The translations under genes were made by a program, and so were the position numbers. Source: an uncultured Bacteroidales bacterium (GTDB lineage: Bacteria; Bacteroidota; Bacteroidia; Bacteroidales; Paludibacteraceae). Taken from it: a stretch of 64,000 nucleotides of DNA. The notes under the pieces were generated by a model that did not search any database, had not been told where the DNA came from, and was given only the letters and a program-made list of their open reading frames with translations. Position 1 is the stretch's first letter. Each line of letters starts with the position of its first letter. The stretch lies in the NCBI GenBank assembly GCA_902765485.1, contig CACWZZ010000008.1:1-64000 (forward strand), written 5' to 3'. Positions 1 through 64,000 of this stretch are shown here, piece by piece.

Positions 1-1286
1 AGCATGATATTTTCCCATTCCTTTTCATAGATAGCTTCGCCGATAAGCGACCACTTGTCTCCTCTCACACGCGATATTACATCGGTCGTATCTGTCGAAG
101 CTGAGCCCCGAAGCGGTGTTTGTAGGAATCGGCGGTCGCTGTGGGTGTTAATATACGTGCCTACCACGTCAAAATACAAGTGTTGCTTGTGCGGCAGGTT
201 ATGCTGATAGTAAATGTCTAATGAGGGCGACTGACTGCTGCTTTTGTCGTGATCGTGTATCTCAAATGAATCCGTCGGCTGAAACAAACGGCTGTCGCGG
301 TCAGATGCTCCGTAAGGCGTATATGCCATATTGTCTCGCAAACGGATGTTCAGCATATTCTTATCCCCGTTCGTCCAGTTGTAATTCAGTGACACATTAA
401 CCGGATAAGTCTTGTAACGCGTCGGTTCTCCTACTTCGTTGTTTTCTATCTTGCCGGTCGAGAAATGGTAGGTTTCATTATTGGTACGCGTCCAATAAAT
501 ATCGTACGGCGCATAAGTGGCGACTGCTTGTAAAGACGATTTGCCAAAATGTACCTTACCCGCCAGATAGTAATTACCGATACCCGGCAGGGTCAAACCG
601 TTTGTGCCTGCAAGCATAAGACTGCCTCCGGTGTCGCGGTGCTTGACAATATAATCCACCACAGCCGCCGCACCGTTGTATCGCACACCCGGTTGGTCGT
701 GGTACTCCACGCGGATAATATCTTTCGGATTGATGGCTTTGACATCTGCCGTGCTTGCCTCGATACCGTTGATACGCAGTTGCACGCTCTCGTCAGAAAG
801 AGTTTTAACGGAGTTGTCAATCGGGCTAATCACGATACGCGGAATTTGCAAGTTCTGTAGCAGGGAAACGCCATCTGAGGAAGCCTGCATCTGCTCTTTT
901 GATGGCAGAAGGATTTGCCGATCTACTTTCTGAATAATGGCTTGGCTTTCTACCACCACTTCACCTAATTCCGTTGCGCCTTCTTGCATTTGTATCGTGC
1001 CTATATGCGTATTATCGTTCACGGTAAGAGCCATGCGGATTGTTTCATAACCAATATAGGAAAGTTCCAGAATATAATCGCCCTTCTTGGCATTTAGCGT
1101 GAATTTGCCGTTGATGTCGGTGGTGGTACCTGCTATCTGCACCGTGTCCTGCATCAGCAAGACAGTTGCACCGATGATGGCAGACTTGTCGTTAGCGTCT
1201 TTGATACGACCGGATATTCTGGCATTGTTCGCCGTTGCGGTCATTGCTACACAGAGCATCGCCGCGAAAAGTATAGTGTGTTTCAT
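1..1286 (-). CDS. TonB-dependent outer membrane receptor (partial, C-terminus beyond window)
   Basis: The minus-strand reading frame begins with ATG at 1286 (MKHTILFAAMLCVAMTATA, a signal peptide) and stays open to the left edge, about 428 residues. A carboxypeptidase-regulatory-like domain follows (ARISGRIKDANDKSAIIGATV, then TDINGKFTLNAKKGDYILELSYIGYE). Next comes a plug-like region (VQLRINGIEASTADVKAINPKDI) and the first beta-barrel strands. This is the layout of Bacteroidota receptors of the outer-membrane beta-barrel type that import a ligand across the outer membrane with TonB energy. It lies downstream of the ECF sigma, anti-sigma-like and DUF4252 genes on the same strand, so it may belong to that regulon. 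The ligand cannot be inferred. No SusD partner is visible. Confidence 0.85.
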   Translation of the reverse strand, partial: MKHTILFAAMLCVAMTATANNARISGRIKDANDKSAIIGATVLLMQDTVQIAGTTTDINGKFTLNAKKGDYILELSYIGYETIRMALTVNDNTHIGTIQMQEGATELGEVVVESQAIIQKVDRQILLPSKEQMQASSDGVSLLQNLQIPRIVISPIDNSVKTLSDESVQLRINGIEASTADVKAINPKDIIRVEYHDQPGVRYNGAAAVVDYIVKHRDTGGSLMLAGTNGLTLPGIGNYYLAGKVHFGKSSLQAVATYAPYDIYWTRTNNETYHFSTGKIENNEVGEPTRYKTYPVNVSLNYNWTNGDKNMLNIRLRDNMAYTPYGASDRDSRLFQPTDSFEIHDHDKSSSQSPSLDIYYQHNLPHKQHLYFDVVGTYINTHSDRRFLQTPLRGSASTDTTDVISRVRGDKWSLIGEAIYEKEWENIM

Positions 1287-1422
1287 TGTTTGTCTGTTTT
1301 TTATTGGGTAAAGGGCATAGAGCAACCGTTCTACATACTATGGTATGAAGAAATTTGGTGAAAAACTTTGATAGCCGTAGAATGGTCGCTACAAAGCCTT
1401 CTTTATGGAAAAGAGTGATAAT

Positions 1423-1875
1423 CTATTGCATCAGCTTGGCAACTTCTTCTTTTGTGAAATTGCCGACGATGACAATCATCGAACTATCCAGTTTTCCGAC
1501 AGAGCCGATGATCAGTTCGTGCGGCTTGCGCTTGTTGGAAAAGATGAACACATTATCCCCTTCCTCGGAATGACTAGTCATAAGGATTTCATATTCATCG
1601 TTATTAGAAAGCGTACTGATGTCTTTGTCTATCTGTGTCTTGCCCTGTTTGCTGTCCGCGCTGATGATAAGGAGTTTGTCTATATTACTCAACTTCCCTA
1701 AGGAATCATCTCCTGTCGCTGTTTTTATGAAAGATGAGCCAAGATTGAACATGGCTTTGTTGATGCAGACAAATCTGATGCTATCCATCGAAGCATACTT
1801 GGTAAATATCTTGTTCTGTGCTTGCGTAGACATTGCACATGCAAGGATACAGATTGCAATAATAATCTTTTTCAT
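1423..1875 (-). CDS. DUF4252 domain-containing secreted protein
   Basis: This 150-residue protein has an N-terminal signal peptide (MKKIIIAICILACAMSTQAQ). The mature part has a predicted mixed alpha/beta character and ends VGKLDSSMIVIVGNFTKEEVAKLMQ, which matches the C-terminus I know for DUF4252 proteins. These are small exported Bacteroidota proteins commonly encoded beside ECF sigma factors; their biochemical role is unknown. Here the gene lies 12 bp after the anti-sigma-like gene in the same direction, as the third gene of a sigma, anti-sigma, DUF4252 set. A role in signalling or envelope stress is inference from position only. Confidence 0.8.
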   Translation of the reverse strand: MKKIIIAICILACAMSTQAQNKIFTKYASMDSIRFVCINKAMFNLGSSFIKTATGDDSLGKLSNIDKLLIISADSKQGKTQIDKDISTLSNNDEYEILMTSHSEEGDNVFIFSNKRKPHELIIGSVGKLDSSMIVIVGNFTKEEVAKLMQ

Positions 1876-1887
1876 AACTATATGTTT

Positions 1888-2448
1888 TTAGAATGTTATA
1901 TGTTTATTGATTATTTCTTTTGTGTCTTCTACCTGCTCAAAAGCATTGCGAGTAGGGGCTAAGCATTGCTGCGATGCCTTGGTAATCATCGCATTGGCTT
2001 TGTGCAGTTCTGCTGCTGCTTCTTCCGGTGTGCTACACGTGTCGCAGAATGGGTCGGTTGTATATGTTTGTTGATGAAATAACACACCGCCGCCTATTGC
2101 GAGAAGAATAGCCACCGTTGCTGCTACGCGATACCACATCTTCGGAGGTGTTTTTAGACGGTAGATGATTCCTTTGCGTTGCTTCACCTCTGGCAAAACC
2201 GGCTTTTTCTCCGTTTGTCCGAGGTTGTTCACAAACGCGGTTATTTGTTCGGCAATGTCAGTCGGCATTTCTTGGTCGGAGATCTGCGCAAGCATAAGGA
2301 ATAGTTGCTTGTCTTCCTGCAACTCTTCCGGCACATCTTCACGACGGAAATACGCAGCCAACAGCCGTTCTTCATCCGGTGTCGTTTGTCCCTCGTAGAA
2401 ATGAGAGAGAAGCGATTTTATTTGTTCTATGGTCATGTTGTATGTCAT
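1888..2448 (-). CDS. putative anti-sigma factor, single-pass membrane protein
   Basis: This 186-residue protein has a soluble N-terminal half (MTIEQIKSLLSHFYEGQTTP, with the acidic DEERLLAAYF segment typical of Bacteroidota anti-sigma proteins). One transmembrane segment follows at about residues 109-125 (VAATVAILLAIGGGVLF). A short extracytoplasmic tail with a CDTC motif completes it. Its ATG overlaps the sigma-factor stop codon by 4 bp (ATGA), indicating translational coupling, as expected for a sigma/anti-sigma pair. A second in-frame ATG 12 bp downstream (MTIEQ) is an equally plausible start. It lacks the long FecR domain, so direct coupling to the receptor by the FecR mechanism is not shown. 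Confidence 0.7.
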   Translation of the reverse strand: MTYNMTIEQIKSLLSHFYEGQTTPDEERLLAAYFRREDVPEELQEDKQLFLMLAQISDQEMPTDIAEQITAFVNNLGQTEKKPVLPEVKQRKGIIYRLKTPPKMWYRVAATVAILLAIGGGVLFHQQTYTTDPFCDTCSTPEEAAAELHKANAMITKASQQCLAPTRNAFEQVEDTKEIINKHITF

Positions 2449-2930
2449 AACTTTGCGGTCAGTTCTTTTAATGATTTTCTTGCTCTGGATAGCAAGGTGT
2501 AAATGTTTTCGCGACTGAAACGGGTCAGTTCTTGTATTTGTTCTATCTCCAGTCCGTCAATCGTGCGTAATCGAAGCACTAATTGTTGGTCGGGAGGCAG
2601 TTTTTCAATCAGTTGGATCACTGCGTTAAGGTCACTTGCCGCGTCAATTTGATTTTCTGTGTTGTGGTCTAAAAGTGTCTCAAGGTTTTCGTCATCTGCT
2701 TGTGCACTTCTGGACTTGAGACGGTCAAGGCAGTTGTTTCGTACCATGGTCAGAACAAACGGAAGTGGCGGCTTATCGGGTTCTATCATGTCCCGTTTGC
2801 TCCATAACTCGGAGTACACATCTTGCACGCAGTCCCGCGCTTCGTCACGATTACGGAGCAAGTTGTATGCCAGTGCATACATCTTTCCGCTGAACGGCAA
2901 ATATATTTGCGTAAACTGCTCGTGCGTCAT
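2445..2930 (-). CDS. RNA polymerase sigma-70 factor, ECF subfamily
   Basis: This 161-residue protein has the two-domain ECF architecture. Region 2 is at about residues 10-70 (AYNLLRNRDEARDCVQDVYSELW). Region 4, with its helix-turn-helix, is at about 105-155 (LPPDQQLVLRLRTIDGLEIEQIQELT, then NIYTLLSRARKSLKE). The length is normal for the family. It is the first gene of a minus-strand run with the anti-sigma-like, DUF4252 and TonB receptor genes. No TTG-N20-TAnnTTTG promoter is obvious upstream, so the operon may be transcribed by the ECF factor itself; that is inference. Confidence 0.92.
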   Translation of the reverse strand: MTHEQFTQIYLPFSGKMYALAYNLLRNRDEARDCVQDVYSELWSKRDMIEPDKPPLPFVLTMVRNNCLDRLKSRSAQADDENLETLLDHNTENQIDAASDLNAVIQLIEKLPPDQQLVLRLRTIDGLEIEQIQELTRFSRENIYTLLSRARKSLKELTAKL

Positions 2931-3123
2931 TATTACTTTAATTTTCCAATTTCACCCCTCAAATCATGTGCCATTTGTCACCATTTGTAGAGCCTCTCTA
3001 TATGTAATACGATTTTCTCGCCTTAATCTTACAACCGCACTTCATTTTTTTTCATAACCGCTGGTCTTTCCCTCCGAAAGTAGAAAACACTTATAAAAAA
3101 ATAAGGAAAAAACGCGCGTGCGC

Positions 3124-3154
3124 TTGCGTATGTCGGAAAAAAGTTGTATCTTTG
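3124..3154 (+). promoter_or_regulatory. Bacteroidota-type promoter for the nitroreductase gene
   Basis: TTG at 3124-3126 and TATCTTTG at 3147-3154 are separated by 20 nt and match the -33/-7 pattern of the Bacteroidota primary sigma factor. The nitroreductase ATG is 40 bp downstream of the -7 element. Confidence 0.75.
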
Positions 3155-3193
3155 CACGCTAATTTGGATTAATACGGAAAGTTTTGCAATAAT

Positions 3194-3739
3194 ATGGAGA
3201 ATTTTGAACAGTTATGCCAGAAACGGCGGTCTATACGTAAGTATAAATCCACGCCGGTAGAGCAGGAGAAAATAGAGTACATGCTGCGTTGCGCGTTGAT
3301 GTCACCAAGCGCCAAACGGACGTGTCCGTGGGAGTTCATCGTGACGCGGGACGAAGCGAAAGTGCGTGCGTTACAGGCATGCAAGACGTACGGAAGTCAG
3401 ATGTTCGACACCGCGACAGCGGCTATCATCATTGCGCTGGATCCGACGCTGTGCCACAACACATGGATGGCGGATGGAGCGATCGCAGCGGAGCATATCT
3501 TGCTGGCGGCTGCTGAGCAGGGTGTGGGTGCATGCTGGTGCCATATTCACGAACGCGGCATAGAGACCGACGGAGCGGAAGACCGTGAGGGTGCGGCAAG
3601 GTTCGTACGCGAGTTATTCGGTATTCCGGAGGGGTACGAGGTGCTGTGCGCAATCGCTTTGGGCTATCCCGATGAGGAACGGAAGGATTATGACCCTGCT
3701 AAACTCAAGTACGAGAAGATTCATAACGAAAAATGGTAA
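3194..3739 (+). CDS. nitroreductase family protein
   Basis: This 181-residue protein is a flavin-dependent oxidoreductase of the nitroreductase fold. The N-terminus carries the family FMN-binding segment RRSIRKYKSTPVEQEKIEYMLRCALMSPSA. The C-terminal part has the usual EVLCAIALGYPDEE strand and the terminal Lys/Glu-rich tail. It is predicted to be a cytosolic homodimer using FMN and NAD(P)H; the substrate cannot be told. It stands first in the plus-strand group, 18 bp before pdxA, with its own promoter about 40 bp upstream of the start. Confidence 0.88.
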   Translation: MENFEQLCQKRRSIRKYKSTPVEQEKIEYMLRCALMSPSAKRTCPWEFIVTRDEAKVRALQACKTYGSQMFDTATAAIIIALDPTLCHNTWMADGAIAAEHILLAAAEQGVGACWCHIHERGIETDGAEDREGAARFVRELFGIPEGYEVLCAIALGYPDEERKDYDPAKLKYEKIHNEKW

Positions 3740-3757
3740 TTTGTAGTTTATAATTTT

Positions 3758-4870
3758 ATGAAACCGATAATAGCAATAACAGCCGGAGATACGAACGGCG
3801 TGGGATACGAGGTGATTCTGAAAGCCTTGCTGGAAGCACATATGTTCGAGATCATGCGTCCGGTCATTTACGGCAGCGCCGGAGTAGCGAAACACCATAT
3901 TCAAACCCTGAGCGAAGAATACCGGAACATCAACTGGAATGTCATTTCCTCTCCTGATCAAGCCAAAGACGGTCGGTTGAACCTGATCAGCTGCTATCCG
4001 GACGATATGCCGGTGAGTTTAGGCGCTCCTTCGGAGGCCGCCAACAAAGCAGCGAAAGCAGCTCTGGATCGCGCTTGTTTGGATATGAAGAACGGCAAGG
4101 CGGACGCTTTGGTGACCGCACCGATCAATAAAGAAGCGCTGAATAAGGGACAAAGCGACCAAGTACCAAGTACCATAGGACATACGGAGTATCTGGAGAA
4201 AACCTTTGGCGGGGAGAGTCTGATGATGCTGTGCAGCGGGGCATTGCGGGTAGCGCTGGTGTGCAACCATGTGTCAATCGCGGACATCCCTGCGCAGATT
4301 ACCGAGGAACGGATCTTAGCCAAACTGACGCTTCTGAACAACAGCCTCAAACGTGATTTCGGACTGGAGAAACCGCGTATCGCCGTGTTGGCACTCAATC
4401 CTCATGCGGGCGACCAAGGCTTATTGGGCAAAGAGGAGCAGGAGATTATTCTTCCGTCCATCGAGAAAGCAAAAGAGCAGGGTATATGGGCGTTCGGTCC
4501 GTATGCTGCGGACGGATTTTTCGGGAGCGGACATTTCCAGCACTTCGACGCGGTATTGGCGATGTATCATGACCAAGGTCTGATTCCGTTCAAGACTCTG
4601 GACATGAGCGGCGTGAACTACACGGCAGGACTGAGTATCGTACGCACGAGTCCGGATCATGGCACCGGATATGACATAGCGGGTAAGAACCAAGCGGACG
4701 AGCAGAGCATGCGCAATGCGCTGTATATGGCGATCGACATTCTGAAAGCGCGTGCCGAATACGACGCGAACACAGCCAACCCGCTGCCGTTCATTGAGCG
4801 CGAGGACAAAGAAGGTCGTCCGCGAAGAGAATTCATTGATTTTAAAACAACAAAATATAATGACAAGTAA
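3758..4870 (+). CDS. pdxA: 4-hydroxythreonine-4-phosphate dehydrogenase
   Basis: PdxA oxidises 4-phospho-hydroxy-L-threonine in pyridoxal 5'-phosphate synthesis. The 370-residue frame starts with the family sequence [24 protein letters not shown]. The metal-binding histidines lie in GHTEYL (about residues 142-147), CNHVSIAD and [12 protein letters not shown]. The C-terminal [12 protein letters not shown] is also diagnostic. Length is normal. Just before GHTEYL there is a six-residue DQVPST segment (about residues 134-139) encoded by a 17-bp sequence found identically in another gene at 10325; relatives have a different loop there. The gene overlaps alaS by 11 bp. Confidence 0.95.
4157..4173 (+). 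repeat. 17-bp in-frame repeat inside pdxA (encodes DQVPST)
   Basis: The sequence GACCAAGTACCAAGTAC consists of about two copies of the heptamer ACCAAGT. The identical 17 bases occur at 10325-10341 inside the lipoate ligase/phosphatase fusion gene, in the same reading frame. The preceding seven bases also agree except for one mismatch. Confidence 0.85.
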
Positions 4871-7493
4871 AGAGATTAGGCAGTCCTTCTTGGACTTTAT
4901 GGCGTCTAAAGGTCACCAAGTGGTACCTTCTGCGCCGATGGTGATTAAAGATGATCCCACGCTGATGTTCACCAACGCGGGTATGAACCCGTGGAAGGGA
5001 ATCATCCTGGGTAACGATCCGATCAAATATCCGCGTGTGGCAGACAGCCAGAAATGTCTGCGCGTGAGCGGCAAACACAATGATCTGGAGGAAGTGGGAC
5101 ACGATACGTACCACCACACGATGTTTGAAATGCTGGGCAACTGGTCGTTTGGCGACTATTTCAAACAAGAGGCGATTGATTTCGCATGGGAGTACATCGT
5201 TGATGTGCTGAAGATCGACCCGTCGAACCTGTACGCAACGGTGTTTGAGGGTTCGCCGGAGGAAGGTCTGGCGCGCGATGACGAAGCCGCTTCCATCTGG
5301 GCGAAACACCTGCCGGCAGACCATATTCTGAACGGCAACAAGCATGATAATTTCTGGGAGATGGGTGAGACGGGTCCTTGCGGTCCGTGCAGCGAGATCC
5401 ATGTGGACAGCCGAAGCGCCGAGGAACGCGCCAAAGTGCCCGGACGCGAGTTGGTGAACAAAGATCACCCGCAGGTGATCGAGATTTGGAACATCGTCTT
5501 CATGCAGTTCAACCGCAAGGCGGACGGCAGTCTGGAGCCGCTGGCAAAGAAAGTGATCGACACCGGTATGGGTTTTGAGCGTCTGGTACGCACGATCCAA
5601 GGCAAGACCAGTAACTACGACACGGATGTGTTCCAGCCGATGCTGACGAAGATCGGGGAGATCTGTCATTGCGAATACGGCAAGGACGAGAAGACCGACA
5701 TCGCCATGCGTGTGATCGCCGATCATATCCGTACGATCGCGTTTGCTATCACGGACGGACAGCTGCCGAGCAACGAGAAAGCGGGTTATGTCATCCGCCG
5801 AATCCTGCGCCGCGCGGTGCGCTACGGCTACACGTTCCTCAATATGCGCGAGGCGTTCCTGTACCGGCTCGTGCCGCAACTGATCGCCGACATGGGTGAG
5901 GCATATCCCGAGTTGGTGAAACAGCAGGGACAGATCGTGCCGGTAATCAAGAGCGAGGAAGAGGCGTTCCTGCGCACGCTGGACAAAGGAATCGGTCTGC
6001 TGGACAAGCTGATGGAAGAAGCCAAGAAAGCCGGCAAGACCGAAATCAGCGGTGTGGATGTATTTACGCTCAAAGATACTTACGGTTTCCCGCTCGACCT
6101 GACGGAGCTGATTCTCCGCGAGAACGGGTTTACGACCAACGAAGAGGAATACAACCAAGCGCTGGAACACCAGAAATCCATGGGACGCGAGGCGAACAAA
6201 CAAGATCTGGGCGACTGGACCGTGCTGGCGGAAGGCGAGACGGAGTTCGTCGGCTATGACGAGCTGGAATGCGAGACGAAGATCCTGCGTTACCGCCAAG
6301 TGAGCCAGAAAGGCAAGACCTTCTACCAAGTCGTGCTGTCCAAGACGCCGTTCTACGCCGAGATGGGTGGAGAGATAGGCGACACGGGTTATTTGCAATT
6401 GGACGATTTGCGATTTGCGGTCATTGATACCAAGCGCGAGAACGGTCTGCCGGTACATATCATGACCGAAGTGCCGTTTGTTACCGGCGGTGTTGCCGGA
6501 AAAAGTGGCAAGTTAACGGCTGTAGTAGATGCAGAGAAGCGCCAGGCGATCATGTGCAACCATACCGCAACGCATATCCTGCATTACGCTTTGCGCCAGG
6601 TGCTGGGACAACACGTGGAGCAGAAGGGTAGTCTGGTGACCGCCGACAGCCTGCGTTTCGATTTCAGCCATTTCCAGAAAGTGACGCCCGAAGAGCAGCG
6701 CGAGGTGGAGAGAGTGGCGAACCAACTGATTCGTCAGGACTTCAAGCTGGAGGAGAGCCGTCATACGCCGATCGCTGAGGCTAAAGCAATGGGTGCGATG
6801 GCGCTCTTCGGCGAGAAATACGGCGATGACGTGCGTGTGATCAAATACGGTCCGTCAATTGAGCTGTGCGGCGGCTGCCACGTGGCTTCGACCGGTAAGA
6901 TCGGTTCGGTTCGTATCGTGATGGAGACCAGCGTAGCTGCCGGTGTGCGCCGTATAGAGGCGGTGACCGCGGCGAAAGCGGATGAGATTTATTACGCCCA
7001 GCAGGATATGCTCACCGGTCTGCGCGGACTATTCAACAACGCACCGGACTTGGCAGGCGCAATCCGCAAGTCGATCGAGGAGAATGCCGGTCTGAAGAAA
7101 GAGATTGAGCAGTTCATGGCAGAGAAGATCGAGCGTTTCCGCGACGAGCTGATCCACCGCGCCGAGGACTATAACGGCATCAAACTGGTACGTCTGCAGG
7201 GCGAGATGTCACCGGATATGATCCGTGGCGTAATGCCGCTGCTGCGCGGTAAGTTCACGGATGTGAAGTTCGCCGTAGTGGGAGCAACCCAATTTGAGGG
7301 CAAGCCGACGATCTCGGTGTTCCTAAGCCAGCCGCTGGTGGACGAAGGCAAGAACGCTGGCGCGATGATCAAGAGTGCTGCCAAGCTGATCCAAGGTGGC
7401 GGCGGCGGTCAGCCGTGGATGGCTACTGCCGGAGGACGCGACGTCAACGGACTCAATGCTGCGATGGAGGAGCTGGTGGCTGCGCTGAATTGA
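4860..7493 (+). CDS. alaS: alanyl-tRNA synthetase
   Basis: AlaRS charges tRNA-Ala. I choose ATG 4860 ([19 protein letters not shown]), giving 877 residues; an upstream extension would only read through pdxA. Visible parts are the class II catalytic core ([19 protein letters not shown], then [11 protein letters not shown]), the editing domain zinc ligands ([11 protein letters not shown] and [10 protein letters not shown]) and the C-terminal region with a Gly-rich stretch before the end. The start overlaps pdxA by 11 bp, so the two are co-transcribed. The stop codon lies within a heptamer repeat array that continues into gtrA. Confidence 0.97.
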
Positions 7494-7522
7494 GAATTGA
7501 TAATCGTGAATTGAGAATTGAT
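7488..7522 (+). repeat. AATTGAG-type heptamer array between alaS and the gtrA-like gene
   Basis: Five consecutive 7-bp units: AATTGAG, AATTGAT, AATCGTG, AATTGAG, AATTGAT. The alaS stop codon (7491-7493) is in the first unit and the ATG of the next gene (7521) begins in the last, so the array makes up the whole junction. Confidence 0.9.
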
Positions 7523-7946
7523 GAGACTGCCTACGTCATATCTGCCGGAGAACGTGCGGAGCGCTGTCCGATTTCTAATCGTCGGCACTTCGGGTATGTT
7601 TTTACAGACATGGTTCTTCATGGCTGCACTCTATTTCATGGCGTATCCGGAGAAAGGTTCCGCGCTCTATTATGTGGCATTCGGAATCGGCTATGTGCTG
7701 GAGATGATACCCAACTATTTTGTGCTGAACTGGTACACCTTCGGCTCCAAGCCGGATAGCAAGAATGCCGGCGGTTTTCTGCTGGCACGCGCGATCAATG
7801 TAGTAATCCAGTTCGGTTTGCTGCCGCTGGCATTGGCATTCTTCTCCACTTGGCGGGACGATGTGATCAGCATGCTGGTCATCTTCATCGGCGGATGTAT
7901 CAATTACCTGATTTGTTTAGTTTTCTTTAAAAAGAAAGAATCATGA
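7521..7946 (+). CDS. GtrA-like integral membrane protein
   Basis: This 141-residue protein has four predicted membrane helices (about residues 18-38, 45-65, 80-102, 113-135). It carries the GtrA family pattern RFLIVGTSGMFLQTW near the N-terminus and FVLNWYTF in the middle. GtrA proteins are thought to help move lipid-linked sugars across the inner membrane; the substrate here is unknown. The ATG at 7521 is preferred over a TTG one codon earlier. It ends with a 4-bp ATGA overlap with the guanine deaminase gene. Confidence 0.85.
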   Translation: MRLPTSYLPENVRSAVRFLIVGTSGMFLQTWFFMAALYFMAYPEKGSALYYVAFGIGYVLEMIPNYFVLNWYTFGSKPDSKNAGGFLLARAINVVIQFGLLPLALAFFSTWRDDVISMLVIFIGGCINYLICLVFFKKKES

Positions 7947-9220
7947 AAATATACCGCGCGAACATTATTCATACCCCGACTCCGGGTAAGTTGGAGATCA
8001 TTCCTCACGGCTATGTGGTCGTTAAGTCGAATGGTCTGGTAGAAGGCGTCTATACCGAGTTGCCGGAAAACATGGACTGGCGTCGCCAGGTGATGGATTT
8101 CGGCGACAGGCTGTTGATCCCTGCGTTCAATGACCTGCACGTCCACGCGCCGCAGTACCGTAATATGGGTCTGGCGCTGGATCTGGAGTTGCTGCCGTGG
8201 CTGAACACCTATACGTTTCCGGAGGAGAGCAAGTACGCCGATCCGGAGTATGCACGGCGGCTGTACAGACGCTTCGTGCACGAGCTATGGATGCAAGGCA
8301 CCATGCGTTCGGCAGTCTTTGCGACGATCCATCCGGAGGCGACACGTATCCTGGCGGACTTATTTATCCAAGCCGGAATGGGTGCGTATGTAGGATTAGT
8401 AGGCATGAACCGCAACAGCCCCGACACGCTGCAGAACACGACCGCCGAAGTGATAGAAGGAATGAAGATGCTGAAGGCGCACTTGGACGAACACGGAAAT
8501 GGTCTGGTGGCTCCGATCATCACGCCTCGGTTCGTGCCTTCGTGTTCGGACAAGATGCTGCGCGCGATGGGTGAGTTTGCTGCCGAGACGGGTCTGCCGG
8601 TGCAGTCCCACTTGTCGGAAAACCGTTCGGAGATCGACTGGGTGAAAGAGCTGGAGCCGGACTCGACCTGTTATGGTGACGCATACAACCGCTATGGTCT
8701 GTTCGGTCAGACGCCAACGCTGATGGCGCATTGCTGCTACACCGATGGCGAAGAGATGGAACTGATGCGCAAGAACGGCGTGTATGTGGTGCACTGCCCG
8801 ATGTCGAATAGCAATCTGTCTTCGGGTATGGCGCCTATTCGCAAGTTCTTGGACGCAGGGATAAAAGTGGCACTCGGTACGGATGTATCTGCCGGACACC
8901 ATCTGTCGATGATGCGAGTGATGCAATACGCGATACAGGTGTCCAAACTCAATTACGCCCAGACGAAAGGCGATATGTCGTTCCTGAGCCTTAGCGAGGT
9001 GTTCTATCTGGCGACCAAAGGCGGCGGTTCGTTCTTCGGCAAAGTGGGATCGTTCGAGCCGGGGTATGAGTTCGATGCGCTGCTGATAGACGACACGTAT
9101 CTCAATTATGACCAATACACGCTTCCGCAACGCCTGGAACGGTATATCTACCTTGGAGACGACCGCGACATTAAGCGTCGTTTTTGCCGCGGCGTGGAGT
9201 TGAGCGAGCCGGTGTTCTGA
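7943..9220 (+). CDS. guaD: guanine deaminase (amidohydrolase)
   Basis: This 425-residue amidohydrolase is predicted to deaminate guanine to xanthine. Metal ligands are seen in NDLHVHAPQ (about residues 61-69, the HxH pair with the guanine-deaminase-type HAPQ continuation), QSHLSENRSEI, MAHCCYTDGEE and ALGTDVSAG. The length fits bacterial guanine deaminases. It overlaps the gtrA-like gene by 4 bp and is followed after 24 bp by the lipoate ligase fusion. A related amidohydrolase specificity (for example S-adenosylhomocysteine-type) is possible but the HAPQ motif favours guanine. Confidence 0.85.
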   Translation: MKIYRANIIHTPTPGKLEIIPHGYVVVKSNGLVEGVYTELPENMDWRRQVMDFGDRLLIPAFNDLHVHAPQYRNMGLALDLELLPWLNTYTFPEESKYADPEYARRLYRRFVHELWMQGTMRSAVFATIHPEATRILADLFIQAGMGAYVGLVGMNRNSPDTLQNTTAEVIEGMKMLKAHLDEHGNGLVAPIITPRFVPSCSDKMLRAMGEFAAETGLPVQSHLSENRSEIDWVKELEPDSTCYGDAYNRYGLFGQTPTLMAHCCYTDGEEMELMRKNGVYVVHCPMSNSNLSSGMAPIRKFLDAGIKVALGTDVSAGHHLSMMRVMQYAIQVSKLNYAQTKGDMSFLSLSEVFYLATKGGGSFFGKVGSFEPGYEFDALLIDDTYLNYDQYTLPQRLERYIYLGDDRDIKRRFCRGVELSEPVF

Positions 9221-9222
9221 GA

Positions 9223-9257
9223 GTTGAAAGGTGAAAATTGAAAGGTGAAAGTTGAAA
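9223..9257 (+). repeat. heptamer array at the start of the lipoate ligase fusion gene
   Basis: Five 7-bp units: GTTGAAA, GGTGAAA, ATTGAAA, GGTGAAA, GTTGAAA. The predicted GTG start codon at 9245 lies inside the fourth unit, so the first codons of the downstream protein are repeat-encoded. Confidence 0.88.
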
Positions 9258-10519
9258 GGGTCATAGAAGGCTTGGCGCTGGAGGAGTATCTGGCGCTGGA
9301 AGCGGAGAGGGTGAAGACGGTTCAGACGCCGGTACTGTTCACCTGGATCGTGGAGCCGACGGTGATCTTCGGCAAGCACCAAGTGCGGGAACAAGAGGTG
9401 AATGACCGTTACTGCAAGGAACATTCTATCCGCGTTGTGCAACGGCAGAGCGGGGGAGGATGCGTCTATGCGGACCGGGGAAACCTGATGATCTCTTATA
9501 TCTCGCCTTCCACCCACTCGCAGGAGGTGTTTGAACTTTTCCTCCGGATGGTAGCGGGAGCGCTGAATAGGATGGGCTATCCTGCCGTAACAACGGCGCA
9601 TAATGATGTGCTGGTGGGTGACCGCAAAGTGGCAGGAACGGCTTGTTACACCACGCCCACAGGCACGGTGGTTCATGCCTCGATGCTGTATGAGGTGGAT
9701 ATGGAGGCTCTGGAGCGGGCAATCACCCCTTCGGCGGAGAAATTGGAGAAACATGCGGTGGCGTCGGTGCGGCAACGAGTGCGAAACCTGCGCGAGATAA
9801 AGGATTTAGGAACAATGACAGAGTTTAGAGAGCGAATAGAAAAAGAGATGGGGCGTCCCTCGCTTGTGATCTTTGATCTGGACGGGACGCTGCTGAACAC
9901 GATAGACGACTTGGGCTATGCCTGCAATCATGCCTTGGCGGCGTGTGGTTTTCCGACCCATGCCATCGAGGAATACCCGCGGTTGGTAGGTAATGGCGTG
10001 AACAAACTGATCGAACGTGCGCTGCCGGAAGGTCAGAAGAACGAAGAGACCGTCCTGCGCGTGCGTGCGCATTTCGTACCTTATTATAACGCGCATAACT
10101 GCGATTTCACGCGTCCGTATGACGGCATTCCTGAGCTGCTGGAGAGTTTGAAAGCCCGCGGCTGCATGCTGGCGGTTGCGAGCAATAAATACCAGGCGGC
10201 TACGGAGAAGATCGTATCGCATTTCTTCCCGGGAGTCTTTGATGTCGTCCTCGGCGAGCGGGAAGGAGTGCCCCGCAAACCCGATCCGCAGATCGTACGG
10301 GATATAGAGGCTAAGTTACAAAGGGACCAAGTACCAAGTACTTATTCTGTGCTCTATGTAGGCGACAGTCTGGTGGATCAAGCGACTGCAGCGAATGCCG
10401 GAGTGCCGTTCGTCGCCTGCTCATGGGGATTCGTGGCGCGAGAGAAGCTGGCAGAAGCCGGCTGCGAACGCATCATAGATAATCCGATGGAACTGCTATG
10501 TAAATGCGGAAATGTATAA
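9245..10519 (+). CDS. fusion: lipoate-protein ligase A-like domain + HAD phosphatase (Gph-like)
   Basis: This 424-residue frame joins two enzymes. Residues 1 to about 195 are a lipoate ligase/BPL-LplA-type domain (FGKHQVREQEVN, RRQ-like motif VQRQSGGGCVYADRGNLMIS, then DVLVGDRKVAGTACY). Residues about 209-424 are a haloacid dehalogenase phosphatase of the phosphoglycolate phosphatase group (VIFDLDGTLLNTIDDL, LAVASNK, RKPDP, LYVGDSLVDQ). The linker is about TMTEFRERIEKEMG. Near residues 361-366 the DQVPST segment repeats the insertion seen in pdxA. The GTG start at 9245 sits in a heptamer array. Fusion of these two activities is unusual; a sequencing frameshift joining neighbours is less likely because the linker reads cleanly. 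Confidence 0.82.
   Translation: MKVERVIEGLALEEYLALEAERVKTVQTPVLFTWIVEPTVIFGKHQVREQEVNDRYCKEHSIRVVQRQSGGGCVYADRGNLMISYISPSTHSQEVFELFLRMVAGALNRMGYPAVTTAHNDVLVGDRKVAGTACYTTPTGTVVHASMLYEVDMEALERAITPSAEKLEKHAVASVRQRVRNLREIKDLGTMTEFRERIEKEMGRPSLVIFDLDGTLLNTIDDLGYACNHALAACGFPTHAIEEYPRLVGNGVNKLIERALPEGQKNEETVLRVRAHFVPYYNAHNCDFTRPYDGIPELLESLKARGCMLAVASNKYQAATEKIVSHFFPGVFDVVLGEREGVPRKPDPQIVRDIEAKLQRDQVPSTYSVLYVGDSLVDQATAANAGVPFVACSWGFVAREKLAEAGCERIIDNPMELLCKCGNV
10325..10341 (+). repeat. 17-bp in-frame repeat inside the ligase/phosphatase fusion (encodes DQVPST)
   Basis: GACCAAGTACCAAGTAC, identical to 4157-4173 in pdxA and in the same frame. It falls between the HAD motifs KPDP and YVGDS, in what should be a surface loop. 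Confidence 0.85.
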
Positions 10520-10537
10520 ATGTAAAAATCTATAAAT
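10500..10537 (+). repeat. octamer array between the fusion gene and the aminotransferase gene
   Basis: Degenerate 8-bp units GCGGAAAT, GTATAAAT, GTAAAAAT, CTATAAAT (10506-10537), preceded by a partial unit GTAAAT. The stop codon of the upstream gene (10517-10519) lies inside the array. Confidence 0.8.
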
Positions 10538-10543
10538 AGTAGT

Positions 10544-11737
10544 ATGGAAATTTCTTTGCGGGCGCAGTCCATGCCGGAGAGCCCGATCCGAAAATTAGCA
10601 AAGTACGCCGATGCAGCCAAGCTGGCAGGGGTGCATGTGTATCACCTGAATATCGGTCAGCCGGATATCAAGACCCCTCCGCAAGCCATGGAGGCGGTGA
10701 AGAATTTTAACCAAGAGATCTTGGAGTACTCGCCTTCGCAGGGCTTGAAGTCGCTACGGACGAAGATGGTCAGTTACTACGCCGAGTACGGGATAGACCT
10801 TTCGCCGGACGAGATCATTATTACCGCCGGCGGTTCGGAGGCGATCATGTTTGCGTACATGTCTTGCCTCAATCCGGGCGACGAGATCATTGTGACCGAC
10901 CCTTCGTACGCCAACTATATGGCATTTGCGATCTCGGCAGGTGCTGTCGTCAAATCCGTCAAGACGGATATCAAGAACGGGTTCAAGTTGCCGCCGGTGG
11001 AGGAGTTTGAAAAGCAGATTACGCCGAAGACGCGCGCAATCCTGATCTGCAACCCCAATAACCCGACGGGCTATCTCTATACCAAGCAGGAGATGCGCCA
11101 GATCCGTGATCTGGTGAAGAAATACGACCTGTACCTGATCTCCGATGAGGTCTATCGCGAGTTCATCTATACCAAATCGCCGTATATCTCGGCTTGCCAT
11201 CTGGAGGGCATAGAGGAGAATGTGGTGCTGGTGGACAGCGTGTCGAAGCGTTATTCGGAGTGCGGCATTCGTATCGGTGCGCTCATTACCAAGAACAAAG
11301 CGGTGCGCGAGTCGGTGATGAAATTCTGCCAGGCGCGGTTGAGTCCTCCTCTGTTCGGTCAGGTGGTCGCAGAAGCGTCCCTCTCTACGCCGGAGGAGTA
11401 TATGCAGGAGGTCTATGACGAGTACCTCACCCGCCGTAATTTCCTGATCGATCAATTAAACCAGATCCCTGGTGTTTTTGCCCCTGCGCCGACCGGAGCA
11501 TTCTATGTGATGGTGGAGCTGCCGGTGGACGATGTGGAGAAATTCTGCAAGTGGTGTCTGACCGACTTCACTTACGAGGGCGCGACGATCATGATGGCTC
11601 CGGGGACAGGTTTCTACACCAACCCTGAGGACGGACGCCACCAAGTCCGCATGGCGTATGTGCTCAATAAGGAGGATCTGGCGAAAGCAATGATAGTATT
11701 ACGTAAAGCATTAGAAGCATATAATGAAAAGAATTAA
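10544..11737 (+). CDS. pyridoxal phosphate-dependent aminotransferase (aspartate-type, class I)
   Basis: This 397-residue protein is a fold-type I aminotransferase. It shows the substrate/cofactor motifs NIGQPDIKTPPQAMEAV, AGGSEAIMFA, CNPNNPTGYLY, SDEVYREF and the Schiff-base lysine in DSVSKRYSECGIRIG. The C-terminus APTGAFYVMVELP and GTGFY fit the family. It probably acts on aspartate or a related amino acid; exact specificity is not visible. It overlaps the FprA gene by 14 bp, suggesting co-translation. Confidence 0.87.
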   Translation: MEISLRAQSMPESPIRKLAKYADAAKLAGVHVYHLNIGQPDIKTPPQAMEAVKNFNQEILEYSPSQGLKSLRTKMVSYYAEYGIDLSPDEIIITAGGSEAIMFAYMSCLNPGDEIIVTDPSYANYMAFAISAGAVVKSVKTDIKNGFKLPPVEEFEKQITPKTRAILICNPNNPTGYLYTKQEMRQIRDLVKKYDLYLISDEVYREFIYTKSPYISACHLEGIEENVVLVDSVSKRYSECGIRIGALITKNKAVRESVMKFCQARLSPPLFGQVVAEASLSTPEEYMQEVYDEYLTRRNFLIDQLNQIPGVFAPAPTGAFYVMVELPVDDVEKFCKWCLTDFTYEGATIMMAPGTGFYTNPEDGRHQVRMAYVLNKEDLAKAMIVLRKALEAYNEKN

Positions 11738-12923
11738 GTATGTCGGCTGTGACGATGCCGAGTTGGATTTGTTTGAGAGCCAGTACGAGTTGCCGGAAGG
11801 CATGTGCTACAACAGCTATGTCGTGCTGGGAGAAGAGAAAGTAGCAGTGATGGACGCGATGGACGCGCGTTGCTGCGAGGAGTGGTTAAAGAAGGTAGAG
11901 GAGGCGCTTGCCGGACGCAAGCCGGACTACCTCGTTTGCCAGCACATGGAGCCGGATCATAGCGGCTCGATGGGTGCTTTTCTTGCCCAATACCCGGAGG
12001 CGACCGTTGTGTGCTCCAAGCAGGCAGTCGTAATGATGAACCAGTTTGGGATCGAAGCAACAAATGTGGAGGTAGTAGGCGAGGGTAGTACGCTTGATCT
12101 GGGCGGTCTGACGCTGCAGTTCATCGCTGCGCCTATGATCCACTGGCCCGAAGTAATCATGACCTATTGTCCGGAGGAGCAGGTGCTCTTCTCCGCAGAC
12201 GGTTTCGGTAAGTTCGGCGTTTATCATGCCGACGAGGACGACTGGGCTTGTGAGGCGCGTCGTTACTATTTCAATATTGTCGGCAAATACGGCATGCAGG
12301 TCTCCAACGTCCTCAAGAAACTAAATAATCTCCCCTCCTTTCAGGGAGGGGTCGGGGGTAGGCTTACTATTGCGCCGCTGCACGGACCGATGTTGGAGGG
12401 CGAGAAGAAAGACGAAGCGCTGCGTCTGTATTCGATCTGGAGCGCGTATGGCGTGGAGACCGATGGTGTGCTGGTGGCATACGCTTCGATCCATGGCAAC
12501 ACCCGTCGTGCGGCAGAGCAACTCGCCGAAATACTGCGCCAAAAAGCTGAAAGCCGAAAGCTGACGGCTGACGGCTCATTCAAAGTAGCAATCACCGATC
12601 TGAGCCGCGACGACATGGCAGAGGCGATTGAGGATGCGTTCCGTATGAACCGGCTCGTTCTTTGCTGCGCAACGTACGACGGAGATATTTTCCCGCCGAT
12701 GCACATGTTCCTGCATAAACTGCGTCTGAAAGGCTACCAGAACCGCCGTGTGGCATTGGTAGAGAATGGTTCGTGGGCACCGCAGGCGGTCAAAGTGATG
12801 AGAGAAATGCTCTCTACTTGCAAGAATGTAGAGATCGTCGAACCGACCGTCACGATCCGCGGTTCGCTCAAGCCGACGCAAGTAGCTGAACTCGAAGCAC
12901 TCGCAGATGCCCTCTTGGCATAA
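11724..12923 (+). CDS. fprA: A-type flavoprotein / flavodiiron protein
   Basis: This 399-residue protein combines an N-terminal metallo-beta-lactamase-like diiron domain (CQHMEPDHSGSMGA, APMIHWPEVIMTYCPEEQVLFSADGFG) with a C-terminal flavodoxin domain (VAYASIHGNTRRAAEQLAEIL). Such enzymes reduce O2 or NO in anaerobes. Two unusual in-frame segments are visible. Residues 203-214 (LPSFQGGVGGRL), just before the iron-ligand motif APLHGP, come from a G-rich palindromic element. Residues about 275-286 (ESRKLTADGSF region) come from five heptamers. Both positions are loops in relatives. The gene ends 7 bp before a strong terminator shared with convergent glyS. Confidence 0.9.
   Translation: MKRIKYVGCDDAELDLFESQYELPEGMCYNSYVVLGEEKVAVMDAMDARCCEEWLKKVEEALAGRKPDYLVCQHMEPDHSGSMGAFLAQYPEATVVCSKQAVVMMNQFGIEATNVEVVGEGSTLDLGGLTLQFIAAPMIHWPEVIMTYCPEEQVLFSADGFGKFGVYHADEDDWACEARRYYFNIVGKYGMQVSNVLKKLNNLPSFQGGVGGRLTIAPLHGPMLEGEKKDEALRLYSIWSAYGVETDGVLVAYASIHGNTRRAAEQLAEILRQKAESRKLTADGSFKVAITDLSRDDMAEAIEDAFRMNRLVLCCATYDGDIFPPMHMFLHKLRLKGYQNRRVALVENGSWAPQAVKVMREMLSTCKNVEIVEPTVTIRGSLKPTQVAELEALADALLA
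12330..12365 (+). repeat. 36-bp G-rich palindromic element in frame in fprA
   Basis: Twelve codons reading LPSFQGGVGGRL. The left half is C-rich (CTCCCCTCC) and the right half G-rich (GGGAGGGG, then CGGGGG), giving a hairpin. A diverged copy of equal length and in the same frame (LPPSGGGRGERL) occurs in glmS at 23255-23290. Confidence 0.85.
12545..12579 (+). repeat. AGCTGAC-type heptamer array in frame in fprA
   Basis: Five 7-bp units: AGCTGAA, AGCCGAA, AGCTGAC, GGCTGAC, GGCTCAT. The same unit family is found inside ugd at 56193-56227. Confidence 0.85.
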
Positions 12924-12929
12924 AAGAAA

Positions 12930-12958
12930 ATCCCGAACATCGCGTTCGGGATTTTTTT
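12930..12958. terminator. bidirectional intrinsic terminator between fprA and glyS
   Basis: Perfect 9-bp arms ATCCCGAAC / GTTCGGGAT with a 5-nt loop, followed by a T-run on the plus strand and preceded by an A-rich run that serves the minus strand. It lies between the convergent ends of fprA and glyS. Confidence 0.93.
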
Positions 12959-12970
12959 ATTCCATATTCG

Positions 12971-14545
12971 TTATTCCATGGTGTCCTCCATCGAGTCACC
13001 GACGATCTTGCGGTAAAGCTCTTTGGGGTCGGTGGCTTTGCGGATGATCTCATGCAGATCCTCGATCTTGACGCGGTCCTGAGCCATCGTATCGCGGTAG
13101 CGGACTGTGACGCAGCCGTCATTGAGTGTGTCGTGATCAACGGTGATGCAGAACGGCGTACCCACAGCGTCCTGGCGACGGTAACGCTTTCCGATCGAGT
13201 CTTTCTCGTCGTAAGCGACCTTGAAATCGAACTTCAGTTCGTTCATAATCTCACGCGCTTTCTCGGGCAGACCGTCTTTCTTCACGAGCGGCATGATACA
13301 AGCCTTGACAGGAGCGAGTACCGGCGGCAAATGGAGCACGACGCGTGTGTCGCCGCCTTCGAGCTGCTGCTCTTCGTAGGACGAACACATGACGGAGAGG
13401 AACATACGGTCCACACCGATCGAGGTCTCGATGACGTACGGGGTGTAGCTCTGGTTCAGCTCCGGATCGAAGTACTCGATCTTCTTTCCGCTGTATTTGG
13501 CGTGCTGCGAGAGGTCGAAGTTCGTGCGGCTGTGAATACCCTCCACCTCCTTGAAACCGAACGGCATGAGGAACTCTATGTCGGTTGCGGCATTGGCATA
13601 ATGCGCCAACTTTTCATGGTCGTGGAAACGGTATTTCTCGTCGCCCAGACCCAGCGCTTTGTGCCAGCGGAGGCGGAATTGTTTCCAGTGCTCAAACCAT
13701 TTGAGTTCCTCGCCCGGACGAACGAAGAACTGCATCTCCATCTGCTCGAACTCGCGCATACGGAAGACGAATTGACGCGCCACGATCTCGTTGCGGAAGG
13801 CTTTACCGATCTGCGCAATACCGAACGGCACTTTCATACGACCGGTCTTCTGGACGTTCAGGAAATTGACGAAGATACCTTGTGCGGTCTCCGGACGGAG
13901 ATAGATCTTCATTGCGCCATCGGCGGTCGAACCCATCTCGGTCTGGAACATGAGGTTGAACTGACGTACGTCGGTCCAGTTGCGAGTGCCGGAAATAGGA
14001 CAAACGATCTCTTCGTCGAGGATGATCTGCTTCAACTCCGCCAGGTCGTTCTCGTTCATCGCCTTAGAGTAACGTGCGTGCAGCGCCTCGCGTTTAGCGA
14101 TATGCTCTTTCACGCGCTCGTTGGTAGCCTTGAACATTTCCTCGTCGAAACTCTCGCCGAAACGCTTGCGGGCTTTCTCTATCTCTTTGGCGATCTTGTC
14201 GTCGTATTTGGCAATCTGGTCCTCGATCAGGACGTCCGCGCGGTAACGCTTCTTGGAGTCGCGATTATCGATCAGCGGATCATTGAACGCGTCCACGTGA
14301 CCCGAAGCTTTCCAGGTCGTCGGGTGCATGAAGATCGCGGCGTCAATACCCACGATATTCTCATGCAGCAGCGTCATGGAGTCCCACCAATAACGCTTGA
14401 TATTATTCTTCAACTCCACGCCGTTCTGACCATAGTCATACACGGCGCCCAGACCATCGTAGATCTCGCTGGACGGGAAAACGAAACCGTATTCCTTGCA
14501 ATGCGCTACGATTTTCTTAAATGTTTCTTCTTGTGTTGCAGCCAT
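12971..14545 (-). CDS. glyS: glycyl-tRNA synthetase (homodimeric type)
   Basis: This 524-residue protein is the single-chain, alpha2-type GlyRS. Features are the N-terminal KIVAHCKEYGFVFPSSEIYDGLGAVYDYG, class II motif 2 region (IAQIGKAFRNEI, then FRMREFEQMEMQFFV), motif 3 (ETSIGVDRMFLS) and the C-terminal anticodon-binding domain (RRQDAVGTPFCITVDHDTL). Length is normal. It has its own promoter on the minus strand (14621-14651), and an AT-rich, roughly octameric repeat occupies the 5' leader. Confidence 0.96.
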   Translation of the reverse strand: MAATQEETFKKIVAHCKEYGFVFPSSEIYDGLGAVYDYGQNGVELKNNIKRYWWDSMTLLHENIVGIDAAIFMHPTTWKASGHVDAFNDPLIDNRDSKKRYRADVLIEDQIAKYDDKIAKEIEKARKRFGESFDEEMFKATNERVKEHIAKREALHARYSKAMNENDLAELKQIILDEEIVCPISGTRNWTDVRQFNLMFQTEMGSTADGAMKIYLRPETAQGIFVNFLNVQKTGRMKVPFGIAQIGKAFRNEIVARQFVFRMREFEQMEMQFFVRPGEELKWFEHWKQFRLRWHKALGLGDEKYRFHDHEKLAHYANAATDIEFLMPFGFKEVEGIHSRTNFDLSQHAKYSGKKIEYFDPELNQSYTPYVIETSIGVDRMFLSVMCSSYEEQQLEGGDTRVVLHLPPVLAPVKACIMPLVKKDGLPEKAREIMNELKFDFKVAYDEKDSIGKRYRRQDAVGTPFCITVDHDTLNDGCVTVRYRDTMAQDRVKIEDLHEIIRKATDPKELYRKIVGDSMEDTME

Positions 14546-14547
14546 AA

Positions 14548-14600
14548 AGTTATTTACGATTTAGTCATTTACTATTTAATCATTTATTTGGTCATTTAGC
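14548..14600 (-). repeat. degenerate octamer array in the glyS leader
   Basis: On the minus strand the leader consists of imperfect units of about 8 bp built on TAAATGAC, such as GACTAAAT, GATTAAAT and AGTAAATG, running from just downstream of the promoter to the glyS start. The period drifts, so unit boundaries are uncertain. Confidence 0.6.
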
Positions 14601-14620
14601 AATATAACCAATTTTGACCG

Positions 14621-14651
14621 CAAAATTACTGCTTTTTTTTGAAATATGCAA
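14621..14651 (-). promoter_or_regulatory. Bacteroidota-type promoter for glyS
   Basis: On the minus strand TTG (plus-strand CAA 14649-14651) and TAATTTTG (plus-strand CAAAATTA 14621-14628) are separated by 20 nt. They lie about 75 bp upstream of the glyS start. Confidence 0.8.
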
Positions 14652-14708
14652 ATAAAAATGCATTAGTGGCACGTATTTTGTGCTTTAGTGATAAAAATTG
14701 AACGAATT

Positions 14709-16565
14709 ATGAAGAAAATTACCGCTTTGTTGTTCGCCGTAGTTCTGTGTTTCTGCACAGCGAACGCGTGTATGAAAAAGAGCCGTCAGCTGCCCAATGT
14801 AAGCCTTCAGCCGTTGACGGTTATTGTGATGGATACGACCCAGGCGCTGCTGGACGAAGCCGAAGTGAAGGTCGGCAAGACCACATTCAAGACCTCTTTT
14901 GACGGTCGCGTAGTGATCAAACCGGAGCTACTGAGTGGCGTGAAAACACTGGCTTTCAGCCGCAGGGGATTCAAGGATCTGAAGATCAAAGACTATACGG
15001 TTGAGACCGCGAAGGGCAATGTGCTGCTGGTCGTACTAACGCCGGAGGAAAAGAAAGCCGGACGCAAGGAGCACGATGAAGTTGTTGCTCTCGGTACGGC
15101 GCGAGGTAGTAGGAGCGATGTGATGTACATGAAATCGGCGGCGCCGTCCCTTGCCGAAATGGAATCAGCTATGGAGGCGGATGGGCTGATGGAAGATGTC
15201 CCTTTATCGGCGGTTGACGAGTCGAAACCTGCCATCGTTGGCTATGGCGCGTCGAACCATGCGGTTTCGGCAGGCAAACTGACCGCAGGCGAGGTGAATG
15301 ACTTCACCAAATGGTATTTCTGGCCCTCGGTGCTCGACGGCAGCCATAAGGAGTACATCGAGAATTGGAAAATCACTCCGCGCCACCGCTATACCGTGCA
15401 GGTGCGCACTAAGCATGGGTTTCCGATTGCTTCGCGGGCGGTGAGCCTGTTGGACAATTCCGGCAATACCTTGTTTCAAGCCGTGACGGACAATACAGGA
15501 AAAGCGGAACTATGGTTTCAACTGGTCGGCAATAACCTCTGCGGTAAGCATGCGGACTTCTTCCTCCTCGTGGATGGTGAGAAACAGAAAGCCAAAGACT
15601 GGAGCGAAGGAATCAATACGTTTATCCTCGACGAGCCCTGCGAAGTGAGCGACGCGGTGGATGTGATGTTCGTCTTCGACGCCACCGGTTCTATGGGCGA
15701 CGAGTTGCACTATCTGCAGGCGGAGATGAAGGATGTGATCTCTCGTGCTACCGAGGCAACAGGCGGTCTGGCGATCCGTACGGGCGCTGTCGTCTATCGC
15801 GACCATAACGACGAGTATCTGACTCGTATCTCTCGGCTGACGAACAACATAAAAGAGACCCAGTCTTTCATTGACAAACAGCAGGCGAACGGTGGTGGCG
15901 ACTATCCGGAGGCAGTGCCGGAAGCGCTGATGGCGGCGATGAACAGTGCCGGATGGGATCCTCTCGCACGTGCGCGCATCGCGTTCCTTATATTAGATGC
16001 GCCCTGCCACCAGGATTCAGCCACGATTGCTCTCTTGCACGACCAGATCCTCAATGCCGCGGCATTAGGTGTCCGCATCGTGCCGGTCGTTTGCAGCGGT
16101 CTGGGCGAGAGTGGGGAGCTGCTCCTGCGCTCCATGGCATTGGCTACTAACGGCACTTCGTTCTTCCTCACCGACGACTCGGGAATCGGGCACTCGCACC
16201 TCAAACCGACCACCGATTCGCTCAAAGTGGAGCACCTCAACGACATGCTCGTCCGGACGATTGTCGAGTTCTCCTCTATGCCGAGTTGCGATCCCTCTGA
16301 GTTCGCCGAGGATGTGTCGGAAGAAATAGAACAGTTCCTGCCGAACCCCTTCAAAGCCGAAGACATAGAGCGCGATCCGTCGATCCCGCACGGCGAAGGT
16401 GTGCACTATCTGATGGACGTCAGCGGCAAACTAATCACGATCTTCGAAGGCGAACTATCCGACCTCCAGGCACAAATCGTCCGCATGGGACTGCCGATCG
16501 GAGTCTATTTCGTCAAGACTTTCTCCGAAGGAGAATGGCACACCGAGAAGGTGTTGATTCGTTAA
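14709..16565 (+). CDS. secreted von Willebrand factor A domain protein with type IX-like C-terminal domain
   Basis: I start at ATG 14709 (MKKITALLFAVVLCFCTANA, signal peptide), giving 618 residues. A carboxypeptidase-regulatory-like domain is at about 30-110. A second beta-rich segment lies near 220-290. A VWA domain spans about 315-505 with the metal-site motif FVFDATGSMGDE. The C-terminus GVYFVKTFSEGEWHTEKVLIR resembles a type A sorting domain of the type IX secretion system, so surface attachment is likely. A terminator follows 26 bp after the stop. I do not recognise a named family for the whole protein. Confidence 0.82.
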   Translation: MKKITALLFAVVLCFCTANACMKKSRQLPNVSLQPLTVIVMDTTQALLDEAEVKVGKTTFKTSFDGRVVIKPELLSGVKTLAFSRRGFKDLKIKDYTVETAKGNVLLVVLTPEEKKAGRKEHDEVVALGTARGSRSDVMYMKSAAPSLAEMESAMEADGLMEDVPLSAVDESKPAIVGYGASNHAVSAGKLTAGEVNDFTKWYFWPSVLDGSHKEYIENWKITPRHRYTVQVRTKHGFPIASRAVSLLDNSGNTLFQAVTDNTGKAELWFQLVGNNLCGKHADFFLLVDGEKQKAKDWSEGINTFILDEPCEVSDAVDVMFVFDATGSMGDELHYLQAEMKDVISRATEATGGLAIRTGAVVYRDHNDEYLTRISRLTNNIKETQSFIDKQQANGGGDYPEAVPEALMAAMNSAGWDPLARARIAFLILDAPCHQDSATIALLHDQILNAAALGVRIVPVVCSGLGESGELLLRSMALATNGTSFFLTDDSGIGHSHLKPTTDSLKVEHLNDMLVRTIVEFSSMPSCDPSEFAEDVSEEIEQFLPNPFKAEDIERDPSIPHGEGVHYLMDVSGKLITIFEGELSDLQAQIVRMGLPIGVYFVKTFSEGEWHTEKVLIR

Positions 16566-16590
16566 ACTGTTAAATCGGAAAACGGTTAAA

Positions 16591-16618
16591 AAGTGGGCTT
16601 CGGCTCACTTTTTTTTAT
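16591..16618 (+). terminator. intrinsic terminator after the VWA gene
   Basis: Stem AAGTGGGC / GCTCACTT (one G-T pair) closed by a TTCG tetraloop and followed by a T-rich run. Confidence 0.92.
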
Positions 16619-16634
16619 TTTATTGCTGAAAAAC

Positions 16635-16665
16635 TTGCATATTTCAAATATTTGTTGTACTTTTG
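16635..16665 (+). promoter_or_regulatory. Bacteroidota-type promoter for glnN and downstream genes
   Basis: TTG at 16635-16637 and TACTTTTG at 16658-16665, 20 nt apart. It is 53 bp upstream of the glnN start and probably drives the glnN-dapF-dapL-pyrG series. Confidence 0.8.
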
Positions 16666-16717
16666 TCGTCGATTTTTGAATTTAATCGGATTAAAAACTA
16701 AATTTAGTGTTAAAAGT

Positions 16718-18904
16718 ATGGCGAATGTTCGTTTTGATGCGTTGAAAATTGCAAAAGAGCATACATCGGTGGATGTTACGGCTCCGAAAGGAAAAGTGAA
16801 AGAGTATTTCGCTTCCGATGTGTTTACGCGGGAGCGGATGAAGGAGTATATATCGGAGGAAGTGCTGGACCTGTTGTTCGACGATGTGGATAGTGGTCGC
16901 ACGATCCATCGCGATATAGCGGGTAGTGTGGCGATCGGCATGCGCAAATGGGCGATGGACCACGGTGCTACGCATTTTACCCATTGGTTTCAGCCCCTCA
17001 CCGGCGGCACGGCGGAGAAACACGATGCCTTTTTTACCATCGAGGACGGTGCGTTGATCGAGGAGTTCAGCGGCAATGCGTTGTACCAGCAGGAGCCGGA
17101 TGCTTCGTCTTTCCCTTCCGGAGGCATCCGCAATACGTTTGAAGCCCGCGGCTACTCGGCATGGGACCCTTCGTCGCCTGTTTTTCTCATCGGCGACACC
17201 CTTTGTATTCCGACGGTTTTTGTGGCATACACCGGCGAAGCGCTGGATTACAAAACGCCGCTGATCCGTTCTACCGCCTCGCTCTGCCATGCGGCGCGGG
17301 AGGTGTGCGGCTATTTCGACAAGCAGGTCAAGCATGTCCATGCGAACTTGGGCTGGGAGCAGGAGTATTTCCTGGTGGACGAAGCGCTCTATAACGCCCG
17401 TCCGGATCTGATGCTTACCGGGCGGACGCTCATGGGACATAACAGCGCCAAGAACCAGCAGCTGGAGGACCATTATTTCGGTGCTATTCCGGCGCGCGTG
17501 CTGGCTTTCATGCAGGAGCTGGAGTACGAAGCCCTGCGGGCGGGAATACCTGTTCGGACGCGCCATAATGAGGTGGCTCCGAACCAGTTCGAGATGGCGC
17601 CTGTTTTTGAGAATGTCAACCTTGCCAACGACCATAACTTGCTCGTCATGTCTATCATGGAGCGTGTGGCGCAGAAACACCATTTCCGCGTACTCCTGCA
17701 TGAGAAACCCTATGCGGGCGTGAACGGCAGCGGCAAGCATTGCAACTGGTCGCTCTCCACCAACACCGGCGTGAATCTCTTGGCGCCCGGTAAGAACCCC
17801 TATCAGAACCTCCAGTTCATCACTTTCTTGGTCAACGTCCTTATGGCGGTATATAAATACAACGGTCTGCTCAAAGCGTCCATCGCTTCGGCTACCAACG
17901 AACACCGTTTGGGTGCCAACGAAGCGCCGCCGGCGATCATCTCCGTCTTCTTGGGCAAGCAGATCAGCGAAGTGCTCGATAAGTTGGAGCATGCCAAAGC
18001 GGACGAAGCAATCATCATCAATGCCAAGAAAGAGATGAAACTCGGCGTGGCGAATATACCTGAGATCCTACTGGACAACACCGATCGCAACCGCACATCG
18101 CCTTTTGCTTTCACCGGCAACCGCTTTGAGTTCCGAGCGGTCGGCTCGTCCGCTAACTGCGGCGCGGCTATGCTGGCGCTCAATGCTGCCGTGGCGGAGC
18201 AACTGATGCTTTTCAAACAGGAAGTGGACGCGCGTATCGAATCCGGCGAACCCAAAGAAAAAGCGCTCTTCGAACTGATCCAACGCTATATTATCGCCTG
18301 CAAAGCGATCCGTTTTGACGGAAACGGCTATTCGGACGAATGGAAAGCCGAAGCGGCTCAGCGTGGGCTGAATTGCGAGACCTCGGTGCCGGTGATCATT
18401 GACCAATACCTGACGCCGGAGACGATTAAGATGTTTGATTTCACCGGCGTCCTCAGCGAAGCGGAATTGCATAGCCGTTGCGAGGTCAAATGGGAGACAT
18501 ACACCAAGAAGATCCAGATCGAGAGCCGTGTGCTGGGTGATCTGGTTCTCAACCATGTCTTGCCTGCCGCCAAACGCTACCAGACTATGCTGCTGCAAAA
18601 TGTGCTGGCGGTCAAGCAGGTCTTCTCTGCCGACGAGACGGCGTCGCTCAACGAACGCGACTATGACATCATTCGTCGTATTGAGTCGCATTCCGGCGCT
18701 ATACTGGAAGGGGTGGATAAAATGACCGAAGCGCGTCATAAAGCGAACCGGCAGCCCGATGAGCGTTCCAAAGCGGTGGCGTACCACGACACGATCCTCC
18801 CGCTCATGGCGGAGATACGAACCCATGCCGACGAGCTGGAAATGATAGTGGACGACGAGATGTGGACGCTCCCAAAATACAGAGAATTGCTTTTTATCCA
18901 TTAA
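16718..18904 (+). CDS. glnN: glutamine synthetase type III
   Basis: GSIII makes glutamine from glutamate, ammonia and ATP. The start at ATG 16718 (MANVRFDALKIAKEHTS) gives 728 residues, the usual GSIII length. Diagnostic stretches are AMDHGATHFTHWFQPLTGGTAEKHDAF, LGWEQEYFLVDEALY, RHNEVAPNQFEMAPVFE, LHEKPYAGVNGSGKHCNWS and NRTSPFAFTGNRFEFRAVGSS. An upstream 22-codon extension lies within the leader and is rejected. The gene is only 5 bp from dapF. Its product feeds the glutamine-dependent enzymes PyrG and GlmS encoded downstream. Confidence 0.95.
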   Translation: MANVRFDALKIAKEHTSVDVTAPKGKVKEYFASDVFTRERMKEYISEEVLDLLFDDVDSGRTIHRDIAGSVAIGMRKWAMDHGATHFTHWFQPLTGGTAEKHDAFFTIEDGALIEEFSGNALYQQEPDASSFPSGGIRNTFEARGYSAWDPSSPVFLIGDTLCIPTVFVAYTGEALDYKTPLIRSTASLCHAAREVCGYFDKQVKHVHANLGWEQEYFLVDEALYNARPDLMLTGRTLMGHNSAKNQQLEDHYFGAIPARVLAFMQELEYEALRAGIPVRTRHNEVAPNQFEMAPVFENVNLANDHNLLVMSIMERVAQKHHFRVLLHEKPYAGVNGSGKHCNWSLSTNTGVNLLAPGKNPYQNLQFITFLVNVLMAVYKYNGLLKASIASATNEHRLGANEAPPAIISVFLGKQISEVLDKLEHAKADEAIIINAKKEMKLGVANIPEILLDNTDRNRTSPFAFTGNRFEFRAVGSSANCGAAMLALNAAVAEQLMLFKQEVDARIESGEPKEKALFELIQRYIIACKAIRFDGNGYSDEWKAEAAQRGLNCETSVPVIIDQYLTPETIKMFDFTGVLSEAELHSRCEVKWETYTKKIQIESRVLGDLVLNHVLPAAKRYQTMLLQNVLAVKQVFSADETASLNERDYDIIRRIESHSGAILEGVDKMTEARHKANRQPDERSKAVAYHDTILPLMAEIRTHADELEMIVDDEMWTLPKYRELLFIH

Positions 18905-18909
18905 TAGCG

Positions 18910-19734
18910 ATGGCAGCTCTTCCTTTTATCAAAATGCATGGTCTTGGAAACGACTACATCTTTATAGATTGTTTCTCTAAGACTACAGTTGCGCTAATAG
19001 CACGGCTTGACATTCCCGCTTTAGCGAGGCGTGTCTCTGATCGCCATTTTGGCATTGGGGCGGATGGTTTGGTGCTTATTCTTCCGACCAAAGAGGCGGA
19101 TGCGGAGATGCGCATATTCAATGCGGATGGCTCGGAAGCAGAGATGTGTGGCAATGCTATTCGCTGCGTAGGAAAATACCTTTATGAAAGCGGGTTATGT
19201 GCCGATACCGGAATCTCTGTCAGCACATTAGCAGGTATCCGAAAGTTAAACTTACTTCTCACGGACGGCGTCGTGTCCCGGATCACAGTGAACATGGGGA
19301 CGCCAAAGATGGCTGCGGATTCTCTTTCTTTGAAGGAACGCGATACATTAGGATTCATATCTGTAAACATAGGAAATCCGCACGCTGTGTTTTTCCGTAA
19401 CTGGCTCATCTCTGATGCGGAAATGGCTGATATGGGCGCACGCATCAGTACGCATCCCCATTTTCCTCATGGTACGAATGTCGAGTTTGTCCATGTTCGC
19501 AATATGCATGAACTGGATGTCCGCGTATGGGAGCGGGGGACGGGAGAGACGCTGGCTTGTGGCACGGGGGCTTGCGCGACGGCTGTGGCGGCTTTCTGGA
19601 TGGAAGAGACAGAGCACGAGGTGACCGTGCATCTCAAAGGTGGAAATTTGTTTATTCAATATGATCCTATTGATAAAATAGTGTATATGACCGGACCTGC
19701 TACAGAAGTGTTCAGGGGGCAAGTGAGCGTCTAA
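18910..19734 (+). CDS. dapF: diaminopimelate epimerase
   Basis: DapF interconverts LL- and meso-diaminopimelate for lysine and peptidoglycan. The start at ATG 18910 (MAALPFIKMHGLGNDYIFID) gives 274 residues, normal for DapF. Both catalytic cysteines are present: MCGNAIRCVGKYL and LACGTGACATAVAA. From here through pyrG the base composition is visibly less GC-rich than in the flanking glnN and glmS. It is 12 bp before dapL. Confidence 0.95.
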   Translation: MAALPFIKMHGLGNDYIFIDCFSKTTVALIARLDIPALARRVSDRHFGIGADGLVLILPTKEADAEMRIFNADGSEAEMCGNAIRCVGKYLYESGLCADTGISVSTLAGIRKLNLLLTDGVVSRITVNMGTPKMAADSLSLKERDTLGFISVNIGNPHAVFFRNWLISDAEMADMGARISTHPHFPHGTNVEFVHVRNMHELDVRVWERGTGETLACGTGACATAVAAFWMEETEHEVTVHLKGGNLFIQYDPIDKIVYMTGPATEVFRGQVSV

Positions 19735-19746
19735 ATCCATTCGCGT

Positions 19747-20916
19747 ATGAAAATCAATTCACATTATACTGATTTGTCCACTCATTATTTGTTTCACGAC
19801 ATCGATTTGAGGGTGAATGAGTATTTGGCACATCATCCGGGTGAGCATTTGTTGCGGATGGGGGTGGGGGATGTAACTCGCCCTTTGCCGCCTGTCATTG
19901 TGGAGGCTATGTGCTCTGCTGCTGAAGAACTGGAGCATGAGGATACGTTTCGAGGTTATGGACCTGAGAACGGATATGAGTGGTTGCAGCAATGCATCAT
20001 TGACCATGATTTTAAGCCGCGAGGTATAGAATTTCAACCGGATGAAATCTTTATCGGAGAAGGAGCAGGTAGCGACCTGGGAAATCTCAGCGAACTATTC
20101 GCCTCGGACAATACGGTTGCTATTCCGGATCCGACTTACCCTGCGTATGTCGATGCCAATATGATGGCTGGGAGGAAAATCGTCCTTTTGCCATGCCTTA
20201 AAGAGAATAATTTTGTTCCGGAACGGCCGGAGGAGAAGGTGGATATCATCTATTTGTGTTTTCCCAATAACCCCACCGGCGCTGTTCTGACGCATGAGCA
20301 ACTTCGGCTTTGGGTGGATTACGCTCGTAACAATCATAGTATCATTATTTTTGATGCGGCGTACGAGGCTTATATTTCTTCGCCGGACACCCCTCATAGT
20401 ATCTATGAGATCGAAGGAGCCAAAGAGGTGGCTGTCGAGGTGCATAGTTTCAGCAAAAGCGCGGGATTCACATCCGTCAGATGCGGCTATACCGTGGTTC
20501 CCTACGATACGGGGCTACAAGCCATGTGGATGCGGCGTCAATGTACAAAATACAACGGTACGGCATATGTCTCCCAGCGTGCGGCACAAGCCACTTATAC
20601 GCCGGAAGGACGTGCTGCTGTCAATGCGAACGTGGCATATTATATGGAAACGGCGCAAATGATTAGGCAGGGATTGCAGGAAGCCGGATTGCAGGTCTTC
20701 GGCGGCATCAACGCTCCCTATATTTGGTGTGCTACTCCGAATGGCATGGGCTCATGGGATTTTTTTGACTTATTGCTGAACCGATGTAAAACAATATGTA
20801 CTCCGGGGGTGGGGTTTGGACCTTCTGGAGAAGGATATGTGCGCTTCTCTGCCTTCTCGCATAGAGAAGATGTCCTGAGAGCACTCGAACGCATTCATAC
20901 GGATTTGTCATTATGA
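19747..20916 (+). CDS. dapL: LL-diaminopimelate aminotransferase
   Basis: DapL converts tetrahydrodipicolinate directly to LL-diaminopimelate. The 389-residue protein matches the family at LLRMGVGDVTRPLPPVIVEAM, DTFRGYGPENGYEWL, LCFPNNPTGAVL, FDAAYEAYI, the PLP lysine in HSFSKSAGFTSVRCGYTVVP, RQCTKYNGTAYVSQRAA and GVGFGPSGEGYVR. It is somewhat shorter than the usual 405-410 residues, mainly in internal loops. The position between dapF and pyrG supports the call. It overlaps pyrG by 4 bp (ATGA). Confidence 0.92.
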   Translation: MKINSHYTDLSTHYLFHDIDLRVNEYLAHHPGEHLLRMGVGDVTRPLPPVIVEAMCSAAEELEHEDTFRGYGPENGYEWLQQCIIDHDFKPRGIEFQPDEIFIGEGAGSDLGNLSELFASDNTVAIPDPTYPAYVDANMMAGRKIVLLPCLKENNFVPERPEEKVDIIYLCFPNNPTGAVLTHEQLRLWVDYARNNHSIIIFDAAYEAYISSPDTPHSIYEIEGAKEVAVEVHSFSKSAGFTSVRCGYTVVPYDTGLQAMWMRRQCTKYNGTAYVSQRAAQATYTPEGRAAVNANVAYYMETAQMIRQGLQEAGLQVFGGINAPYIWCATPNGMGSWDFFDLLLNRCKTICTPGVGFGPSGEGYVRFSAFSHREDVLRALERIHTDLSL

Positions 20917-22523
20917 GCAAATGTCATTATATTTTTGTTACAGGCGGTGTCGCTTCCTCGTTAGGTAAAGGTATTGTGGCGGCTTCGTTGGGTAAGTTAC
21001 TGCAAGCACGCGGGCTGCGGGTAACGAATCAAAAACTGGATCCGTATATCAACGTTGATCCCGGAACGCTTAATCCCTATGAACACGGTGAGTGTTATGT
21101 TACCGCGGACGGGCATGAGGCTGACCTTGATTTGGGGCATTATGAGCGATTCTTGAATGTTGAGACACACAAGGTTAACAACCTGACTGCCGGAAGTATC
21201 TATCATTCTGTTATTGAGAAAGAGCGTCGGGGGGATTTCCTAGGAAAAACCGTTCAGGTAATCCCGCATATTACCGATGAGATTAAGCATAATGTAATTG
21301 CTTTGGGAGAAAGTGGGCAGTTTGACTTTGTGATTACAGAAATTGGAGGAACGGTCGGAGACATCGAGTCGTTGCCATTCATTGAAGCTATGCGACAAAT
21401 GAAGTGGGAATTGGGGAGAGATTGTTTGTCTGTTCACCTCACGTATGTTCCTTTTCTGGCGGCGGCTCATGAGTTGAAAACTAAACCGACACAACACTCT
21501 GTAAAAGCATTGCAGCAAAGTGGCATCCAACCCGATATTATCGTCCTTCGCACGGAACATTCGATCCCTGAATCCATTAAAGCCAAGGTGGGATTATTTT
21601 GTAATGTTAACCCGAAGGCGGTAGTGCAGTGTGAGGATGCGGATTCGATCTATGAGGTGCCCGGAAACTTGCATCGTGAAAATTTGGATGAAATAATTCT
21701 GGAACATATCGGAATGGATACGCGTACGCTCCAGCCGATGGATATGAAGGAATGGAATACATTCCTACAATTACGCAGGCAGGCAACTCAGCAGGTACGC
21801 ATTGCGATAGTCGGAAAATATGTACAGTTGCACGATGCGTACATGTCTATCCGCGAGAGTCTTTCCCATGCGTGCACGTATAACCACTGTAAGTTGGAAC
21901 TGACTGAAATATTGTCGGATGACCTTACACAGCAAAATGTAGCGAAATGCTTGGACGGATTTCAAGGTATCGTCATTGCGCCGGGGTTTGGAGGAAGAGG
22001 AATAGAAGGCAAATTAGCAGCTATCCGGTACGCACGCGAAAACAACATCCCCTGCTTTGGAATATGCTTGGGTATGCAATGCATGGCAATTGAGTTCGCC
22101 CGTAATATTTTAGGCTTCGCCGATGCTAATAGTACTGAGTTTGACCCGAATACAACGCATAATGTGGTGGATATGATGGAGGAGCAGAAACGACTTGTTA
22201 ATAAGGGAGCAACCATGAGATTAGGTGCCTATGAATGTCATTTGCGTCCGGGGACCAAAGTGAGGGCTATTTACGGCAAAGAACAAATCCGTGAGCGTCA
22301 TAGACACCGCTATGAGTTTAATAACGCCTATAGGGAGTTATTCGAACAATTTAATATGCTATGCGTGGGGAAAAACCAAGAGGCTGATTTGGTGGAAATA
22401 ATAGAGTTAAAAAATCATCCTTGGTTCATAGGAGTGCAGTACCATCCTGAATTTTCAGGGACTGTGCTTAAACCTCATCCATTATTCATGGACTTTATAC
22501 ATGTTGCAAAAAATCTTAAATGA
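20913..22523 (+). CDS. pyrG: CTP synthase
   Basis: PyrG aminates UTP to CTP using glutamine. The 536-residue protein has the amidoligase start FVTGGVASSLGKGIVAASLG, the ITEIGGTVGDIESLPFIEA motif and a C-terminal class I glutamine amidotransferase domain with the catalytic cysteine in CFGICLGMQCMAIEFARN and a terminal VQYHPEF histidine. Length is normal. Its translation is coupled to dapL by a 4-bp overlap. The third positions are less GC-rich than in glmS, as in dapF and dapL. Confidence 0.97.
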   Translation: MSKCHYIFVTGGVASSLGKGIVAASLGKLLQARGLRVTNQKLDPYINVDPGTLNPYEHGECYVTADGHEADLDLGHYERFLNVETHKVNNLTAGSIYHSVIEKERRGDFLGKTVQVIPHITDEIKHNVIALGESGQFDFVITEIGGTVGDIESLPFIEAMRQMKWELGRDCLSVHLTYVPFLAAAHELKTKPTQHSVKALQQSGIQPDIIVLRTEHSIPESIKAKVGLFCNVNPKAVVQCEDADSIYEVPGNLHRENLDEIILEHIGMDTRTLQPMDMKEWNTFLQLRRQATQQVRIAIVGKYVQLHDAYMSIRESLSHACTYNHCKLELTEILSDDLTQQNVAKCLDGFQGIVIAPGFGGRGIEGKLAAIRYARENNIPCFGICLGMQCMAIEFARNILGFADANSTEFDPNTTHNVVDMMEEQKRLVNKGATMRLGAYECHLRPGTKVRAIYGKEQIRERHRHRYEFNNAYRELFEQFNMLCVGKNQEADLVEIIELKNHPWFIGVQYHPEFSGTVLKPHPLFMDFIHVAKNLK

Positions 22524-22537
22524 TAAAATACTAAATT

Positions 22538-22569
22538 TCAAATCTTCAAATCATCAAATCATCAAATCC
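22538..22569 (+). repeat. octamer array immediately upstream of glmS
   Basis: Four 8-bp units: TCAAATCT, TCAAATCA, TCAAATCA, TCAAATCC. The last unit ends 1 bp before the glmS ATG and occupies the place of a ribosome-binding region. Confidence 0.9.
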
Positions 22570-22570
22570 A

Positions 22571-24466
22571 ATGTGCGGAATTGTAGGATATATAGGTCGC
22601 CGTGCGGCGTACCCGATTTTGATCAAAGGTCTCCATCGTCTGGAGTACCGCGGTTATGATAGCGCCGGCGTGGCGCTCATCAATGAGCAAGGCAAACTGA
22701 ATGTCTATAAGGCGAAAGGTAAAGTATCGCAACTGGAAGCGTACGCGGCGGACAAGGACACCGGCGGAACAATAGGTATTGCGCACACGCGTTGGGCGAC
22801 GCATGGCGAACCCAATGCGGTCAATGCGCACCCCCATTACTCCGAGTCCGAGCGGCTGGCGATCATTCATAACGGAATTATCGAGAACTACGCGGTCCTC
22901 AAAGCCGGTCTGCAGAAGGAGGGCTATACATTCAAGTCCGAGACCGACACAGAGGTGCTCGTCCAGCTCATTGAATACACCCAGCTCAACAAGCATGTGG
23001 ACCTCAAGACTGCCGTCCAACTTGCGCTCCAGCAGGTCATCGGAGCCTATGCAATCGCTATTCTTGACAAAGACCATCCGGACACGCTCATTGCTGCCCG
23101 CAAAGGTTCGCCCCTCGTGGTGGGAATAGGTGAAGGGGAGTATTTCTTGGCTTCCGATGCTACGCCGATCGTCGAATACACCGACCAAGTGATCTATATT
23201 GACGACGAAGAAGTGGTTAGCATCTGTATGCCTGCAACCTCCGGCTCTGCCGGGCTCCCTCCCTCCGGGGGAGGGCGGGGGGAGAGGCTCCTCAATATTA
23301 CTACCATCAACAACGTTGAAAAGACCCCTGAGATCAAGCGTCTGGAGCTCTCGTTGAGCCAGCTGGAAAAAGGCGGCTACCCGCATTTCATGCTCAAGGA
23401 GATCTTCGAGCAGCCGCGCACGCTGACCGACTCCATGCGCGGACGCGTCAACGTCCGACAGGACAATATCGCCCTCTCCGGATTCATCGATAATAAAGAC
23501 CGTTTCCTGAACGCCAAGCGAATTATCATCACCGCTTGCGGCACTTCGTGGCACGCCGGTTTGATCGCTATGTACGCCATCGAAGAGTTCGCGCAAATAC
23601 CTGTCGAGGTTGAGTATTCGTCTGAGTTCCGCTATCGCAAGCCGGTCATCAACAAGGACGATGTGGTCATTGCCATCTCGCAGTCCGGCGAGACAGCAGA
23701 CACCTTAGCGGCGATCCAACTCGCTAAGTCCAAAGGAGCGTTCATCTTCTCTATCTGTAATGTCATCGGGGCGTCTATCCCGCGTCTGAGCGACAGCGGC
23801 TGTTACACCCATGTGGGACCGGAGATCGGCGTCGCCTCCACCAAAGCCTTTACGGCACAAGTGGTAGCGCTTACGATGCTCGCCCTTTGTATCGGAAAAG
23901 AGAAAGGAACGATCTCCGAAGACCAATATCTCCGGATCGTCCGCGAACTGGGTCAGATCCCCGACAAGATCGAGCGCGTGCTGTCCCAGAACAAACGTAT
24001 TGCGGATTTCGCCAAGACTTTCACGTACGCCCAGAATTTCATTTATCTCGGACGCGGGTATAATTACCCGGTTGCATTGGAGGGCGCGCTCAAACTGAAG
24101 GAGATCTCGTATATTCATGCCGAGGGCTATCCCGCGGCGGAGATGAAGCACGGACCGATTGCCCTCATCTCGCAGGAAATGCCGGTGGTAGTCGTTGCGC
24201 CGCATTGTGGCACCTACGAAAAAGTGGTCTCGAACATCCAGGAAATCAAAGCCCGGAAGGGTAGAGTGATTGCCGTGGTGACGGAAGGCGACGAAGTGGT
24301 CTCCAAGATTGCGGATTACACCATTGAGATCCCTGAAACGGAGGAGTGCCTCACACCGCTGCTGACGGTCATTCCGCTCCAGCTCATGGCGTACCACATT
24401 GCCGTCGTCAAAGGCTGCGATGTGGATCAGCCGCGAAACCTCGCCAAATCAGTCACTGTTGAATAA
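22571..24466 (+). CDS. glmS: glutamine-fructose-6-phosphate aminotransferase (isomerising)
   Basis: GlmS makes glucosamine 6-phosphate for cell-wall sugars. The 631-residue protein starts MCGIVGYIG with the N-terminal nucleophile cysteine. It shows HRLEYRGYDSAGVAL, HTRWATHGEPN and HNGIIENY in the amidotransferase half. Two SIS domains follow (TACGTSWHAGLIAMYA, SQSGETADTL, then HAEGYPAAEMKHGPIALI). Residues 229-240 (LPPSGGGRGERL), at the loop before the linker that joins the two halves, derive from a 36-bp G-rich element shared with fprA. An octamer array precedes the start. Confidence 0.96.
   Translation: MCGIVGYIGRRAAYPILIKGLHRLEYRGYDSAGVALINEQGKLNVYKAKGKVSQLEAYAADKDTGGTIGIAHTRWATHGEPNAVNAHPHYSESERLAIIHNGIIENYAVLKAGLQKEGYTFKSETDTEVLVQLIEYTQLNKHVDLKTAVQLALQQVIGAYAIAILDKDHPDTLIAARKGSPLVVGIGEGEYFLASDATPIVEYTDQVIYIDDEEVVSICMPATSGSAGLPPSGGGRGERLLNITTINNVEKTPEIKRLELSLSQLEKGGYPHFMLKEIFEQPRTLTDSMRGRVNVRQDNIALSGFIDNKDRFLNAKRIIITACGTSWHAGLIAMYAIEEFAQIPVEVEYSSEFRYRKPVINKDDVVIAISQSGETADTLAAIQLAKSKGAFIFSICNVIGASIPRLSDSGCYTHVGPEIGVASTKAFTAQVVALTMLALCIGKEKGTISEDQYLRIVRELGQIPDKIERVLSQNKRIADFAKTFTYAQNFIYLGRGYNYPVALEGALKLKEISYIHAEGYPAAEMKHGPIALISQEMPVVVVAPHCGTYEKVVSNIQEIKARKGRVIAVVTEGDEVVSKIADYTIEIPETEECLTPLLTVIPLQLMAYHIAVVKGCDVDQPRNLAKSVTVE
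23255..23290 (+). repeat. 36-bp G-rich palindromic element in frame in glmS
   Basis: Twelve codons reading LPPSGGGRGERL, C-rich at the left and G-rich at the right, so able to fold into a hairpin. It is the same length, frame and layout as 12330-12365 in fprA (LPSFQGGVGGRL). Confidence 0.85.
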
Positions 24467-24491
24467 AAATACTGCTTTTTGCCTTCCACGA

Positions 24492-24535
24492 GTGGGTGAT
24501 TAGTGGGTGATTAGTGGGTGATTAGTGGGTTGTTA
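24492..24535 (+). repeat. 11-bp tandem array after glmS
   Basis: Three exact copies of GTGGGTGATTA and a fourth variant GTGGGTTGTTA. The unit resembles the GTGCGTGATAA array at 57504. Confidence 0.93.
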
Positions 24536-24579
24536 GTATGACATCAACGGCACGATAAGCCGCCTGAAAGAAGAAATGC

Positions 24580-24599
24580 ATCCGCCAAGTTTGGCGGAT
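24580..24599. other. perfect inverted repeat upstream of ddh
   Basis: Arms ATCCGCCAA / TTGGCGGAT with a 2-nt spacer, 38 bp before the ddh start. There is no T-run after it, so it is not an ordinary terminator; it could be an operator or a dispersed palindrome. Confidence 0.65.
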
Positions 24600-24637
24600 C
24601 TGAAACACAATATATATAACAAAAAACATACCAAAAT

Positions 24638-25510
24638 ATGAATAATATGATGAAAGTAGCGATTCTTGGTTACGGCAATATTGGTAAAGCCGCCGAACAA
24701 GCTGTTCTTGCCGCTCCGGACATGGAGTTGGCGGGTATTTATCACCATGACGACTGCCTGTCGTGCATGGCTGGAAACATTGATGTCATGTTGGTCTGCA
24801 CGCCAACGCGTGAAGTCCGGACTTTCGCTGCCGTGTTGGCTTCGAGAGGAATATGTACCGTCGATAGTTTTGATATCCATGGTCAGATATGGTCCCTGCG
24901 CGAAGCGATGGACGCGGTCTGCAAGACCAATAAGACGGTCTCAATCCTCTCCGCAGGTTGGGATCCCGGAACGGACTCCATGGTGCGCGCGCTGCTTCAA
25001 GCTATGGCGCCTAAGGGATTGACTTACACCAATTTCGGTCCCGGTCGTTCTATGGGACATACCGTGGCTGCCAAAGCGATCAAGGGCGTTAAGAATGCGC
25101 TCTCGATGACCATTCCGTTGGGAACAGGAATCCACCGCCGCATGGTGTATATCGAGTTGGAAGAAGGAGCGGATTTTAAGACCGTGGAAGCTGCGCTCTT
25201 GGCGGACGATTATTTTGCGCACGATGAGACCCACGTTATTCCTGTGGACAGCGTGGATGCGCTCAATAATGTGGCGCACGGCGTGAACCTCGTTCGCTCC
25301 GGTGTCTCCGGCGTGACCCACAACCAGCGTTTCGAGTTCAACATGGAGATCAACAACCCTGCTCTAACCGGTCAAGTCATGGTGTCTTGTGCCCGTGCTG
25401 CCGTGCGTATGAGAGACCGCGGTGAGTTCGGCGCAAAGACCATGATCGAACTCCGTCCCATCGACCTCCTCCCGGGCACAATAGAAGAAAACATCAAATC
25501 CCTTGTATAA
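24638..25510 (+). CDS. ddh: meso-diaminopimelate D-dehydrogenase
   Basis: Ddh makes meso-diaminopimelate from tetrahydrodipicolinate, ammonia and NADPH in one step. The 290-residue protein starts with a Rossmann fold (VAILGYGNIGKAAEQAV). It has the family motifs CTPTREVR, TVDSFDIH, SAGWDPGTDSMVRALLQAMAP, TNFGPGRSMGHTVAAKAI and THNQRFEFNMEINNPALTGQVMV. ATG 24638 is used; ATG 24647 is an alternative. It is preceded by an 11-bp repeat array and a palindrome rather than by a clear promoter. With dapL and dapF nearby, the genome holds two routes to meso-DAP. Confidence 0.93.
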   Translation: MNNMMKVAILGYGNIGKAAEQAVLAAPDMELAGIYHHDDCLSCMAGNIDVMLVCTPTREVRTFAAVLASRGICTVDSFDIHGQIWSLREAMDAVCKTNKTVSILSAGWDPGTDSMVRALLQAMAPKGLTYTNFGPGRSMGHTVAAKAIKGVKNALSMTIPLGTGIHRRMVYIELEEGADFKTVEAALLADDYFAHDETHVIPVDSVDALNNVAHGVNLVRSGVSGVTHNQRFEFNMEINNPALTGQVMVSCARAAVRMRDRGEFGAKTMIELRPIDLLPGTIEENIKSLV

Positions 25511-25598
25511 AATCCCCCCCTTCGGTCGTTGTTGGGGTTGTACCTGTGCACCGTAAATGGTCGGAGCCGGAGTTGCCACCGATTTTTTTCTATAACAT

Positions 25599-25629
25599 TT
25601 GCGTATTTCAATTATTTTTACTACCTTTG
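25599..25629 (+). promoter_or_regulatory. Bacteroidota-type promoter for the amino-acid transporter genes
   Basis: TTG at 25599-25601 and TACCTTTG at 25622-25629 with a 20-nt spacer, 35 bp before the start codon. Confidence 0.82.
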
Positions 25630-25664
25630 CGGCAGATTTAACAGCTAACACACAATCCACAACA

Positions 25665-27101
25665 ATGAAAATGTATCGACTGACACTCCTGCTTCTCGTA
25701 TTCGCCGGACTGCTATCAGCCTGTTCCGGCGGTGAGGACTATCGGGAGCCCAAATCGGAGGAGGATCTCTCCGGCCTTGTACTGGCAGCCTCCAACGGCA
25801 GTTATTACCAGCAGAAGTACGAAAAACGCACCGATGTGCAGCTTTTCCTTACCTCCAGCGAAGCAGATGGCGTGCAGGCTGTGCGGCAAGGGCACGCCGA
25901 TGTCTATGCCAGCGACGAAGTGATGCTCACAAAGGCGGACATGAAGCGTCTGGGCATGAAGAAAGCCTTTGTCGGCGAGGAGACTTTCGATGTGGCTTTT
26001 GGTATTAAAAAAGGTAACACCGACTTGGCTGACCTGCTCAATGCTTTCCTTGCTACCGCTCCGCTGGATGACATCATCAACCACTGGATCAACGGCGGAC
26101 CATATACGGAGGAACCTGCCTATACCATTCCCGCAGGAGCCAAGCCTCTGCGCTGTGTCTGCGCTGTGAATATAGCCCCTATCAGTTATGTCGGCGAAGG
26201 CGGCAAATGGCAAGGTATGGATGCCGACATTCTCCGGCGGTTTGCGCATTCCAACGGGCGGCCCTTCGAGATGCAGTTTATGGATATTGGTTCATGTATC
26301 ATGGCTATCAACACCGGCAAAGCGGATGTCTTCTCCGCTTGTCTGTTTATTACAGAAGAGCGGCAAAAAATGATGGATTTCACCAACCCGTACTATAAGT
26401 GTCACCCGGGCTATTTCATCGTGGACCACTCCAGTGACGCACGCATGGGGCTGGGTGAGCGCATCCACATGAACCTCATCAAAGAGAACCGTATCAAACT
26501 CATTTGGGACGGTCTGGTCGAGACCATCAAGATTACGTTCTTCGCCATTCTCTTAGGCACCATTCTCGGTATAGGCGTATGTGCCTGCCGCCGCTCCAAG
26601 CGCAGATGGGTACGCGGACTGGCGGACCTATACGGCGATTTCATCAATGGTATCCCGACACTCGTCTTGCTGCTCATCCTGTTCTATGTGGTCTTTGCCA
26701 ACTCCGGCATGAGTGCCACTTTGGTGGCTATCGTGGCGTTCGCCATGTGCTTTGCGTCCTCAGCGGGAAGTATCTTCGACACCTCTATCTCCGCGGTACC
26801 CAAAGGACAGACAGAAGCCGGACTGAGTCTCGGTTTCACGCCCTTCAAGACCTTCATGGGTATCGTCTTCCCGCAGGCGCTGCGCAAAGGTCTGCCGCTC
26901 TACACAGGCGAATGTATCTCGCTGCTGAAGAACACCTCTATCGTGGGTTATATTGCTATTTCCGACCTGACGCGTGCCAGTGACCTAATACGTTCCCGTA
27001 CTTTCGATGCGCTCATCCCGCTGCTTGTCATCACGATTATCTATTTCATCCTCGCCTGGCTCATCCGCAAAACCCTCAGCCTGTGCCTCCTCCGTAAATA
27101 A
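25665..27101 (+). CDS. amino-acid ABC transporter: fused substrate-binding protein and permease
   Basis: I start at ATG 25665 (MKMYRLTLLLLVFAGLLSAC, lipoprotein-type signal), giving 478 residues. Two substrate-binding-like segments follow. The first, at about 25-140, looks like a lobe on its own (VQLFLTSSEADGVQAVRQGHADVYASDE). The second, at about 145-280, contains GMDADILRRFA and ADVFSACLFITEERQKMMDFTNPYY. A permease domain with several membrane helices occupies about 290-475 and has the EAA-type loop EAGLSLGFTPFKTFMGIVFPQALRKG. The family is polar amino-acid transport (HisM/GlnP-type). The ATPase gene follows after 27 bp. Confidence 0.88.
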   Translation: MKMYRLTLLLLVFAGLLSACSGGEDYREPKSEEDLSGLVLAASNGSYYQQKYEKRTDVQLFLTSSEADGVQAVRQGHADVYASDEVMLTKADMKRLGMKKAFVGEETFDVAFGIKKGNTDLADLLNAFLATAPLDDIINHWINGGPYTEEPAYTIPAGAKPLRCVCAVNIAPISYVGEGGKWQGMDADILRRFAHSNGRPFEMQFMDIGSCIMAINTGKADVFSACLFITEERQKMMDFTNPYYKCHPGYFIVDHSSDARMGLGERIHMNLIKENRIKLIWDGLVETIKITFFAILLGTILGIGVCACRRSKRRWVRGLADLYGDFINGIPTLVLLLILFYVVFANSGMSATLVAIVAFAMCFASSAGSIFDTSISAVPKGQTEAGLSLGFTPFKTFMGIVFPQALRKGLPLYTGECISLLKNTSIVGYIAISDLTRASDLIRSRTFDALIPLLVITIIYFILAWLIRKTLSLCLLRK

Positions 27102-27127
27102 ATCGTACATTCGTAAATCGTACATCT
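27093..27127 (+). repeat. short tandem repeat between the permease and ATPase genes
   Basis: Alternating near-copies CGTAAATA, CGTACATT, CGTAAAT, CGTACATC (7-8 bp spacing, or a 15-bp unit). The permease stop codon lies within it and the ATPase ATG is 1 bp after it. Confidence 0.75.
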
Positions 27128-27128
27128 T

Positions 27129-28202
27129 ATGATAACCATCCATCATCTCAGCAAAACCTTCATCAATCCGGACGGTTCGTCTCTGACCGTTCTCAAGGAT
27201 GTGAACTGCACCATAGACAAAGGCGAAGTGATCTCTATCATCGGTCCTTCGGGAACCGGCAAGAGTACGCTTCTCAGGGCCATCAACATGCTCGAACCGC
27301 CCACCTCGGGCGAGATTATCGTCAACGGCGAGAACATCACCGCTCCCGGCTATCCGCTGGACAAGCTGCGCCGTAAGATGGGCATGGTCTTCCAGTCCTT
27401 CAACCTCTTCGAGCACATGACCGTGCTGGAGAATATCACCTACGCCCCGATGCAGCTGCTGAAACTGCCCGAGGCGCAGGCCAAGGAGGAAGCGATGGAG
27501 CTGCTCAAGAAAGTAGGCATGGCGCAGAAGGCGGATGTCTATCCGTCCTCCCTCTCCGGCGGACAGAAACAGCGCGTAGCCATCGCCCGTTCGCTTGCCA
27601 TGCACCCCGATGTCATCCTCTTCGACGAACCCACCTCGGCACTTGACCCGACCATGGTAGGCGAAGTGCTCTCCGTCATCCGCCAGTTGGCGAAAAGCGG
27701 TCTGACCATGCTGATTGTCACCCACGAGATGCGTTTCGCACGCGACGTGAGCACACGTATCTTCTTCATGAACGAAGGTATCATCTACGAGGACGGCACG
27801 CCTGAACAGATCTTCGAACATCCCGTCCATTCGGCTACCAAGGCGTTTGTCAACCGCATCCAGAAACTCGTCTATGAGATTGACTCGGACGACTTCGATT
27901 ACCTGCAGATCCACACCGGACTCAACCGGTTCTGCCTCAAGTACAACATCACCGAGAAAGCCGACCGCGCTTATTCGCTCATCAAGGAGATGCTCTTCAC
28001 CCACATGCCGTCTTTCCGTCCGCTCACGCTGCGTCTGACGCACACCGAACTCTCCGGCGTGACGGCATTGGATTTCATGGTGGAGCACCTCAGCGCCTCG
28101 CCTCTGACCGACGCCGCCCGTGCTTCCCTCCGTCCGCAGGTGAAGGAACTCATCGAAGAACCCACCACCCGTGGCTTCCGCATCAAACTGATTATCGAGT
28201 GA
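27129..28202 (+). CDS. amino-acid ABC transporter ATP-binding protein with C-terminal extension
   Basis: Residues 1 to about 240 are a GlnQ/HisP-type ATPase: Walker [10 protein letters not shown], signature [17 protein letters not shown], Walker [14 protein letters not shown] and switch histidine VTHEM. It partners the fused binding protein/permease encoded just upstream. The protein is 357 residues, about 115 longer than usual. The extra C-terminal part (about 245-357: [20 protein letters not shown] to the end [12 protein letters not shown]) is not an ATPase segment I recognise and could be a small regulatory domain. Confidence 0.9.
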
Positions 28203-28252
28203 CGTACCTTCCAACATCCGTCTCCCGTTCACCGGGCGAAGAGCAACTCACA

Positions 28253-28274
28253 ACCGACCGATGACCGACCGATG
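28253..28274 (+). repeat. two copies of an 11-bp unit upstream of the yaaW-like gene
   Basis: ACCGACCGATG occurs twice in direct tandem in the gap between the transporter and the accessory cassette. Confidence 0.75.
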
Positions 28275-28447
28275 AGCGGCACAAAACCGAGAGACAAAAA
28301 TCCGTTAACTTTCGCGTTTCTTCCCCAAATCTCAACAAAAATACAACTTTTTGGGAGAAAGACTCATTTTTTCCCATCCCTCGGACACCTTTTGTCCGTC
28401 CCATGTAGTAATTTTGCGCCAGATTTCAAAAATGAAAGGGCAAAATT

Positions 28448-29185
28448 ATGACTACAGACAAAGATTTACGTTTTCTTTCCTCTTGCGAAAATGAGGATCT
28501 CAAAGTGCTATGTGACATCCTGACGCATGACCGTTTGGGCAACATCCGTATCACGGAGCAACTCACTTCCACCGACGAGTATAACCGCAGTTATCCGGAA
28601 GACATGTTGTTTCTCGTGCCGCAGATCAGCAACGAGTTACTGAAATACGGTTCCAACACCCTCTCTACACTCTGGAACCGCGAGCCGGATTCGTATGAAA
28701 CCGTGCTTCGCCGCGTCTGCAAACAGATGGACGTCAAAATCTCCGACCGCGACACCATCACCAAAATGGAGCACAACCTCTTGACTACGCTTTGCCAAGA
28801 CACGCTGAACAAAATGTCCGAGCGCGAACTGAGACTGCTTGCCAACGAAAACGGCATCCCTGATAAGAGGCTCACGCGCCAAGCCTTGACCGCTGCATTG
28901 CTCATGGCTGTTCGTACAAGCCGAGCCGTCCTCGCACGCATAGCCGCCCGCATAATTCAATATATAGTGGAGATCATCACCATCCGTGGTGTAGCGACTG
29001 CCGGTATCGAGACCGCTACACGTGCCGTGGGTAGCGTATTAGGTCCCATCGGCTGGATCGCTCTGGGCGCGTGGACGGTCTATGACATCACCTCGCCGGC
29101 TTACCGCGTCTGCATCCCTGCCGTGCTGCAAGTGGCATACATGCGTCTTAACAGTTTTGACCAAAAGAAAAGGAGTGCCGCATGA
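28448..29185 (+). CDS. YaaW / UPF0174-like protein (DUF3944 N-terminus)
   Basis: This 245-residue protein resembles E. coli YaaW along its whole length. The N-terminus DLRFLSSCENEDLKVLCDILTHD matches the DUF3944 start (DLDFLQHCSEEQL type). The middle has ISNELLKYGSNTLSTLW and ETVLRRVCKQMDVKIS. The C-terminus has a long hydrophobic region (about 160-215) and ends AYRVCIPAVLQVAYMRLN, close to the YaaW ending. Function is unknown in all relatives. A TAATTTTG element at 28409-28416 is a weak promoter candidate with no -33 match at 20 nt. Its stop overlaps the M48 gene start by 4 bp. A diverged paralogue is at 31656. Confidence 0.8.
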   Translation: MTTDKDLRFLSSCENEDLKVLCDILTHDRLGNIRITEQLTSTDEYNRSYPEDMLFLVPQISNELLKYGSNTLSTLWNREPDSYETVLRRVCKQMDVKISDRDTITKMEHNLLTTLCQDTLNKMSERELRLLANENGIPDKRLTRQALTAALLMAVRTSRAVLARIAARIIQYIVEIITIRGVATAGIETATRAVGSVLGPIGWIALGAWTVYDITSPAYRVCIPAVLQVAYMRLNSFDQKKRSAA

Positions 29186-30036
29186 AACCTTCCCAGATCA
29201 TGCACCCTGCCGATGCCAAGGCGTTGCAGGTGCTCAAACAGGCGCGTGGATTCAACACGCTCGTCAAGTACTTCATGGAGAAAGGCGACGAACGTATCAT
29301 GCGCGGGGAAAACCTCGGTACAATGCTCCGTGTCACGCCGGACAATTTGCCGAAGGTCTATACTGCTTTTCGCGAAGTGGTAAGCCGTGTGGGTATTGAC
29401 GAGCCGGAACTGTATGTCTATAACGATCCGGTGATGAACGCTTATACGTATGGCGACACACGTATTTTTGTTGCCGTGAGCAGTTCGCTTGTGGAACGTC
29501 TCTCCCTTCCCGAACTCCAAAGTGTCATGGCGCATGAGTGCGGACATATCCTCTGCCGTCACACGCTTTACAAGACCCTGCTGTATATCATCGAGGACAT
29601 GGGAAAAGCGGCACAAGTTATCACCGAATCGCTTGCTTTCCCTGCCTATTGTGCTTTGCAGTACTGGAGCCGTATGAGTGAGTATTCGGCGGATCGTTGT
29701 GCAGCGGCAGTTGTCGGCGAACAGGTCTTTCAATCCGCTTTTCTCAAACTCACAAGCGGCTTGACAGACATACAAGGCAACCCGTATCAGTTAGTCGAAC
29801 AGGGCAAGAAATACAACGAGATGAAGAACGCTTCTTTCTTGGACCGTGTGCAGCAGGCTTGCCGTGAGATGTTTTTCTCTCATCCGCAGAACTGCCAGCG
29901 TGCCTATGAAATAGACCGTTGGAAATCCTCTGCCGCTTACCGCAACCTCACCAAAAATCTCTCTCCCGATTCCAACCGCGCTAACATACCAACCGCACTA
30001 ACCCCTTCCAAGCGTGAGTCTCCAACACAGGATTAA
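29182..30036 (+). CDS. M48-like zinc metallopeptidase
   Basis: This 284-residue protein has the zinc signature MAHECGHILCRH at about residues 113-124, with the third ligand region MSEYSADRCAAAVVG at about 165-179, as in M48 (Ste24/HtpX) peptidases. The N-terminal half (DEPELYVYNDPVMNAYTYGDTRIFVAVSS) also fits the family. It has no strong membrane helices, unlike HtpX, so it may be cytosolic or peripheral. It is translationally coupled (ATGA) to the YaaW-like gene. The last codons and stop fall inside an 11-bp repeat array, so the tail is repeat-derived. Confidence 0.85.
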   Translation: MKPSQIMHPADAKALQVLKQARGFNTLVKYFMEKGDERIMRGENLGTMLRVTPDNLPKVYTAFREVVSRVGIDEPELYVYNDPVMNAYTYGDTRIFVAVSSSLVERLSLPELQSVMAHECGHILCRHTLYKTLLYIIEDMGKAAQVITESLAFPAYCALQYWSRMSEYSADRCAAAVVGEQVFQSAFLKLTSGLTDIQGNPYQLVEQGKKYNEMKNASFLDRVQQACREMFFSHPQNCQRAYEIDRWKSSAAYRNLTKNLSPDSNRANIPTALTPSKRESPTQD

Positions 30037-30067
30037 CACAGCATTAACACAGGATGAACACAGGATA
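30024..30067 (+). repeat. 11-bp tandem array overlapping the end of the M48 gene
   Basis: Four units: AACACAGGATT, AACACAGCATT, AACACAGGATG, AACACAGGATA. The M48 stop codon (TAA 30034-30036) is at the junction of units one and two. Confidence 0.92.
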
Positions 30068-30140
30068 AGCGGAACGAAAAAGGGAGAACACCGTAACGAA
30101 ACCGTCTTCCGGCAAACAAAAACATGCTTATTTCGGGACT

Positions 30141-30180
30141 TAGATATGCATAAATCTGCCTAAATCTGCCTAAATCTGCC
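30141..30180 (+). repeat. 10-bp tandem array in the spacer
   Basis: Three exact copies of TAAATCTGCC (30151-30180) preceded by a degenerate unit TAGATATGCA. It ends 28 bp before the next promoter. Confidence 0.9.
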
Positions 30181-30208
30181 TATAATGACATAAAAATCAC
30201 CCTAACGC

Positions 30209-30239
30209 TTGTATATTCCGAAAAAATATAGTACCTTTG
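30209..30239 (+). promoter_or_regulatory. Bacteroidota-type promoter for the AT-rich gene block
   Basis: TTG at 30209-30211 and TACCTTTG at 30232-30239, spacer 20 nt, 33 bp before the start codon at 30273. Confidence 0.85.
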
Positions 30240-30272
30240 CAGGCGAAAAATAATTTACTACAAAAGGAATGT

Positions 30273-31646
30273 ATGCAAGATGCATTAATGACATATCAGC
30301 AAGATGTATCTACATTTCAAAAAAATGTGGAAACTCCTTCATTATCACCTATGGATATTGATTTTGAACTTTCCGCAATACAGAAAGAATTGGATAATAT
30401 TGCTACCGATATTATTCATTTTGATAAAATCGATGCAGGCTTCGTATTTATTAACGCGATAATTGGAGTGTTACTTGATTTCTGTATGGATCCTGCAAAT
30501 GCTAATGGGCTAGCATATGCTTTAAATAATAAGAACACTAAATTAGGGGAATGGTGTAATTCTATTCATGAAAAGATAGATCATAAAAATAATCCAATGG
30601 ATTTTCAAGGGGGATTTACAAGGGATGGAGAAACTATTATTCATGGAAGCGGTAGCCATAGAGATATTAGTTTTGGAGGAGGTGATCATAGAGTACGAAC
30701 ATATGACCATGATATTATAAGATTCTGGCATGCAATAAAAGATTACCATGATGGGGTATTCCGAGATGGAGGTTATGTTGATGGGCAATTTATCGAAGTC
30801 GTTTCAAAGGTAAATAGTAGAGGGACACCTTTTGAGCAAAGTAGCTGGACTGAAGCATTTGTAAAATATTGTAGCCATATGTTTGCTGATTTCTTTTCAT
30901 CCAAAGGTCTTCCTTGTCCGGGAGAGAGTTTTCTTTCGCACGCAAGTAATCGTAATCTTAGAATTTTAGCTTCAGATACTTATAAAGAGGGCTTGAACAT
31001 GCGCACACAAGTGCTTCAAACAATTCCATTTATAGTTATGGACGCCATAACAGTTGGGTACGTTAAACTGAGATATATAAATGATACGTATTCAAAAGAA
31101 GCTCAAAACGCAAAAAAACACCTTCTTCAACTTTTGACAAATGCACTTGTGTCTGCAATTAATGTGGGTAAAGTTGTTATTACAGAACAGCCCCAAAGTA
31201 TAAATTTACCTATTATTGTACATACTATTCGACTTGTTGCATCATGCGTAAAAGACAAAATAGACTATAACCAGCGAGTAATCAATAAAATGTCATTAGA
31301 TGCTATAAGAACACAACTTTTAGGATTACAAACTTATTTAGTCATAGGACAAGAAGCATATTATGAGACCCAAGAAAGAGAAAAAATACATGCTATAGAG
31401 ATGGTTTTACAATACCATTTGACAGAAAGAAAAAATATCACAGATAGATTGATGAAATTAGTGCAAAATCAAGAAAAAGAAAACAACGTGGATTTCCATG
31501 AAATGGAGTTAATGACCGAAAGTTTGCCAATAGATTTGGGAAACGAGGAGCAACTCCCTTGTGTAATGGAAAGATGCCTTGTTCAATATAATCGATATAC
31601 ACAACTTGATTACCAAAATATTTATAATAACGTATATTTAAAGTAG
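30273..31646 (+). CDS. unrecognised 457-residue protein of the AT-rich block
   Basis: ATG 30273 is chosen because an AAAAGGA stretch precedes it and the frame upstream overlaps the promoter. I do not recognise the family. Visible features are a His/Asp/Gly-rich central motif (HGSGSHRDISFGGGDHRVRT, then YDHDIIRFWHAIKDYHDG), which could bind metal, and a segment FADFFSSKGLPCPGESFLSH. Moderately hydrophobic helices occur in the second half (LQTIPFIVMDAITVGYV; LLQLLTNALVSAINVG). The C-terminus is helical and acidic. Codons are strongly AT-rich, unlike genes on either side, which suggests acquisition. It is 9 bp from the second YaaW-like gene. Confidence 0.75.
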   Translation: MQDALMTYQQDVSTFQKNVETPSLSPMDIDFELSAIQKELDNIATDIIHFDKIDAGFVFINAIIGVLLDFCMDPANANGLAYALNNKNTKLGEWCNSIHEKIDHKNNPMDFQGGFTRDGETIIHGSGSHRDISFGGGDHRVRTYDHDIIRFWHAIKDYHDGVFRDGGYVDGQFIEVVSKVNSRGTPFEQSSWTEAFVKYCSHMFADFFSSKGLPCPGESFLSHASNRNLRILASDTYKEGLNMRTQVLQTIPFIVMDAITVGYVKLRYINDTYSKEAQNAKKHLLQLLTNALVSAINVGKVVITEQPQSINLPIIVHTIRLVASCVKDKIDYNQRVINKMSLDAIRTQLLGLQTYLVIGQEAYYETQEREKIHAIEMVLQYHLTERKNITDRLMKLVQNQEKENNVDFHEMELMTESLPIDLGNEEQLPCVMERCLVQYNRYTQLDYQNIYNNVYLK

Positions 31647-31655
31647 GAGGGAAAG

Positions 31656-32369
31656 ATGAAAAAAGTTACAGACCCTGATTTATGTTTTTTAGAGAACAGT
31701 AAACATCGCGATTTAAAATTATTAGCAGATTTATTGGTGTATGATGATGATGGAAAAGAGCGCTTGAATGAGCGGCTTACAAAAGAAATTGATTATATAA
31801 ACAATCGTGATTCATTACCTAATGCCGTTGCCGTAATTGTAGATGAATTTTTACGATATGGCGGTAATACAATTGCAAACGTAATACGTCGGCATGGTGG
31901 TAACTATAAACAAATTCTATCCGATATATGCGAGCGCTTGTTGATTGACTCTGACAGAAAAATGACGGCTATCCGGCTGGAAAGAAAAATTGTGTTGAAA
32001 ACCATTGAATACATTTTAATAAATGCCGATGAGGAAGAGATGAAAAACTTGTGCAATCATTTTGGGATCGAACATTCTAAGAATAATGAAAAGAACATCG
32101 AGTTAATTATAGGGAATGCGATGTTACCTAAAAATTTAAAAGCTATAACACTGCCCTATTTAATGGAATCATTAAAAAATCGTCAAGAATTACCCAACTG
32201 GTATATGGAAATTAGAAAGATTGTTCAGCGAGCAAATATTGGAGAGGGCATATTAAAAGATTCTAACCCTTTAGGTTTGGCAATCAGAGTTTCCGATCCT
32301 AAATATGGAATTACTTATTTAGGCGTACTTTATATTGCATACATGAGAAATAAACAATTAGAATATTAA
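31656..32369 (+). CDS. second YaaW / UPF0174-like protein
   Basis: This 237-residue protein shares its plan with the protein at 28448: DLCFLENSKHRDLKLLADLL at the N-terminus, then VDEFLRYGGNTIANVIRRHG and ILSDICERLLIDSDRKMT, and the C-terminal GVLYIAYMRNKQ (compare AVLQVAYMRLN). It has a less hydrophobic C-terminal half and is AT-rich, so it is a distant paralogue rather than a recent duplicate. A good AGGAGGGAAAG ribosome-binding-like stretch precedes the ATG. It sits between two unrecognised genes in the same direction, 14 bp before the next. Confidence 0.78.
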   Translation: MKKVTDPDLCFLENSKHRDLKLLADLLVYDDDGKERLNERLTKEIDYINNRDSLPNAVAVIVDEFLRYGGNTIANVIRRHGGNYKQILSDICERLLIDSDRKMTAIRLERKIVLKTIEYILINADEEEMKNLCNHFGIEHSKNNEKNIELIIGNAMLPKNLKAITLPYLMESLKNRQELPNWYMEIRKIVQRANIGEGILKDSNPLGLAIRVSDPKYGITYLGVLYIAYMRNKQLEY

Positions 32370-32383
32370 TAATTGATACTCAT

Positions 32384-33502
32384 ATGACACTAAAAGAAAA
32401 GTTTTTTGAAAGAGTACATTTCTATTTTGGATTAGGAGAACAAGATAAAACAGATCCTTTTCTCCTTATAGACAAAATAGAGTTTGATAAATTTTTAAAT
32501 GATATTAATACCATTATGGGGCTTTCTGTAAGTAAAAACGAACTACAGAAGTTATCATGGACATCTAATGAAGAATACACTTTTGAAAAACTATATGATT
32601 ATTTTGACTCTTATTCTCCAAATGGCTCAGTTGAAGATATCGCCGTAATAGATGATAGTTTACCCGATACCCCAAATAAAGCCTTTACAACTCCGAAAAT
32701 TTCTTCTCAGTCCAAAGCATATAATTGCATGTTGCAAGGGCAATACGATGAAGCCATTCAAATATTGCTTAATGACTCACAGCTTATAGAATTTAACAAG
32801 TTTATTCAAGCAATAAATTGCGACTTACATGAAAACAAACAACACGCTGAAGATATAAAGGATAGAAACTTCTTCAAAAGGATAATAAGTTCTAATATCA
32901 AAGATATAGGTGAAGTTCTTTTTGAACAAAACATATCTCTTTCCTCTTTTTATATTCTATTAAGATTACTCTCTATTTCTTCACAGAAGGATAGAAAATT
33001 ACTACTCAATTTATATGAATATGCAAATCAAGAAGCGAACGTAGCAGGTCAAGAGCAAACTTCCATTCAAAAAGGGATTATCGCTATTCTTAAAAAGAAT
33101 GAAGAAGAGTTTAAACAAAATGAAATAAGGGATAGAGCACTTATGAAGTTGCTTAAAGAAGCTCAAGCAATAGAAGATTTTAAGAATGGTTTGTCTCAGT
33201 TAGTTTCCCAAATAGAACAAAAATATAATGAAGCAGAACGTAAACTTCAAGAAAAATATGGTCAACTGCAATCCGATTTAAGCAAGAAAATGGATTCTGA
33301 AGAATTCCAACAGCAAATAATGATAGAAAAACAGGAGATAGAGACTCTGAAAGAGGCTACAAATGCGGAAATTAATTCTCTTAAAGAAGAGTATAGTTAT
33401 GAAAAAGAAAAGTTATTAGATAAATTCAAACGGATGATTATAGCTTTATCTATAACCTCATCTGCACTATTAGCCGGATTTATTGCATCTTTCCTAATCT
33501 AA
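32384..33502 (+). CDS. unrecognised coiled-coil protein with C-terminal membrane anchor
   Basis: This 372-residue protein has no family I recognise. Residues 1 to about 200 are mostly helical and soluble. About 210-350 is a long coiled coil rich in E, K, Q (EQKYNEAERKLQEKYGQLQ, EIETLKEATNAEINSLKEEY). The extreme C-terminus is one hydrophobic helix (MIIALSITSSALLAGFIASFLI), so it is probably tail-anchored in the inner membrane with the body in the cytosol. It is AT-rich like its two upstream neighbours and ends 6 bp before the WYL regulator gene, where GC content returns to normal. Confidence 0.75.
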   Translation: MTLKEKFFERVHFYFGLGEQDKTDPFLLIDKIEFDKFLNDINTIMGLSVSKNELQKLSWTSNEEYTFEKLYDYFDSYSPNGSVEDIAVIDDSLPDTPNKAFTTPKISSQSKAYNCMLQGQYDEAIQILLNDSQLIEFNKFIQAINCDLHENKQHAEDIKDRNFFKRIISSNIKDIGEVLFEQNISLSSFYILLRLLSISSQKDRKLLLNLYEYANQEANVAGQEQTSIQKGIIAILKKNEEEFKQNEIRDRALMKLLKEAQAIEDFKNGLSQLVSQIEQKYNEAERKLQEKYGQLQSDLSKKMDSEEFQQQIMIEKQEIETLKEATNAEINSLKEEYSYEKEKLLDKFKRMIIALSITSSALLAGFIASFLI

Positions 33503-33508
33503 TCCGCC

Positions 33509-34411
33509 ATGTCCAAACTCCAGAAATGCCTGTATCTCATTGACCTCTTGGAACGGAGAGGGGCGATGAGCCTGAAAGAGATCAATGAGCACTACCGCTA
33601 TTCGTCTCTTTATGACAGCGACATACAGCCGCGGACATTCTTGCGGTACAAGGATTATATTCTTCTCAATTTTCCTTGTTACATCGAGTACAATGCCGCC
33701 ACGCAGAAATACTACCTGATCAAGAACGACTACAACAAAGGCAATCAGTCGCTTTATGAGTATCTGCTTTCGGCATTTCATATCGAAGGCATGTCCGAAT
33801 TGGCAATCAAGCACCGCGAGCGGATTATGCTTACCGATTCGCCAACCGGTATTGTGAACGTGCAGCCTGTTTTGGAAGCCATCGATGCAGGCAAAGGCAT
33901 TGAGTTTGACTACTGGTCATTCAATAAGCAGACCAAGAAACACTTGGTGGCTATTCCGTATTTCTTGCGCACATGGGAAAGGCGTTGGTATCTGGTGGCA
34001 GAGCCGGACAACCATCACCACGGACAATCGGTCTTTGCTCTGGAGCGCATGGAGAACATAGCCCTTACGGAGCACGAAATGCAGCCGTCCTCCAATATCT
34101 CCGTGCAGGACTATTTCAAAGGTAGTTTTGGCGTCAATCACAGCGACGAACAAGTGCCTGTCACTATCCGTATTCGCGTTTATGGCACGCAAGCGGACTA
34201 TGTGCGTGCATTGCCTATTCATGAATCGCAACGCGAGATAGAAAGAACGGACGAATGGACGGACTTTGAAATGGATCTTGTGCCCTGCTATAATTTTTAT
34301 CAGCAACTCCTCTGGCATCGCGAGAAACTGGAAGTCCTCTCTCCTTCCTCCGTCCGCGACGAACTGCACAATATCATCCGCCAAACCCTCGCTTTGTACG
34401 AAAAAAAGTAA
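33509..34411 (+). CDS. WYL-domain transcriptional regulator
   Basis: This 300-residue protein has an N-terminal DNA-binding region (about 1-80: LQKCLYLIDLLERRGAMSLKEINEHY). A WYL domain lies at about 120-190 (IEFDYWSFNKQTKKHLVAIPYFLRTWERRWYLVA). A C-terminal WCX-type region contains VTIRIRVYGTQADYVRALP and ends DELHNIIRQTLALYEKK. WYL proteins sense nucleic-acid or nucleotide ligands and often control defence or DNA-damage genes. It closes the YaaW/M48 cassette 6 bp after the preceding gene and is the obvious candidate regulator. Base composition matches the host genome, not the AT-rich block. Confidence 0.9.
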   Translation: MSKLQKCLYLIDLLERRGAMSLKEINEHYRYSSLYDSDIQPRTFLRYKDYILLNFPCYIEYNAATQKYYLIKNDYNKGNQSLYEYLLSAFHIEGMSELAIKHRERIMLTDSPTGIVNVQPVLEAIDAGKGIEFDYWSFNKQTKKHLVAIPYFLRTWERRWYLVAEPDNHHHGQSVFALERMENIALTEHEMQPSSNISVQDYFKGSFGVNHSDEQVPVTIRIRVYGTQADYVRALPIHESQREIERTDEWTDFEMDLVPCYNFYQQLLWHREKLEVLSPSSVRDELHNIIRQTLALYEKK

Positions 34412-34446
34412 TGTCAAAAGTACAAATGCACAAAAATTAAAATCAA

Positions 34447-34572
34447 ATGACCACCTATATAGCCGATACGGAACATTATTCCGAGGTCGTTGCGCGGATG
34501 TGCAAAGCGAGACGGTTGTTATGGATAGCGACCGAGGATCTCAAAGACCTGTATGTCATGCAGGGAACGTGA
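34447..34572 (+). pseudogene. remnant of a phospholipase D-like protein (N-terminal 41 codons)
   Basis: An ATG frame reads MTTYIADTEHYSEVVARMCK and continues ARRLLWIATEDLKDLYVMQG before stopping. This is the start I know from PLD-like domain proteins in Bacteroidota (WIGTADLKDLYV type), which are normally several times longer. The sequence after the stop has no matching continuation in any frame. I therefore read it as a truncated leftover; a functional 41-residue peptide is unlikely. Confidence 0.6.
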
Positions 34573-34931
34573 CTTTTCCTAAACTTAGAAGACAGTTTTT
34601 GATTATTTTCCTAAGTTACTGGACAATCATCCTAAATTCCTTGAAGTCGGTATATAATTTTTTGTTCTGACCGTTTTGACCTTTTTGACCGTTTCACCCC
34701 AAACGGTCAATCCGGTCAATTCGGTCATGTCATTTTTTTTGCCACTTCTGCCACTTTTGCCATATTAATTTTTTTTCTTAACAATAGGAACTTTTTAAGT
34801 TCGTTTCAAAATCGGTTCAAGCGGCAGAGGTTGCGCTGACGTCGCGCTGCTCTTGGGCAGATTTGGTATAACCGCCAAATCTTAAAAATAGGAATCTCTT
34901 TTTCATAAGAGTTATCTGTTATAAAAAGTGA
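34573..34931. other. gene-free spacer with direct and inverted 9-bp repeats
   Basis: No convincing gene. At 34668-34729 TGACCGTTT-type units run forward and then inverted, including a perfect 9-bp hairpin (TGACCGTTT 34686-34694, AAACGGTCA 34701-34709) and three GGTCANNNN units at 9-bp spacing. At 34741-34763 there are three GCCACTTNT-like units, also 9 bp apart. The rest is AT-rich and featureless to my eye. Confidence 0.75.
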
Positions 34932-34958
34932 ATATGCGCGGTATTCAGCCGCGCATAT
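34932..34958 (-). terminator. intrinsic terminator downstream of the small lipoprotein genes
   Basis: Perfect 10-bp arms ATATGCGCGG / CCGCGCATAT with a 7-nt loop. On the minus strand it is followed by TTCACTTTTTA, and it lies 25 bp past the stop codon at 34983. Confidence 0.85.
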
Positions 34959-34982
34959 CCTGATAGAAACCTCCTCCGAGGT

Positions 34983-35240
34983 TTATTTCTTGCAGTTGTC
35001 CTTGCTCAGGAAGGTCTGCGTCTTCGTCGCCTTAAAGCCGGGCATAGAGGACGCCAAGAGCTCTAACTGCGCATCGGAATCCACTCCGTTACCGTAGTAA
35101 TAATACTCTACCACTTGACCTCCATCCGGACTCGTAAGCGTGATCTTCCAGCACTGCTCTTTGTTCGGATCGCAGGAGGTAAAACCTGCTGCTAATGCCA
35201 TAACGGCTACTGCCGCAAGGCTCATAAATACTTTCTTCAT
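34983..35240 (-). CDS. small secreted protein, probable lipoprotein
   Basis: This 85-residue protein begins MKKVFMSLAAVAVMALAAGF followed by TSCDP, a hydrophobic signal with a possible lipoprotein cysteine. The mature part is about 60 residues, with TSPDGGQVVEYYYYGNG and a basic end. I recognise no domain. It is the second of two small exported protein genes on the minus strand, 32 bp after the first, and is followed by a strong terminator. Confidence 0.7.
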   Translation of the reverse strand: MKKVFMSLAAVAVMALAAGFTSCDPNKEQCWKITLTSPDGGQVVEYYYYGNGVDSDAQLELLASSMPGFKATKTQTFLSKDNCKK

Positions 35241-35272
35241 GACTTAATCGTTTTAATAGTTAATCTATTGAT

Positions 35273-35671
35273 TTATTCATTTGTATTCTCATCCAGAGAG
35301 ATTTTGGCGGTCAGTTTGTCGCCGGTTTTCACCGTTACCGTGGTATATCCAAGAAGGCTTTCTTCTTTGTCAAAGACAGCGAAATAGAAGGTCTCCTCGT
35401 CCTGTGCTCCAACACTGCTCGGTGCAAAATCATCCGGCGATTTGAGGTCAAAATGTGCCACGCCGGCAGCATTCGTGGTAGCAGAGGCGGTATAGTTCTG
35501 CTTGTACTGTGCTCCGCCGATGCCCTTGTAGTGCATTTTCCACACTACGACACCTGCCTGCGGCTGGTTGTTCTTGGTTACTTCCACATCTACTGTAGCC
35601 TCCGTCTTGAACGTGCAACTACTCATCACTACGGCTACCAGAGCCGCCAAAAGAATCTGAATCTTTCTCAT
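35273..35671 (-). CDS. small lipoprotein with beta-sandwich-like domain
   Basis: This 132-residue protein starts MRKIQILLAALVAVVMSSC, a clear lipoprotein signal (cysteine 19). The mature part (ATVDVEVTKNNQPQAGVVVW, then TTNAAGVAHFDL and GYTTVTVKTGDKLTAKISL) resembles a carboxypeptidase-regulatory or Ig-like beta-sandwich. It probably sits on the cell envelope. It pairs with the smaller secreted protein downstream. No function can be assigned. Confidence 0.72.
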   Translation of the reverse strand: MRKIQILLAALVAVVMSSCTFKTEATVDVEVTKNNQPQAGVVVWKMHYKGIGGAQYKQNYTASATTNAAGVAHFDLKSPDDFAPSSVGAQDEETFYFAVFDKEESLLGYTTVTVKTGDKLTAKISLDENTNE

Positions 35672-35753
35672 AATAATATCATTGTTTTATTTTAGTATTC
35701 AGTTTGTTACTACAAGGCGTTGTTGTATATAGCCTGACTTTTTGACGAACTGC

Positions 35754-37793
35754 TTATCTCTCCCTGAACGCACCGCTTCGGTATGCATGCAGGAGTTGTT
35801 CGAGCGACGCGATCTGTTCGAGCAGCTCCTTTCCTTTGTCCGTATCTTTGATACGAATGCGGTGCTTGCTGAAATCCTGCAGCAGCGTCCGGCTGTGAAT
35901 ATCGCTTCCGGAGATCACCGCTTGCTCGCGGCTCTCGAACGATTCGTGCTCCACGAGCTGGATACCGTGGCTGTTGTAGATCAGCGTGTATCCGGCAATT
36001 CCTGTCTTCTCCTGATAAGGCTTGCTGAACCCTCCGTCGATCACGAACCGCCGACCGTTTGCACGGGTAGGAGTCTCGCCTTTTATTGTGCGAACGGGCA
36101 CATGACCATTGACGATCCGTCCCGTCGCAGGGTCTAAACCGAACTCTTGAAGGATCTTCTTGCAAATCTCTTCATCGTCCGCCAGCGTGAAATAAGCGCC
36201 TTTCTGCTCGCGGTGCGGATCGGCTGACTGAGGATTAGAAGCAGACGGCTTCTCGATGAAATACCGTTCGAAAGTGGTCATTTTGTCTTTGTTGTAGAGC
36301 GGCGAGAACTCGCCTTCCCAGAGATAGAGCATATAGTCCAGCGCGTCCTGTTTCTCCTTGCCCTCGCCGTAATACGCCATGCGGATCACTTCGTCCGTGC
36401 GGTCCATCAACGCCTTGCCGCTCACCCGCTTGCCGCACACATCGGCTTCGGCGAACGAACCGTCCGCGTTCAAAGGAATAGCGGCGTGGTAGAGTAGGAA
36501 ACCATTGCGCACGAGATAGAGCGAACCGTGCTCGTAAAGCATCTTCAGATGTCGCTGCATCTTCTCGCTCTTGCGGAACGAACGCCATAGCTGGTTCATC
36601 AGGTCCTCCTCGTATTTCGTCAACTTGTACGGATCAGCCGGATCAATCGTTGGCAGGTTGGTGTCGAGCAACTTGTAAGTTGCTATCGTGCCTTTCTCCA
36701 AGTCTATTTTGTCCAGCAAAGCGCGATGGTCCATGTGCCATTCGGGATGACGGAGCACCGTCTGACCTTCCAATTTGAACTGGATGATCGAGATCGCTTT
36801 GTGCATTTTCGCCATCAGTTGTGCCGAACGGGTCAGCCGCGGGTTGTTCTCAAAATCCTTCGTTTGCCAAATCGTGCACGGGTCGTCGCCGTAAATTGTC
36901 ATGGCGAAGTTCGCCAGCGGCAGCAGGTTGATTCCGTAACCTTCTTCGAGGGTTTCGATGTTGGCGTAACGGATTGAGACGCGCAGCACGGTCGCCAAGA
37001 GTGCCAAGTTGCCTGCCATCGCACCCATCCACTCTATATCGTGGTTGCCCCATTGTATATCGTAGTCGCGCACGGTGGACAGCACGTCCAAAATTTTGCT
37101 CGCACCCGGTCCGCGGTCGAAGATGTCGCCTACTATATGCAGTGTGTCAATTGTCAGAGAATGAATCAGATACGAGATAGCGATGATGAACGCATCGGCA
37201 CTACCGGTCTCGATGATTCCGTCTATGATGGCGTTGTAATAAGTCTGTCGGTCTTTCTGCTCCAGGTGAGATTCATGCAGCAGCTCGCCGATGATATATT
37301 CATACCCGGACGGTAAAAGACGACGTACTTTGGACCGGCTGTATTTGATGGTCACGGCGCGCGCGATATTCACCACTTGGTGCAGACGCGTGCGATACCA
37401 GTCTTCCAAGGTCGGCAGTTTCGAAATCTCCGCATTGAGCCGGAACAGGGTCTTGTATTCCTCCTCTTTCAGCGGCTCCTTTCCCTCAGCTTCGTAGAAC
37501 CTCTTGATGAGCTCTATCCGCTCGTCGGGATAGTAGATTAGCGCGCAAATGGCGCGTTTCTCTTCCTCGGAAAGGCTCTCCCCATAGACCTCATCTACTT
37601 TCTTGCGTACCACGCCCGAAGCGTTTTTGATCATGTGAATGAAAGCCATTGACTCGCCGTGCAGGTCACTCACAAAATGCTCTGTCCCTTTGGGCAGAGA
37701 GAGGATTGCGCGCAGGTTGATTAACTCCGTGATTACGCTTTGTGCGTTAGGAAATTTCTCACTCAGAAGCCGTAAATACCGTTCGTCCGTCAT
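35754..37793 (-). CDS. fbp: fructose-1,6-bisphosphatase class III
   Basis: This 679-residue protein is a class III FBPase, which hydrolyses fructose 1,6-bisphosphate in gluconeogenesis. The metallophosphoesterase motifs are HFVSDLHGESMAF (about residues 39-51), VGDIFDRGPGASKIL and IQWGNHDIEWMGA. Further family blocks are LLYHAAIPLNADGSF and GHVPVRTIKGETPTRANGRR. Length is near the normal 640-680. It has its own minus-strand promoter at 37837-37867. The segment KPSASNPQSADPHREQKG at about residues 517-534 looks longer than in relatives. Confidence 0.95.
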   Translation of the reverse strand: MTDERYLRLLSEKFPNAQSVITELINLRAILSLPKGTEHFVSDLHGESMAFIHMIKNASGVVRKKVDEVYGESLSEEEKRAICALIYYPDERIELIKRFYEAEGKEPLKEEEYKTLFRLNAEISKLPTLEDWYRTRLHQVVNIARAVTIKYSRSKVRRLLPSGYEYIIGELLHESHLEQKDRQTYYNAIIDGIIETGSADAFIIAISYLIHSLTIDTLHIVGDIFDRGPGASKILDVLSTVRDYDIQWGNHDIEWMGAMAGNLALLATVLRVSIRYANIETLEEGYGINLLPLANFAMTIYGDDPCTIWQTKDFENNPRLTRSAQLMAKMHKAISIIQFKLEGQTVLRHPEWHMDHRALLDKIDLEKGTIATYKLLDTNLPTIDPADPYKLTKYEEDLMNQLWRSFRKSEKMQRHLKMLYEHGSLYLVRNGFLLYHAAIPLNADGSFAEADVCGKRVSGKALMDRTDEVIRMAYYGEGKEKQDALDYMLYLWEGEFSPLYNKDKMTTFERYFIEKPSASNPQSADPHREQKGAYFTLADDEEICKKILQEFGLDPATGRIVNGHVPVRTIKGETPTRANGRRFVIDGGFSKPYQEKTGIAGYTLIYNSHGIQLVEHESFESREQAVISGSDIHSRTLLQDFSKHRIRIKDTDKGKELLEQIASLEQLLHAYRSGAFRER

Positions 37794-37836
37794 GTCCTGT
37801 GTATTTCGTGTATTAAACCGTGTTCTAAATCGCCTG

Positions 37837-37867
37837 CAAATTTACTACAAATATTGCACATACGCAA
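37837..37867 (-). promoter_or_regulatory. Bacteroidota-type promoter for fbp
   Basis: On the minus strand TTG (plus CAA 37865-37867) and TAAATTTG (plus CAAATTTA 37837-37844) with a 20-nt spacer, 44 bp before the fbp start. Confidence 0.82.
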
Positions 37868-37967
37868 ATTATTTTGTGATTTAAACGCTTTTTTTACGAA
37901 AAATCCTTGCGTGTACTGTCCAACTGAAGGCTAAATGCACTTTTTTTGAATTTTCTTGCTGAAAAAT

Positions 37968-37998
37968 TTGGTCATGTCAAAAAAAAGTAGTAATTTTG
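37968..37998 (+). promoter_or_regulatory. Bacteroidota-type promoter for rplM-rpsI
   Basis: TTG at 37968-37970 and TAATTTTG at 37991-37998, spacer 20 nt. Divergent from the fbp promoter about 100 bp away. Confidence 0.83.
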
Positions 37999-38132
37999 CA
38001 GGCTTTTTCGCGTGAACGTGTATTGCGCACGGGCGGAAAGGCGCATATAAACATATTTATTAATCGCCGAATCGGGCAGTGCGGCAACGCTTAATAGATG
38101 TCTGTCGGTTCGGTCCAAAACAAACAAAATTA
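37999..38132 (+). promoter_or_regulatory. 5' leader of rplM, possible ribosomal-protein leader
   Basis: A leader of about 130 nt separates the promoter from the rplM ATG, long for this genome. It contains GC-rich stretches (GCGCACGGGCGG; CGCCGAATCGGGCAGTGCGGC) able to pair. Autoregulatory leaders have been proposed for rplM in Bacteroidia, so this could be one. I have not verified a fold. Confidence 0.45.
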
Positions 38133-38588
38133 ATGGAACACAATTCGTACAAAACAGTGTCGGTGAACAAAGCTACCGCTAAGAAAGAGTGGGTGGTTAT
38201 CGACGCTGAGGGCCAGATTCTGGGCCGTATGGCTTCCAAGGTAGCAAAACTGCTCCGCGGAAAGTACAAACCGAGCTACACTCCGAACGTGGACTGTGGC
38301 GACAATGTAATTATTATCAATGCCGACAAAGTACAGCTGACCGGTAACAAATGGAACGACCGCGTATATGTACGCTACACCGGTTTCCCGGGCGGACAGC
38401 GTGAGTTCACTCCGGCAGACCTTCTTGCCAAAGGCGCAGACAAACTCGTTCGCCGCGTAGTAAAAGGCATGCTGCCGAAGAACCGTCTCGGTGCTCGTCA
38501 GATCACGAACCTCTATATCTTCGAAGGTCCGGAGCACAACATGCAGGCACAGCAACCCAAAGTAATTGATATCAACACCCTCAAATAA
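38133..38588 (+). CDS. rplM: 50S ribosomal protein L13
   Basis: ATG 38133 (MEHNSYKTVSVNKATAKKEW) gives 151 residues. Core family sequence: VVIDAEGQILGRMASKVAKLLRGKYKPSYTPNVDCGDNVIIIN and FPGGQREFTPADLL, then VKGMLPKNRLG. An apparent 18-codon upstream extension lies in the leader and is rejected. It is 9 bp from rpsI, the universal partner. Confidence 0.98.
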   Translation: MEHNSYKTVSVNKATAKKEWVVIDAEGQILGRMASKVAKLLRGKYKPSYTPNVDCGDNVIIINADKVQLTGNKWNDRVYVRYTGFPGGQREFTPADLLAKGADKLVRRVVKGMLPKNRLGARQITNLYIFEGPEHNMQAQQPKVIDINTLK

Positions 38589-38597
38589 TAGAAGCAA

Positions 38598-38984
38598 ATG
38601 GAAACAGTTAATGCATTAGGACGTCGTAAAGAGGCAGTAGCCCGCGTTTACGTAAACGAAGGAAGCGGCAAGATCGTGATCAACGGCCGCGACATCGAGA
38701 CTTATTTCCCGTCTTCTATTCTGCGCTATATCGTTCTCCAGCCGCTGAACAAACTCGGTGTGGCAGAGAAATACGATATCAAGGTAACCCTTGACGGCGG
38801 TGGTTTCAAAGGTCAGGCAGAGGCTCTTCGTCTGGCTATCGCCCGCGCTCTGGTGAAGATCAATCCGGAAGACAAGACCGCTCTGAAGGCAGAAGGCTTC
38901 ATGACTCGTGACGCTCGTGAGGTTGAGCGTAAGAAACCGGGTCAGCCGAAGGCACGTAAGCACTTCCAGTTCAGTAAGCGTTAA
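38598..38984 (+). CDS. rpsI: 30S ribosomal protein S9
   Basis: This 128-residue protein has the S9 pattern: ALGRRKEAVARVYV at the N-terminus, GGFKGQAEALRLAIARALV in the middle and the basic C-terminal tail KKPGQPKARKHFQFSKR that reaches the ribosomal P site. It follows rplM by 9 bp and is probably transcribed from the rplM promoter. A strong hairpin follows the stop. Confidence 0.98.
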   Translation: METVNALGRRKEAVARVYVNEGSGKIVINGRDIETYFPSSILRYIVLQPLNKLGVAEKYDIKVTLDGGGFKGQAEALRLAIARALVKINPEDKTALKAEGFMTRDAREVERKKPGQPKARKHFQFSKR

Positions 38985-38997
38985 TCGCACAACTCCA

Positions 38998-39037
38998 AAT
39001 CGTGTGGACTCCTACGGGATTACCACACGATTGTTTT
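38998..39037 (+). terminator. hairpin between rpsI and rpsB
   Basis: Perfect 10-bp arms AATCGTGTGG / CCACACGATT with a 15-nt loop, followed by GTTTTG. The T-run is short, so it may be a terminator or an attenuator in the rpsB leader. Confidence 0.7.
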
Positions 39038-39127
39038 GGGTTGTCCAACGCCTGCGTGCGTGCGCGTAATAATATATAAGGTTTACGCGTGAAAGACAGA
39101 CCCGAAAGAACGGAGAAATAATATTTT

Positions 39128-39158
39128 ATTATTCATTAATCATTAAACATTAAAAATT
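39128..39158 (+). repeat. ATTAAAC-type heptamer array upstream of rpsB
   Basis: Four 7-bp units ATTATTC, ATTAATC, ATTAAAC, ATTAAAA and a partial fifth that runs into the GTG start codon of rpsB at 39159. Confidence 0.88.
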
Positions 39159-39986
39159 GTGAGAACAAATTTTGATCAACTTCTCGAGGCAGGCGCACAC
39201 TTCGGCCACCTCAAGCGCAAATGGAATCCGGCAATGGCTCCGTACATCTACATGGAGCGCAACGGAATTCACATCATCGACCTGAACAAGACCGTCATTA
39301 AAGTAGAAGAAGCAGCAGAGGCCTTGAAAAACCTCGCCCGCAGCGGTCGCAAAGTGCTGTTTGTCGGCACCAAGAAACAAGCACAAGAGGTAGTAGCCGC
39401 TCGTGCTCAAGAGGTAGGTATGCCGTACATCACCGAGCGTTGGGCAGGTGGTATGCTGACCAACTTCCCGACTATCCGCAAGGCAGTTAAGAAAATGGGT
39501 CAGATCGACAAAATGATGACCGATGGCACGCTGGAAAACGTTTCCAAACGCGAGAAACTGCAAATCACCCGCCAACGCGAGAAATTGGAGAAGAACCTCG
39601 GTTCTATCGCAGACATGACTCGCCTTCCGAGCGCTGTGTTTGTAGTCGATGTAATGAAAGAGCACATTGCTGTAGCAGAGGCTAACCGCCTCGGAATCCC
39701 TGTATTCGGCATTGTAGATACCAACTCGAACCCGAACAACATCGATTTCGTTATTCCTGCTAACGACGATGCAACCAAAGCTATCGACGTTATTCTCGGC
39801 GCAGTATGCGAGGCAATCAAAGAGGGTCTCGAGGAGCGTAAGGTAGAGAAAGCAGACGAGAGCGCAGCTGAAGAGCAGGCTAACGCAGAGGCTCCGGCAC
39901 CTAAAGAGCGCCGTCAACGCATCCGCAAAGCAGCTCCGAAAGCAGAGAAACCCGCTGAGGAGAAACCCGCAGAGGACGCAGAGTAA
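39159..39986 (+). CDS. rpsB: 30S ribosomal protein S2
   Basis: This 275-residue protein starts at GTG 39159 (MRTNFDQLLEAGAHFGHLKRKW). S2 motifs are AGAHFGHLKRKWNPAMAPYIY, GRKVLFVGTKKQA, RWAGGMLTNFPTI, and VFGIVDTNSNPNNIDFVIPANDDA. The last 50 residues are an Ala/Glu/Lys-rich tail (AEEQANAEAPAPKERRQRIR and AEKPAEEKPAEDAE), common in Bacteroidota S2. The start codon is entered directly from a heptamer array and the stop lies in the next array, before tsf. Confidence 0.97.
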   Translation: MRTNFDQLLEAGAHFGHLKRKWNPAMAPYIYMERNGIHIIDLNKTVIKVEEAAEALKNLARSGRKVLFVGTKKQAQEVVAARAQEVGMPYITERWAGGMLTNFPTIRKAVKKMGQIDKMMTDGTLENVSKREKLQITRQREKLEKNLGSIADMTRLPSAVFVVDVMKEHIAVAEANRLGIPVFGIVDTNSNPNNIDFVIPANDDATKAIDVILGAVCEAIKEGLEERKVEKADESAAEEQANAEAPAPKERRQRIRKAAPKAEKPAEEKPAEDAE

Positions 39987-40019
39987 TTGAGAATTGATAA
40001 TTGATAATTGAGAATTGAT
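39985..40019 (+). repeat. AATTGAG-type heptamer array between rpsB and tsf
   Basis: Five 7-bp units: AATTGAG, AATTGAT, AATTGAT, AATTGAG, AATTGAT. The rpsB stop codon overlaps the first unit and the tsf ATG is 1 bp after the last. Confidence 0.93.
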
Positions 40020-40020
40020 T

Positions 40021-41013
40021 ATGGCAGTAACATTAGCTGATATCAAGAAATTACGCGACATCACCGGTGCCGGTATGATGGACGTAAAGAAAGCCTTGGA
40101 AGAGGCAAACGGCGATTTCGAAGTAGCGAAAGACTTGCTGCGCAAACGTGGACAAGCTATCGCTGCAAAACGTAGCGACCGTGAGGCTTCCGAAGGTTGC
40201 GTACTCGCGAAAGTGAAAGGCAATTTCGGCGCTATCGTTGGCGTAAAATGCGAAACCGACTTCGTGGCTAAAAACGAGGACTTCGTGGGCATGGTAAAAC
40301 TGATCCTCGACGCTGCGCTGGACAACAAGATCCGGACGAAAGAGGAACTGGCTGCTCTCAAGGTCGGCAATTTCACCGTAGCAGAGATCATAACCGAGCG
40401 CTCCGGCGTTACCGGAGAGAAGATGGAACTCGCTGACTACGCTTGCCTTGAGGCTCCGGTAGTAGATGCATACAACCACCTCGGCAACAAACTCAGCTCG
40501 CTCGTTGCAGCTGCTGAGGGCGCAGACCACGAGACCGTTCACGGCATCTCCATGCAGGTTGCCGCTATGAGCCCGATCGCGCTGGATGCAGACCACGTAG
40601 CTGAAGAGATAAAGCAGCATGAGCTCTCCGTAGCTATCGAAAAAACCAAACAGGACGAGATCAACAAAGCCGTTGAGAACGCACTCCGCAAAGCCGGTAT
40701 CAATCCTGCTCACGTGGACACGGACGAGCACATTGATTCGAACCAGACCAAGGGCTGGATCACCGCTGAGCAGGCACAGCAGGCTCGCGAGATCAAGAAG
40801 ACTGTGGCTGAGGAAGCAGAGGCTAACCTCGCTAACCAGGCTAAGAAGATCGAGATGATCGCTCAAGGTCGTCTGGGTAAGTTCTTGAAAGAGAACACCC
40901 TCGTTGAGCAAGCGTACATCATGAGCGAGAGCAAAGAGCTCGTGAAAGATGTACTCAAAGCAAAAGGCGTGACAATCCTTGATTTCCGCCGCGTCACATT
41001 ATCCGCAGAATAA
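40021..41013 (+). CDS. tsf: elongation factor Ts
   Basis: EF-Ts recharges EF-Tu with GTP. ATG 40021 ([26 protein letters not shown]) gives 330 residues. The UBA-like N-terminus, [16 protein letters not shown] and [17 protein letters not shown] are diagnostic, and the C-terminal [18 protein letters not shown] ends the core. Start codon follows directly on a heptamer array shared with rpsB. The AsmA-like gene is 11 bp downstream. Confidence 0.98.
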
Positions 41014-41024
41014 TGGAGTAATTC

Positions 41025-42839
41025 ATGAAAAAATTCTTGAAGATATGTGGATGGGGAGCGCTAGTAATAGTGCTCCTCTTTGCATTGATACTTGCCCTTT
41101 CGCCCGTGGCAAAGCATATCGTGAATACGCGCGGCGAGGACATAGTGGGTCGGCAGTTACACGCAGACCAAGTGATCATCAATCCCTTCTGGGGCGGCGT
41201 CACGATCGAGGGTTTTCAATGCAAGGAAGCGAACGGCGAGACCGATTTCCTCTCCTTCGACCGGCTCTATGTGCAGATCGCTTGGCCGCAGTTGATTGCC
41301 AAACGCGTGAAGATACGCGCTATCCACCTGAACGGCTTCGACGGTCAGATACTGAAGACCCGCGACAAACTCAATTTTTCGGATATCATTGAGCGTTTCT
41401 CCAAAAACGACTCCATTGAGCAACCCAAGGATACCACATCGAGCGGATGGAAAGTGTTTCTGGACGACATCCGGATAAACAACAGCAATGTGCGTTACCG
41501 CGATGTGATTTCCAACAAGCAATGGAAGATAGAGGACCTCTCGCTACGCGTGCCCGGTCTCTATTTCGACAATACCCAGACCAACGCCGGATTGGAGTTC
41601 GGTCTGCCGACAGGCGGTAGAGTGGGTATCGTTGCCGGATACAAGATGCAGGCGAACCGCTACGCGGTGAATGTCAAACTATATGACGTGCACACCGATG
41701 TCGTCTTGCCACTGGTGCAGGACTACCTCAATATCAGCGGTTTGGGCGCCAAACTAAACGGCTCTATCCATGTGGACGGCAGTCTGGATAACATCTCCAA
41801 TATCCAGATGAAAGGCGGTCTCTCGATGGCGGGACTTAGTATCCGCGACACCCACGACGATGAGATCGCTGCGATGGATGAACTGCGAGTCGTCATTGAC
41901 CGCGGAGACCTGAACACCAACACTTTTATTCTCGATTCGCTCTTTATCACCGGCGTCACCGGCAATTACGAGGTGCACGAGAATTGGAACACGCTCTCGC
42001 GTCTGATGAAATCCAAAGAGGACGAGAGTCAGGAACCGGACAGCGTGGCGGTTCAAAAGCCCTCCAATAACCAACCGGCTTCCAAGCCGCTGGTATGGAT
42101 GGCGAAGAAAGTGAAGATCACCGGACATGACCTCGCTTACCACGACTACTCGATGAAAAACGATTGGGAGTATGCTATCAAGTCGCTGCAGGTGGAGGGT
42201 TATAATATCGCTACCAACGGACGCAATGCGGTGAAGGTGAAAGCGACGTTGACATCCGACGCGCAGCTGAATGCAGACTTTGTCGGAGGATTGGACGTAG
42301 CGAACCAAGACACGCGTCTGGACATGAAACTCAAAGGGGTTCAACTGTCGGATTTCGACGCGCTATGCCGCAATTACACGGGCTATCCGCTCAACGGCGG
42401 AGACCTGAGTCTGGACAGTCGGATCAATGTGTTGGGAGGTAAGATGAACGGCTCCAACAAGATCGTTATTGATCATCCCAACGTGGGCAAAAAAGAGCGG
42501 TTCACCAAGGCGCCGTACAAGAATATCCCTGTGCGCATGGGCTTTAAGATACTCACTTCTGCGCAGGACATGATTATCCTTGACGTGCCGGTGAGTGGCG
42601 ATGCCAAGAATCCGAAATTCAGTTTCCGAAAAGTGATCGGACGGGCTTTGCTGAAAGTCTTTTTCGGTCCGCTGATGGGTGTCAACGATCGTAAATCCTT
42701 CAGCGAGGATGAATTGAGAGAAATGCAGGAATTGCTGGACGAAGGTGACTCACTCCGCAATGACACGGTGGGAGAGAGTGCGGCAGACGTCGCAATGACC
42801 GCAGGCGACAGCGCCGGTCTCACCGAAATAGGCAAGTAA
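41025..42839 (+). CDS. AsmA/DUF748-like envelope protein
   Basis: This 604-residue protein has one N-terminal membrane helix (about 8-28: WGALVIVLLFALILALSPVA) followed by a long beta-rich body typical of AsmA-like proteins. It carries repeated strands (VRIRAIHLNGFDGQI region, SLDNISNIQMKGGLSMAGL, LDMKLKGVQLSDFDAL) and an end region KFSFRKVIGRALLKVFFGPLMGV. Members bridge the periplasm and may move lipids. The last 30 codons (QELLDEGDSLRNDTVGESAA region) overlap the end of recQ on the other strand by 90 bp. Confidence 0.78.
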   Translation: MKKFLKICGWGALVIVLLFALILALSPVAKHIVNTRGEDIVGRQLHADQVIINPFWGGVTIEGFQCKEANGETDFLSFDRLYVQIAWPQLIAKRVKIRAIHLNGFDGQILKTRDKLNFSDIIERFSKNDSIEQPKDTTSSGWKVFLDDIRINNSNVRYRDVISNKQWKIEDLSLRVPGLYFDNTQTNAGLEFGLPTGGRVGIVAGYKMQANRYAVNVKLYDVHTDVVLPLVQDYLNISGLGAKLNGSIHVDGSLDNISNIQMKGGLSMAGLSIRDTHDDEIAAMDELRVVIDRGDLNTNTFILDSLFITGVTGNYEVHENWNTLSRLMKSKEDESQEPDSVAVQKPSNNQPASKPLVWMAKKVKITGHDLAYHDYSMKNDWEYAIKSLQVEGYNIATNGRNAVKVKATLTSDAQLNADFVGGLDVANQDTRLDMKLKGVQLSDFDALCRNYTGYPLNGGDLSLDSRINVLGGKMNGSNKIVIDHPNVGKKERFTKAPYKNIPVRMGFKILTSAQDMIILDVPVSGDAKNPKFSFRKVIGRALLKVFFGPLMGVNDRKSFSEDELREMQELLDEGDSLRNDTVGESAADVAMTAGDSAGLTEIGK

Positions 42840-44465
42840 GACTTGCTCACGGCAGAATTGGTCCTGCTCGGCGTACTCCAGCATAGCATTCAGTTTAGAG
42901 ACATAACGCGCTTGGCGCTCTTCGAAGATAGCGGGCGAGAGGTAGATTTCTGCTTCTCGCTCGTTTGTCATGACGAGGCTGGAGCCTACCGAGCGAGGGA
43001 TATACGTGATAATTCCCCGCTGCGCCAGAGAGACCAAAATCTGGTGGGTCGCTTTATTGTCCGCTTCGCGGACGTATTGCAGGTCGGTATAGATACCCGA
43101 ATATTGGCGCATGAGCTGGTCTAATAGCTGCGCTTGCTCCGTAGAAAGGTTATAGGCTCCCAACTCATGCCGCGGCACGCGGATCTGCACACGCGGTTGG
43201 GTCTCGTACTCCTCCTCGAAATGAATATACCCCGCTTGGGTCAGGATATGCAGGGCGGAGTAGGTTTGGATGACCGGCAGTTTCATGACGTGGCAAAGCT
43301 GGTCCATGTGCAGCGCAAAGCGATGTCCCAAACCGCTACCGGCGCCTATTTGCAGAAAATCCATGGTCTTGTGATAGACTTGCTCCACAAACTCCTTCGG
43401 TGGATAAGTGTCCACGATGCGTTTCTTGGTCTTCGCTTTGTCCTCCTGTTCGTTGAAGAGCAGTACGGCATAAGCGGTCTGACCGTCTCGTCCGGCGCGC
43501 CCTGCTTCCTGGTAATAACTCTCCAATGTATTGGGCAAATCCACATGGATGACTACCCGCACATCGGGTTTGTCGATTCCCATGCCGAATGCGTTGGTAG
43601 CCACGATGATACGCGTCTGCCCGCTCTTCCATGCCTCCTGCCGCTCGTTGCGCTCTTGGGTAGTTAAACCGGCATGATAGTACTGCGAATTGAGTGTCGT
43701 GGATTGAGAGTTGAGCCATTCGGATAGTTCTTGCGCCCTTTTGCGGTTACGGACATAGACGATTGCGCTACCCGGTACGCGGGAAAGGATATGCGCCACT
43801 TGGGCGGCTTTATTGTCCGTCCGGCGAACGATATACTGCAAGTTCTCGCGGTGGAAAGACTTGCGGAGGACATGCTTCTCTTGAAATTCAAGCTTGTCTT
43901 GTATATCGTCGATCGTCTCCGGCGTCGCCGTAGCCGTGAGCGCCAAGACCGGCACGTCCGGCAGTAGTTCGCGGATCGCCGCTATATTGAGATACGACGG
44001 ACGGAAATCATATCCCCACTGCGAGATACAATGCGCTTCGTCCACCGCGATCAGCCCGATCGGCAGTTGCGCCAGACGCTTGCGGAACTCCTCGCTCTCC
44101 AGCCGCTCCGGCGAACAATAGAGGAAATGGTACGGTCCGTAGAGACAGTTATCCAGCGCGACGCGCTGTTTGTCCCAACTCATGCCGGTATAGACCGCCG
44201 CCGCATGAATACCTTTTTTCTGCAAGTTCTCCACTTGGTCTTTCATCAGCGCTATAAGCGGCGTGATAACAAGGCAGAGACGTTTGTCTGGATTCTCATT
44301 CGCCATGACGAGGGTAGGTACCTGAAAACAGAGGCTCTTTCCTCCGCCGGTTGGCATGAGTGCCAGCGTGTCGTGTCCCGCCAGCACGGACTCAACGATC
44401 TCCGCCTGCAACGGACGGAAATCATCGAATCCGAAATATGTCTTTAATGCCTCGCGCGGAGTCAT
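42750..44465 (-). CDS. recQ: RecQ-family ATP-dependent DNA helicase
   Basis: This 571-residue protein has RecQ motifs: DDFRPLQAEIVESVLAGHD (motif 0), MPTGGGKSLCFQVP (I), VDEAHCISQWGYDFRPSY (II), LTATATPETIDDI (III), ATNAFGMGIDKPDVRVVIH (V) and SYYQEAGRAGRDG (VI). The C-terminal zinc cysteines lie in FCREQVLLAYFGETG and CGHCDVC. There is no HRDC domain, so it is a short RecQ. Residues about 250-260 (LNSQSTTLNSQ) derive from four heptamers of the AATTGAG class. The 3' end overlaps the AsmA-like gene by 90 bp. Confidence 0.94.
   Translation of the reverse strand: MTPREALKTYFGFDDFRPLQAEIVESVLAGHDTLALMPTGGGKSLCFQVPTLVMANENPDKRLCLVITPLIALMKDQVENLQKKGIHAAAVYTGMSWDKQRVALDNCLYGPYHFLYCSPERLESEEFRKRLAQLPIGLIAVDEAHCISQWGYDFRPSYLNIAAIRELLPDVPVLALTATATPETIDDIQDKLEFQEKHVLRKSFHRENLQYIVRRTDNKAAQVAHILSRVPGSAIVYVRNRKRAQELSEWLNSQSTTLNSQYYHAGLTTQERNERQEAWKSGQTRIIVATNAFGMGIDKPDVRVVIHVDLPNTLESYYQEAGRAGRDGQTAYAVLLFNEQEDKAKTKKRIVDTYPPKEFVEQVYHKTMDFLQIGAGSGLGHRFALHMDQLCHVMKLPVIQTYSALHILTQAGYIHFEEEYETQPRVQIRVPRHELGAYNLSTEQAQLLDQLMRQYSGIYTDLQYVREADNKATHQILVSLAQRGIITYIPRSVGSSLVMTNEREAEIYLSPAIFEERQARYVSKLNAMLEYAEQDQFCREQVLLAYFGETGAVACGHCDVCRTLSHRVIAE
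43687..43714 (-). repeat. AATTGAG-class heptamers in frame in recQ
   Basis: On the plus strand the units read GAATTGA, GTGTCGT, GGATTGA, GAGTTGA (4 x 7 bp). They encode the duplicated LNSQ in LNSQSTTLNSQ, between RecQ motifs Ia-IV and the YYHAGL motif. The coding strand has the CTCAATT orientation, opposite to that at gene junctions. Confidence 0.75.
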
Positions 44466-44471
44466 AGTTTG

Positions 44472-46076
44472 TTATCCTATTTTATTCAAAGCAGTGCGGA
44501 CACGGCGGAGGGTTTCTTCCTTGCCGAGCACATCGGTGATATTCCAGATATGCGGACCGCGCGCGGCGCCTACGAGACAGATACGGAACGCATTCATGAC
44601 GATACCAACACCGTATTCCTTCTCCGCAATCCATGGCATGACGACACCGTCGAGATACCGACGAGATACCGTGTTTCCCTCTGCGTCAATTTCATCGTGA
44701 CCCTCATACCAATTCTCCTCGCTCACGCCCTCTAAAATAGTGAGCAGCTCCTGCATGTGCTTCGGCGAGTCCTCTTTCCAGCGCTTCTTAAGCGATTTCT
44801 CGTCGTACTCGGTCGGAGCAACGAAGAAGAAATTGACTTGCTCCCAGAGCTCCGGCACGAAGTTCACGCGGTCTTTGGTCAAGCCGATCACTTTGGCTAC
44901 CATCGATTTATCAATATTTCGATATGTAGATTCATCGAGGTGCTCTTTCAAAACCGGCATAAACATCTCTGCGATTTCTTCATTAGAGCGGAGCTGGAGG
45001 TATTGATGGTTGAACCATTTTCCCTTCTCGTAGTCGAACTTGGCGCCGGACTTGGACACGCGGTCGAGACTGAAATCCTTGATCAGTTCGTCCATGGTGT
45101 ACATCTCTTGATCGCCGGAACCGTGCCAGCCGAGGAGCGCCAAGAAATTGATCACCGCTTCGGGCAAGTATCCGCTCTCGCGGTAACCGGAAGAGACGGT
45201 GCCGTCCTTTTGGTTGTGGAATTCGAGCGGGAAGACCGGGAAACCGAGACGGTCGCCGTCGCGTTTGGAGAGTTTACCGTTTCCGTCCGGCTTGAGCAGC
45301 AAGGGCAGGTGAGCAAATTGCGGCATGGTATCTTCCCAACCGAACGCGCGATAAAGCAGTACATGGAGTGGGGCAGAAGGCAGCCATTCTTCGCCGCGGA
45401 TGACATGGCTGATCTCCATCAGATGGTCGTCCACGATGTTCGCCAGATGGTAAGTGGGCAGGTCGTCTGCCGATTTATAAAGCACTTTGTCGTCCAAAAT
45501 ATTGCTGTTGATGACCACTTCGCCGCGGATCAGGTCATGCACATGCACGTCCTCGTCCGGCTCGACCTTGAAGCGGACTACGTATTTCTCGCCTTTGTCT
45601 AGCAGCGCTTGCACTTCATCTGCGCTCATGGTCAGCGAGTTACGCATCTGCATGCGTGTGCGTGCATCGTATTGGAAATTAGGTATCTCCGCGCGCTTGG
45701 CATCCAGTTCCTCCGGTGTGTCAAAAGCGATATAGGCATGCCCGGAATCCAGCAGTTGCTTCACATACTGATGGTAGATCTCGCGTCGCTCGGACTGACG
45801 GTACGGTCCATGCTCACCCACTGCCTCGATCTCTTTCGTGCCTTTCTTCAGGCGCAGACCTTCATCAATACCGATGCCCAGCCAATCGAGGGCTTCCAGA
45901 ATATACTCCTCTGCGCCCGGCACGAAACGTGTGCTATCCGTATCTTCGATACGCAGCAACATGTCGCCGCCGTGCTGGCGGGCAAACAGATAATTGTACA
46001 AAGCGGTACGAACACCGCCGATGTGTAATGCGCCGGTTGGTGAGGGCGCAAAACGAACTCTTACTCTTCTTTCCAT
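44472..46076 (-). CDS. gltX: glutamyl-tRNA synthetase
   Basis: This 534-residue class I synthetase has the HIGH-type motif [20 protein letters not shown], the [18 protein letters not shown] block and the KMSKS-type loop [13 protein letters not shown]. It is about 25 residues longer than usual. The extra part lies near residues 460-485 ([20 protein letters not shown]), before [19 protein letters not shown], and includes a duplicated 11-bp unit. It lies between serB and recQ on the minus strand, 6 bp from recQ. Confidence 0.96.
44651..44672 (-). repeat. duplicated 11-bp unit in frame in gltX
   Basis: CGAGATACCGA followed by CGAGATACCGT on the plus strand, within a stretch where this GltX is longer than relatives (encodes the SRRYLDG segment on the minus strand). 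Confidence 0.65.
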
Positions 46077-46091
46077 ATATTTATTAGTATT

Positions 46092-46119
46092 CAGTTTTCA
46101 GTATTCAGTTTTCAGAATG
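46092..46119 (-). repeat. heptamer array between serB and gltX
   Basis: Plus-strand units CAGTTTT, CAGTATT, CAGTTTT, CAGAATG (4 x 7 bp). The serB stop codon (46105-46107) lies inside it. Confidence 0.88.
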
Positions 46120-47334
46120 TTCTCTCAGGAACGAATCTTTGAAGCCCAGGAAATACAGTATTCCGTCCAGACCAACGGTAGAGATTGCCTGGCTGGCACT
46201 CTCTTTCACTTTCGGTTTGGCATGGAAAGCAATACCGAGACCGGCTTTGCCCAACATCTGCAGATCGTTGGCACCGTCTCCCACGGCAATCACTTGCGCG
46301 CGGTCGATATGCTCTACTTGCGCAATCAGCTCCAGCAACTCCGCTTTGCGGCGTGCATCCACCACATCGCCTATGTAACGACCGGTGAACTTGCCGTCCT
46401 GCTCCTCCAGTTCGTTGGCATAGACGTAATCCACACCGAAACGCTCCTGCAGGTATTTGCCTACAAAGGTAAATCCGCCGGAGAGGATAGCGATCTTGAA
46501 TCCGCAGCGTTTGAGGATGCTGAAGAGGCGGTCGGCTCCTTCGGTGATCGGCAGGTGGTCAATGATATCCTGTTTTGCGGAGACGTCCAGCCCTTTGAGC
46601 AGCGCAACGCGGCGCGTGAAACTTTCCTTGAAATCAATCTCGCCCCGCATAGCCGAGAGGGTGATGGCTTTCACTTGTTCGCCTACGCCGGCACGTTCTG
46701 CCAACTCATCAATGACCTCCGTCTGGATAAACGTGGAGTCCATATCAACGCAGATCAAGCGTCTGTTGCGGCGGAACATATCGTCCCTCTGGAAGGAGAT
46801 GTCGATCCCTTCTTCTTTGGATACCTCCATCAGTTCGCGCTGCAGCGACTCGCGGTCGGGTAGGTTGCCGCGAAGGGAGAACTCGATACACGAATGGCGT
46901 TTCTCCACCGGCACATCAATGCTCGGCCGTTCGCTCAGACGCAGGATATTGTCGATATTCAGTTGGCGATCCGCCAGCAAAGCAGTTACACGAGCTATAT
47001 GCCGCGCATTGATCTCGCGCGCCAGCATGGTCACTACATAGCGGTCCTGCTCCTGCCGTCCCACCCAAGCCGAATACTCCTCTTCGCTCAGCGGCGTGAA
47101 GCGGACGATCATCTCTAGTTTGGAGCAGCAGAAAAGCACCTCTTTGATCATGTCGCCGGAGGTGGAAGGATTATCCACACGGATGAGGATACTGAGGTTG
47201 AGCTGGTGGTGGAGGTTCGATTGTCCGATGTCCTGCACAAAAGCGCCGTACTTGCCCAGCACTTCTGTCACCGCCGAGGTCACACCCGGTTTATCAAAAC
47301 CGATGATGTTGATTAGTATAAATTCTCTTTCCAT
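46105..47334 (-). CDS. serB: phosphoserine phosphatase with tandem ACT domains
   Basis: SerB completes serine synthesis. ATG 47334 (MEREFILINIIGFDKPGVTS) gives 409 residues and leaves 4 bp to the aminotransferase gene; an upstream start would overlap it. Two ACT-like ligand-binding domains occupy about 1-170. The HAD phosphatase follows with VCVDMDSTFIQTEVIDELA, the cap region, ILSGGFTFVGKYL and AVGDGANDLQMLGKAGLG. The stop codon falls in a heptamer array. Confidence 0.95.
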   Translation of the reverse strand: MEREFILINIIGFDKPGVTSAVTEVLGKYGAFVQDIGQSNLHHQLNLSILIRVDNPSTSGDMIKEVLFCCSKLEMIVRFTPLSEEEYSAWVGRQEQDRYVVTMLAREINARHIARVTALLADRQLNIDNILRLSERPSIDVPVEKRHSCIEFSLRGNLPDRESLQRELMEVSKEEGIDISFQRDDMFRRNRRLICVDMDSTFIQTEVIDELAERAGVGEQVKAITLSAMRGEIDFKESFTRRVALLKGLDVSAKQDIIDHLPITEGADRLFSILKRCGFKIAILSGGFTFVGKYLQERFGVDYVYANELEEQDGKFTGRYIGDVVDARRKAELLELIAQVEHIDRAQVIAVGDGANDLQMLGKAGLGIAFHAKPKVKESASQAISTVGLDGILYFLGFKDSFLREHSEN

Positions 47335-47338
47335 TGAA

Positions 47339-48580
47339 TTATAGAATAGCTTTTTTAATGTTTTCAATGATGTATTGCGCTTCTTCGTCGGTCACCATGG
47401 GACCGCTCGGCAGGCAAAGCCCCCGCTTGAACATGGCTTCCGAGACGCCGTTGGTATATGCCGGTGCATTTCGGAAGACCGGTTGCTTGTGCATCGGTTT
47501 CCATAGAGGACGGCTCTCTATGCCTGCTTGGTCCAGACAGATTCGCATTGCCTCTACATTGCGGTTCGGTTCGCAGTCCGTATGAACGCTTCCTCCGGCA
47601 TGCACCACGCCTGCTGCGCCTCCTACGGCTCCTTGTACCGCCTCGGCATAAGCCGCTTCTTCATTCTTGACGCGCAGGTTCTCGTCCAGCAGAATAGTGC
47701 AGAGCCAGTAGTTGGCGTCGTACTCCGCCGAAGGTGCGTCGTGGAAAGTGATGCCTTCGACAGAAGCAAACGCTTCTCGGTACAGTTGTGCGATGTGCCT
47801 ATGGTGCGCCAAGTGGTCGTTCAGAACGGCCATCTGACCCCGTCCGATACCTGCACAGATATTCGACAGACGGTAGTTATAACCGATGGCTTCGTGTTGG
47901 TAATACGGGTACGCCTCGCGCGCCTGCGTCGCGTACCACATTATTTTATCTTTCGCCGCTTGGTCTTTGCAAATCAGCGCACCGCCGCCGGAAGTGGTGA
48001 TCATCTTGTTTCCGTTGAAAGAGAGCACGCCGTATTCTCCGAACGTACCGAGGACACGCCCTTTCCAGCGGCTGCCCATTCCTTCTGCCGCGTCTTCGAT
48101 TACCGGAATACCGTATTTGTCCGCTATCGCCATAATGGCTTCGATATTGTACGGCATGCCGTATAGCGCCACCGGAATAATGGCTTTTGGGTACTTGCCT
48201 GTTTGGGCTTTGCGGTCTATGATCGCTTGCTCCAGCAGGGCAGGGTCCATATTCCATGAGTCAGGTTCCGAGTCAATGAATACAGGCGTTGCGCCTACAT
48301 AGGTAACGGGGTTGGCAGACGCGCAGAATGTGAAAGATTGGCAGATCACTTCGTCGCCTGCTTGTACGCCGCAAGCGATCAATGCCAGATGGATTGCCGC
48401 CGTGCCGGAAGACAGTGCAACCACTTCTTTGTTCTCTCCTACAAAATGCTTCAAGTCTTCCTCAAAGCCGTTGACGTTCGGTCCCAGAGGCACGACCCAG
48501 TTGGTGTCAAAAGCCTCTTGAATAAATTGCTGTTCTTGCCCGCTCATGTGAGCCAGACAAAGGTATATACGTTTCGCCAT
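47339..48580 (-). CDS. DegT/DnrJ/EryC1/StrS-family sugar aminotransferase
   Basis: This 413-residue PLP enzyme transfers an amino group to a nucleotide-linked keto-sugar. It has NWVVPLGPNVNGFEEDL, ALSSGTAAIHLALI, ICQSFTFCASANPVTYVGA, DAAEGMGS and the PLP-lysine segment LSFNGNKMITTSGGGALI. The end NIESRPLW-type motif reads AGIESRPLWKPMHKQPVF. Between TILLDEN and EAMRICLDQ there are about 35 extra residues, Ala/Gly/Val-rich (AVQGAVGGAAGVVHAGGSVH), not seen in relatives I recall. It is adjacent to the sugar transferase gene, as in pgl-type loci making a diamino sugar. Confidence 0.88.
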   Translation of the reverse strand: MAKRIYLCLAHMSGQEQQFIQEAFDTNWVVPLGPNVNGFEEDLKHFVGENKEVVALSSGTAAIHLALIACGVQAGDEVICQSFTFCASANPVTYVGATPVFIDSEPDSWNMDPALLEQAIIDRKAQTGKYPKAIIPVALYGMPYNIEAIMAIADKYGIPVIEDAAEGMGSRWKGRVLGTFGEYGVLSFNGNKMITTSGGGALICKDQAAKDKIMWYATQAREAYPYYQHEAIGYNYRLSNICAGIGRGQMAVLNDHLAHHRHIAQLYREAFASVEGITFHDAPSAEYDANYWLCTILLDENLRVKNEEAAYAEAVQGAVGGAAGVVHAGGSVHTDCEPNRNVEAMRICLDQAGIESRPLWKPMHKQPVFRNAPAYTNGVSEAMFKRGLCLPSGPMVTDEEAQYIIENIKKAIL

Positions 48581-48584
48581 AAAG

Positions 48585-49196
48585 TTAAATTATTTCGTTG
48601 TTGTATGTCATTTTCTTGCCGAGGACAGTACAAAAAATCATGCGCATATCGTCAGCGAAGGAGTAGTGTTCCGCATAATAGCGGTTAATTCGCACCTTAT
48701 CGGGGTAAATCACCTCGTCATTATATTTAATAGGATCTTCCACCGTTGCCAGCAATTCTTCTTCGTTCCGGTACTTGAGTGTAGCGGGTCCGGTGATACC
48801 CGGGCGCAGAGATAAAATGATTCGATCCTCGCCTTGTAACTGGTCTGCATACCCCGGCACATCCGGTCTGGGACCTACAAAAGACATGTTACCGATCAGC
48901 ACGTCCCATAACTCCGGCAGTTCGTCCAGTTTGTATCTGCGCAGTTTGGCTCCCAGCGGCGTTATACGACTTTCTCCGGCTACACTGACGCTGCTGCCGT
49001 TATGCCCTACGCTCATGGAGCGGAACTTATGGCAGGCAAAGAGTTTGCCGTCTTTGCCCACGCGCTTCTGCACAAAGAACACCGGTCCGGGCATGTACAC
49101 TTTGATTAGTATTGCTACAACCAGCAACACCGGCGACAAGAACAAGAGCCCGAAGAATGCAACCGTTCTGTCAAATATATATTTCAGTATTTTCAT
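48585..49196 (-). CDS. sugar-phosphate transferase initiating glycan synthesis (PglC-like)
   Basis: This 203-residue protein belongs to the bacterial sugar transferase family, which moves a sugar phosphate from a nucleotide sugar to undecaprenyl phosphate. It has one hydrophobic N-terminal segment (FFGLLFLSPVLLVVAILI). Family motifs are PGPVFFVQKRVGKDGKLFACHKFRSM, LRRYKLDELPELWDVLIGNMSFVGPRP and LRPGITGPATLKYR. It is the minimal PglC size, lacking the four-helix N-terminal part of WbaP. It presumably starts the glycan that the neighbouring glycosyltransferases extend. Confidence 0.93.
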   Translation of the reverse strand: MKILKYIFDRTVAFFGLLFLSPVLLVVAILIKVYMPGPVFFVQKRVGKDGKLFACHKFRSMSVGHNGSSVSVAGESRITPLGAKLRRYKLDELPELWDVLIGNMSFVGPRPDVPGYADQLQGEDRIILSLRPGITGPATLKYRNEEELLATVEDPIKYNDEVIYPDKVRINRYYAEHYSFADDMRMIFCTVLGKKMTYNNEII

Positions 49197-49197
49197 A

Positions 49198-49983
49198 TTA
49201 ACTCTGCATTCCGTGCATTGCCAACAGTGATTGTATTTGGCGGTTGGGAATGAATTTGCGCAGTGGATACAAGCATGTGATGATCCATTTCAGCCACCAA
49301 GTGTAATGTATCCGCAAATGGCAATAGGCTTTTCGGAAATGAAATTTATTTTCCAAAAATGGTTGTATATTCGAGTGCTCGGTAATGCTTCTTGCGCCAT
49401 CCAATACGTATTTTAGTTTTCTTTCTTGCAAATAATACCGGTTCATCTCATAAATGAGTGCGTAATAAACATATTTCTTCAGGTCAGCGGGGTGGGCTTT
49501 GAGTGTTTGGTAGCTGCAATAATCTTCCCCTGCCTCATTTATAGCAAAAGCAGCCAGCTCATTGTTGGGATTAAACGCCCCCCAGTATTCCGTATCTGCA
49601 CTTGCATGACGAATACGGTTTTCAAACACCTCTATTGTCGGTGTTTGGGTGGCTATTTTATAGGCATGTGTCGCTGCGCAGTAAACAGCATACCCTTGCG
49701 CTAATAATTCTTCTGCCGAAATGCGGCGAATGGAGTAGTTGTTCAGACCGTGTCTGACTTGGTTGCGCGTGTTTGTGCTCAGTTCCTTCAGCTCTCCGAA
49801 TGTATCTTTGATAACATACCAAAACGAGGTTTGCTCCGCACAGTCAAACCCATACGTGTTCCGGACAAACCAACCGCCTTTGCGCAATAGTTCTTGTGCA
49901 TCGGACGGTGTTAACGCTTCTTCCGTATGGGGCGCGCATTTATACACCCAGGCATGTTTATATATTTGATATTTTGGATACAT
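49198..49983 (-). CDS. putative acyltransferase-like protein of the polysaccharide locus
   Basis: I choose ATG 49983 (MYPKYQIYKHAWVYKCAP), giving 261 residues; a longer frame would overlap the glycosyltransferase gene much further. The body has segments suggestive of a GNAT/FemAB-like fold (LSTNTRNQVRHGLNNYSIRR, YWGAFNPNNELAAFAI, YYALIYEMNRYYL). The C-terminal helical, aromatic-rich part ends WWLKWIITCLYPLRKF. I cannot name the family. It overlaps the upstream glycosyltransferase gene by 26 bp, so it is part of the same operon. Confidence 0.6.
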   Translation of the reverse strand: MYPKYQIYKHAWVYKCAPHTEEALTPSDAQELLRKGGWFVRNTYGFDCAEQTSFWYVIKDTFGELKELSTNTRNQVRHGLNNYSIRRISAEELLAQGYAVYCAATHAYKIATQTPTIEVFENRIRHASADTEYWGAFNPNNELAAFAINEAGEDYCSYQTLKAHPADLKKYVYYALIYEMNRYYLQERKLKYVLDGARSITEHSNIQPFLENKFHFRKAYCHLRIHYTWWLKWIITCLYPLRKFIPNRQIQSLLAMHGMQS

Positions 49984-50710
49984 ATCGTACTTTCTTGTAG
50001 GCTCCGAAAACAGCATTAAGGCATGTGTAAAAACAAGCCGCAAACGGATTGCATTGCATTTCTTGCCGCCACAAGCGGTAATGCCAGGATAGCAATACCG
50101 CAATAGAGGCGTCGCTCACAGAGCCGTTGTGTTTATTGTATGCGAACAAATCTTCGTCTAACAGATAGCAATCCGCCTTTTGGATTACATGCAGCCACAT
50201 GGCGTAGTCGTTGTTTTTCCGTAGGTCGGTGATCTGGATGAGACCTATTTTCGCCCGGTTGTACATCACCGTCGGACAAGCAGGCCAACAAAAAGCGTAC
50301 ATACCCATTTTTGTAATATGTCTTGGTCCTGAGATATGGAGTGGTTTGTCAGTTCGGTGGAAGGCGGTATAAGTAAAGGCATAGCCGTTTTGCTCCATGA
50401 AGGCAACCTGTTTCTCCAGTTTCTCCGGCATCCAACTATCGTCTGCGTCCAGAAAAGCGATGTATTTTCCTTTTGCCTCGCGCAATGCTTTGTTGCGGGA
50501 GAGAGCGGCTCCCGAGTTCCGCTCATTACGCATATAATGGATCCGCTCGTCTTGGTAAGACGCAATGATAGCTGCCGTGTTGTCCGTAGAGCAATCGTCC
50601 ACAATAAGCAACTCCCAAGCCGTATAGGTCTGTGCAAGCATGCTGTCGATCGCTTCCCGAATGAACCGATCGCAGTTGTATGCGGGCATTATGATGCTAA
50701 CGAGTTCCAT
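49958..50710 (-). CDS. glycosyltransferase family 2
   Basis: This 250-residue protein has the GT-A start VSIIMPAYNCDRFIREAIDSMLAQTY and ELLIVDDCSTDNTAAII, and the metal-binding AFLDADDSWMPEKLEKQVAFM. It is a cytosolic GT2 enzyme adding a sugar to a lipid-linked intermediate. Donor and acceptor are unknown. It overlaps both neighbours (26 bp with the downstream gene, 14 bp with the upstream gene), typical of a compact polysaccharide operon. Confidence 0.93.
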   Translation of the reverse strand: MELVSIIMPAYNCDRFIREAIDSMLAQTYTAWELLIVDDCSTDNTAAIIASYQDERIHYMRNERNSGAALSRNKALREAKGKYIAFLDADDSWMPEKLEKQVAFMEQNGYAFTYTAFHRTDKPLHISGPRHITKMGMYAFCWPACPTVMYNRAKIGLIQITDLRKNNDYAMWLHVIQKADCYLLDEDLFAYNKHNGSVSDASIAVLLSWHYRLWRQEMQCNPFAACFYTCLNAVFGAYKKVRYVSKISNI

Positions 50711-51554
50711 AGTTCTCCTTAATATATTGCATTGTGGCGGCGATCTGCTCGTCGTTCGTCAGCGACCCGCTTCCTTTGACATTGCTGTGCTGCAAAGCGC
50801 TTCCGCTGTGGAAATATTGGTATATAGAATCGAACGAAACACAGTTGTATGTTCTCTCGGTTCTGCGTTTTATTGTATTCTGAATCATACCTGCCGCCCA
50901 GAACCATACATCGTCCGCAAAAGGCGCATAGTGTTTGGCAATCGCGTAATCCATCATCTCTTTTTTCAGGCTATGTGCCGGATAATAAATTCCTCCGACA
51001 CCGGTAGGAAAGAGCGACAGCCCTTCTGTTCCTCCGGGGGCGTTTTGCCATAGATTGTATGGTTTATTGGGTAGCGGAGCAGCCGCAATACCGGCAATAA
51101 TATCTTTCGGGTGCGCCAGATGTTCCGAATAGAGCTGTTGAACCAAAAATGCCGGATAGAGGACATCGTCATCCATGGTAATTATATCTTCGTCCGGCAG
51201 GAGTTGCAGAGTAGGAAGCAGTTTTTTGTACGACCGCATATTCTCGCAGAAACGGATCTCCACGCCGTATTGCTTCAGTTTCGCTACTTTCTTGGGCAGC
51301 GTCTCCTCTGTCCATTCGTCCTCTGCCAGCCAAAGAATGATTCGTTTGGGCTGAAGCGTCTGCCGCAGGATAGAGTAGATACTGTAGCAAACGATTCCTT
51401 CTTTCACCCTCCGACCGTAGCTGGTGAGGGAAACCACCACATCCGCTTGATCCTTTTCGCCCAACGAAGGAATGGACAGTAATCCTAAGTCATATCCCCA
51501 TTTGAGAATATAACCGTAAATGGACCGCAATAATATGTATAACTTATTGAGCAT
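50697..51554 (-). CDS. putative glycosyltransferase (GT2-like, DDD motif)
   Basis: ATG 51554 (MLNKLYILLRSIYGYILKWG) is preferred to a TTG further up; it gives 285 residues and an 11-bp overlap with the upstream gene. The core VVVSLTSYGRRVKEGIVCYS, RIILWLAEDEW, LLPDEDIITMDDDVLYPAFLV and NDEQIAA segment resemble GT-A transferases. The DDD motif probably binds the metal-nucleotide. Specific activity cannot be told. Confidence 0.75.
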   Translation of the reverse strand: MLNKLYILLRSIYGYILKWGYDLGLLSIPSLGEKDQADVVVSLTSYGRRVKEGIVCYSIYSILRQTLQPKRIILWLAEDEWTEETLPKKVAKLKQYGVEIRFCENMRSYKKLLPTLQLLPDEDIITMDDDVLYPAFLVQQLYSEHLAHPKDIIAGIAAAPLPNKPYNLWQNAPGGTEGLSLFPTGVGGIYYPAHSLKKEMMDYAIAKHYAPFADDVWFWAAGMIQNTIKRRTERTYNCVSFDSIYQYFHSGSALQHSNVKGSGSLTNDEQIAATMQYIKENYGTR

Positions 51555-52485
51555 GAAACGGATAGGATATATATATATCAAATAACTCTTTGCTGACGCC
51601 GTCGTTGATGCGTGCCTCGCGCAGCAGCAGGCGCATGAAGCGGTTGCGCTCGCGCATACTCATTCCGCCTAAGAAACGGCAATAGATATACGGCACATAT
51701 AGTATCATCCACAGAACGTATTTCGGCTTCGAATAGGCGCTCCGCAGATTGATGATACGGTTGAGCTGGTGGATAAAGAGCTTGTTGTACGACACCACTT
51801 GTGTCTGCGATCCACCCACTTTGTGATATAAAACAGCCGTCGGAAGGCATACCAGCCGACGTCCTTCTTTTTGCATCCTAAGCGAGAATTCAAAATCCTC
51901 TTCTCCGAAGAAGAAACGCTCGGTGAACAGCGGTCGTTCGGCTATCAGTTCTTTGCGGAACAGCAACGCGCAGCCGGTGATAAAAGTGATAGCCAATTCC
52001 TCTTTTCCGTCCAGGAGCGAAGCCGGTTGCTCGGCATAGTAATACCGTCTGCCGCCGAAAACCAACTTACCTCCGGCGTTCCACATCCGTTCCGGTTGAT
52101 CATACAGACGAATGCCCGGCGTCACAGCCGTTACCTCCGGATGGCGCTCCATGTATTCAACCAACTGCTGCAAACAATCCGGCTCCATTTCCGTGTCGTT
52201 ATTGAGACACAGATAATATTCGCTCGGAAGCTCTCTGATGGCTTCGATGGCTTTGTTATTCCCTTTGGCGAAACCGTAGTTCTGATCAAAAGCCAGTATG
52301 TGCAGCCAATGCGCCTCGATGTGTTCTTCTTTTGCCCATTCGGATATACGCGCCACGGAGCCGTCCGACGAACCATTGTCCGCAACAACGACGCGGAAAT
52401 CCGTATAACTTTGTTTGCGCAGCGACTCCAGACACGCAATCGTGTCCTGCCAGCCGTTGTAATTCAGAATAATGATGCTCAGCAT
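51544..52485 (-). CDS. glycosyltransferase family 2 (rhamnosyltransferase-like)
   Basis: This 313-residue protein starts MLSIIILNYNGWQDTIACLESL, with VVVADNGSSDGSVARI, CLNNDTEMEPDCLQQLVEYM and the ED-type acceptor motif FFGEEDFEFSLRMQ. This is the WbbL/rhamnosyltransferase-like layout of GT2. The C-terminus is basic and may contact the membrane. It overlaps the polymerase-like gene by 7 bp. The sugar is not determinable. Confidence 0.92.
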   Translation of the reverse strand: MLSIIILNYNGWQDTIACLESLRKQSYTDFRVVVADNGSSDGSVARISEWAKEEHIEAHWLHILAFDQNYGFAKGNNKAIEAIRELPSEYYLCLNNDTEMEPDCLQQLVEYMERHPEVTAVTPGIRLYDQPERMWNAGGKLVFGGRRYYYAEQPASLLDGKEELAITFITGCALLFRKELIAERPLFTERFFFGEEDFEFSLRMQKEGRRLVCLPTAVLYHKVGGSQTQVVSYNKLFIHQLNRIINLRSAYSKPKYVLWMILYVPYIYCRFLGGMSMRERNRFMRLLLREARINDGVSKELFDIYISYPFHAQ

Positions 52486-53726
52486 ACCGCCTCCTTTCTA
52501 TGTACTGAAACATGGCTGACGGCGTATAACAGAATCAAAAAGACCGGCACCTCGAAAGTCGTCACATGGAAGAAATAGTATTCGAACCAGCCCATAGCCA
52601 GCAAGGCGCAGAACCAAGCATCCATTGCCAGTATATAAATCGATTGCGACTGAATAGCCCATATCCGCACCAAATAAACCATCGAACTGATAATTGTTAC
52701 TACAAGAATCCAGAACCCGCCGACGCTGTTAACATATATAGTTCCGAAAAACGTGCGGACATTGTCCTGCAGGTTGTTATTGGTGCTAATCTCCAGGTAA
52801 TGGGGATTGATGGCAGACACGTACGGATCGCCGGTGATGGCGTGTACCGCATTGATAAACGGGGCAAACAGCACATCCGGGTTAGCTTGCTCCAAGATTC
52901 CCATCCGCACATCTTCGCTCATTCCTAAAATACCGCTGGCGACATAATGATACATGTGTTCCAGCACATATTTGCCCATGTGCTCGTTGTATTCTGCTCC
53001 GTTTCCGACGATAAACATAACGAAATAGCTGCCCATAAACAGCACGATTCCGCTGACGGCTATGATGGACACCACCTTGACGGACAGATGCATTTTTTCG
53101 GTCAGCAGACATAAGATCATACCTGCCATCAAAGGAATCATCACCCAACTCTTCACTTGGTTCAAAAAGGCGATCAAGGTGATTGCCAAAATCAGCAGAA
53201 TAGGTATAATCCGATTTCCCTTGCGAATACTACTGAACAAAACAATACTGCATCCTAACAGCAAAATCAGCAAATGTCCAAAGAAACCATATACCGCAAA
53301 CTCTTCTCCGAACTCGTCGCTACCGATCATATTGAGCGATGACCCCATCAATCCTCGTACCCGGAATAGAAACGGAATGATCAATAGTGCGCAGAAGACA
53401 TAAAAGAGATTCTCATTCTTCGGCGTAGAAGCAGCTATCTGCGGCTCGGAGTGATTTTTCCGATAGCCCATGGCTAATGCCCAACTCGGAATCGCCATAA
53501 CCAACATTCCACCCATCCAAATCAGCAGACTGGGGGCGTAGAAATGGACGAATCCCAGCGAAGATGGCATAGTTAGCACAATCAGCAATACCGCGCAGAA
53601 GGGTAGAACCAGGCAGTTCAGAGGCGTGTACCAAGTGCCCCATAGCTTTTTTTCTGCCATGGTCAGCAGGATTACTTCCAGTATAAAACTGCCGAAAAGG
53701 ATAATATCTGTCAATAGTCCGTCCAC
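52479..53726 (-). CDS. O-antigen polymerase-like membrane protein (Wzy)
   Basis: This 415-residue protein starts at GTG 53726. It has around ten predicted membrane helices spread along its length (for example VLPFCAVLLIVLTMPSSLGF, ILLLGCSIVLFSS, VVSIIAVSGIVLFMGSYFVM). A large loop at about 255-335 lies before the last helices (MFIVGNGAEYNEHMGKYVLE onward). Topology and position between flippase and glycosyltransferase genes fit Wzy, which polymerises repeat units in the periplasm. Sequence of Wzy proteins is poorly conserved, so the call rests on topology and context. Confidence 0.75.
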   Translation of the reverse strand: MDGLLTDIILFGSFILEVILLTMAEKKLWGTWYTPLNCLVLPFCAVLLIVLTMPSSLGFVHFYAPSLLIWMGGMLVMAIPSWALAMGYRKNHSEPQIAASTPKNENLFYVFCALLIIPFLFRVRGLMGSSLNMIGSDEFGEEFAVYGFFGHLLILLLGCSIVLFSSIRKGNRIIPILLILAITLIAFLNQVKSWVMIPLMAGMILCLLTEKMHLSVKVVSIIAVSGIVLFMGSYFVMFIVGNGAEYNEHMGKYVLEHMYHYVASGILGMSEDVRMGILEQANPDVLFAPFINAVHAITGDPYVSAINPHYLEISTNNNLQDNVRTFFGTIYVNSVGGFWILVVTIISSMVYLVRIWAIQSQSIYILAMDAWFCALLAMGWFEYYFFHVTTFEVPVFLILLYAVSHVSVHRKEAVC

Positions 53727-53727
53727 C

Positions 53728-55083
53728 TTATGCGTCTTTCAGTTCTTTGATCACGACACTCGGCCATTTCCAGTTCTGGTAGGCCAGCTGCGCTACGCCG
53801 GGCGCTAAAATCATGCCGATAATTCCCAAATGCATCGGACCGAGGAAAATCCACAGCAATACAATCGTAGCAGCTCCGCTCACCAGACTCGGAATAAAGA
53901 AAGGAATCTTATTGTCCGCCATGATAAATCCGGCTGCCAGAGCGTGGTTATGCTCCAGAAAACCGATCACCAAAGCCAAAATCAGCAGGTTCGTTGGCAC
54001 GAAGAATGTCTGGCTGCCAATCAGCCGAAGCGCCCAATCGCCCAAGAAAATCCACACGATTCCGCCGACTGCGAAAATACCTACGTACGCCAGCACGCAC
54101 CATGTGTAATAGAGTTTCAGCTGGTGCAAATCATTGGCTGCGCGGCATTGCGCCAACCGCGGCGTGTAGGCAATATACATCACCTGCGCACATCGCGCCA
54201 ACACATCCATCACCTGCATCGTAATACCGTAGCAGGCGATCTCGTCCAAGGTCAGATAAGCGGAACCGATCAAGATGGCAGAGCGGCTGATCAGGAACGC
54301 ACCCAATTGCGTCAGACCGATCTTAATCGCGTTGGGAGTGATCGCTCGAAGTACATTATTGGCATCTTGCGCCTCTGCTCCGTCCAGTTTGTTGCGCAAC
54401 TCCGGCGTGAAAAATACACGGTAAGTAGCCACACGGCGAATGATAGTTGCAATCAACTGCGCACTCACGATTGCCGTCAATCCGAAACCTGCGTAGATCA
54501 GTCCGATTGCCAGACAGATATACACGGCTTGGCTGAACATATTGATTTGCTGGGTCTCTTTGACGTACCCTTTGCCCGTCAGCAGCGCATCGTAGTAAAA
54601 CGTATAGAGATTGTAACAGTTGATCGCAATCAGAAGCACCCAAGCCACCATCGCGTCTTGCCGGTCGCCGGAGTATTTCTGCAAAATATAGTAGAAATAA
54701 GCCGTTCCGGCAGTTGCCAGCAGGGCAAACACACCGATTGCCATCCATCGGTAAAAACGCCGCATAGCGATCAGCGAACCTTTCAGCAGACCGTAATCCA
54801 CCTCTGCGTCCGCGTCCACATGCGCCACGCCTTCTTTCTGAAGCGTCTTCACACCCGAAAAAATATAACTGATGTTGCGCGCAAAAGTGGGACGAAAACC
54901 GAAATCCAGAAGCAATACCAACGCCGTTATGGTCTGAAAAATATTCCAGATTCCCACCGTCTCTTGCGGCATTTTATGCAAAATGAACGGCAACAGAATA
55001 ATTCCGGCTCCGATCATAAAAGCCGTTCCTATATAGCTCCACGCTATCTCTTTCTTCCCGATATGTTCTACCTTTTCAGCCAA
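53728..55083 (-). CDS. polysaccharide flippase (Wzx-type, MATE/MOP superfamily)
   Basis: This 451-residue protein has about 12 membrane helices and the usual start of MOP-family flippases (KKEIAWSYIGTAFMIGAGIILLPFIL and LVLLLDFGFRPTFARNISYIFSG). It would turn lipid-linked repeat units to the outer face for Wzy. The only suitable start is TTG 55083 (MAEKVEHIG), which falls at the edge of a heptamer array, so initiation is repeat-associated. It is 1 bp from the polymerase-like gene. Confidence 0.88.
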   Translation of the reverse strand: MAEKVEHIGKKEIAWSYIGTAFMIGAGIILLPFILHKMPQETVGIWNIFQTITALVLLLDFGFRPTFARNISYIFSGVKTLQKEGVAHVDADAEVDYGLLKGSLIAMRRFYRWMAIGVFALLATAGTAYFYYILQKYSGDRQDAMVAWVLLIAINCYNLYTFYYDALLTGKGYVKETQQINMFSQAVYICLAIGLIYAGFGLTAIVSAQLIATIIRRVATYRVFFTPELRNKLDGAEAQDANNVLRAITPNAIKIGLTQLGAFLISRSAILIGSAYLTLDEIACYGITMQVMDVLARCAQVMYIAYTPRLAQCRAANDLHQLKLYYTWCVLAYVGIFAVGGIVWIFLGDWALRLIGSQTFFVPTNLLILALVIGFLEHNHALAAGFIMADNKIPFFIPSLVSGAATIVLLWIFLGPMHLGIIGMILAPGVAQLAYQNWKWPSVVIKELKDA

Positions 55084-55085
55084 CT

Positions 55086-55120
55086 CTCAATTCTCAATTC
55101 TCAATTCTCAACTCTCAATT
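55086..55120 (-). repeat. AATTGAG-type heptamer array between ugd and the flippase gene
   Basis: Plus-strand units CTCAATT, CTCAATT, CTCAATT, CTCAACT, CTCAATT (minus strand AATTGAG). It fills almost the whole 40-bp gap and abuts the TTG start of the flippase gene. Confidence 0.93.
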
Positions 55121-55123
55121 AGT

Positions 55124-56401
55124 TTAATCCCTCCGGAAAATATCCCTTGTATATACTTTTTCCTTCACGTCGTCCAGACAAGCATCATACCGATTGGCGA
55201 TGATGGCTTGGCTGCGAAGTTTGAATTTCTCCAAATCATTCACCACTTCGCTTCCAAAAAACGTCGTTCCGTCTTCCAGCGTCGGCTCATAGACAATCAC
55301 CTTCGCGCCTTTCGCTTTCACGCGTTTCATAATGCCCTGAATGCTGCTCTGGCGGAAATTGTCGCTGTTGGCTTTCATCGTCAGCCGATAAACCCCAATG
55401 ACACATGGATGCTCGTTGGCGGCATCGAAATCGCCGCGCTGGTAGTAGTCGTAATAACCTGCCATAGCCAGCACTCGGTCGGCAATAAAATCCTTCCTCG
55501 TCCGGTTGCTCTCCACGATGGCTTCAATCAGGTTCTCCGGCACATCTTGGTAGTTTGCCAGCAGCTGTTTTGTGTCTTTCGGAAGACAGTAACCGCCATA
55601 ACCGAATGAAGGATTATTGTAATGCGTGCCGATTCGCGGGTCGAGGCATACGCCGTCAATAATCGATTTGGTGTCCAGCCCTTTCATCTCGGCGTACGTG
55701 TCCAACTCGTTGAAATAGCTCACGCGGAGCGCCAGATACGTGTTGGCAAACAGCTTGACCGCTTCCGCTTCCGTCAGACCCATGATACGCACTTCTATCT
55801 CCTCTTTGAGCGCACCTTCTTGCAGCAGCGAAGCAAACAACTTGGCTTTCTCCACCAACTGCTCGTCGCTCAAAACCGTACCGACAATGATTCGGCTCGG
55901 GTAGAGATTGTCTTCTAATGCTTTGCTCTCGCGCAGGAACTCCGGCGAAAAAAGGATGTTCGCGCTATGGTATTTCTCGCGAACCGAAGCCGTATAGCCC
56001 ACAGGAACGGTGGATTTGATCACCATGACGGCATTCGGATTGACCCGCAAAACGGTCTCAATCACGTTCTCCACAGCCGAAGTGTCAAAATAATTGCGAT
56101 GCGGGTCATAGTTCGTCGGCGCAGCAATCACCACAAACTCCGCATCCTTGTATGCCGCCTCTGCATCCAGCGTCGCCCTCAGATTCAAAAATGGCTGACA
56201 GCTGACATCTGACAACTGACGGCTTTCTAAATCCTTGAGAAAGTATTTCTCGATGTACTCATCCTGTATCGGTGATTGCCGCCGATTGATCATATCCACT
56301 TTTTCCGGGATAATATCAACGGCGGTCACCTCATGGTGTTGAGCGAGTAGGGTAGCGATGCTCAAACCCACATATCCTGTTCCTGCGATTGCTATCTTCA
56401 T
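55124..56401 (-). CDS. ugd: UDP-glucose 6-dehydrogenase-type nucleotide sugar dehydrogenase
   Basis: ATG 56401 ([20 protein letters not shown]) gives 425 residues. It oxidises a UDP-hexose to the uronic acid. Features are the Rossmann start, [21 protein letters not shown], the [27 protein letters not shown] helix and the catalytic-cysteine block [15 protein letters not shown]. Residues about 59-71 ([13 protein letters not shown]), before [13 protein letters not shown], come from five heptamers of the AGCTGAC class and interrupt a region that is continuous in relatives. Confidence 0.92.
56193..56227 (-). repeat. AGCTGAC-type heptamer array in frame in ugd
   Basis: Plus-strand units GGCTGAC, AGCTGAC, ATCTGAC, AACTGAC, GGCTTTC (5 x 7 bp). 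Same family as 12545-12579 in fprA, but on the opposite strand relative to the gene. Confidence 0.87.
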
Positions 56402-56408
56402 TTTAACT

Positions 56409-56450
56409 CTCAATTCTCAATTCTCAATTCTTAACTCTCAATTCTCAATT
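56409..56450 (-). repeat. AATTGAG-type heptamer array between the two sugar dehydrogenase genes
   Basis: Six 7-bp units on the plus strand: CTCAATT three times, CTTAACT, CTCAATT twice. The stop codon of the upstream dehydrogenase gene (56449-56451) touches it and the ugd start is 8 bp beyond. Confidence 0.93.
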
Positions 56451-57204
56451 AAATATGCTCTTCCACCCCGCGGAAATGCACATTCAGCTCATGCAAATGC
56501 TCCAGCAGCACACCCAGCGGCGTTCCTTTGGTCATTTCGGCAAAGGCGTTCACATCTTTCGGGAAGCATTTGCCGCCGTAGCCGTACTTGCCGTCCGGAC
56601 CCGGAACATACGTGTGCGTGTCGTTGATGTAGCCGGACAGCAGAATGCCGGTATGCACTTTGCGCCAATCGGCGCCCATCTGCTCGCAATACTCGCGGCA
56701 GGCATTGAAATACGTCACTTTGTACGCGCCAAACACATTGTGCATGTATTTGGTCAACTCTGCCTCAAGCGGAGTCATTACGGTAAATTTCTTGCCGACG
56801 AAAATCTTTGTCAACAGCTCCTGCGCACCCGTAAACACCATGGTCTGTTTGTTGAAGTCCTCGATGAACGTGCGCTCGGTCAAGAACTCCGGCATGTAGC
56901 AAACTTGGTGACCCGTCTCGCGCGAAAGCATCTCACTCGTTCCCGGCAGAATCGTGGTACGAACAAATACCGGCACATCTGGCAGGTTTTTGATCAGTTC
57001 TTTCATCAGCGTCAGATCCTGTGTACCGTCTTCTTCGGTCGGCACGTGAATCTGCAGAAAAGCGATATCTACATGACTCAAATCGTCATTGTAGCCTTTG
57101 TAAGGATCGCTGATGAACAGTTTGCACTCGGGGTTGTTGTTCTCCAACCAGTTTTTCAGGGCTCCGCCTACGAAGCCGCATCCAATAATTCCAACGTTAA
57201 TCAT
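56449..57204 (-). CDS. short UDP-glucose/GDP-mannose dehydrogenase family protein
   Basis: This 251-residue protein has the Rossmann start MINVGIIGCGFVGGALKNWL, the VFVRTTILPGTSEM and MPEFLTERTFIEDF motifs, a central helix LEAELTKYMHNVFGAYKVTYFN and the catalytic-cysteine block GYGGKCFPKDVNAFAEM. It lacks the third, UDP-binding domain found in full-length enzymes such as the neighbouring ugd. It is the first gene of the minus-strand polysaccharide run, with a promoter 150 bp upstream. It could act with Ugd or be a distinct short dehydrogenase. Confidence 0.83.
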   Translation of the reverse strand: MINVGIIGCGFVGGALKNWLENNNPECKLFISDPYKGYNDDLSHVDIAFLQIHVPTEEDGTQDLTLMKELIKNLPDVPVFVRTTILPGTSEMLSRETGHQVCYMPEFLTERTFIEDFNKQTMVFTGAQELLTKIFVGKKFTVMTPLEAELTKYMHNVFGAYKVTYFNACREYCEQMGADWRKVHTGILLSGYINDTHTYVPGPDGKYGYGGKCFPKDVNAFAEMTKGTPLGVLLEHLHELNVHFRGVEEHI

Positions 57205-57356
57205 GTTTGTATTTATTTTTTGTTTCTCCTTAATTGGGGTCCCCGACGGGTGCTAACGGAGTGCGCCCGGTGGGGAGAGCGGAGTTCCTCTGAGTAATTA
57301 CCGTTAAAACGGAGTTTTAGCGCTTTACGAAGAGAGAACCCGCGTAAAAAAGCCCG
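57205..57356 (-). promoter_or_regulatory. long structured leader of the polysaccharide operon
   Basis: About 150 nt separate the promoter from the first ATG. The leader has three ACTCCG motifs, a CCGTTTTAACGG palindrome (plus strand around 57302-57313) and an imperfect stem CCCCACCGGG / CCCGTCGGGG on the minus strand (about 57240-57276). It carries no open reading frame of note. Such leaders often host antitermination or RNA-based control of capsule operons; function here is inference. Confidence 0.5.
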
Positions 57357-57387
57357 CAAAGTTACAACATTTTTTTTATATACGCAA
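57357..57387 (-). promoter_or_regulatory. Bacteroidota-type promoter for the polysaccharide operon
   Basis: On the minus strand TTG (plus CAA 57385-57387) and TAACTTTG (plus CAAAGTTA 57357-57364) with a 20-nt spacer. It is the only clear minus-strand promoter ahead of the series of genes that reads leftward to recQ. Confidence 0.82.
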
Positions 57388-57503
57388 GTGCGCGCGTACT
57401 TTTTATAAAAAAATAATTTTTTCTCATTTTTATCCCCAAAAACACCCTCAAAAAGTGTATATATACTATGTATATATACAGTAAATGTCTAAAAATGTGC
57501 GTA

Positions 57504-57558
57504 GTGCGTGATAAGTGCGTGATAAGTGCGTGATAAGTGTGAGATAAGTGTGTCATAA
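57504..57558 (+). repeat. 11-bp tandem array in the divergent intergenic region
   Basis: Five units: GTGCGTGATAA three times, GTGTGAGATAA, GTGTGTCATAA. Located between the polysaccharide promoter and the GT117 promoter, outside both predicted transcripts. The unit resembles GTGGGTGATTA at 24492. Confidence 0.93.
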
Positions 57559-57604
57559 TCGGGGTAACTTGCTATAACATGAATGTTTTTGGGCACCCCT
57601 CGGT

Positions 57605-57635
57605 TTGCACATGTCAACTTTTTTTACTACCTTTG
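57605..57635 (+). promoter_or_regulatory. Bacteroidota-type promoter for the GT117 gene
   Basis: TTG at 57605-57607 and TACCTTTG at 57628-57635 with a 20-nt spacer. Confidence 0.85.
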
Positions 57636-57666
57636 CGCCGATTTTGCCTAAATACGGCTTTTTTGA

Positions 57667-57750
57667 CTAGTTTCCCTAGTTTGACTAGTTCTACTAGTTC
57701 CACTAGTTTGTCTAGTTTGACTAGTTCTACTAGTTCCACTAGTTCGACTA
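57667..57750 (+). repeat. nine-copy 9-bp array (CTAGTTNNN) in the GT117 leader
   Basis: CTAG occurs at 57667, 57676, 57685, 57694, 57703, 57712, 57721, 57730 and 57739, exactly 9 bp apart, followed by a decayed copy (CTAT) at 57748. Units are CTAGTTTGA, CTAGTTCTA, CTAGTTCCA, CTAGTTTGT and similar, and a TGA, CTA, CCA order is repeated. The array is inside the predicted 5' untranslated region. Confidence 0.95.
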
Positions 57751-57782
57751 TAAAAACAACATTTAATTAATAACAATAAACA

Positions 57783-60700
57783 ATGAAACATTTCAAATTG
57801 TGGAATACGCTTTGCGGATGGGTGGTCTTTGCCATCGCAGCGGCAACGTATCTCCTTACAATGGAACCCACCGCTTCTTTCTGGGATTGCGGTGAGTTCA
57901 TCTCCAGCGCTTGGAAGCTGGATGTTGGTCACCCGCCCGGAGCACCTTTCTTTATGCTCATGGGGCATTTCTTCAGTCTTTTTGCACCCGACACAGCCCA
58001 TGTGGCGATGTGTGTGAATGCCCTTTCGGCGCTCGCAAGTGCGTTCACGATCCTGTTCCTTTTTTGGACGATCACAGCCCTTGCGAAGAAACTCGTCGAG
58101 CCGGACACACTCTGGAAAGGCATTGCCTTGCTCGGAGCAGGAGCAGTTGGCGCACTCGCTTACACTTTCTCCGACACCTTCTGGTTCTCGGCGGTGGAAG
58201 GCGAAGTGTATGCCTCTTCGTCCCTCTTCACGGCGGTCGTCTTCTGGCTTATCCTCAAATGGGATGAACAGGCAGACGAAGAAGGCTCGGACCGCTGGCT
58301 CATTGCCATCGCATACCTCATGGGACTTTCCATCGGAGTCCACTTGCTGAACTTGCTGACCATTCCGGCTATCGGATTAGTCTATTATTTCCGCAAGTAC
58401 AACTTCTCGTGGAAGGGACTTATCTATGCCTTCCTCGCTTCCTGTCTGGTCTTGCTAGTCATTCTGTATGGTATTATTCCGGGCTTCCCGACCGTAATCG
58501 GTTGGTTCGAACTCCTCTTCGTGAATGTCCTCGGCTGTCCGTTCAACACGGGTATGTGGATCTGTCTGGTGCTCACCGTAGCACTTCTCACATGGGCGAT
58601 CCTCTATACCAAGAAACGCTCGGACATCGAGGCTGAAAAGGAGCAGGGCAAAAACCTCTGGCGTTGGCTCAATACCGCTACGCTGATGCTTACCGTCATT
58701 CTGATCGGTTACAGCTCATACGCAGCGTTGGTCATCCGCTCTGCGGCAGATACTCCGATGGACCAGAACTCCCCGGACAATGTGTTCTCGCTCAAGTATT
58801 ACTTGAATCGTGAGCAATACGGCGATCGTCCGCTTTTCTACGGCCAGACCTACAATGCGCCGGTCGAACTCCGCGTAGAAGGTAACATGTGTGTGCCCGT
58901 GGAGAAAAAAGGACATGCGCAATATGCTCCGGCTCCTAAAGTAGAGGGCGAAAAAGACCATTATGTCATCACCGGCTACAAAACGGACTACGCCTATATG
59001 AAGCAATTCTGTATGCTTTTCCCGCGCATGTATTCCTCACAAGGAAGCCATGTCCAGGCATATAAAGAGTGGGCGGATGTCAAAGGAAAACGGGTTCGTT
59101 ATGAATACTGCGGACAGCAGAAAACGGATTATTGTCCGACCTTCGGAGAAAACCTCCGTTTCTTCTTCCGCTACCAGGTCAACTTCATGTACTGGCGCTA
59201 TTTCATGTGGAATTTCGCCGGACGCCAGAACGACTTACAGTCCTATGGCGAGATTACGAAAGGCAACTGGATCTCCGGTATTCCGTTTATTGACAATGCC
59301 CTCTATGGCGACCAGGATCTCCTTCCGACAGAGCTGAAGGAAAACAAAGGACACAACGTCTATTATTTCCTGCCGCTCTTGCTCGGTATCATCGGTATTG
59401 TATGGCAATGTGGCAAACGCGATAAAGAAGGAAACGCAACGGGTTGGAAGAATTTCACGCTGACCTTCTTGCTCTTCTTCTTAACCGGTTTGGCGATCGT
59501 TATGTACCTCAACCAGACGCCTTATCAGCCGCGTGAACGAGACTACGCGTATGCCGGTTCGTTCTATGCGTTCTGTATCTGGATTGGTTTGGGTGTCCTC
59601 GCCATCATCGATTGGATCAACAATGCTTTGAAGAGCGAAAACGGAAAGGCTGTTGTGGCGGTATGTGCAAGCATCCTTTGTCTCCTCGTTCCGGCTCAAA
59701 TGGCTTCGCAAAACTGGGATGACCACGACCGTTCGCAGCGTTATTCATGCCGCGATTTCGGAGCGAACTATCTCAAGTCCTGCGAGGACAATGCAATCCT
59801 CTTCTCCAACGGCGATAACGATACCTTCCCGCTTTGGTACAACCAAGAGGTCGAAGGCGAAGGAACAGACAAACGTGTCTGCAACCTCTCATACCTCCAA
59901 ACCGATTGGTACATCTCGCAAATGAAGCGTCCGTACTATGAGTCCGAAGCACTCCCGATCTCTTGGGAATACAAGGATTTTATGCCCGGCACGAATGAGA
60001 TTGCGCGTGTGGATAACCGTCTCGGACAGCCGATTTCGGTAGAGAAGGCGTTCAATTTCCTGCGTTCCGACGATCCGCGAACCAAGACTCGCGATGGAGA
60101 GAACTACCTCCCGTCCGACCAACTCTTTGTGGAGACACCGGATGGTGAGCAGATCTTCTTCCAAAAGAAACGGATGTACACGCGCTCGCAAATGATGATT
60201 ATGGAAATGCTGTCCACCAATAAATGGCAACGTCCGATGTACTTCTGCGCTACGGTTGGAAATGACTACTATCTGGGTCTTGAGCCTTGGATGGAACTCA
60301 CCGGATTGGCATACCGCATTACGCCGACTCGCAGTCGCGACGGGCAACCGCGTGTCAATTCCGAGAAGATGTACGAGAATATGATGCATAAGTTCCGCTA
60401 TGGAAACATGAATATCCCCGGAATCTACATTGACGAAAACCTCATGCGTATGTGTCGCACCCATCGAATGATGTTTGCGCAATTAGCGGAGCAACTTCTG
60501 CGTGAGAACCAATGCGAAAAAGCGTTGGAGGTATTGGATTACGCGGAGGAGCAACTTCCGGGATATAATATCTCGTATGACTACACTTCTGCTTCGATGG
60601 CTTCGATGTATTTCATGCTCGGCGAGAACGACAAAGCGCTGGCAATCATGGACGAAGTAGCAAAAACCAGCGTGGAATACCTGCGTTTTGCGGCTTCATT

Positions 60701-60848
60701 AGATCGCCAGCAACGCCGTGTCATGGAATCGACCACCAATCGCGAAGCAGCGATCCTCTCCTATGTGCTCCAGACGTGTGAGCGCTATAGACAAACTGAG
60801 TTTGTAGATAAATATTATCAAGATTACGTTTCGTATGTTAACGATTAA
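57783..60848 (+). CDS. DUF2723 / glycosyltransferase family 117 membrane protein (protein O-mannosyltransferase-like)
   Basis: This 1021-residue protein has about ten or more membrane helices in its first 620 residues, starting with [20 protein letters not shown]. The family signature is [28 protein letters not shown], which contains the acidic residue expected for GT-C catalysis. A large soluble C-terminal part follows, with [19 protein letters not shown] before the last helices and TPR-like helices near the end ([33 protein letters not shown]). GT117 enzymes are linked to protein O-glycosylation in Bacteroidota. It has a promoter and a repeat-filled leader. It overlaps the next gene by 14 bp. 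Confidence 0.9.
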   Translation: [1021 protein letters not shown]

Positions 60849-62052
60849 TAAAATCCCTGTCTTGCTGCTTACCGGTTACCTCGGTAGCGGCAAGACAACG
60901 CTTCTCAACCGTATTCTGACGAACAACAAAGGCATTCGTTTTGCCGTCATCGTCAACGATATAGGAGAAGTCAATATTGATGCCTCGCTCATTCAGCAGG
61001 GCGGAGTAGTGAGCCAGAAAGACGATTCGCTCGTTGCGCTCCAAAACGGTTGCATCTGCTGTACGTTGCAGACCGACCTTATCAACCAACTGCATGAGTT
61101 GGTGGCTCAAAAAGCTTATGACTACATCGTCATCGAAGCTTCCGGTATTTGCGAACCGGGACCGATTGCGCAAACCCTTTGCTCCTATGCACAGATGGTT
61201 CCGCAATTTGCCCAAGATGGTATGCCGGTGCTCGATTGTATCTGTTCCGTAGTGGACGCTCTTCGTCTCCGCGACGAGTTCGAAAACGGCGATAAACTGC
61301 GTTATGTCACCAAGGAAGAAGATCTCGCTGCGCTGGTAACAGAGCAGATTGAGTTCTGCAATATTATCCTCTTGAACAAGGCTTCCGAAGTAAGCGAAGA
61401 AGAGTTGGCGCACGTCAAGGCAATTATTCGCGCCATTCAACCCACCGCAGAGATTATTGAAACAAACTTCTGCGATGTGCCGTTTGAGAAGATCCTCAAC
61501 ACCGGATTGTTCGACTTCGACAAGGTCGCTACTTCGGCTACTTGGATCCAAGAAATAGAAGATGCCCGCCATCACCATGACGACGACGATGATGACGATG
61601 ATGAGCACGAGGAACATGAACATGAGGAGCATGAACACCACCATCACCACCACGATCACGAGCATGGTGAGCATGACCATCTGGCGGAATATGACATAGA
61701 GACCTTTGTATATTACGCGCGCAAGCCCTTCGACCTCGGTATGTTTGATGAGTTCGTCTCTGCGCATTGGCCTCAAAACGTCATTCGTTGCAAAGGTATG
61801 TGCTATTTTGCTGAAGAGTACGATATGTGCTATCTCTTCGAGCAAGCCGGACGTCAATTCAATCTTCGTAAAGCGGGAGAGTGGTTTGCTACGATGCCTA
61901 AAGAGGAGTTGATGCAACTCATGGCGGACGATCCGCAGCTCCGCAAAGATTGGGATGACCAATACGGAGACAGAATGCAGAAACTGGTCTTCATCGGTCA
62001 GCATTTGGATAAAAAAGCCATTACGGAAGCTTTGGATAATTGCCTGCAATAA
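60835..62052 (+). CDS. CobW/COG0523 GTPase, putative metal chaperone
   Basis: This 405-residue protein has Walker A LLTGYLGSGKTTLLNRIL and the COG0523 zinc motif GCICC (ALQNGCICCTLQTDL), then VIEASGICEPGPIAQ and LLNKASE. Between about residues 245 and 280 lies a metal-binding loop of His, Asp and Glu (DARHHHDDDDDDDDEHEEHE then EHEHHHHHHDHEHGEHDH). The CobW C-terminal domain follows (FDLGMFDEFVSAHWPQNVIR CKG). It probably delivers zinc under limitation. The gene overlaps the GT117 gene by 14 bp, an unexpected pairing. Confidence 0.93.
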   Translation: MLTINKIPVLLLTGYLGSGKTTLLNRILTNNKGIRFAVIVNDIGEVNIDASLIQQGGVVSQKDDSLVALQNGCICCTLQTDLINQLHELVAQKAYDYIVIEASGICEPGPIAQTLCSYAQMVPQFAQDGMPVLDCICSVVDALRLRDEFENGDKLRYVTKEEDLAALVTEQIEFCNIILLNKASEVSEEELAHVKAIIRAIQPTAEIIETNFCDVPFEKILNTGLFDFDKVATSATWIQEIEDARHHHDDDDDDDDEHEEHEHEEHEHHHHHHDHEHGEHDHLAEYDIETFVYYARKPFDLGMFDEFVSAHWPQNVIRCKGMCYFAEEYDMCYLFEQAGRQFNLRKAGEWFATMPKEELMQLMADDPQLRKDWDDQYGDRMQKLVFIGQHLDKKAITEALDNCLQ

Positions 62053-62058
62053 TATCCC

Positions 62059-63330
62059 ATGAACCTGCTGATGCTCATATTATCGGTCGTCATGACGTGG
62101 ACGGTGGATTCCAAAAACTCCGTTTCGGGCGAAGGAACTTATCCTGCTACCATGACAGCGACGTATTCCTGCTCTTACCAGAAAGGAACCGTGCGTGCCA
62201 ATGACACCGCAACGATCACTTTCTCCAATATGGGCGGAATGACGATAGAGCAAATAGAGGTCTATCTGAAATCCAATAAATCAGCAGGTTCTGGTATTAT
62301 TACAGTGGACATGAACGGTTCATCCGTTGCAACGATAGAGGGCTCTTTGAAGGACTGGGTGGGGCTTTATGATAATACCAATTACCATCCCTTTCCCTTG
62401 CTTCAAACCTCTATAAGTGACGTGCATGAACTTTCCGTTTCTTTGGTTGGAACGGTCAACTCGCTCTACATCGAGAAATATGTCATTCAATACACACCCG
62501 CTTCAGTTAAATCCGTTACGCTGATGAATGGCAATACCGAGTACGCTACGTTAACGGAGAAATCAGCCGGAGCAGGTGTGATATTGCCTGACATGGCGGA
62601 TGAAGGAAACTGGAAATTTGCCGCATGGTCGAGAAATCATTTCTACCAGATCTCTACTATGCCTGATTCTTGGATCCTTCCCGGTAGATTTTACCCTGTG
62701 GAGAAGGACACATTATGGGCGGTATATGCCTATGATATGCCCTATAAAGAAGCATTTGCAACCACGCTTTCCGATGGGCTGTATCTATATGCGGATACCA
62801 CCCGAATGATAGCGATGAGTGGAGCGGTTTCTGACGGAATTACTGAAAATGCAGCGGTAAATATCTCTGATCCATCGCAGGTCTATGACATCACTTTTGA
62901 TGAGATTTCTGAAACGGCAATCATCTACCATCCGGCAACCAATACTTATATTGGTTATAATGGCCTCTCTCTTGCCAACGAAGCTTCCTTGTGGAAAGTC
63001 TATCATAGCGGAGCAACGACGGCTTTCTATATGCAATCCGACAATAAGACATATATCCTCTGGCCGGATTATATGAAGCAAATTTATGTAAATGAAATCA
63101 ACGAGTTTATACCTTGCGCTGCATTAGTCAGGACAGACAATCTTTCCTCCTCTCCCACGGTCTTGATCTCAGCTGAGCCATTGATGGAAGAGCCGGTTTT
63201 CACTTGTCATCCGGAGAATGGAATGGGGATAGAGAATGCTATCTCGCCGCAACAAAATGAGTATAATCTTCCGATAGGAAACTACCGATTGATCATTCGT
63301 GACGGACAGAAATTCATGCAAATACAATAA
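62059..63330 (+). CDS. secreted protein with C-terminal sorting-like segment, unknown function
   Basis: This 423-residue protein starts MNLLMLILSVVMTWTVDSKN, a short signal-like segment. The body is beta-rich: an N-terminal domain of about 130 residues resembling jelly-roll or lectin-like modules (TATITFSNMGGMTIEQIEVYL), then a middle domain (YNGLSLANEASLWKVYHSG). The end, GIENAISPQQNEYNLPIGNY then RLIIRDGQKFMQIQ, resembles the short conserved tails of many Bacteroidales exported proteins (LIIRDGKTYN type). I do not recognise a catalytic domain. It follows the COG0523 gene by 6 bp. Confidence 0.65.
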   Translation: MNLLMLILSVVMTWTVDSKNSVSGEGTYPATMTATYSCSYQKGTVRANDTATITFSNMGGMTIEQIEVYLKSNKSAGSGIITVDMNGSSVATIEGSLKDWVGLYDNTNYHPFPLLQTSISDVHELSVSLVGTVNSLYIEKYVIQYTPASVKSVTLMNGNTEYATLTEKSAGAGVILPDMADEGNWKFAAWSRNHFYQISTMPDSWILPGRFYPVEKDTLWAVYAYDMPYKEAFATTLSDGLYLYADTTRMIAMSGAVSDGITENAAVNISDPSQVYDITFDEISETAIIYHPATNTYIGYNGLSLANEASLWKVYHSGATTAFYMQSDNKTYILWPDYMKQIYVNEINEFIPCAALVRTDNLSSSPTVLISAEPLMEEPVFTCHPENGMGIENAISPQQNEYNLPIGNYRLIIRDGQKFMQIQ

Positions 63331-63343
63331 ATAGTAATACCTG

Positions 63344-63847
63344 ATGAAACGAATAATTAACCCTTGGACCACTATGCCGGAATACAACTGTTACGGTTGC
63401 TGTCCGACCAATCCGATAGGAACGCAGATGCGCTTTTTCGAAGACGGAGAAGACATCGTTTCGATCTGGCGTCCCACCCAAAACCACCAATCTTGGATCA
63501 ACACCCTTCATGGCGGTATTCAGGCGGTCCTCTTGGACGAAGTGTGCGGATGGGTGGTCTTTCATAAACTGAAAACAGCCGGCGTAACGGCTAAAATGGA
63601 GATGCGCTATCATAAACCCGTCTCCACGCTCCAAGATTACATCAAACTGCGCGCATACCTCAAGGAAATGCGCCGCAACATAGCGCTCGTGCAAGGCGAG
63701 ATCTATTCCTCCGAAGGAGAACTCCTTTGCGAGTGTACTTGTACCTATTTCACGTTCCCGCAAGACAAGGCGAAAGCGGAAATGGGTTATTTACCGTCTA
63801 ATACCGAAGAAAAAGACTACACATGGGAAGAAGCATTGAATTTGTAA
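63344..63847 (+). CDS. PaaI/hotdog-fold thioesterase
   Basis: This 167-residue protein has a hotdog-fold thioesterase pattern: CYGCCPTNPIGTQMRFFEDG, the active-site block NTLHGGIQAVLLDEVCGWVVF, then TAKMEMRYHKPV and GEIYSSEGELLCECTCTYF. Members hydrolyse acyl-CoA or acyl-ACP; the substrate is unknown. The N-terminal cysteines (CYGCC) are typical of this subgroup. It follows the secreted-protein gene by 13 bp and overlaps the MalY-type gene by 25 bp. Confidence 0.85.
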   Translation: MKRIINPWTTMPEYNCYGCCPTNPIGTQMRFFEDGEDIVSIWRPTQNHQSWINTLHGGIQAVLLDEVCGWVVFHKLKTAGVTAKMEMRYHKPVSTLQDYIKLRAYLKEMRRNIALVQGEIYSSEGELLCECTCTYFTFPQDKAKAEMGYLPSNTEEKDYTWEEALNL

Positions 63848-64000
63848 ACCGTAGCGGTTCAGACTGCTACAAATGGGATTCCGAGGAAGCCCAAGGAACG
63901 CTGCCGCTCTGGGTGGCAGACATGGATTTCAAAGCGGCAAAGCCGATTCGCGAAGCGATGCAGCGACGTCTGGATCATGGCGTGTTTGGCTATTCAATCG
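63823..64000 (+). CDS. MalY/PatB-type PLP-dependent aminotransferase or C-S lyase (partial, 5' end)
   Basis: ATG 63823 opens a frame running off the right edge (59 codons). The sequence MGRSIEFVNRSGSDCYKWDS, then LPLWVADMDFKAAKPIREAM and HGVFGYSI, matches the N-terminus of MalY/PatB cystathionine beta-lyase-like enzymes (WVADMDF and the GVFGY motif). It overlaps the thioesterase gene by 25 bp. Confidence 0.85.
   Translation, partial: MGRSIEFVNRSGSDCYKWDSEEAQGTLPLWVADMDFKAAKPIREAMQRRLDHGVFGYSI

What the first reader, a model, noticed from the sequence alone, without database searches (positions are those of the whole stretch)
12330..23290. 36-bp G-rich palindromic element inserted in the same frame in fprA and glmS
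fprA 12330-12365 (LPSFQGGVGGRL) and glmS 23255-23290 (LPPSGGGRGERL) are both exactly 12 codons, both C-rich then G-rich so able to form a hairpin, and both in the same frame. Each lies where relatives have a short loop (before the iron-ligand motif in fprA, in the linker of glmS). This is the behaviour described for Rickettsia palindromic elements, which insert in frame in unrelated proteins; I know of no described example in Bacteroidales.
Basis: partly seen in the sequence, partly recalled or inferred. Interest (0 to 1): 0.85.

Follow-up and report, generated by a model that had tools for sequence, protein, structure and literature searches.

The report
Three-stranded DNA element inside genes
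A 36-base DNA element that is predicted to fold into a three-stranded hairpin sits in frame inside dozens of ordinary genes of this bacterium, and it is likely the loose end of a small mobile unit, because relatives and bacteria of other phyla carry the same kind of element beside genes for one predicted DNA-cutting enzyme.

Summary
The fprA and glmS inserts are two of about 100 copies of one element in this genome. Sixty of 100 copies are read in frame inside 54 ORFs, in all six phases; 50 ORFs match Pfam families. In the five genes examined, most sister species lack the own copy. The 3' tail mirrors the purine arm of the hairpin (G to G, A to A or T), also in subfamilies with other stems and in other orders. 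That is the code of a DNA class II intrastrand triplex, the BoxC/PIT/TM motif of E. coli, whose function is unknown. Such elements lie beside DUF559 (Vsr-like) nuclease genes: 12 of 20 loci in relatives, 10 of 12 plasmid loci from other phyla, and E. coli ycjD; in some enzymes the nuclease itself is inserted in frame. I infer a REP/RAYT-like partnership with a different enzyme. Mobilisation, triplex folding in cells and protein activity are untested; this genome shows no DUF559 gene (82.8% complete), and copy number does not track DUF559.

The parts
11724..12923 (+). fprA (A-type flavoprotein) ORF carrying one triplex element and a second, different insert
   Evidence: Pfam ODP/Lactamase_B
12330..12365 (+). 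triplex element in fprA: Y arm 12332-12338, loop 12339-12344, R arm 12345-12351, tail 12355-12361 (mirror of the R arm, 6 of 7); encodes LPSFQGGVGGRL
   Evidence: (E 1.7e-4)
12543..12578 (+). second insert in fprA (KAESRKLTADGS, short repeat); the nearest species has a triplex element (APSLEGRGGER) at this place
22571..24466 (+). glmS ORF carrying one triplex element in the interdomain linker
23255..23290 (+). triplex element in glmS: Y arm 23257-23263, loop 23264-23268, R arm 23269-23275, tail 23280-23286 (mirror, 6 of 7); encodes LPPSGGGRGERL
   Evidence: (E 5.9e-7)

Best explanation
Both inserts are copies of one dispersed element that is predicted to fold as a DNA hairpin with its own 3' tail as a third strand, that lies in frame in dozens of genes of this genome, and that is likely the solo end of a mobile unit whose predicted nuclease, DUF559, is encoded between two such elements in some other bacteria. 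Shown: copy number, in-frame residence, absence from most orthologues examined, the mirror code across many stems, and DUF559 genes beside triplex elements in four phyla. Inferred: the single strand folds as a triplex when the DNA is opened; the DUF559 nuclease recognises it and nicks or cuts there, so that single ends, inverted pairs or the whole unit are copied to new places. Copies in genes survive only where they keep frame, lack a stop and fall in a tolerant loop, and then add roughly 11-13 residues; I expect no function at the protein level. Untested: mobilisation, triplex in cells, protein activity.
For: Copies: model R1 gives 100 full-length rows in G000. Genes: 60 of 100 read through with coding signal on both sides (49 strongly); random window positions 75.5%, flank-shuffled controls 0.3%; 50 of 54 ORFs have Pfam matches, 36 of 60 copies have Pfam sequence on both sides. 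Lineage-specific: own fprA, glmS and murG copies in 1 of 30 aligned loci each, hflX site 115 in 2 of 30, hflX pair in 3 of 30, DAHP site 1 in 3 of 23; named species RUG225 has another subtype in another phase at the glmS linker. Mirror code: own unique asymmetric arms 29 of 39 perfect (2000 tail shuffles mean 8.2, max 16), direct code 1 of 39; relatives 13 of 38 (shuffles mean 4.8, max 10), direct 0; other orders 25 of 58 (mean 6.8, max 15), direct 0. DUF559: element within 200 bp in 12 of 20 loci with E<=1.4e-27, both sides in 5, all 5 with outward tails; 0 of 10 weaker DUF559 loci, 0 of 18 Y1_Tnp loci; 10 of 12 plasmid loci and E. coli ycjD within 250 bp, against 9 of 263 windows elsewhere on six of these plasmids (Fisher 1e-11).
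Against: No DUF559 or Y1_Tnp gene in this genome, though it is only 82.8% complete. G034, with the most copies counted (92) and 97% complete, has only a partial DUF559 match; G011 and G019 have DUF559 but no R1 match, so copy number does not track the gene. 8 of 20 strong DUF559 loci have no element within 200 bp. No clean empty site or target duplication was found; an E. coli strain without ycjD has another operon there. The two window copies each miss one triplet; 14 of 100 copies have no perfect hairpin. The fprA stem type GGAGGGG mirrors perfectly in only 1 of 5 copies, three single-copy stems in 0 of 3. Subfamilies are related by descent, so shuffles overstate independence. Holder 2015 found no stable triplex in E. 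coli cells (passage).
Confidence: 0.72

Rival explanations
1. DUF559 genes are passengers or site-specific invaders: the nuclease homes into pre-existing triplex elements, and something else spreads the solo elements.
For: Genomes with many copies but no intact DUF559 found (G000, G034, G022, G036). DUF559 sits at the same site of LeuRS in L404 and L408 and at the same site of an aminotransferase in L410, L411 and L415, as a homing enzyme would.
Against: Elements occur as an outward-facing pair close around the gene in all 5 two-sided cases, like ends rather than one split target; on the plasmids copies elsewhere are few and several match the flanking ones.
Confidence: 0.25
2. REP elements of the RAYT (Y1_Tnp) system, as GTAG-REPs are.
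For: Size, palindrome, dispersal, some copies in genes (PMC3733652, passages and section 15). Y1_Tnp matches occur in 34 of 61 relatives.
Against: PF01797 0 hits in own genome; no triplex element in any of the 18 Y1_Tnp loci tested of 30, though these come mostly from copy-poor genomes.
Confidence: 0.05
3. The conserved structure is a G-quadruplex, not a triplex.
For: 28 of 100 copies have four runs of three or more G.
Against: 72 of 100 do not, yet of the 59 of these with a perfect hairpin 33 keep the full mirror; a quadruplex gives no reason for A to be mirrored as A or T.
Confidence: 0.07
4. It works as RNA, as a terminator or mRNA-stability hairpin, and copies in genes are accidents of spread.
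For: 40 of 100 copies are not classed as read through; REPs are often transcribed (PMC3733652, section 15).
Against: 60 of 100 copies are inside genes in both orientations and all six phases; no Rfam match at gathering in three element-bearing loci; the mirrored tail has no role in such a hairpin.
Confidence: 0.1
5. No insertion: tolerant loops gain low-complexity DNA by slippage and the likeness to the element is convergent.
For: The same loops hold short tandem repeats in sister species (glmS, murG, DAHP).
Against: Copies with hairpin, mirror tail and a GGTT-like end are found inside and between genes by one model, at E down to 1e-12.
Confidence: 0.03

Closest known systems
BoxC / PIT / TM (class II intrastrand triplex motifs; TMECO of E. 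coli)
   Same: C-rich arm, loop, G-rich arm, short second loop, second G-rich arm; G/C-rich; dispersed; also in inverted pairs. Holder 2015 (PMC4666352; two of four parts of Results, section 18 and passages read) shows triplex folding in vitro.
   Different: TMECO has 9-nt stems of one consensus and is always intergenic in MG1655; here 7-8-nt stems of several sequences keep the mirror, and 60 of 100 copies are inside genes. That text has no match for bacteroid, nuclease or endonuclease; but its database covers 5246 genomes and plasmids, so copies in Bacteroidota may be listed there (one member, Flexibacter, is named for A/T triplexes).
Rickettsia palindromic elements (RPE)
   Same: Palindromic, in frame in unrelated proteins, absent from orthologues (recalled, and passages of PMC3733652).
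   Different: Other structure (no mirrored third arm that I know of; recalled) and other phylum; no sequence comparison made.
GTAG/CGTC REPs with RAYT transposases
   Same: Short palindromes, dimers, a nuclease gene near elements, some intragenic copies (PMC3733652, passages and section 15).
   Different: The partner here is a predicted PD-(D/E)XK (Vsr-like) DUF559 protein, not a Y1 transposase; the predicted structure is a triplex, not hairpin plus GTAG.
DUF559 / YcjD / Vsr-like nucleases
   Same: PF04480 hits; all three test proteins match NCBIfam PRK09767 (below its cut-off), one also weakly vsr; a YcjD profile detected Vsr (PMC1189080, passage).
   Different: Known as a predicted nuclease, and in Caulobacter as VsrA, a putative mismatch-repair enzyme (PMC12907096, passages); not as partner of a repeat in what I saw.

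Membership tests
Class II intrastrand triplex motif (BoxC/PIT/TM kind) | Y arm and R arm form a hairpin with a short loop | tested here: met
   86 of 100 copies have a perfect hairpin of 6 or more pairs, loop 3-6 nt
Class II intrastrand triplex motif (BoxC/PIT/TM kind) | second purine arm follows, antiparallel mirror with G*GC, A*AT or T*AT triplets | tested here: met
   29 of 39 unique asymmetric copies perfect; the two window copies 6 of 7, within the one mismatch that Holder's search allows
Class II intrastrand triplex motif (BoxC/PIT/TM kind) | folds as a triplex | not testable with these tools
   needs CD/NMR
TMECO consensus proper | 9-nt stem CCCTCNCCC with matching arms | tested here: not met
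   own stems are mostly 7-8 nt and differ; filed only under the wider class
RAYT-mobilised REP | Y1_Tnp gene in the genome, or flanked by these elements in relatives | tested here: not met
   0 hits in G000; 0 of 18 loci tested in relatives
Rickettsia palindromic element | in-frame copies in unrelated genes | tested here: met
   60 copies in 54 ORFs
Rickettsia palindromic element | belongs to an RPE sequence family | not tested
   no RPE sequences were compared
DUF559-associated element | DUF559 gene with elements of the same kind beside it in relatives | tested here: met
   12 of 20 strong loci; 10 of 12 plasmid loci vs 9 of 263 other windows
DUF559-associated element | DUF559 gene in the same genome | tested here: not met
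   0 hits in G000; the assembly is 82.8% complete
MITE/IS | target-site duplication and clean empty site | tested here: inconclusive
   flanking codons differ too much between species

The most novel reading that the evidence does not exclude
A new class of bacterial mobile element: a DUF559 (PD-(D/E)XK, Vsr-like) nuclease whose ends are DNA triplexes, seen here in four phyla (Bacteroidota, Pseudomonadota, Deinococcota, Cyanobacteriota), which explains the long-orphan BoxC/PIT/TM repeats and which inserts solo ends, inverted pairs and even the whole nuclease in frame into enzymes (LeuRS, MetH, DegT-type aminotransferases, GlmS, FprA), making protein loops out of transposon ends.
Probability: 0.5. 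Interest if true: 0.95.

Novelty: new variant of a known kind. Interest (0 to 1): 0.87.

Why it matters
It ties an orphan repeat (BoxC/PIT/TM, described in the 1990s, function unknown) to a candidate enzyme and gives comparative evidence, base-triplet covariation, that the three-stranded form matters in evolution; in the paper I read the support is abundance and test-tube folding. It also shows in-frame residence of such elements in housekeeping enzymes on a scale that makes the origin of protein loops from mobile DNA testable, and E. coli K-12 with its ycjD is a ready laboratory host.

Tried and rejected
RAYT as mobiliser: no support. Plain palindrome or G-quadruplex as the conserved structure: the mirror fits better. 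Shared frame as meaningful: rejected (p=0.24). DUF559 presence as predictor of copy number within the genus: not seen by eye; no statistic run. E. coli strains without ycjD as empty site: the one fetched carries an efflux operon there, so no clean comparison. A second TM at the 3' end of ycjD, which my notes claim: the sequence shows a hairpin without the third arm, and the scan lists one element only. Watson-Crick pairing of the tail with the Y arm: wrong polarity (reasoned). DUF559 relics in the fetched own loci: only short weak matches, several of them to the element-encoded start of the protein; the longer window match to L415 is to its aminotransferase part (reasoned). Rfam: no match in three loci. 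My notes say Pfam names 49 of 54 ORFs; the outputs give 50.
Full report
The observation. fprA (11724-12923) and glmS (22571-24466) each carry a C-rich then G-rich stretch of 36 bases at the stated places, in frame. Of 61 searched genomes 39 have an fprA and 49 a glmS match; the 30 loci kept for each gene were aligned, and neither insert is shared as such. At the DNA level the change is not a clean insertion: fprA is 8 codons longer than its nearest relative and glmS 17 longer than the bare-linker form, with adjacent codons replaced.

The element. A pattern search and then a covariance model (R1, built from 20 copies, mostly of one subfamily) find 145 rows in the own genome, with 150 of 418 first-look candidates scored. 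I kept the 100 full-length rows with E<=0.051 and dropped 45: 18 full-length rows with higher E and 27 hairpin-only matches on the opposite strand of listed copies. R1 undercounts other stems. In 61 relatives (at most 109 candidates scored per genome, E<=0.001) the count is patchy: 92 in G034, 79 own, then 64, 56, 54 and 44, and 0 in several near-complete genomes of the genus (G004, G011, G028); G038 of another family has 27. In 395 genomes of the phylum 43 have a match at E<=1e-5, a lower bound because only 16 candidates per genome were scored.

The mirror. Sorting the copies by stem showed arms GGGAGGG, GAGAGGG, GGGAGAG, GGGGAGG, GGGGGAG, GGGGGGA and others, and a 3' tail that is the arm reversed, with G kept and A kept or turned to T. 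The model holds no tail pairs, so it did not impose this. For the test I took the 77 of 100 copies with a perfect 7-bp purine hairpin, chosen without the tail; 70 are unique, 39 of these have asymmetric arms. The best of three spacers was allowed to real and shuffled tails alike. 29 of 39 match perfectly; 2000 shuffles of tails give mean 8.2, maximum 16; the direct-repeat code gives 1 of 39. By stem: GAGAGGG 10 of 11, GGGGAGG 9 of 11, GGGAGAG 4 of 4, GGGGGAG 4 of 4, GGGGGGA 1 of 1, but GGAGGGG (the fprA type) 1 of 5 and three single-copy stems 0 of 3. In 117 loci of relatives (418 kb): 13 of 38, shuffles mean 4.8, maximum 10, direct 0. In 29 loci of other orders and classes, all brought in by R1: 25 of 58, direct 0, shuffles mean 6.8, maximum 15, with further stems such as GAGAGGA/AGGTGAG, GAAAGGG/GGGATAG and GGGAAGA/AGATGGG. 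In 80 glmS loci of other Bacteroidota, not chosen by R1, 0 of 14 are perfect and one, L261, is an element with 6 of 7. A mirrored purine third arm with G*GC, A*AT and T*AT triplets is the code of an antiparallel purine-motif DNA triplex (established knowledge; also in PMC4666352, passages). Copies related by descent are not independent, so the shuffles overstate significance; the number of distinct stems that keep the mirror is the better argument. The fprA and glmS copies each miss one triplet of seven.

Inside genes. A hexamer coding score trained on 178 long ORFs (window and fetched loci, so host ORFs are included) classes 60 of 100 copies as read through by a frame with coding signal on both sides (49 at 20 bits or more). 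Controls: 75.5% of 1500 random window positions pass, 0.3% of 1000 flank-shuffled copies pass. So copies are depleted from genes only mildly (binomial p 7e-4). The 60 lie in 54 ORFs; 50 match Pfam; 24 copies lie inside one Pfam stretch and 12 between stretches, two of these resting on ranges inferred from a stretch count; 20 have Pfam on one side only and 4 none. Hosts named from Pfam include GlmS, FprA, MurF-Alr, MurG, MurD, HflX (three copies), RsmH, DAHP synthase-chorismate mutase (two), DapB, AroA, RnpA, IspD, TatC, MnmA, PcrB and LpxD. For MnmA and IspD the alignment to a solved structure places the peptide at a gap, a short one in IspD; DapB aligned in pieces with the insert outside them. 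By a rougher rule (frame open 60 codons on both sides) 8 of 27 elements in loci of relatives and 15 of 43 in loci of other orders lie in an ORF, and all 16 such ORFs tested match Pfam. In PMC4666352 the E. coli motif is always intergenic (section 18).

Orthologues. hflX site 115 is shared only with G018 (2 of 30; L211 has a different G/C-rich insert there), the inverted pair at 335/352 with G021 and G002 (3 of 30); the murG copy is own only (1 of 30); DAHP site 1 is in own, G018 and G034 (3 of 23 aligned of 30 fetched); at DAHP site 2 own, G018, G034 and G021 hold triplex-like elements of different subtypes (by eye). In glmS a named rumen species (RUG225) has another subtype in another phase at the same linker; of 76 other proteins aligned 66 have a bare 19-residue linker and 6 one of 18; 4 of the 80 loci, the best of a capped list, gave no ORF. 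In several of these loops sister species carry short tandem repeats instead, so the loops are tolerant sites for several repeat kinds.

The partner gene. Y1_Tnp is absent from the own genome. In two loci of other orders Pfam found DUF559 between two elements inside LeuRS and MetH. A search for PF04480 in the same 61 genomes gave 24 with a match. Of the 30 loci returned, 20 have E<=1.4e-27; 12 of these have an element within 200 bp, 5 on both sides and all 5 with tails outwards; the 10 weaker ones (E>=9.6e-20) have none; 18 Y1_Tnp loci, the better of 30, have none (Fisher p 5e-5). The Y1_Tnp loci come mostly from copy-poor genomes; the fairer control is inside the same 20 loci, where 7 further copies lie in 45.6 kb. 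Twelve DUF559 plasmid loci (Photobacterium, Deinococcus x3, Azospirillum, Sinorhizobium x2, Picosynechococcus x2, Synechocystis, Pseudanabaena x2; 12 of 41 records, chosen by eye before their flanks were seen): 10 have an element within 250 bp at up to one mismatch in the hairpin and one in the tail; E. coli ycjD has one too. Background: in 40-kb flanks of six of these plasmids, all six already known to have an element nearby, 14 copies lie in 236.5 kb away from DUF559, in 9 of 263 windows; beside DUF559 there are 15 in 5.25 kb, a figure raised by that choice. The unselected comparison is 10 of 12 against 9 of 263 (Fisher p 1e-11). DUF559 also sits in frame inside LeuRS (L353, L404, L408), MetH (L361) and DegT-type aminotransferases (L410, L411, L415); the hosts of L404, L408, L410, L411 and L415 I read from the sequence. 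ycjD is in 3365 of 5426 E. coli genomes.

Results against this. No DUF559 in the own genome; only a partial match in G034; DUF559 without R1 matches in G011 and G019; 8 of 20 strong DUF559 loci without an element nearby; no clean empty site. So the enzyme is a likely, not a shown, mobiliser, and a homing enzyme that invades such elements is a real rival.

Literature. The 14 papers with DUF559 and the 8 with ycjD share none with the 19 holding 'intrastrand triplex', comparing the full listings; searches show only 12 of 31, 89 and 244 papers. Only open-licence full texts were searched, and the Hoyne and Maher papers were not seen (known through PMC4666352). The taxon: unnamed genus, nearest named records rumen 'uncultured Bacteroidales' and Paludibacteraceae; placement is inference.

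Noticed in passing
murG loop, L231-L260; glmS linker, L061-L090; DAHP, L370-L392: Many sister species fill the same murG loop with a different short tandem repeat (units of about 6-8 bases), read in frame; glmS and DAHP loops do likewise. Loops as sinks for repeats of several kinds.
   Followed up: partly
window 12543-12578: fprA has a second in-frame insert made of AGCTGAC-like units, at the place where the nearest species carries a triplex element.
   Followed up: partly
window 10312-10341 and 4144-4173: ACCAAGTACCAAGTAC repeat inside the ORF 9245-10519 (lipoate ligase-like plus HAD by eye), another copy at 4144; perhaps another in-frame short repeat.
   Followed up: no
window 24491-24534, 57503-57546, 57657-57764, 55068-55120, 56391-56471, 30141-30180: Short tandem arrays of 7, 9, 10 and 11 base units; gene context not checked.
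   Followed up: no
window 23241-23253: CCGGCTCTGCCGG, a second small palindrome just before the glmS element and part of the same 17-codon gain.
   Followed up: no
L371, L372, L373 against L370 (chorismate mutase loop): Four sister species hold triplex-like elements of different stem types at the same place; repeated insertion or concerted change of all three arms.
   Followed up: partly
L430 and L449: An E. coli strain without ycjD carries an RND efflux operon beside fabI; the two arrangements look allelic.
   Followed up: partly
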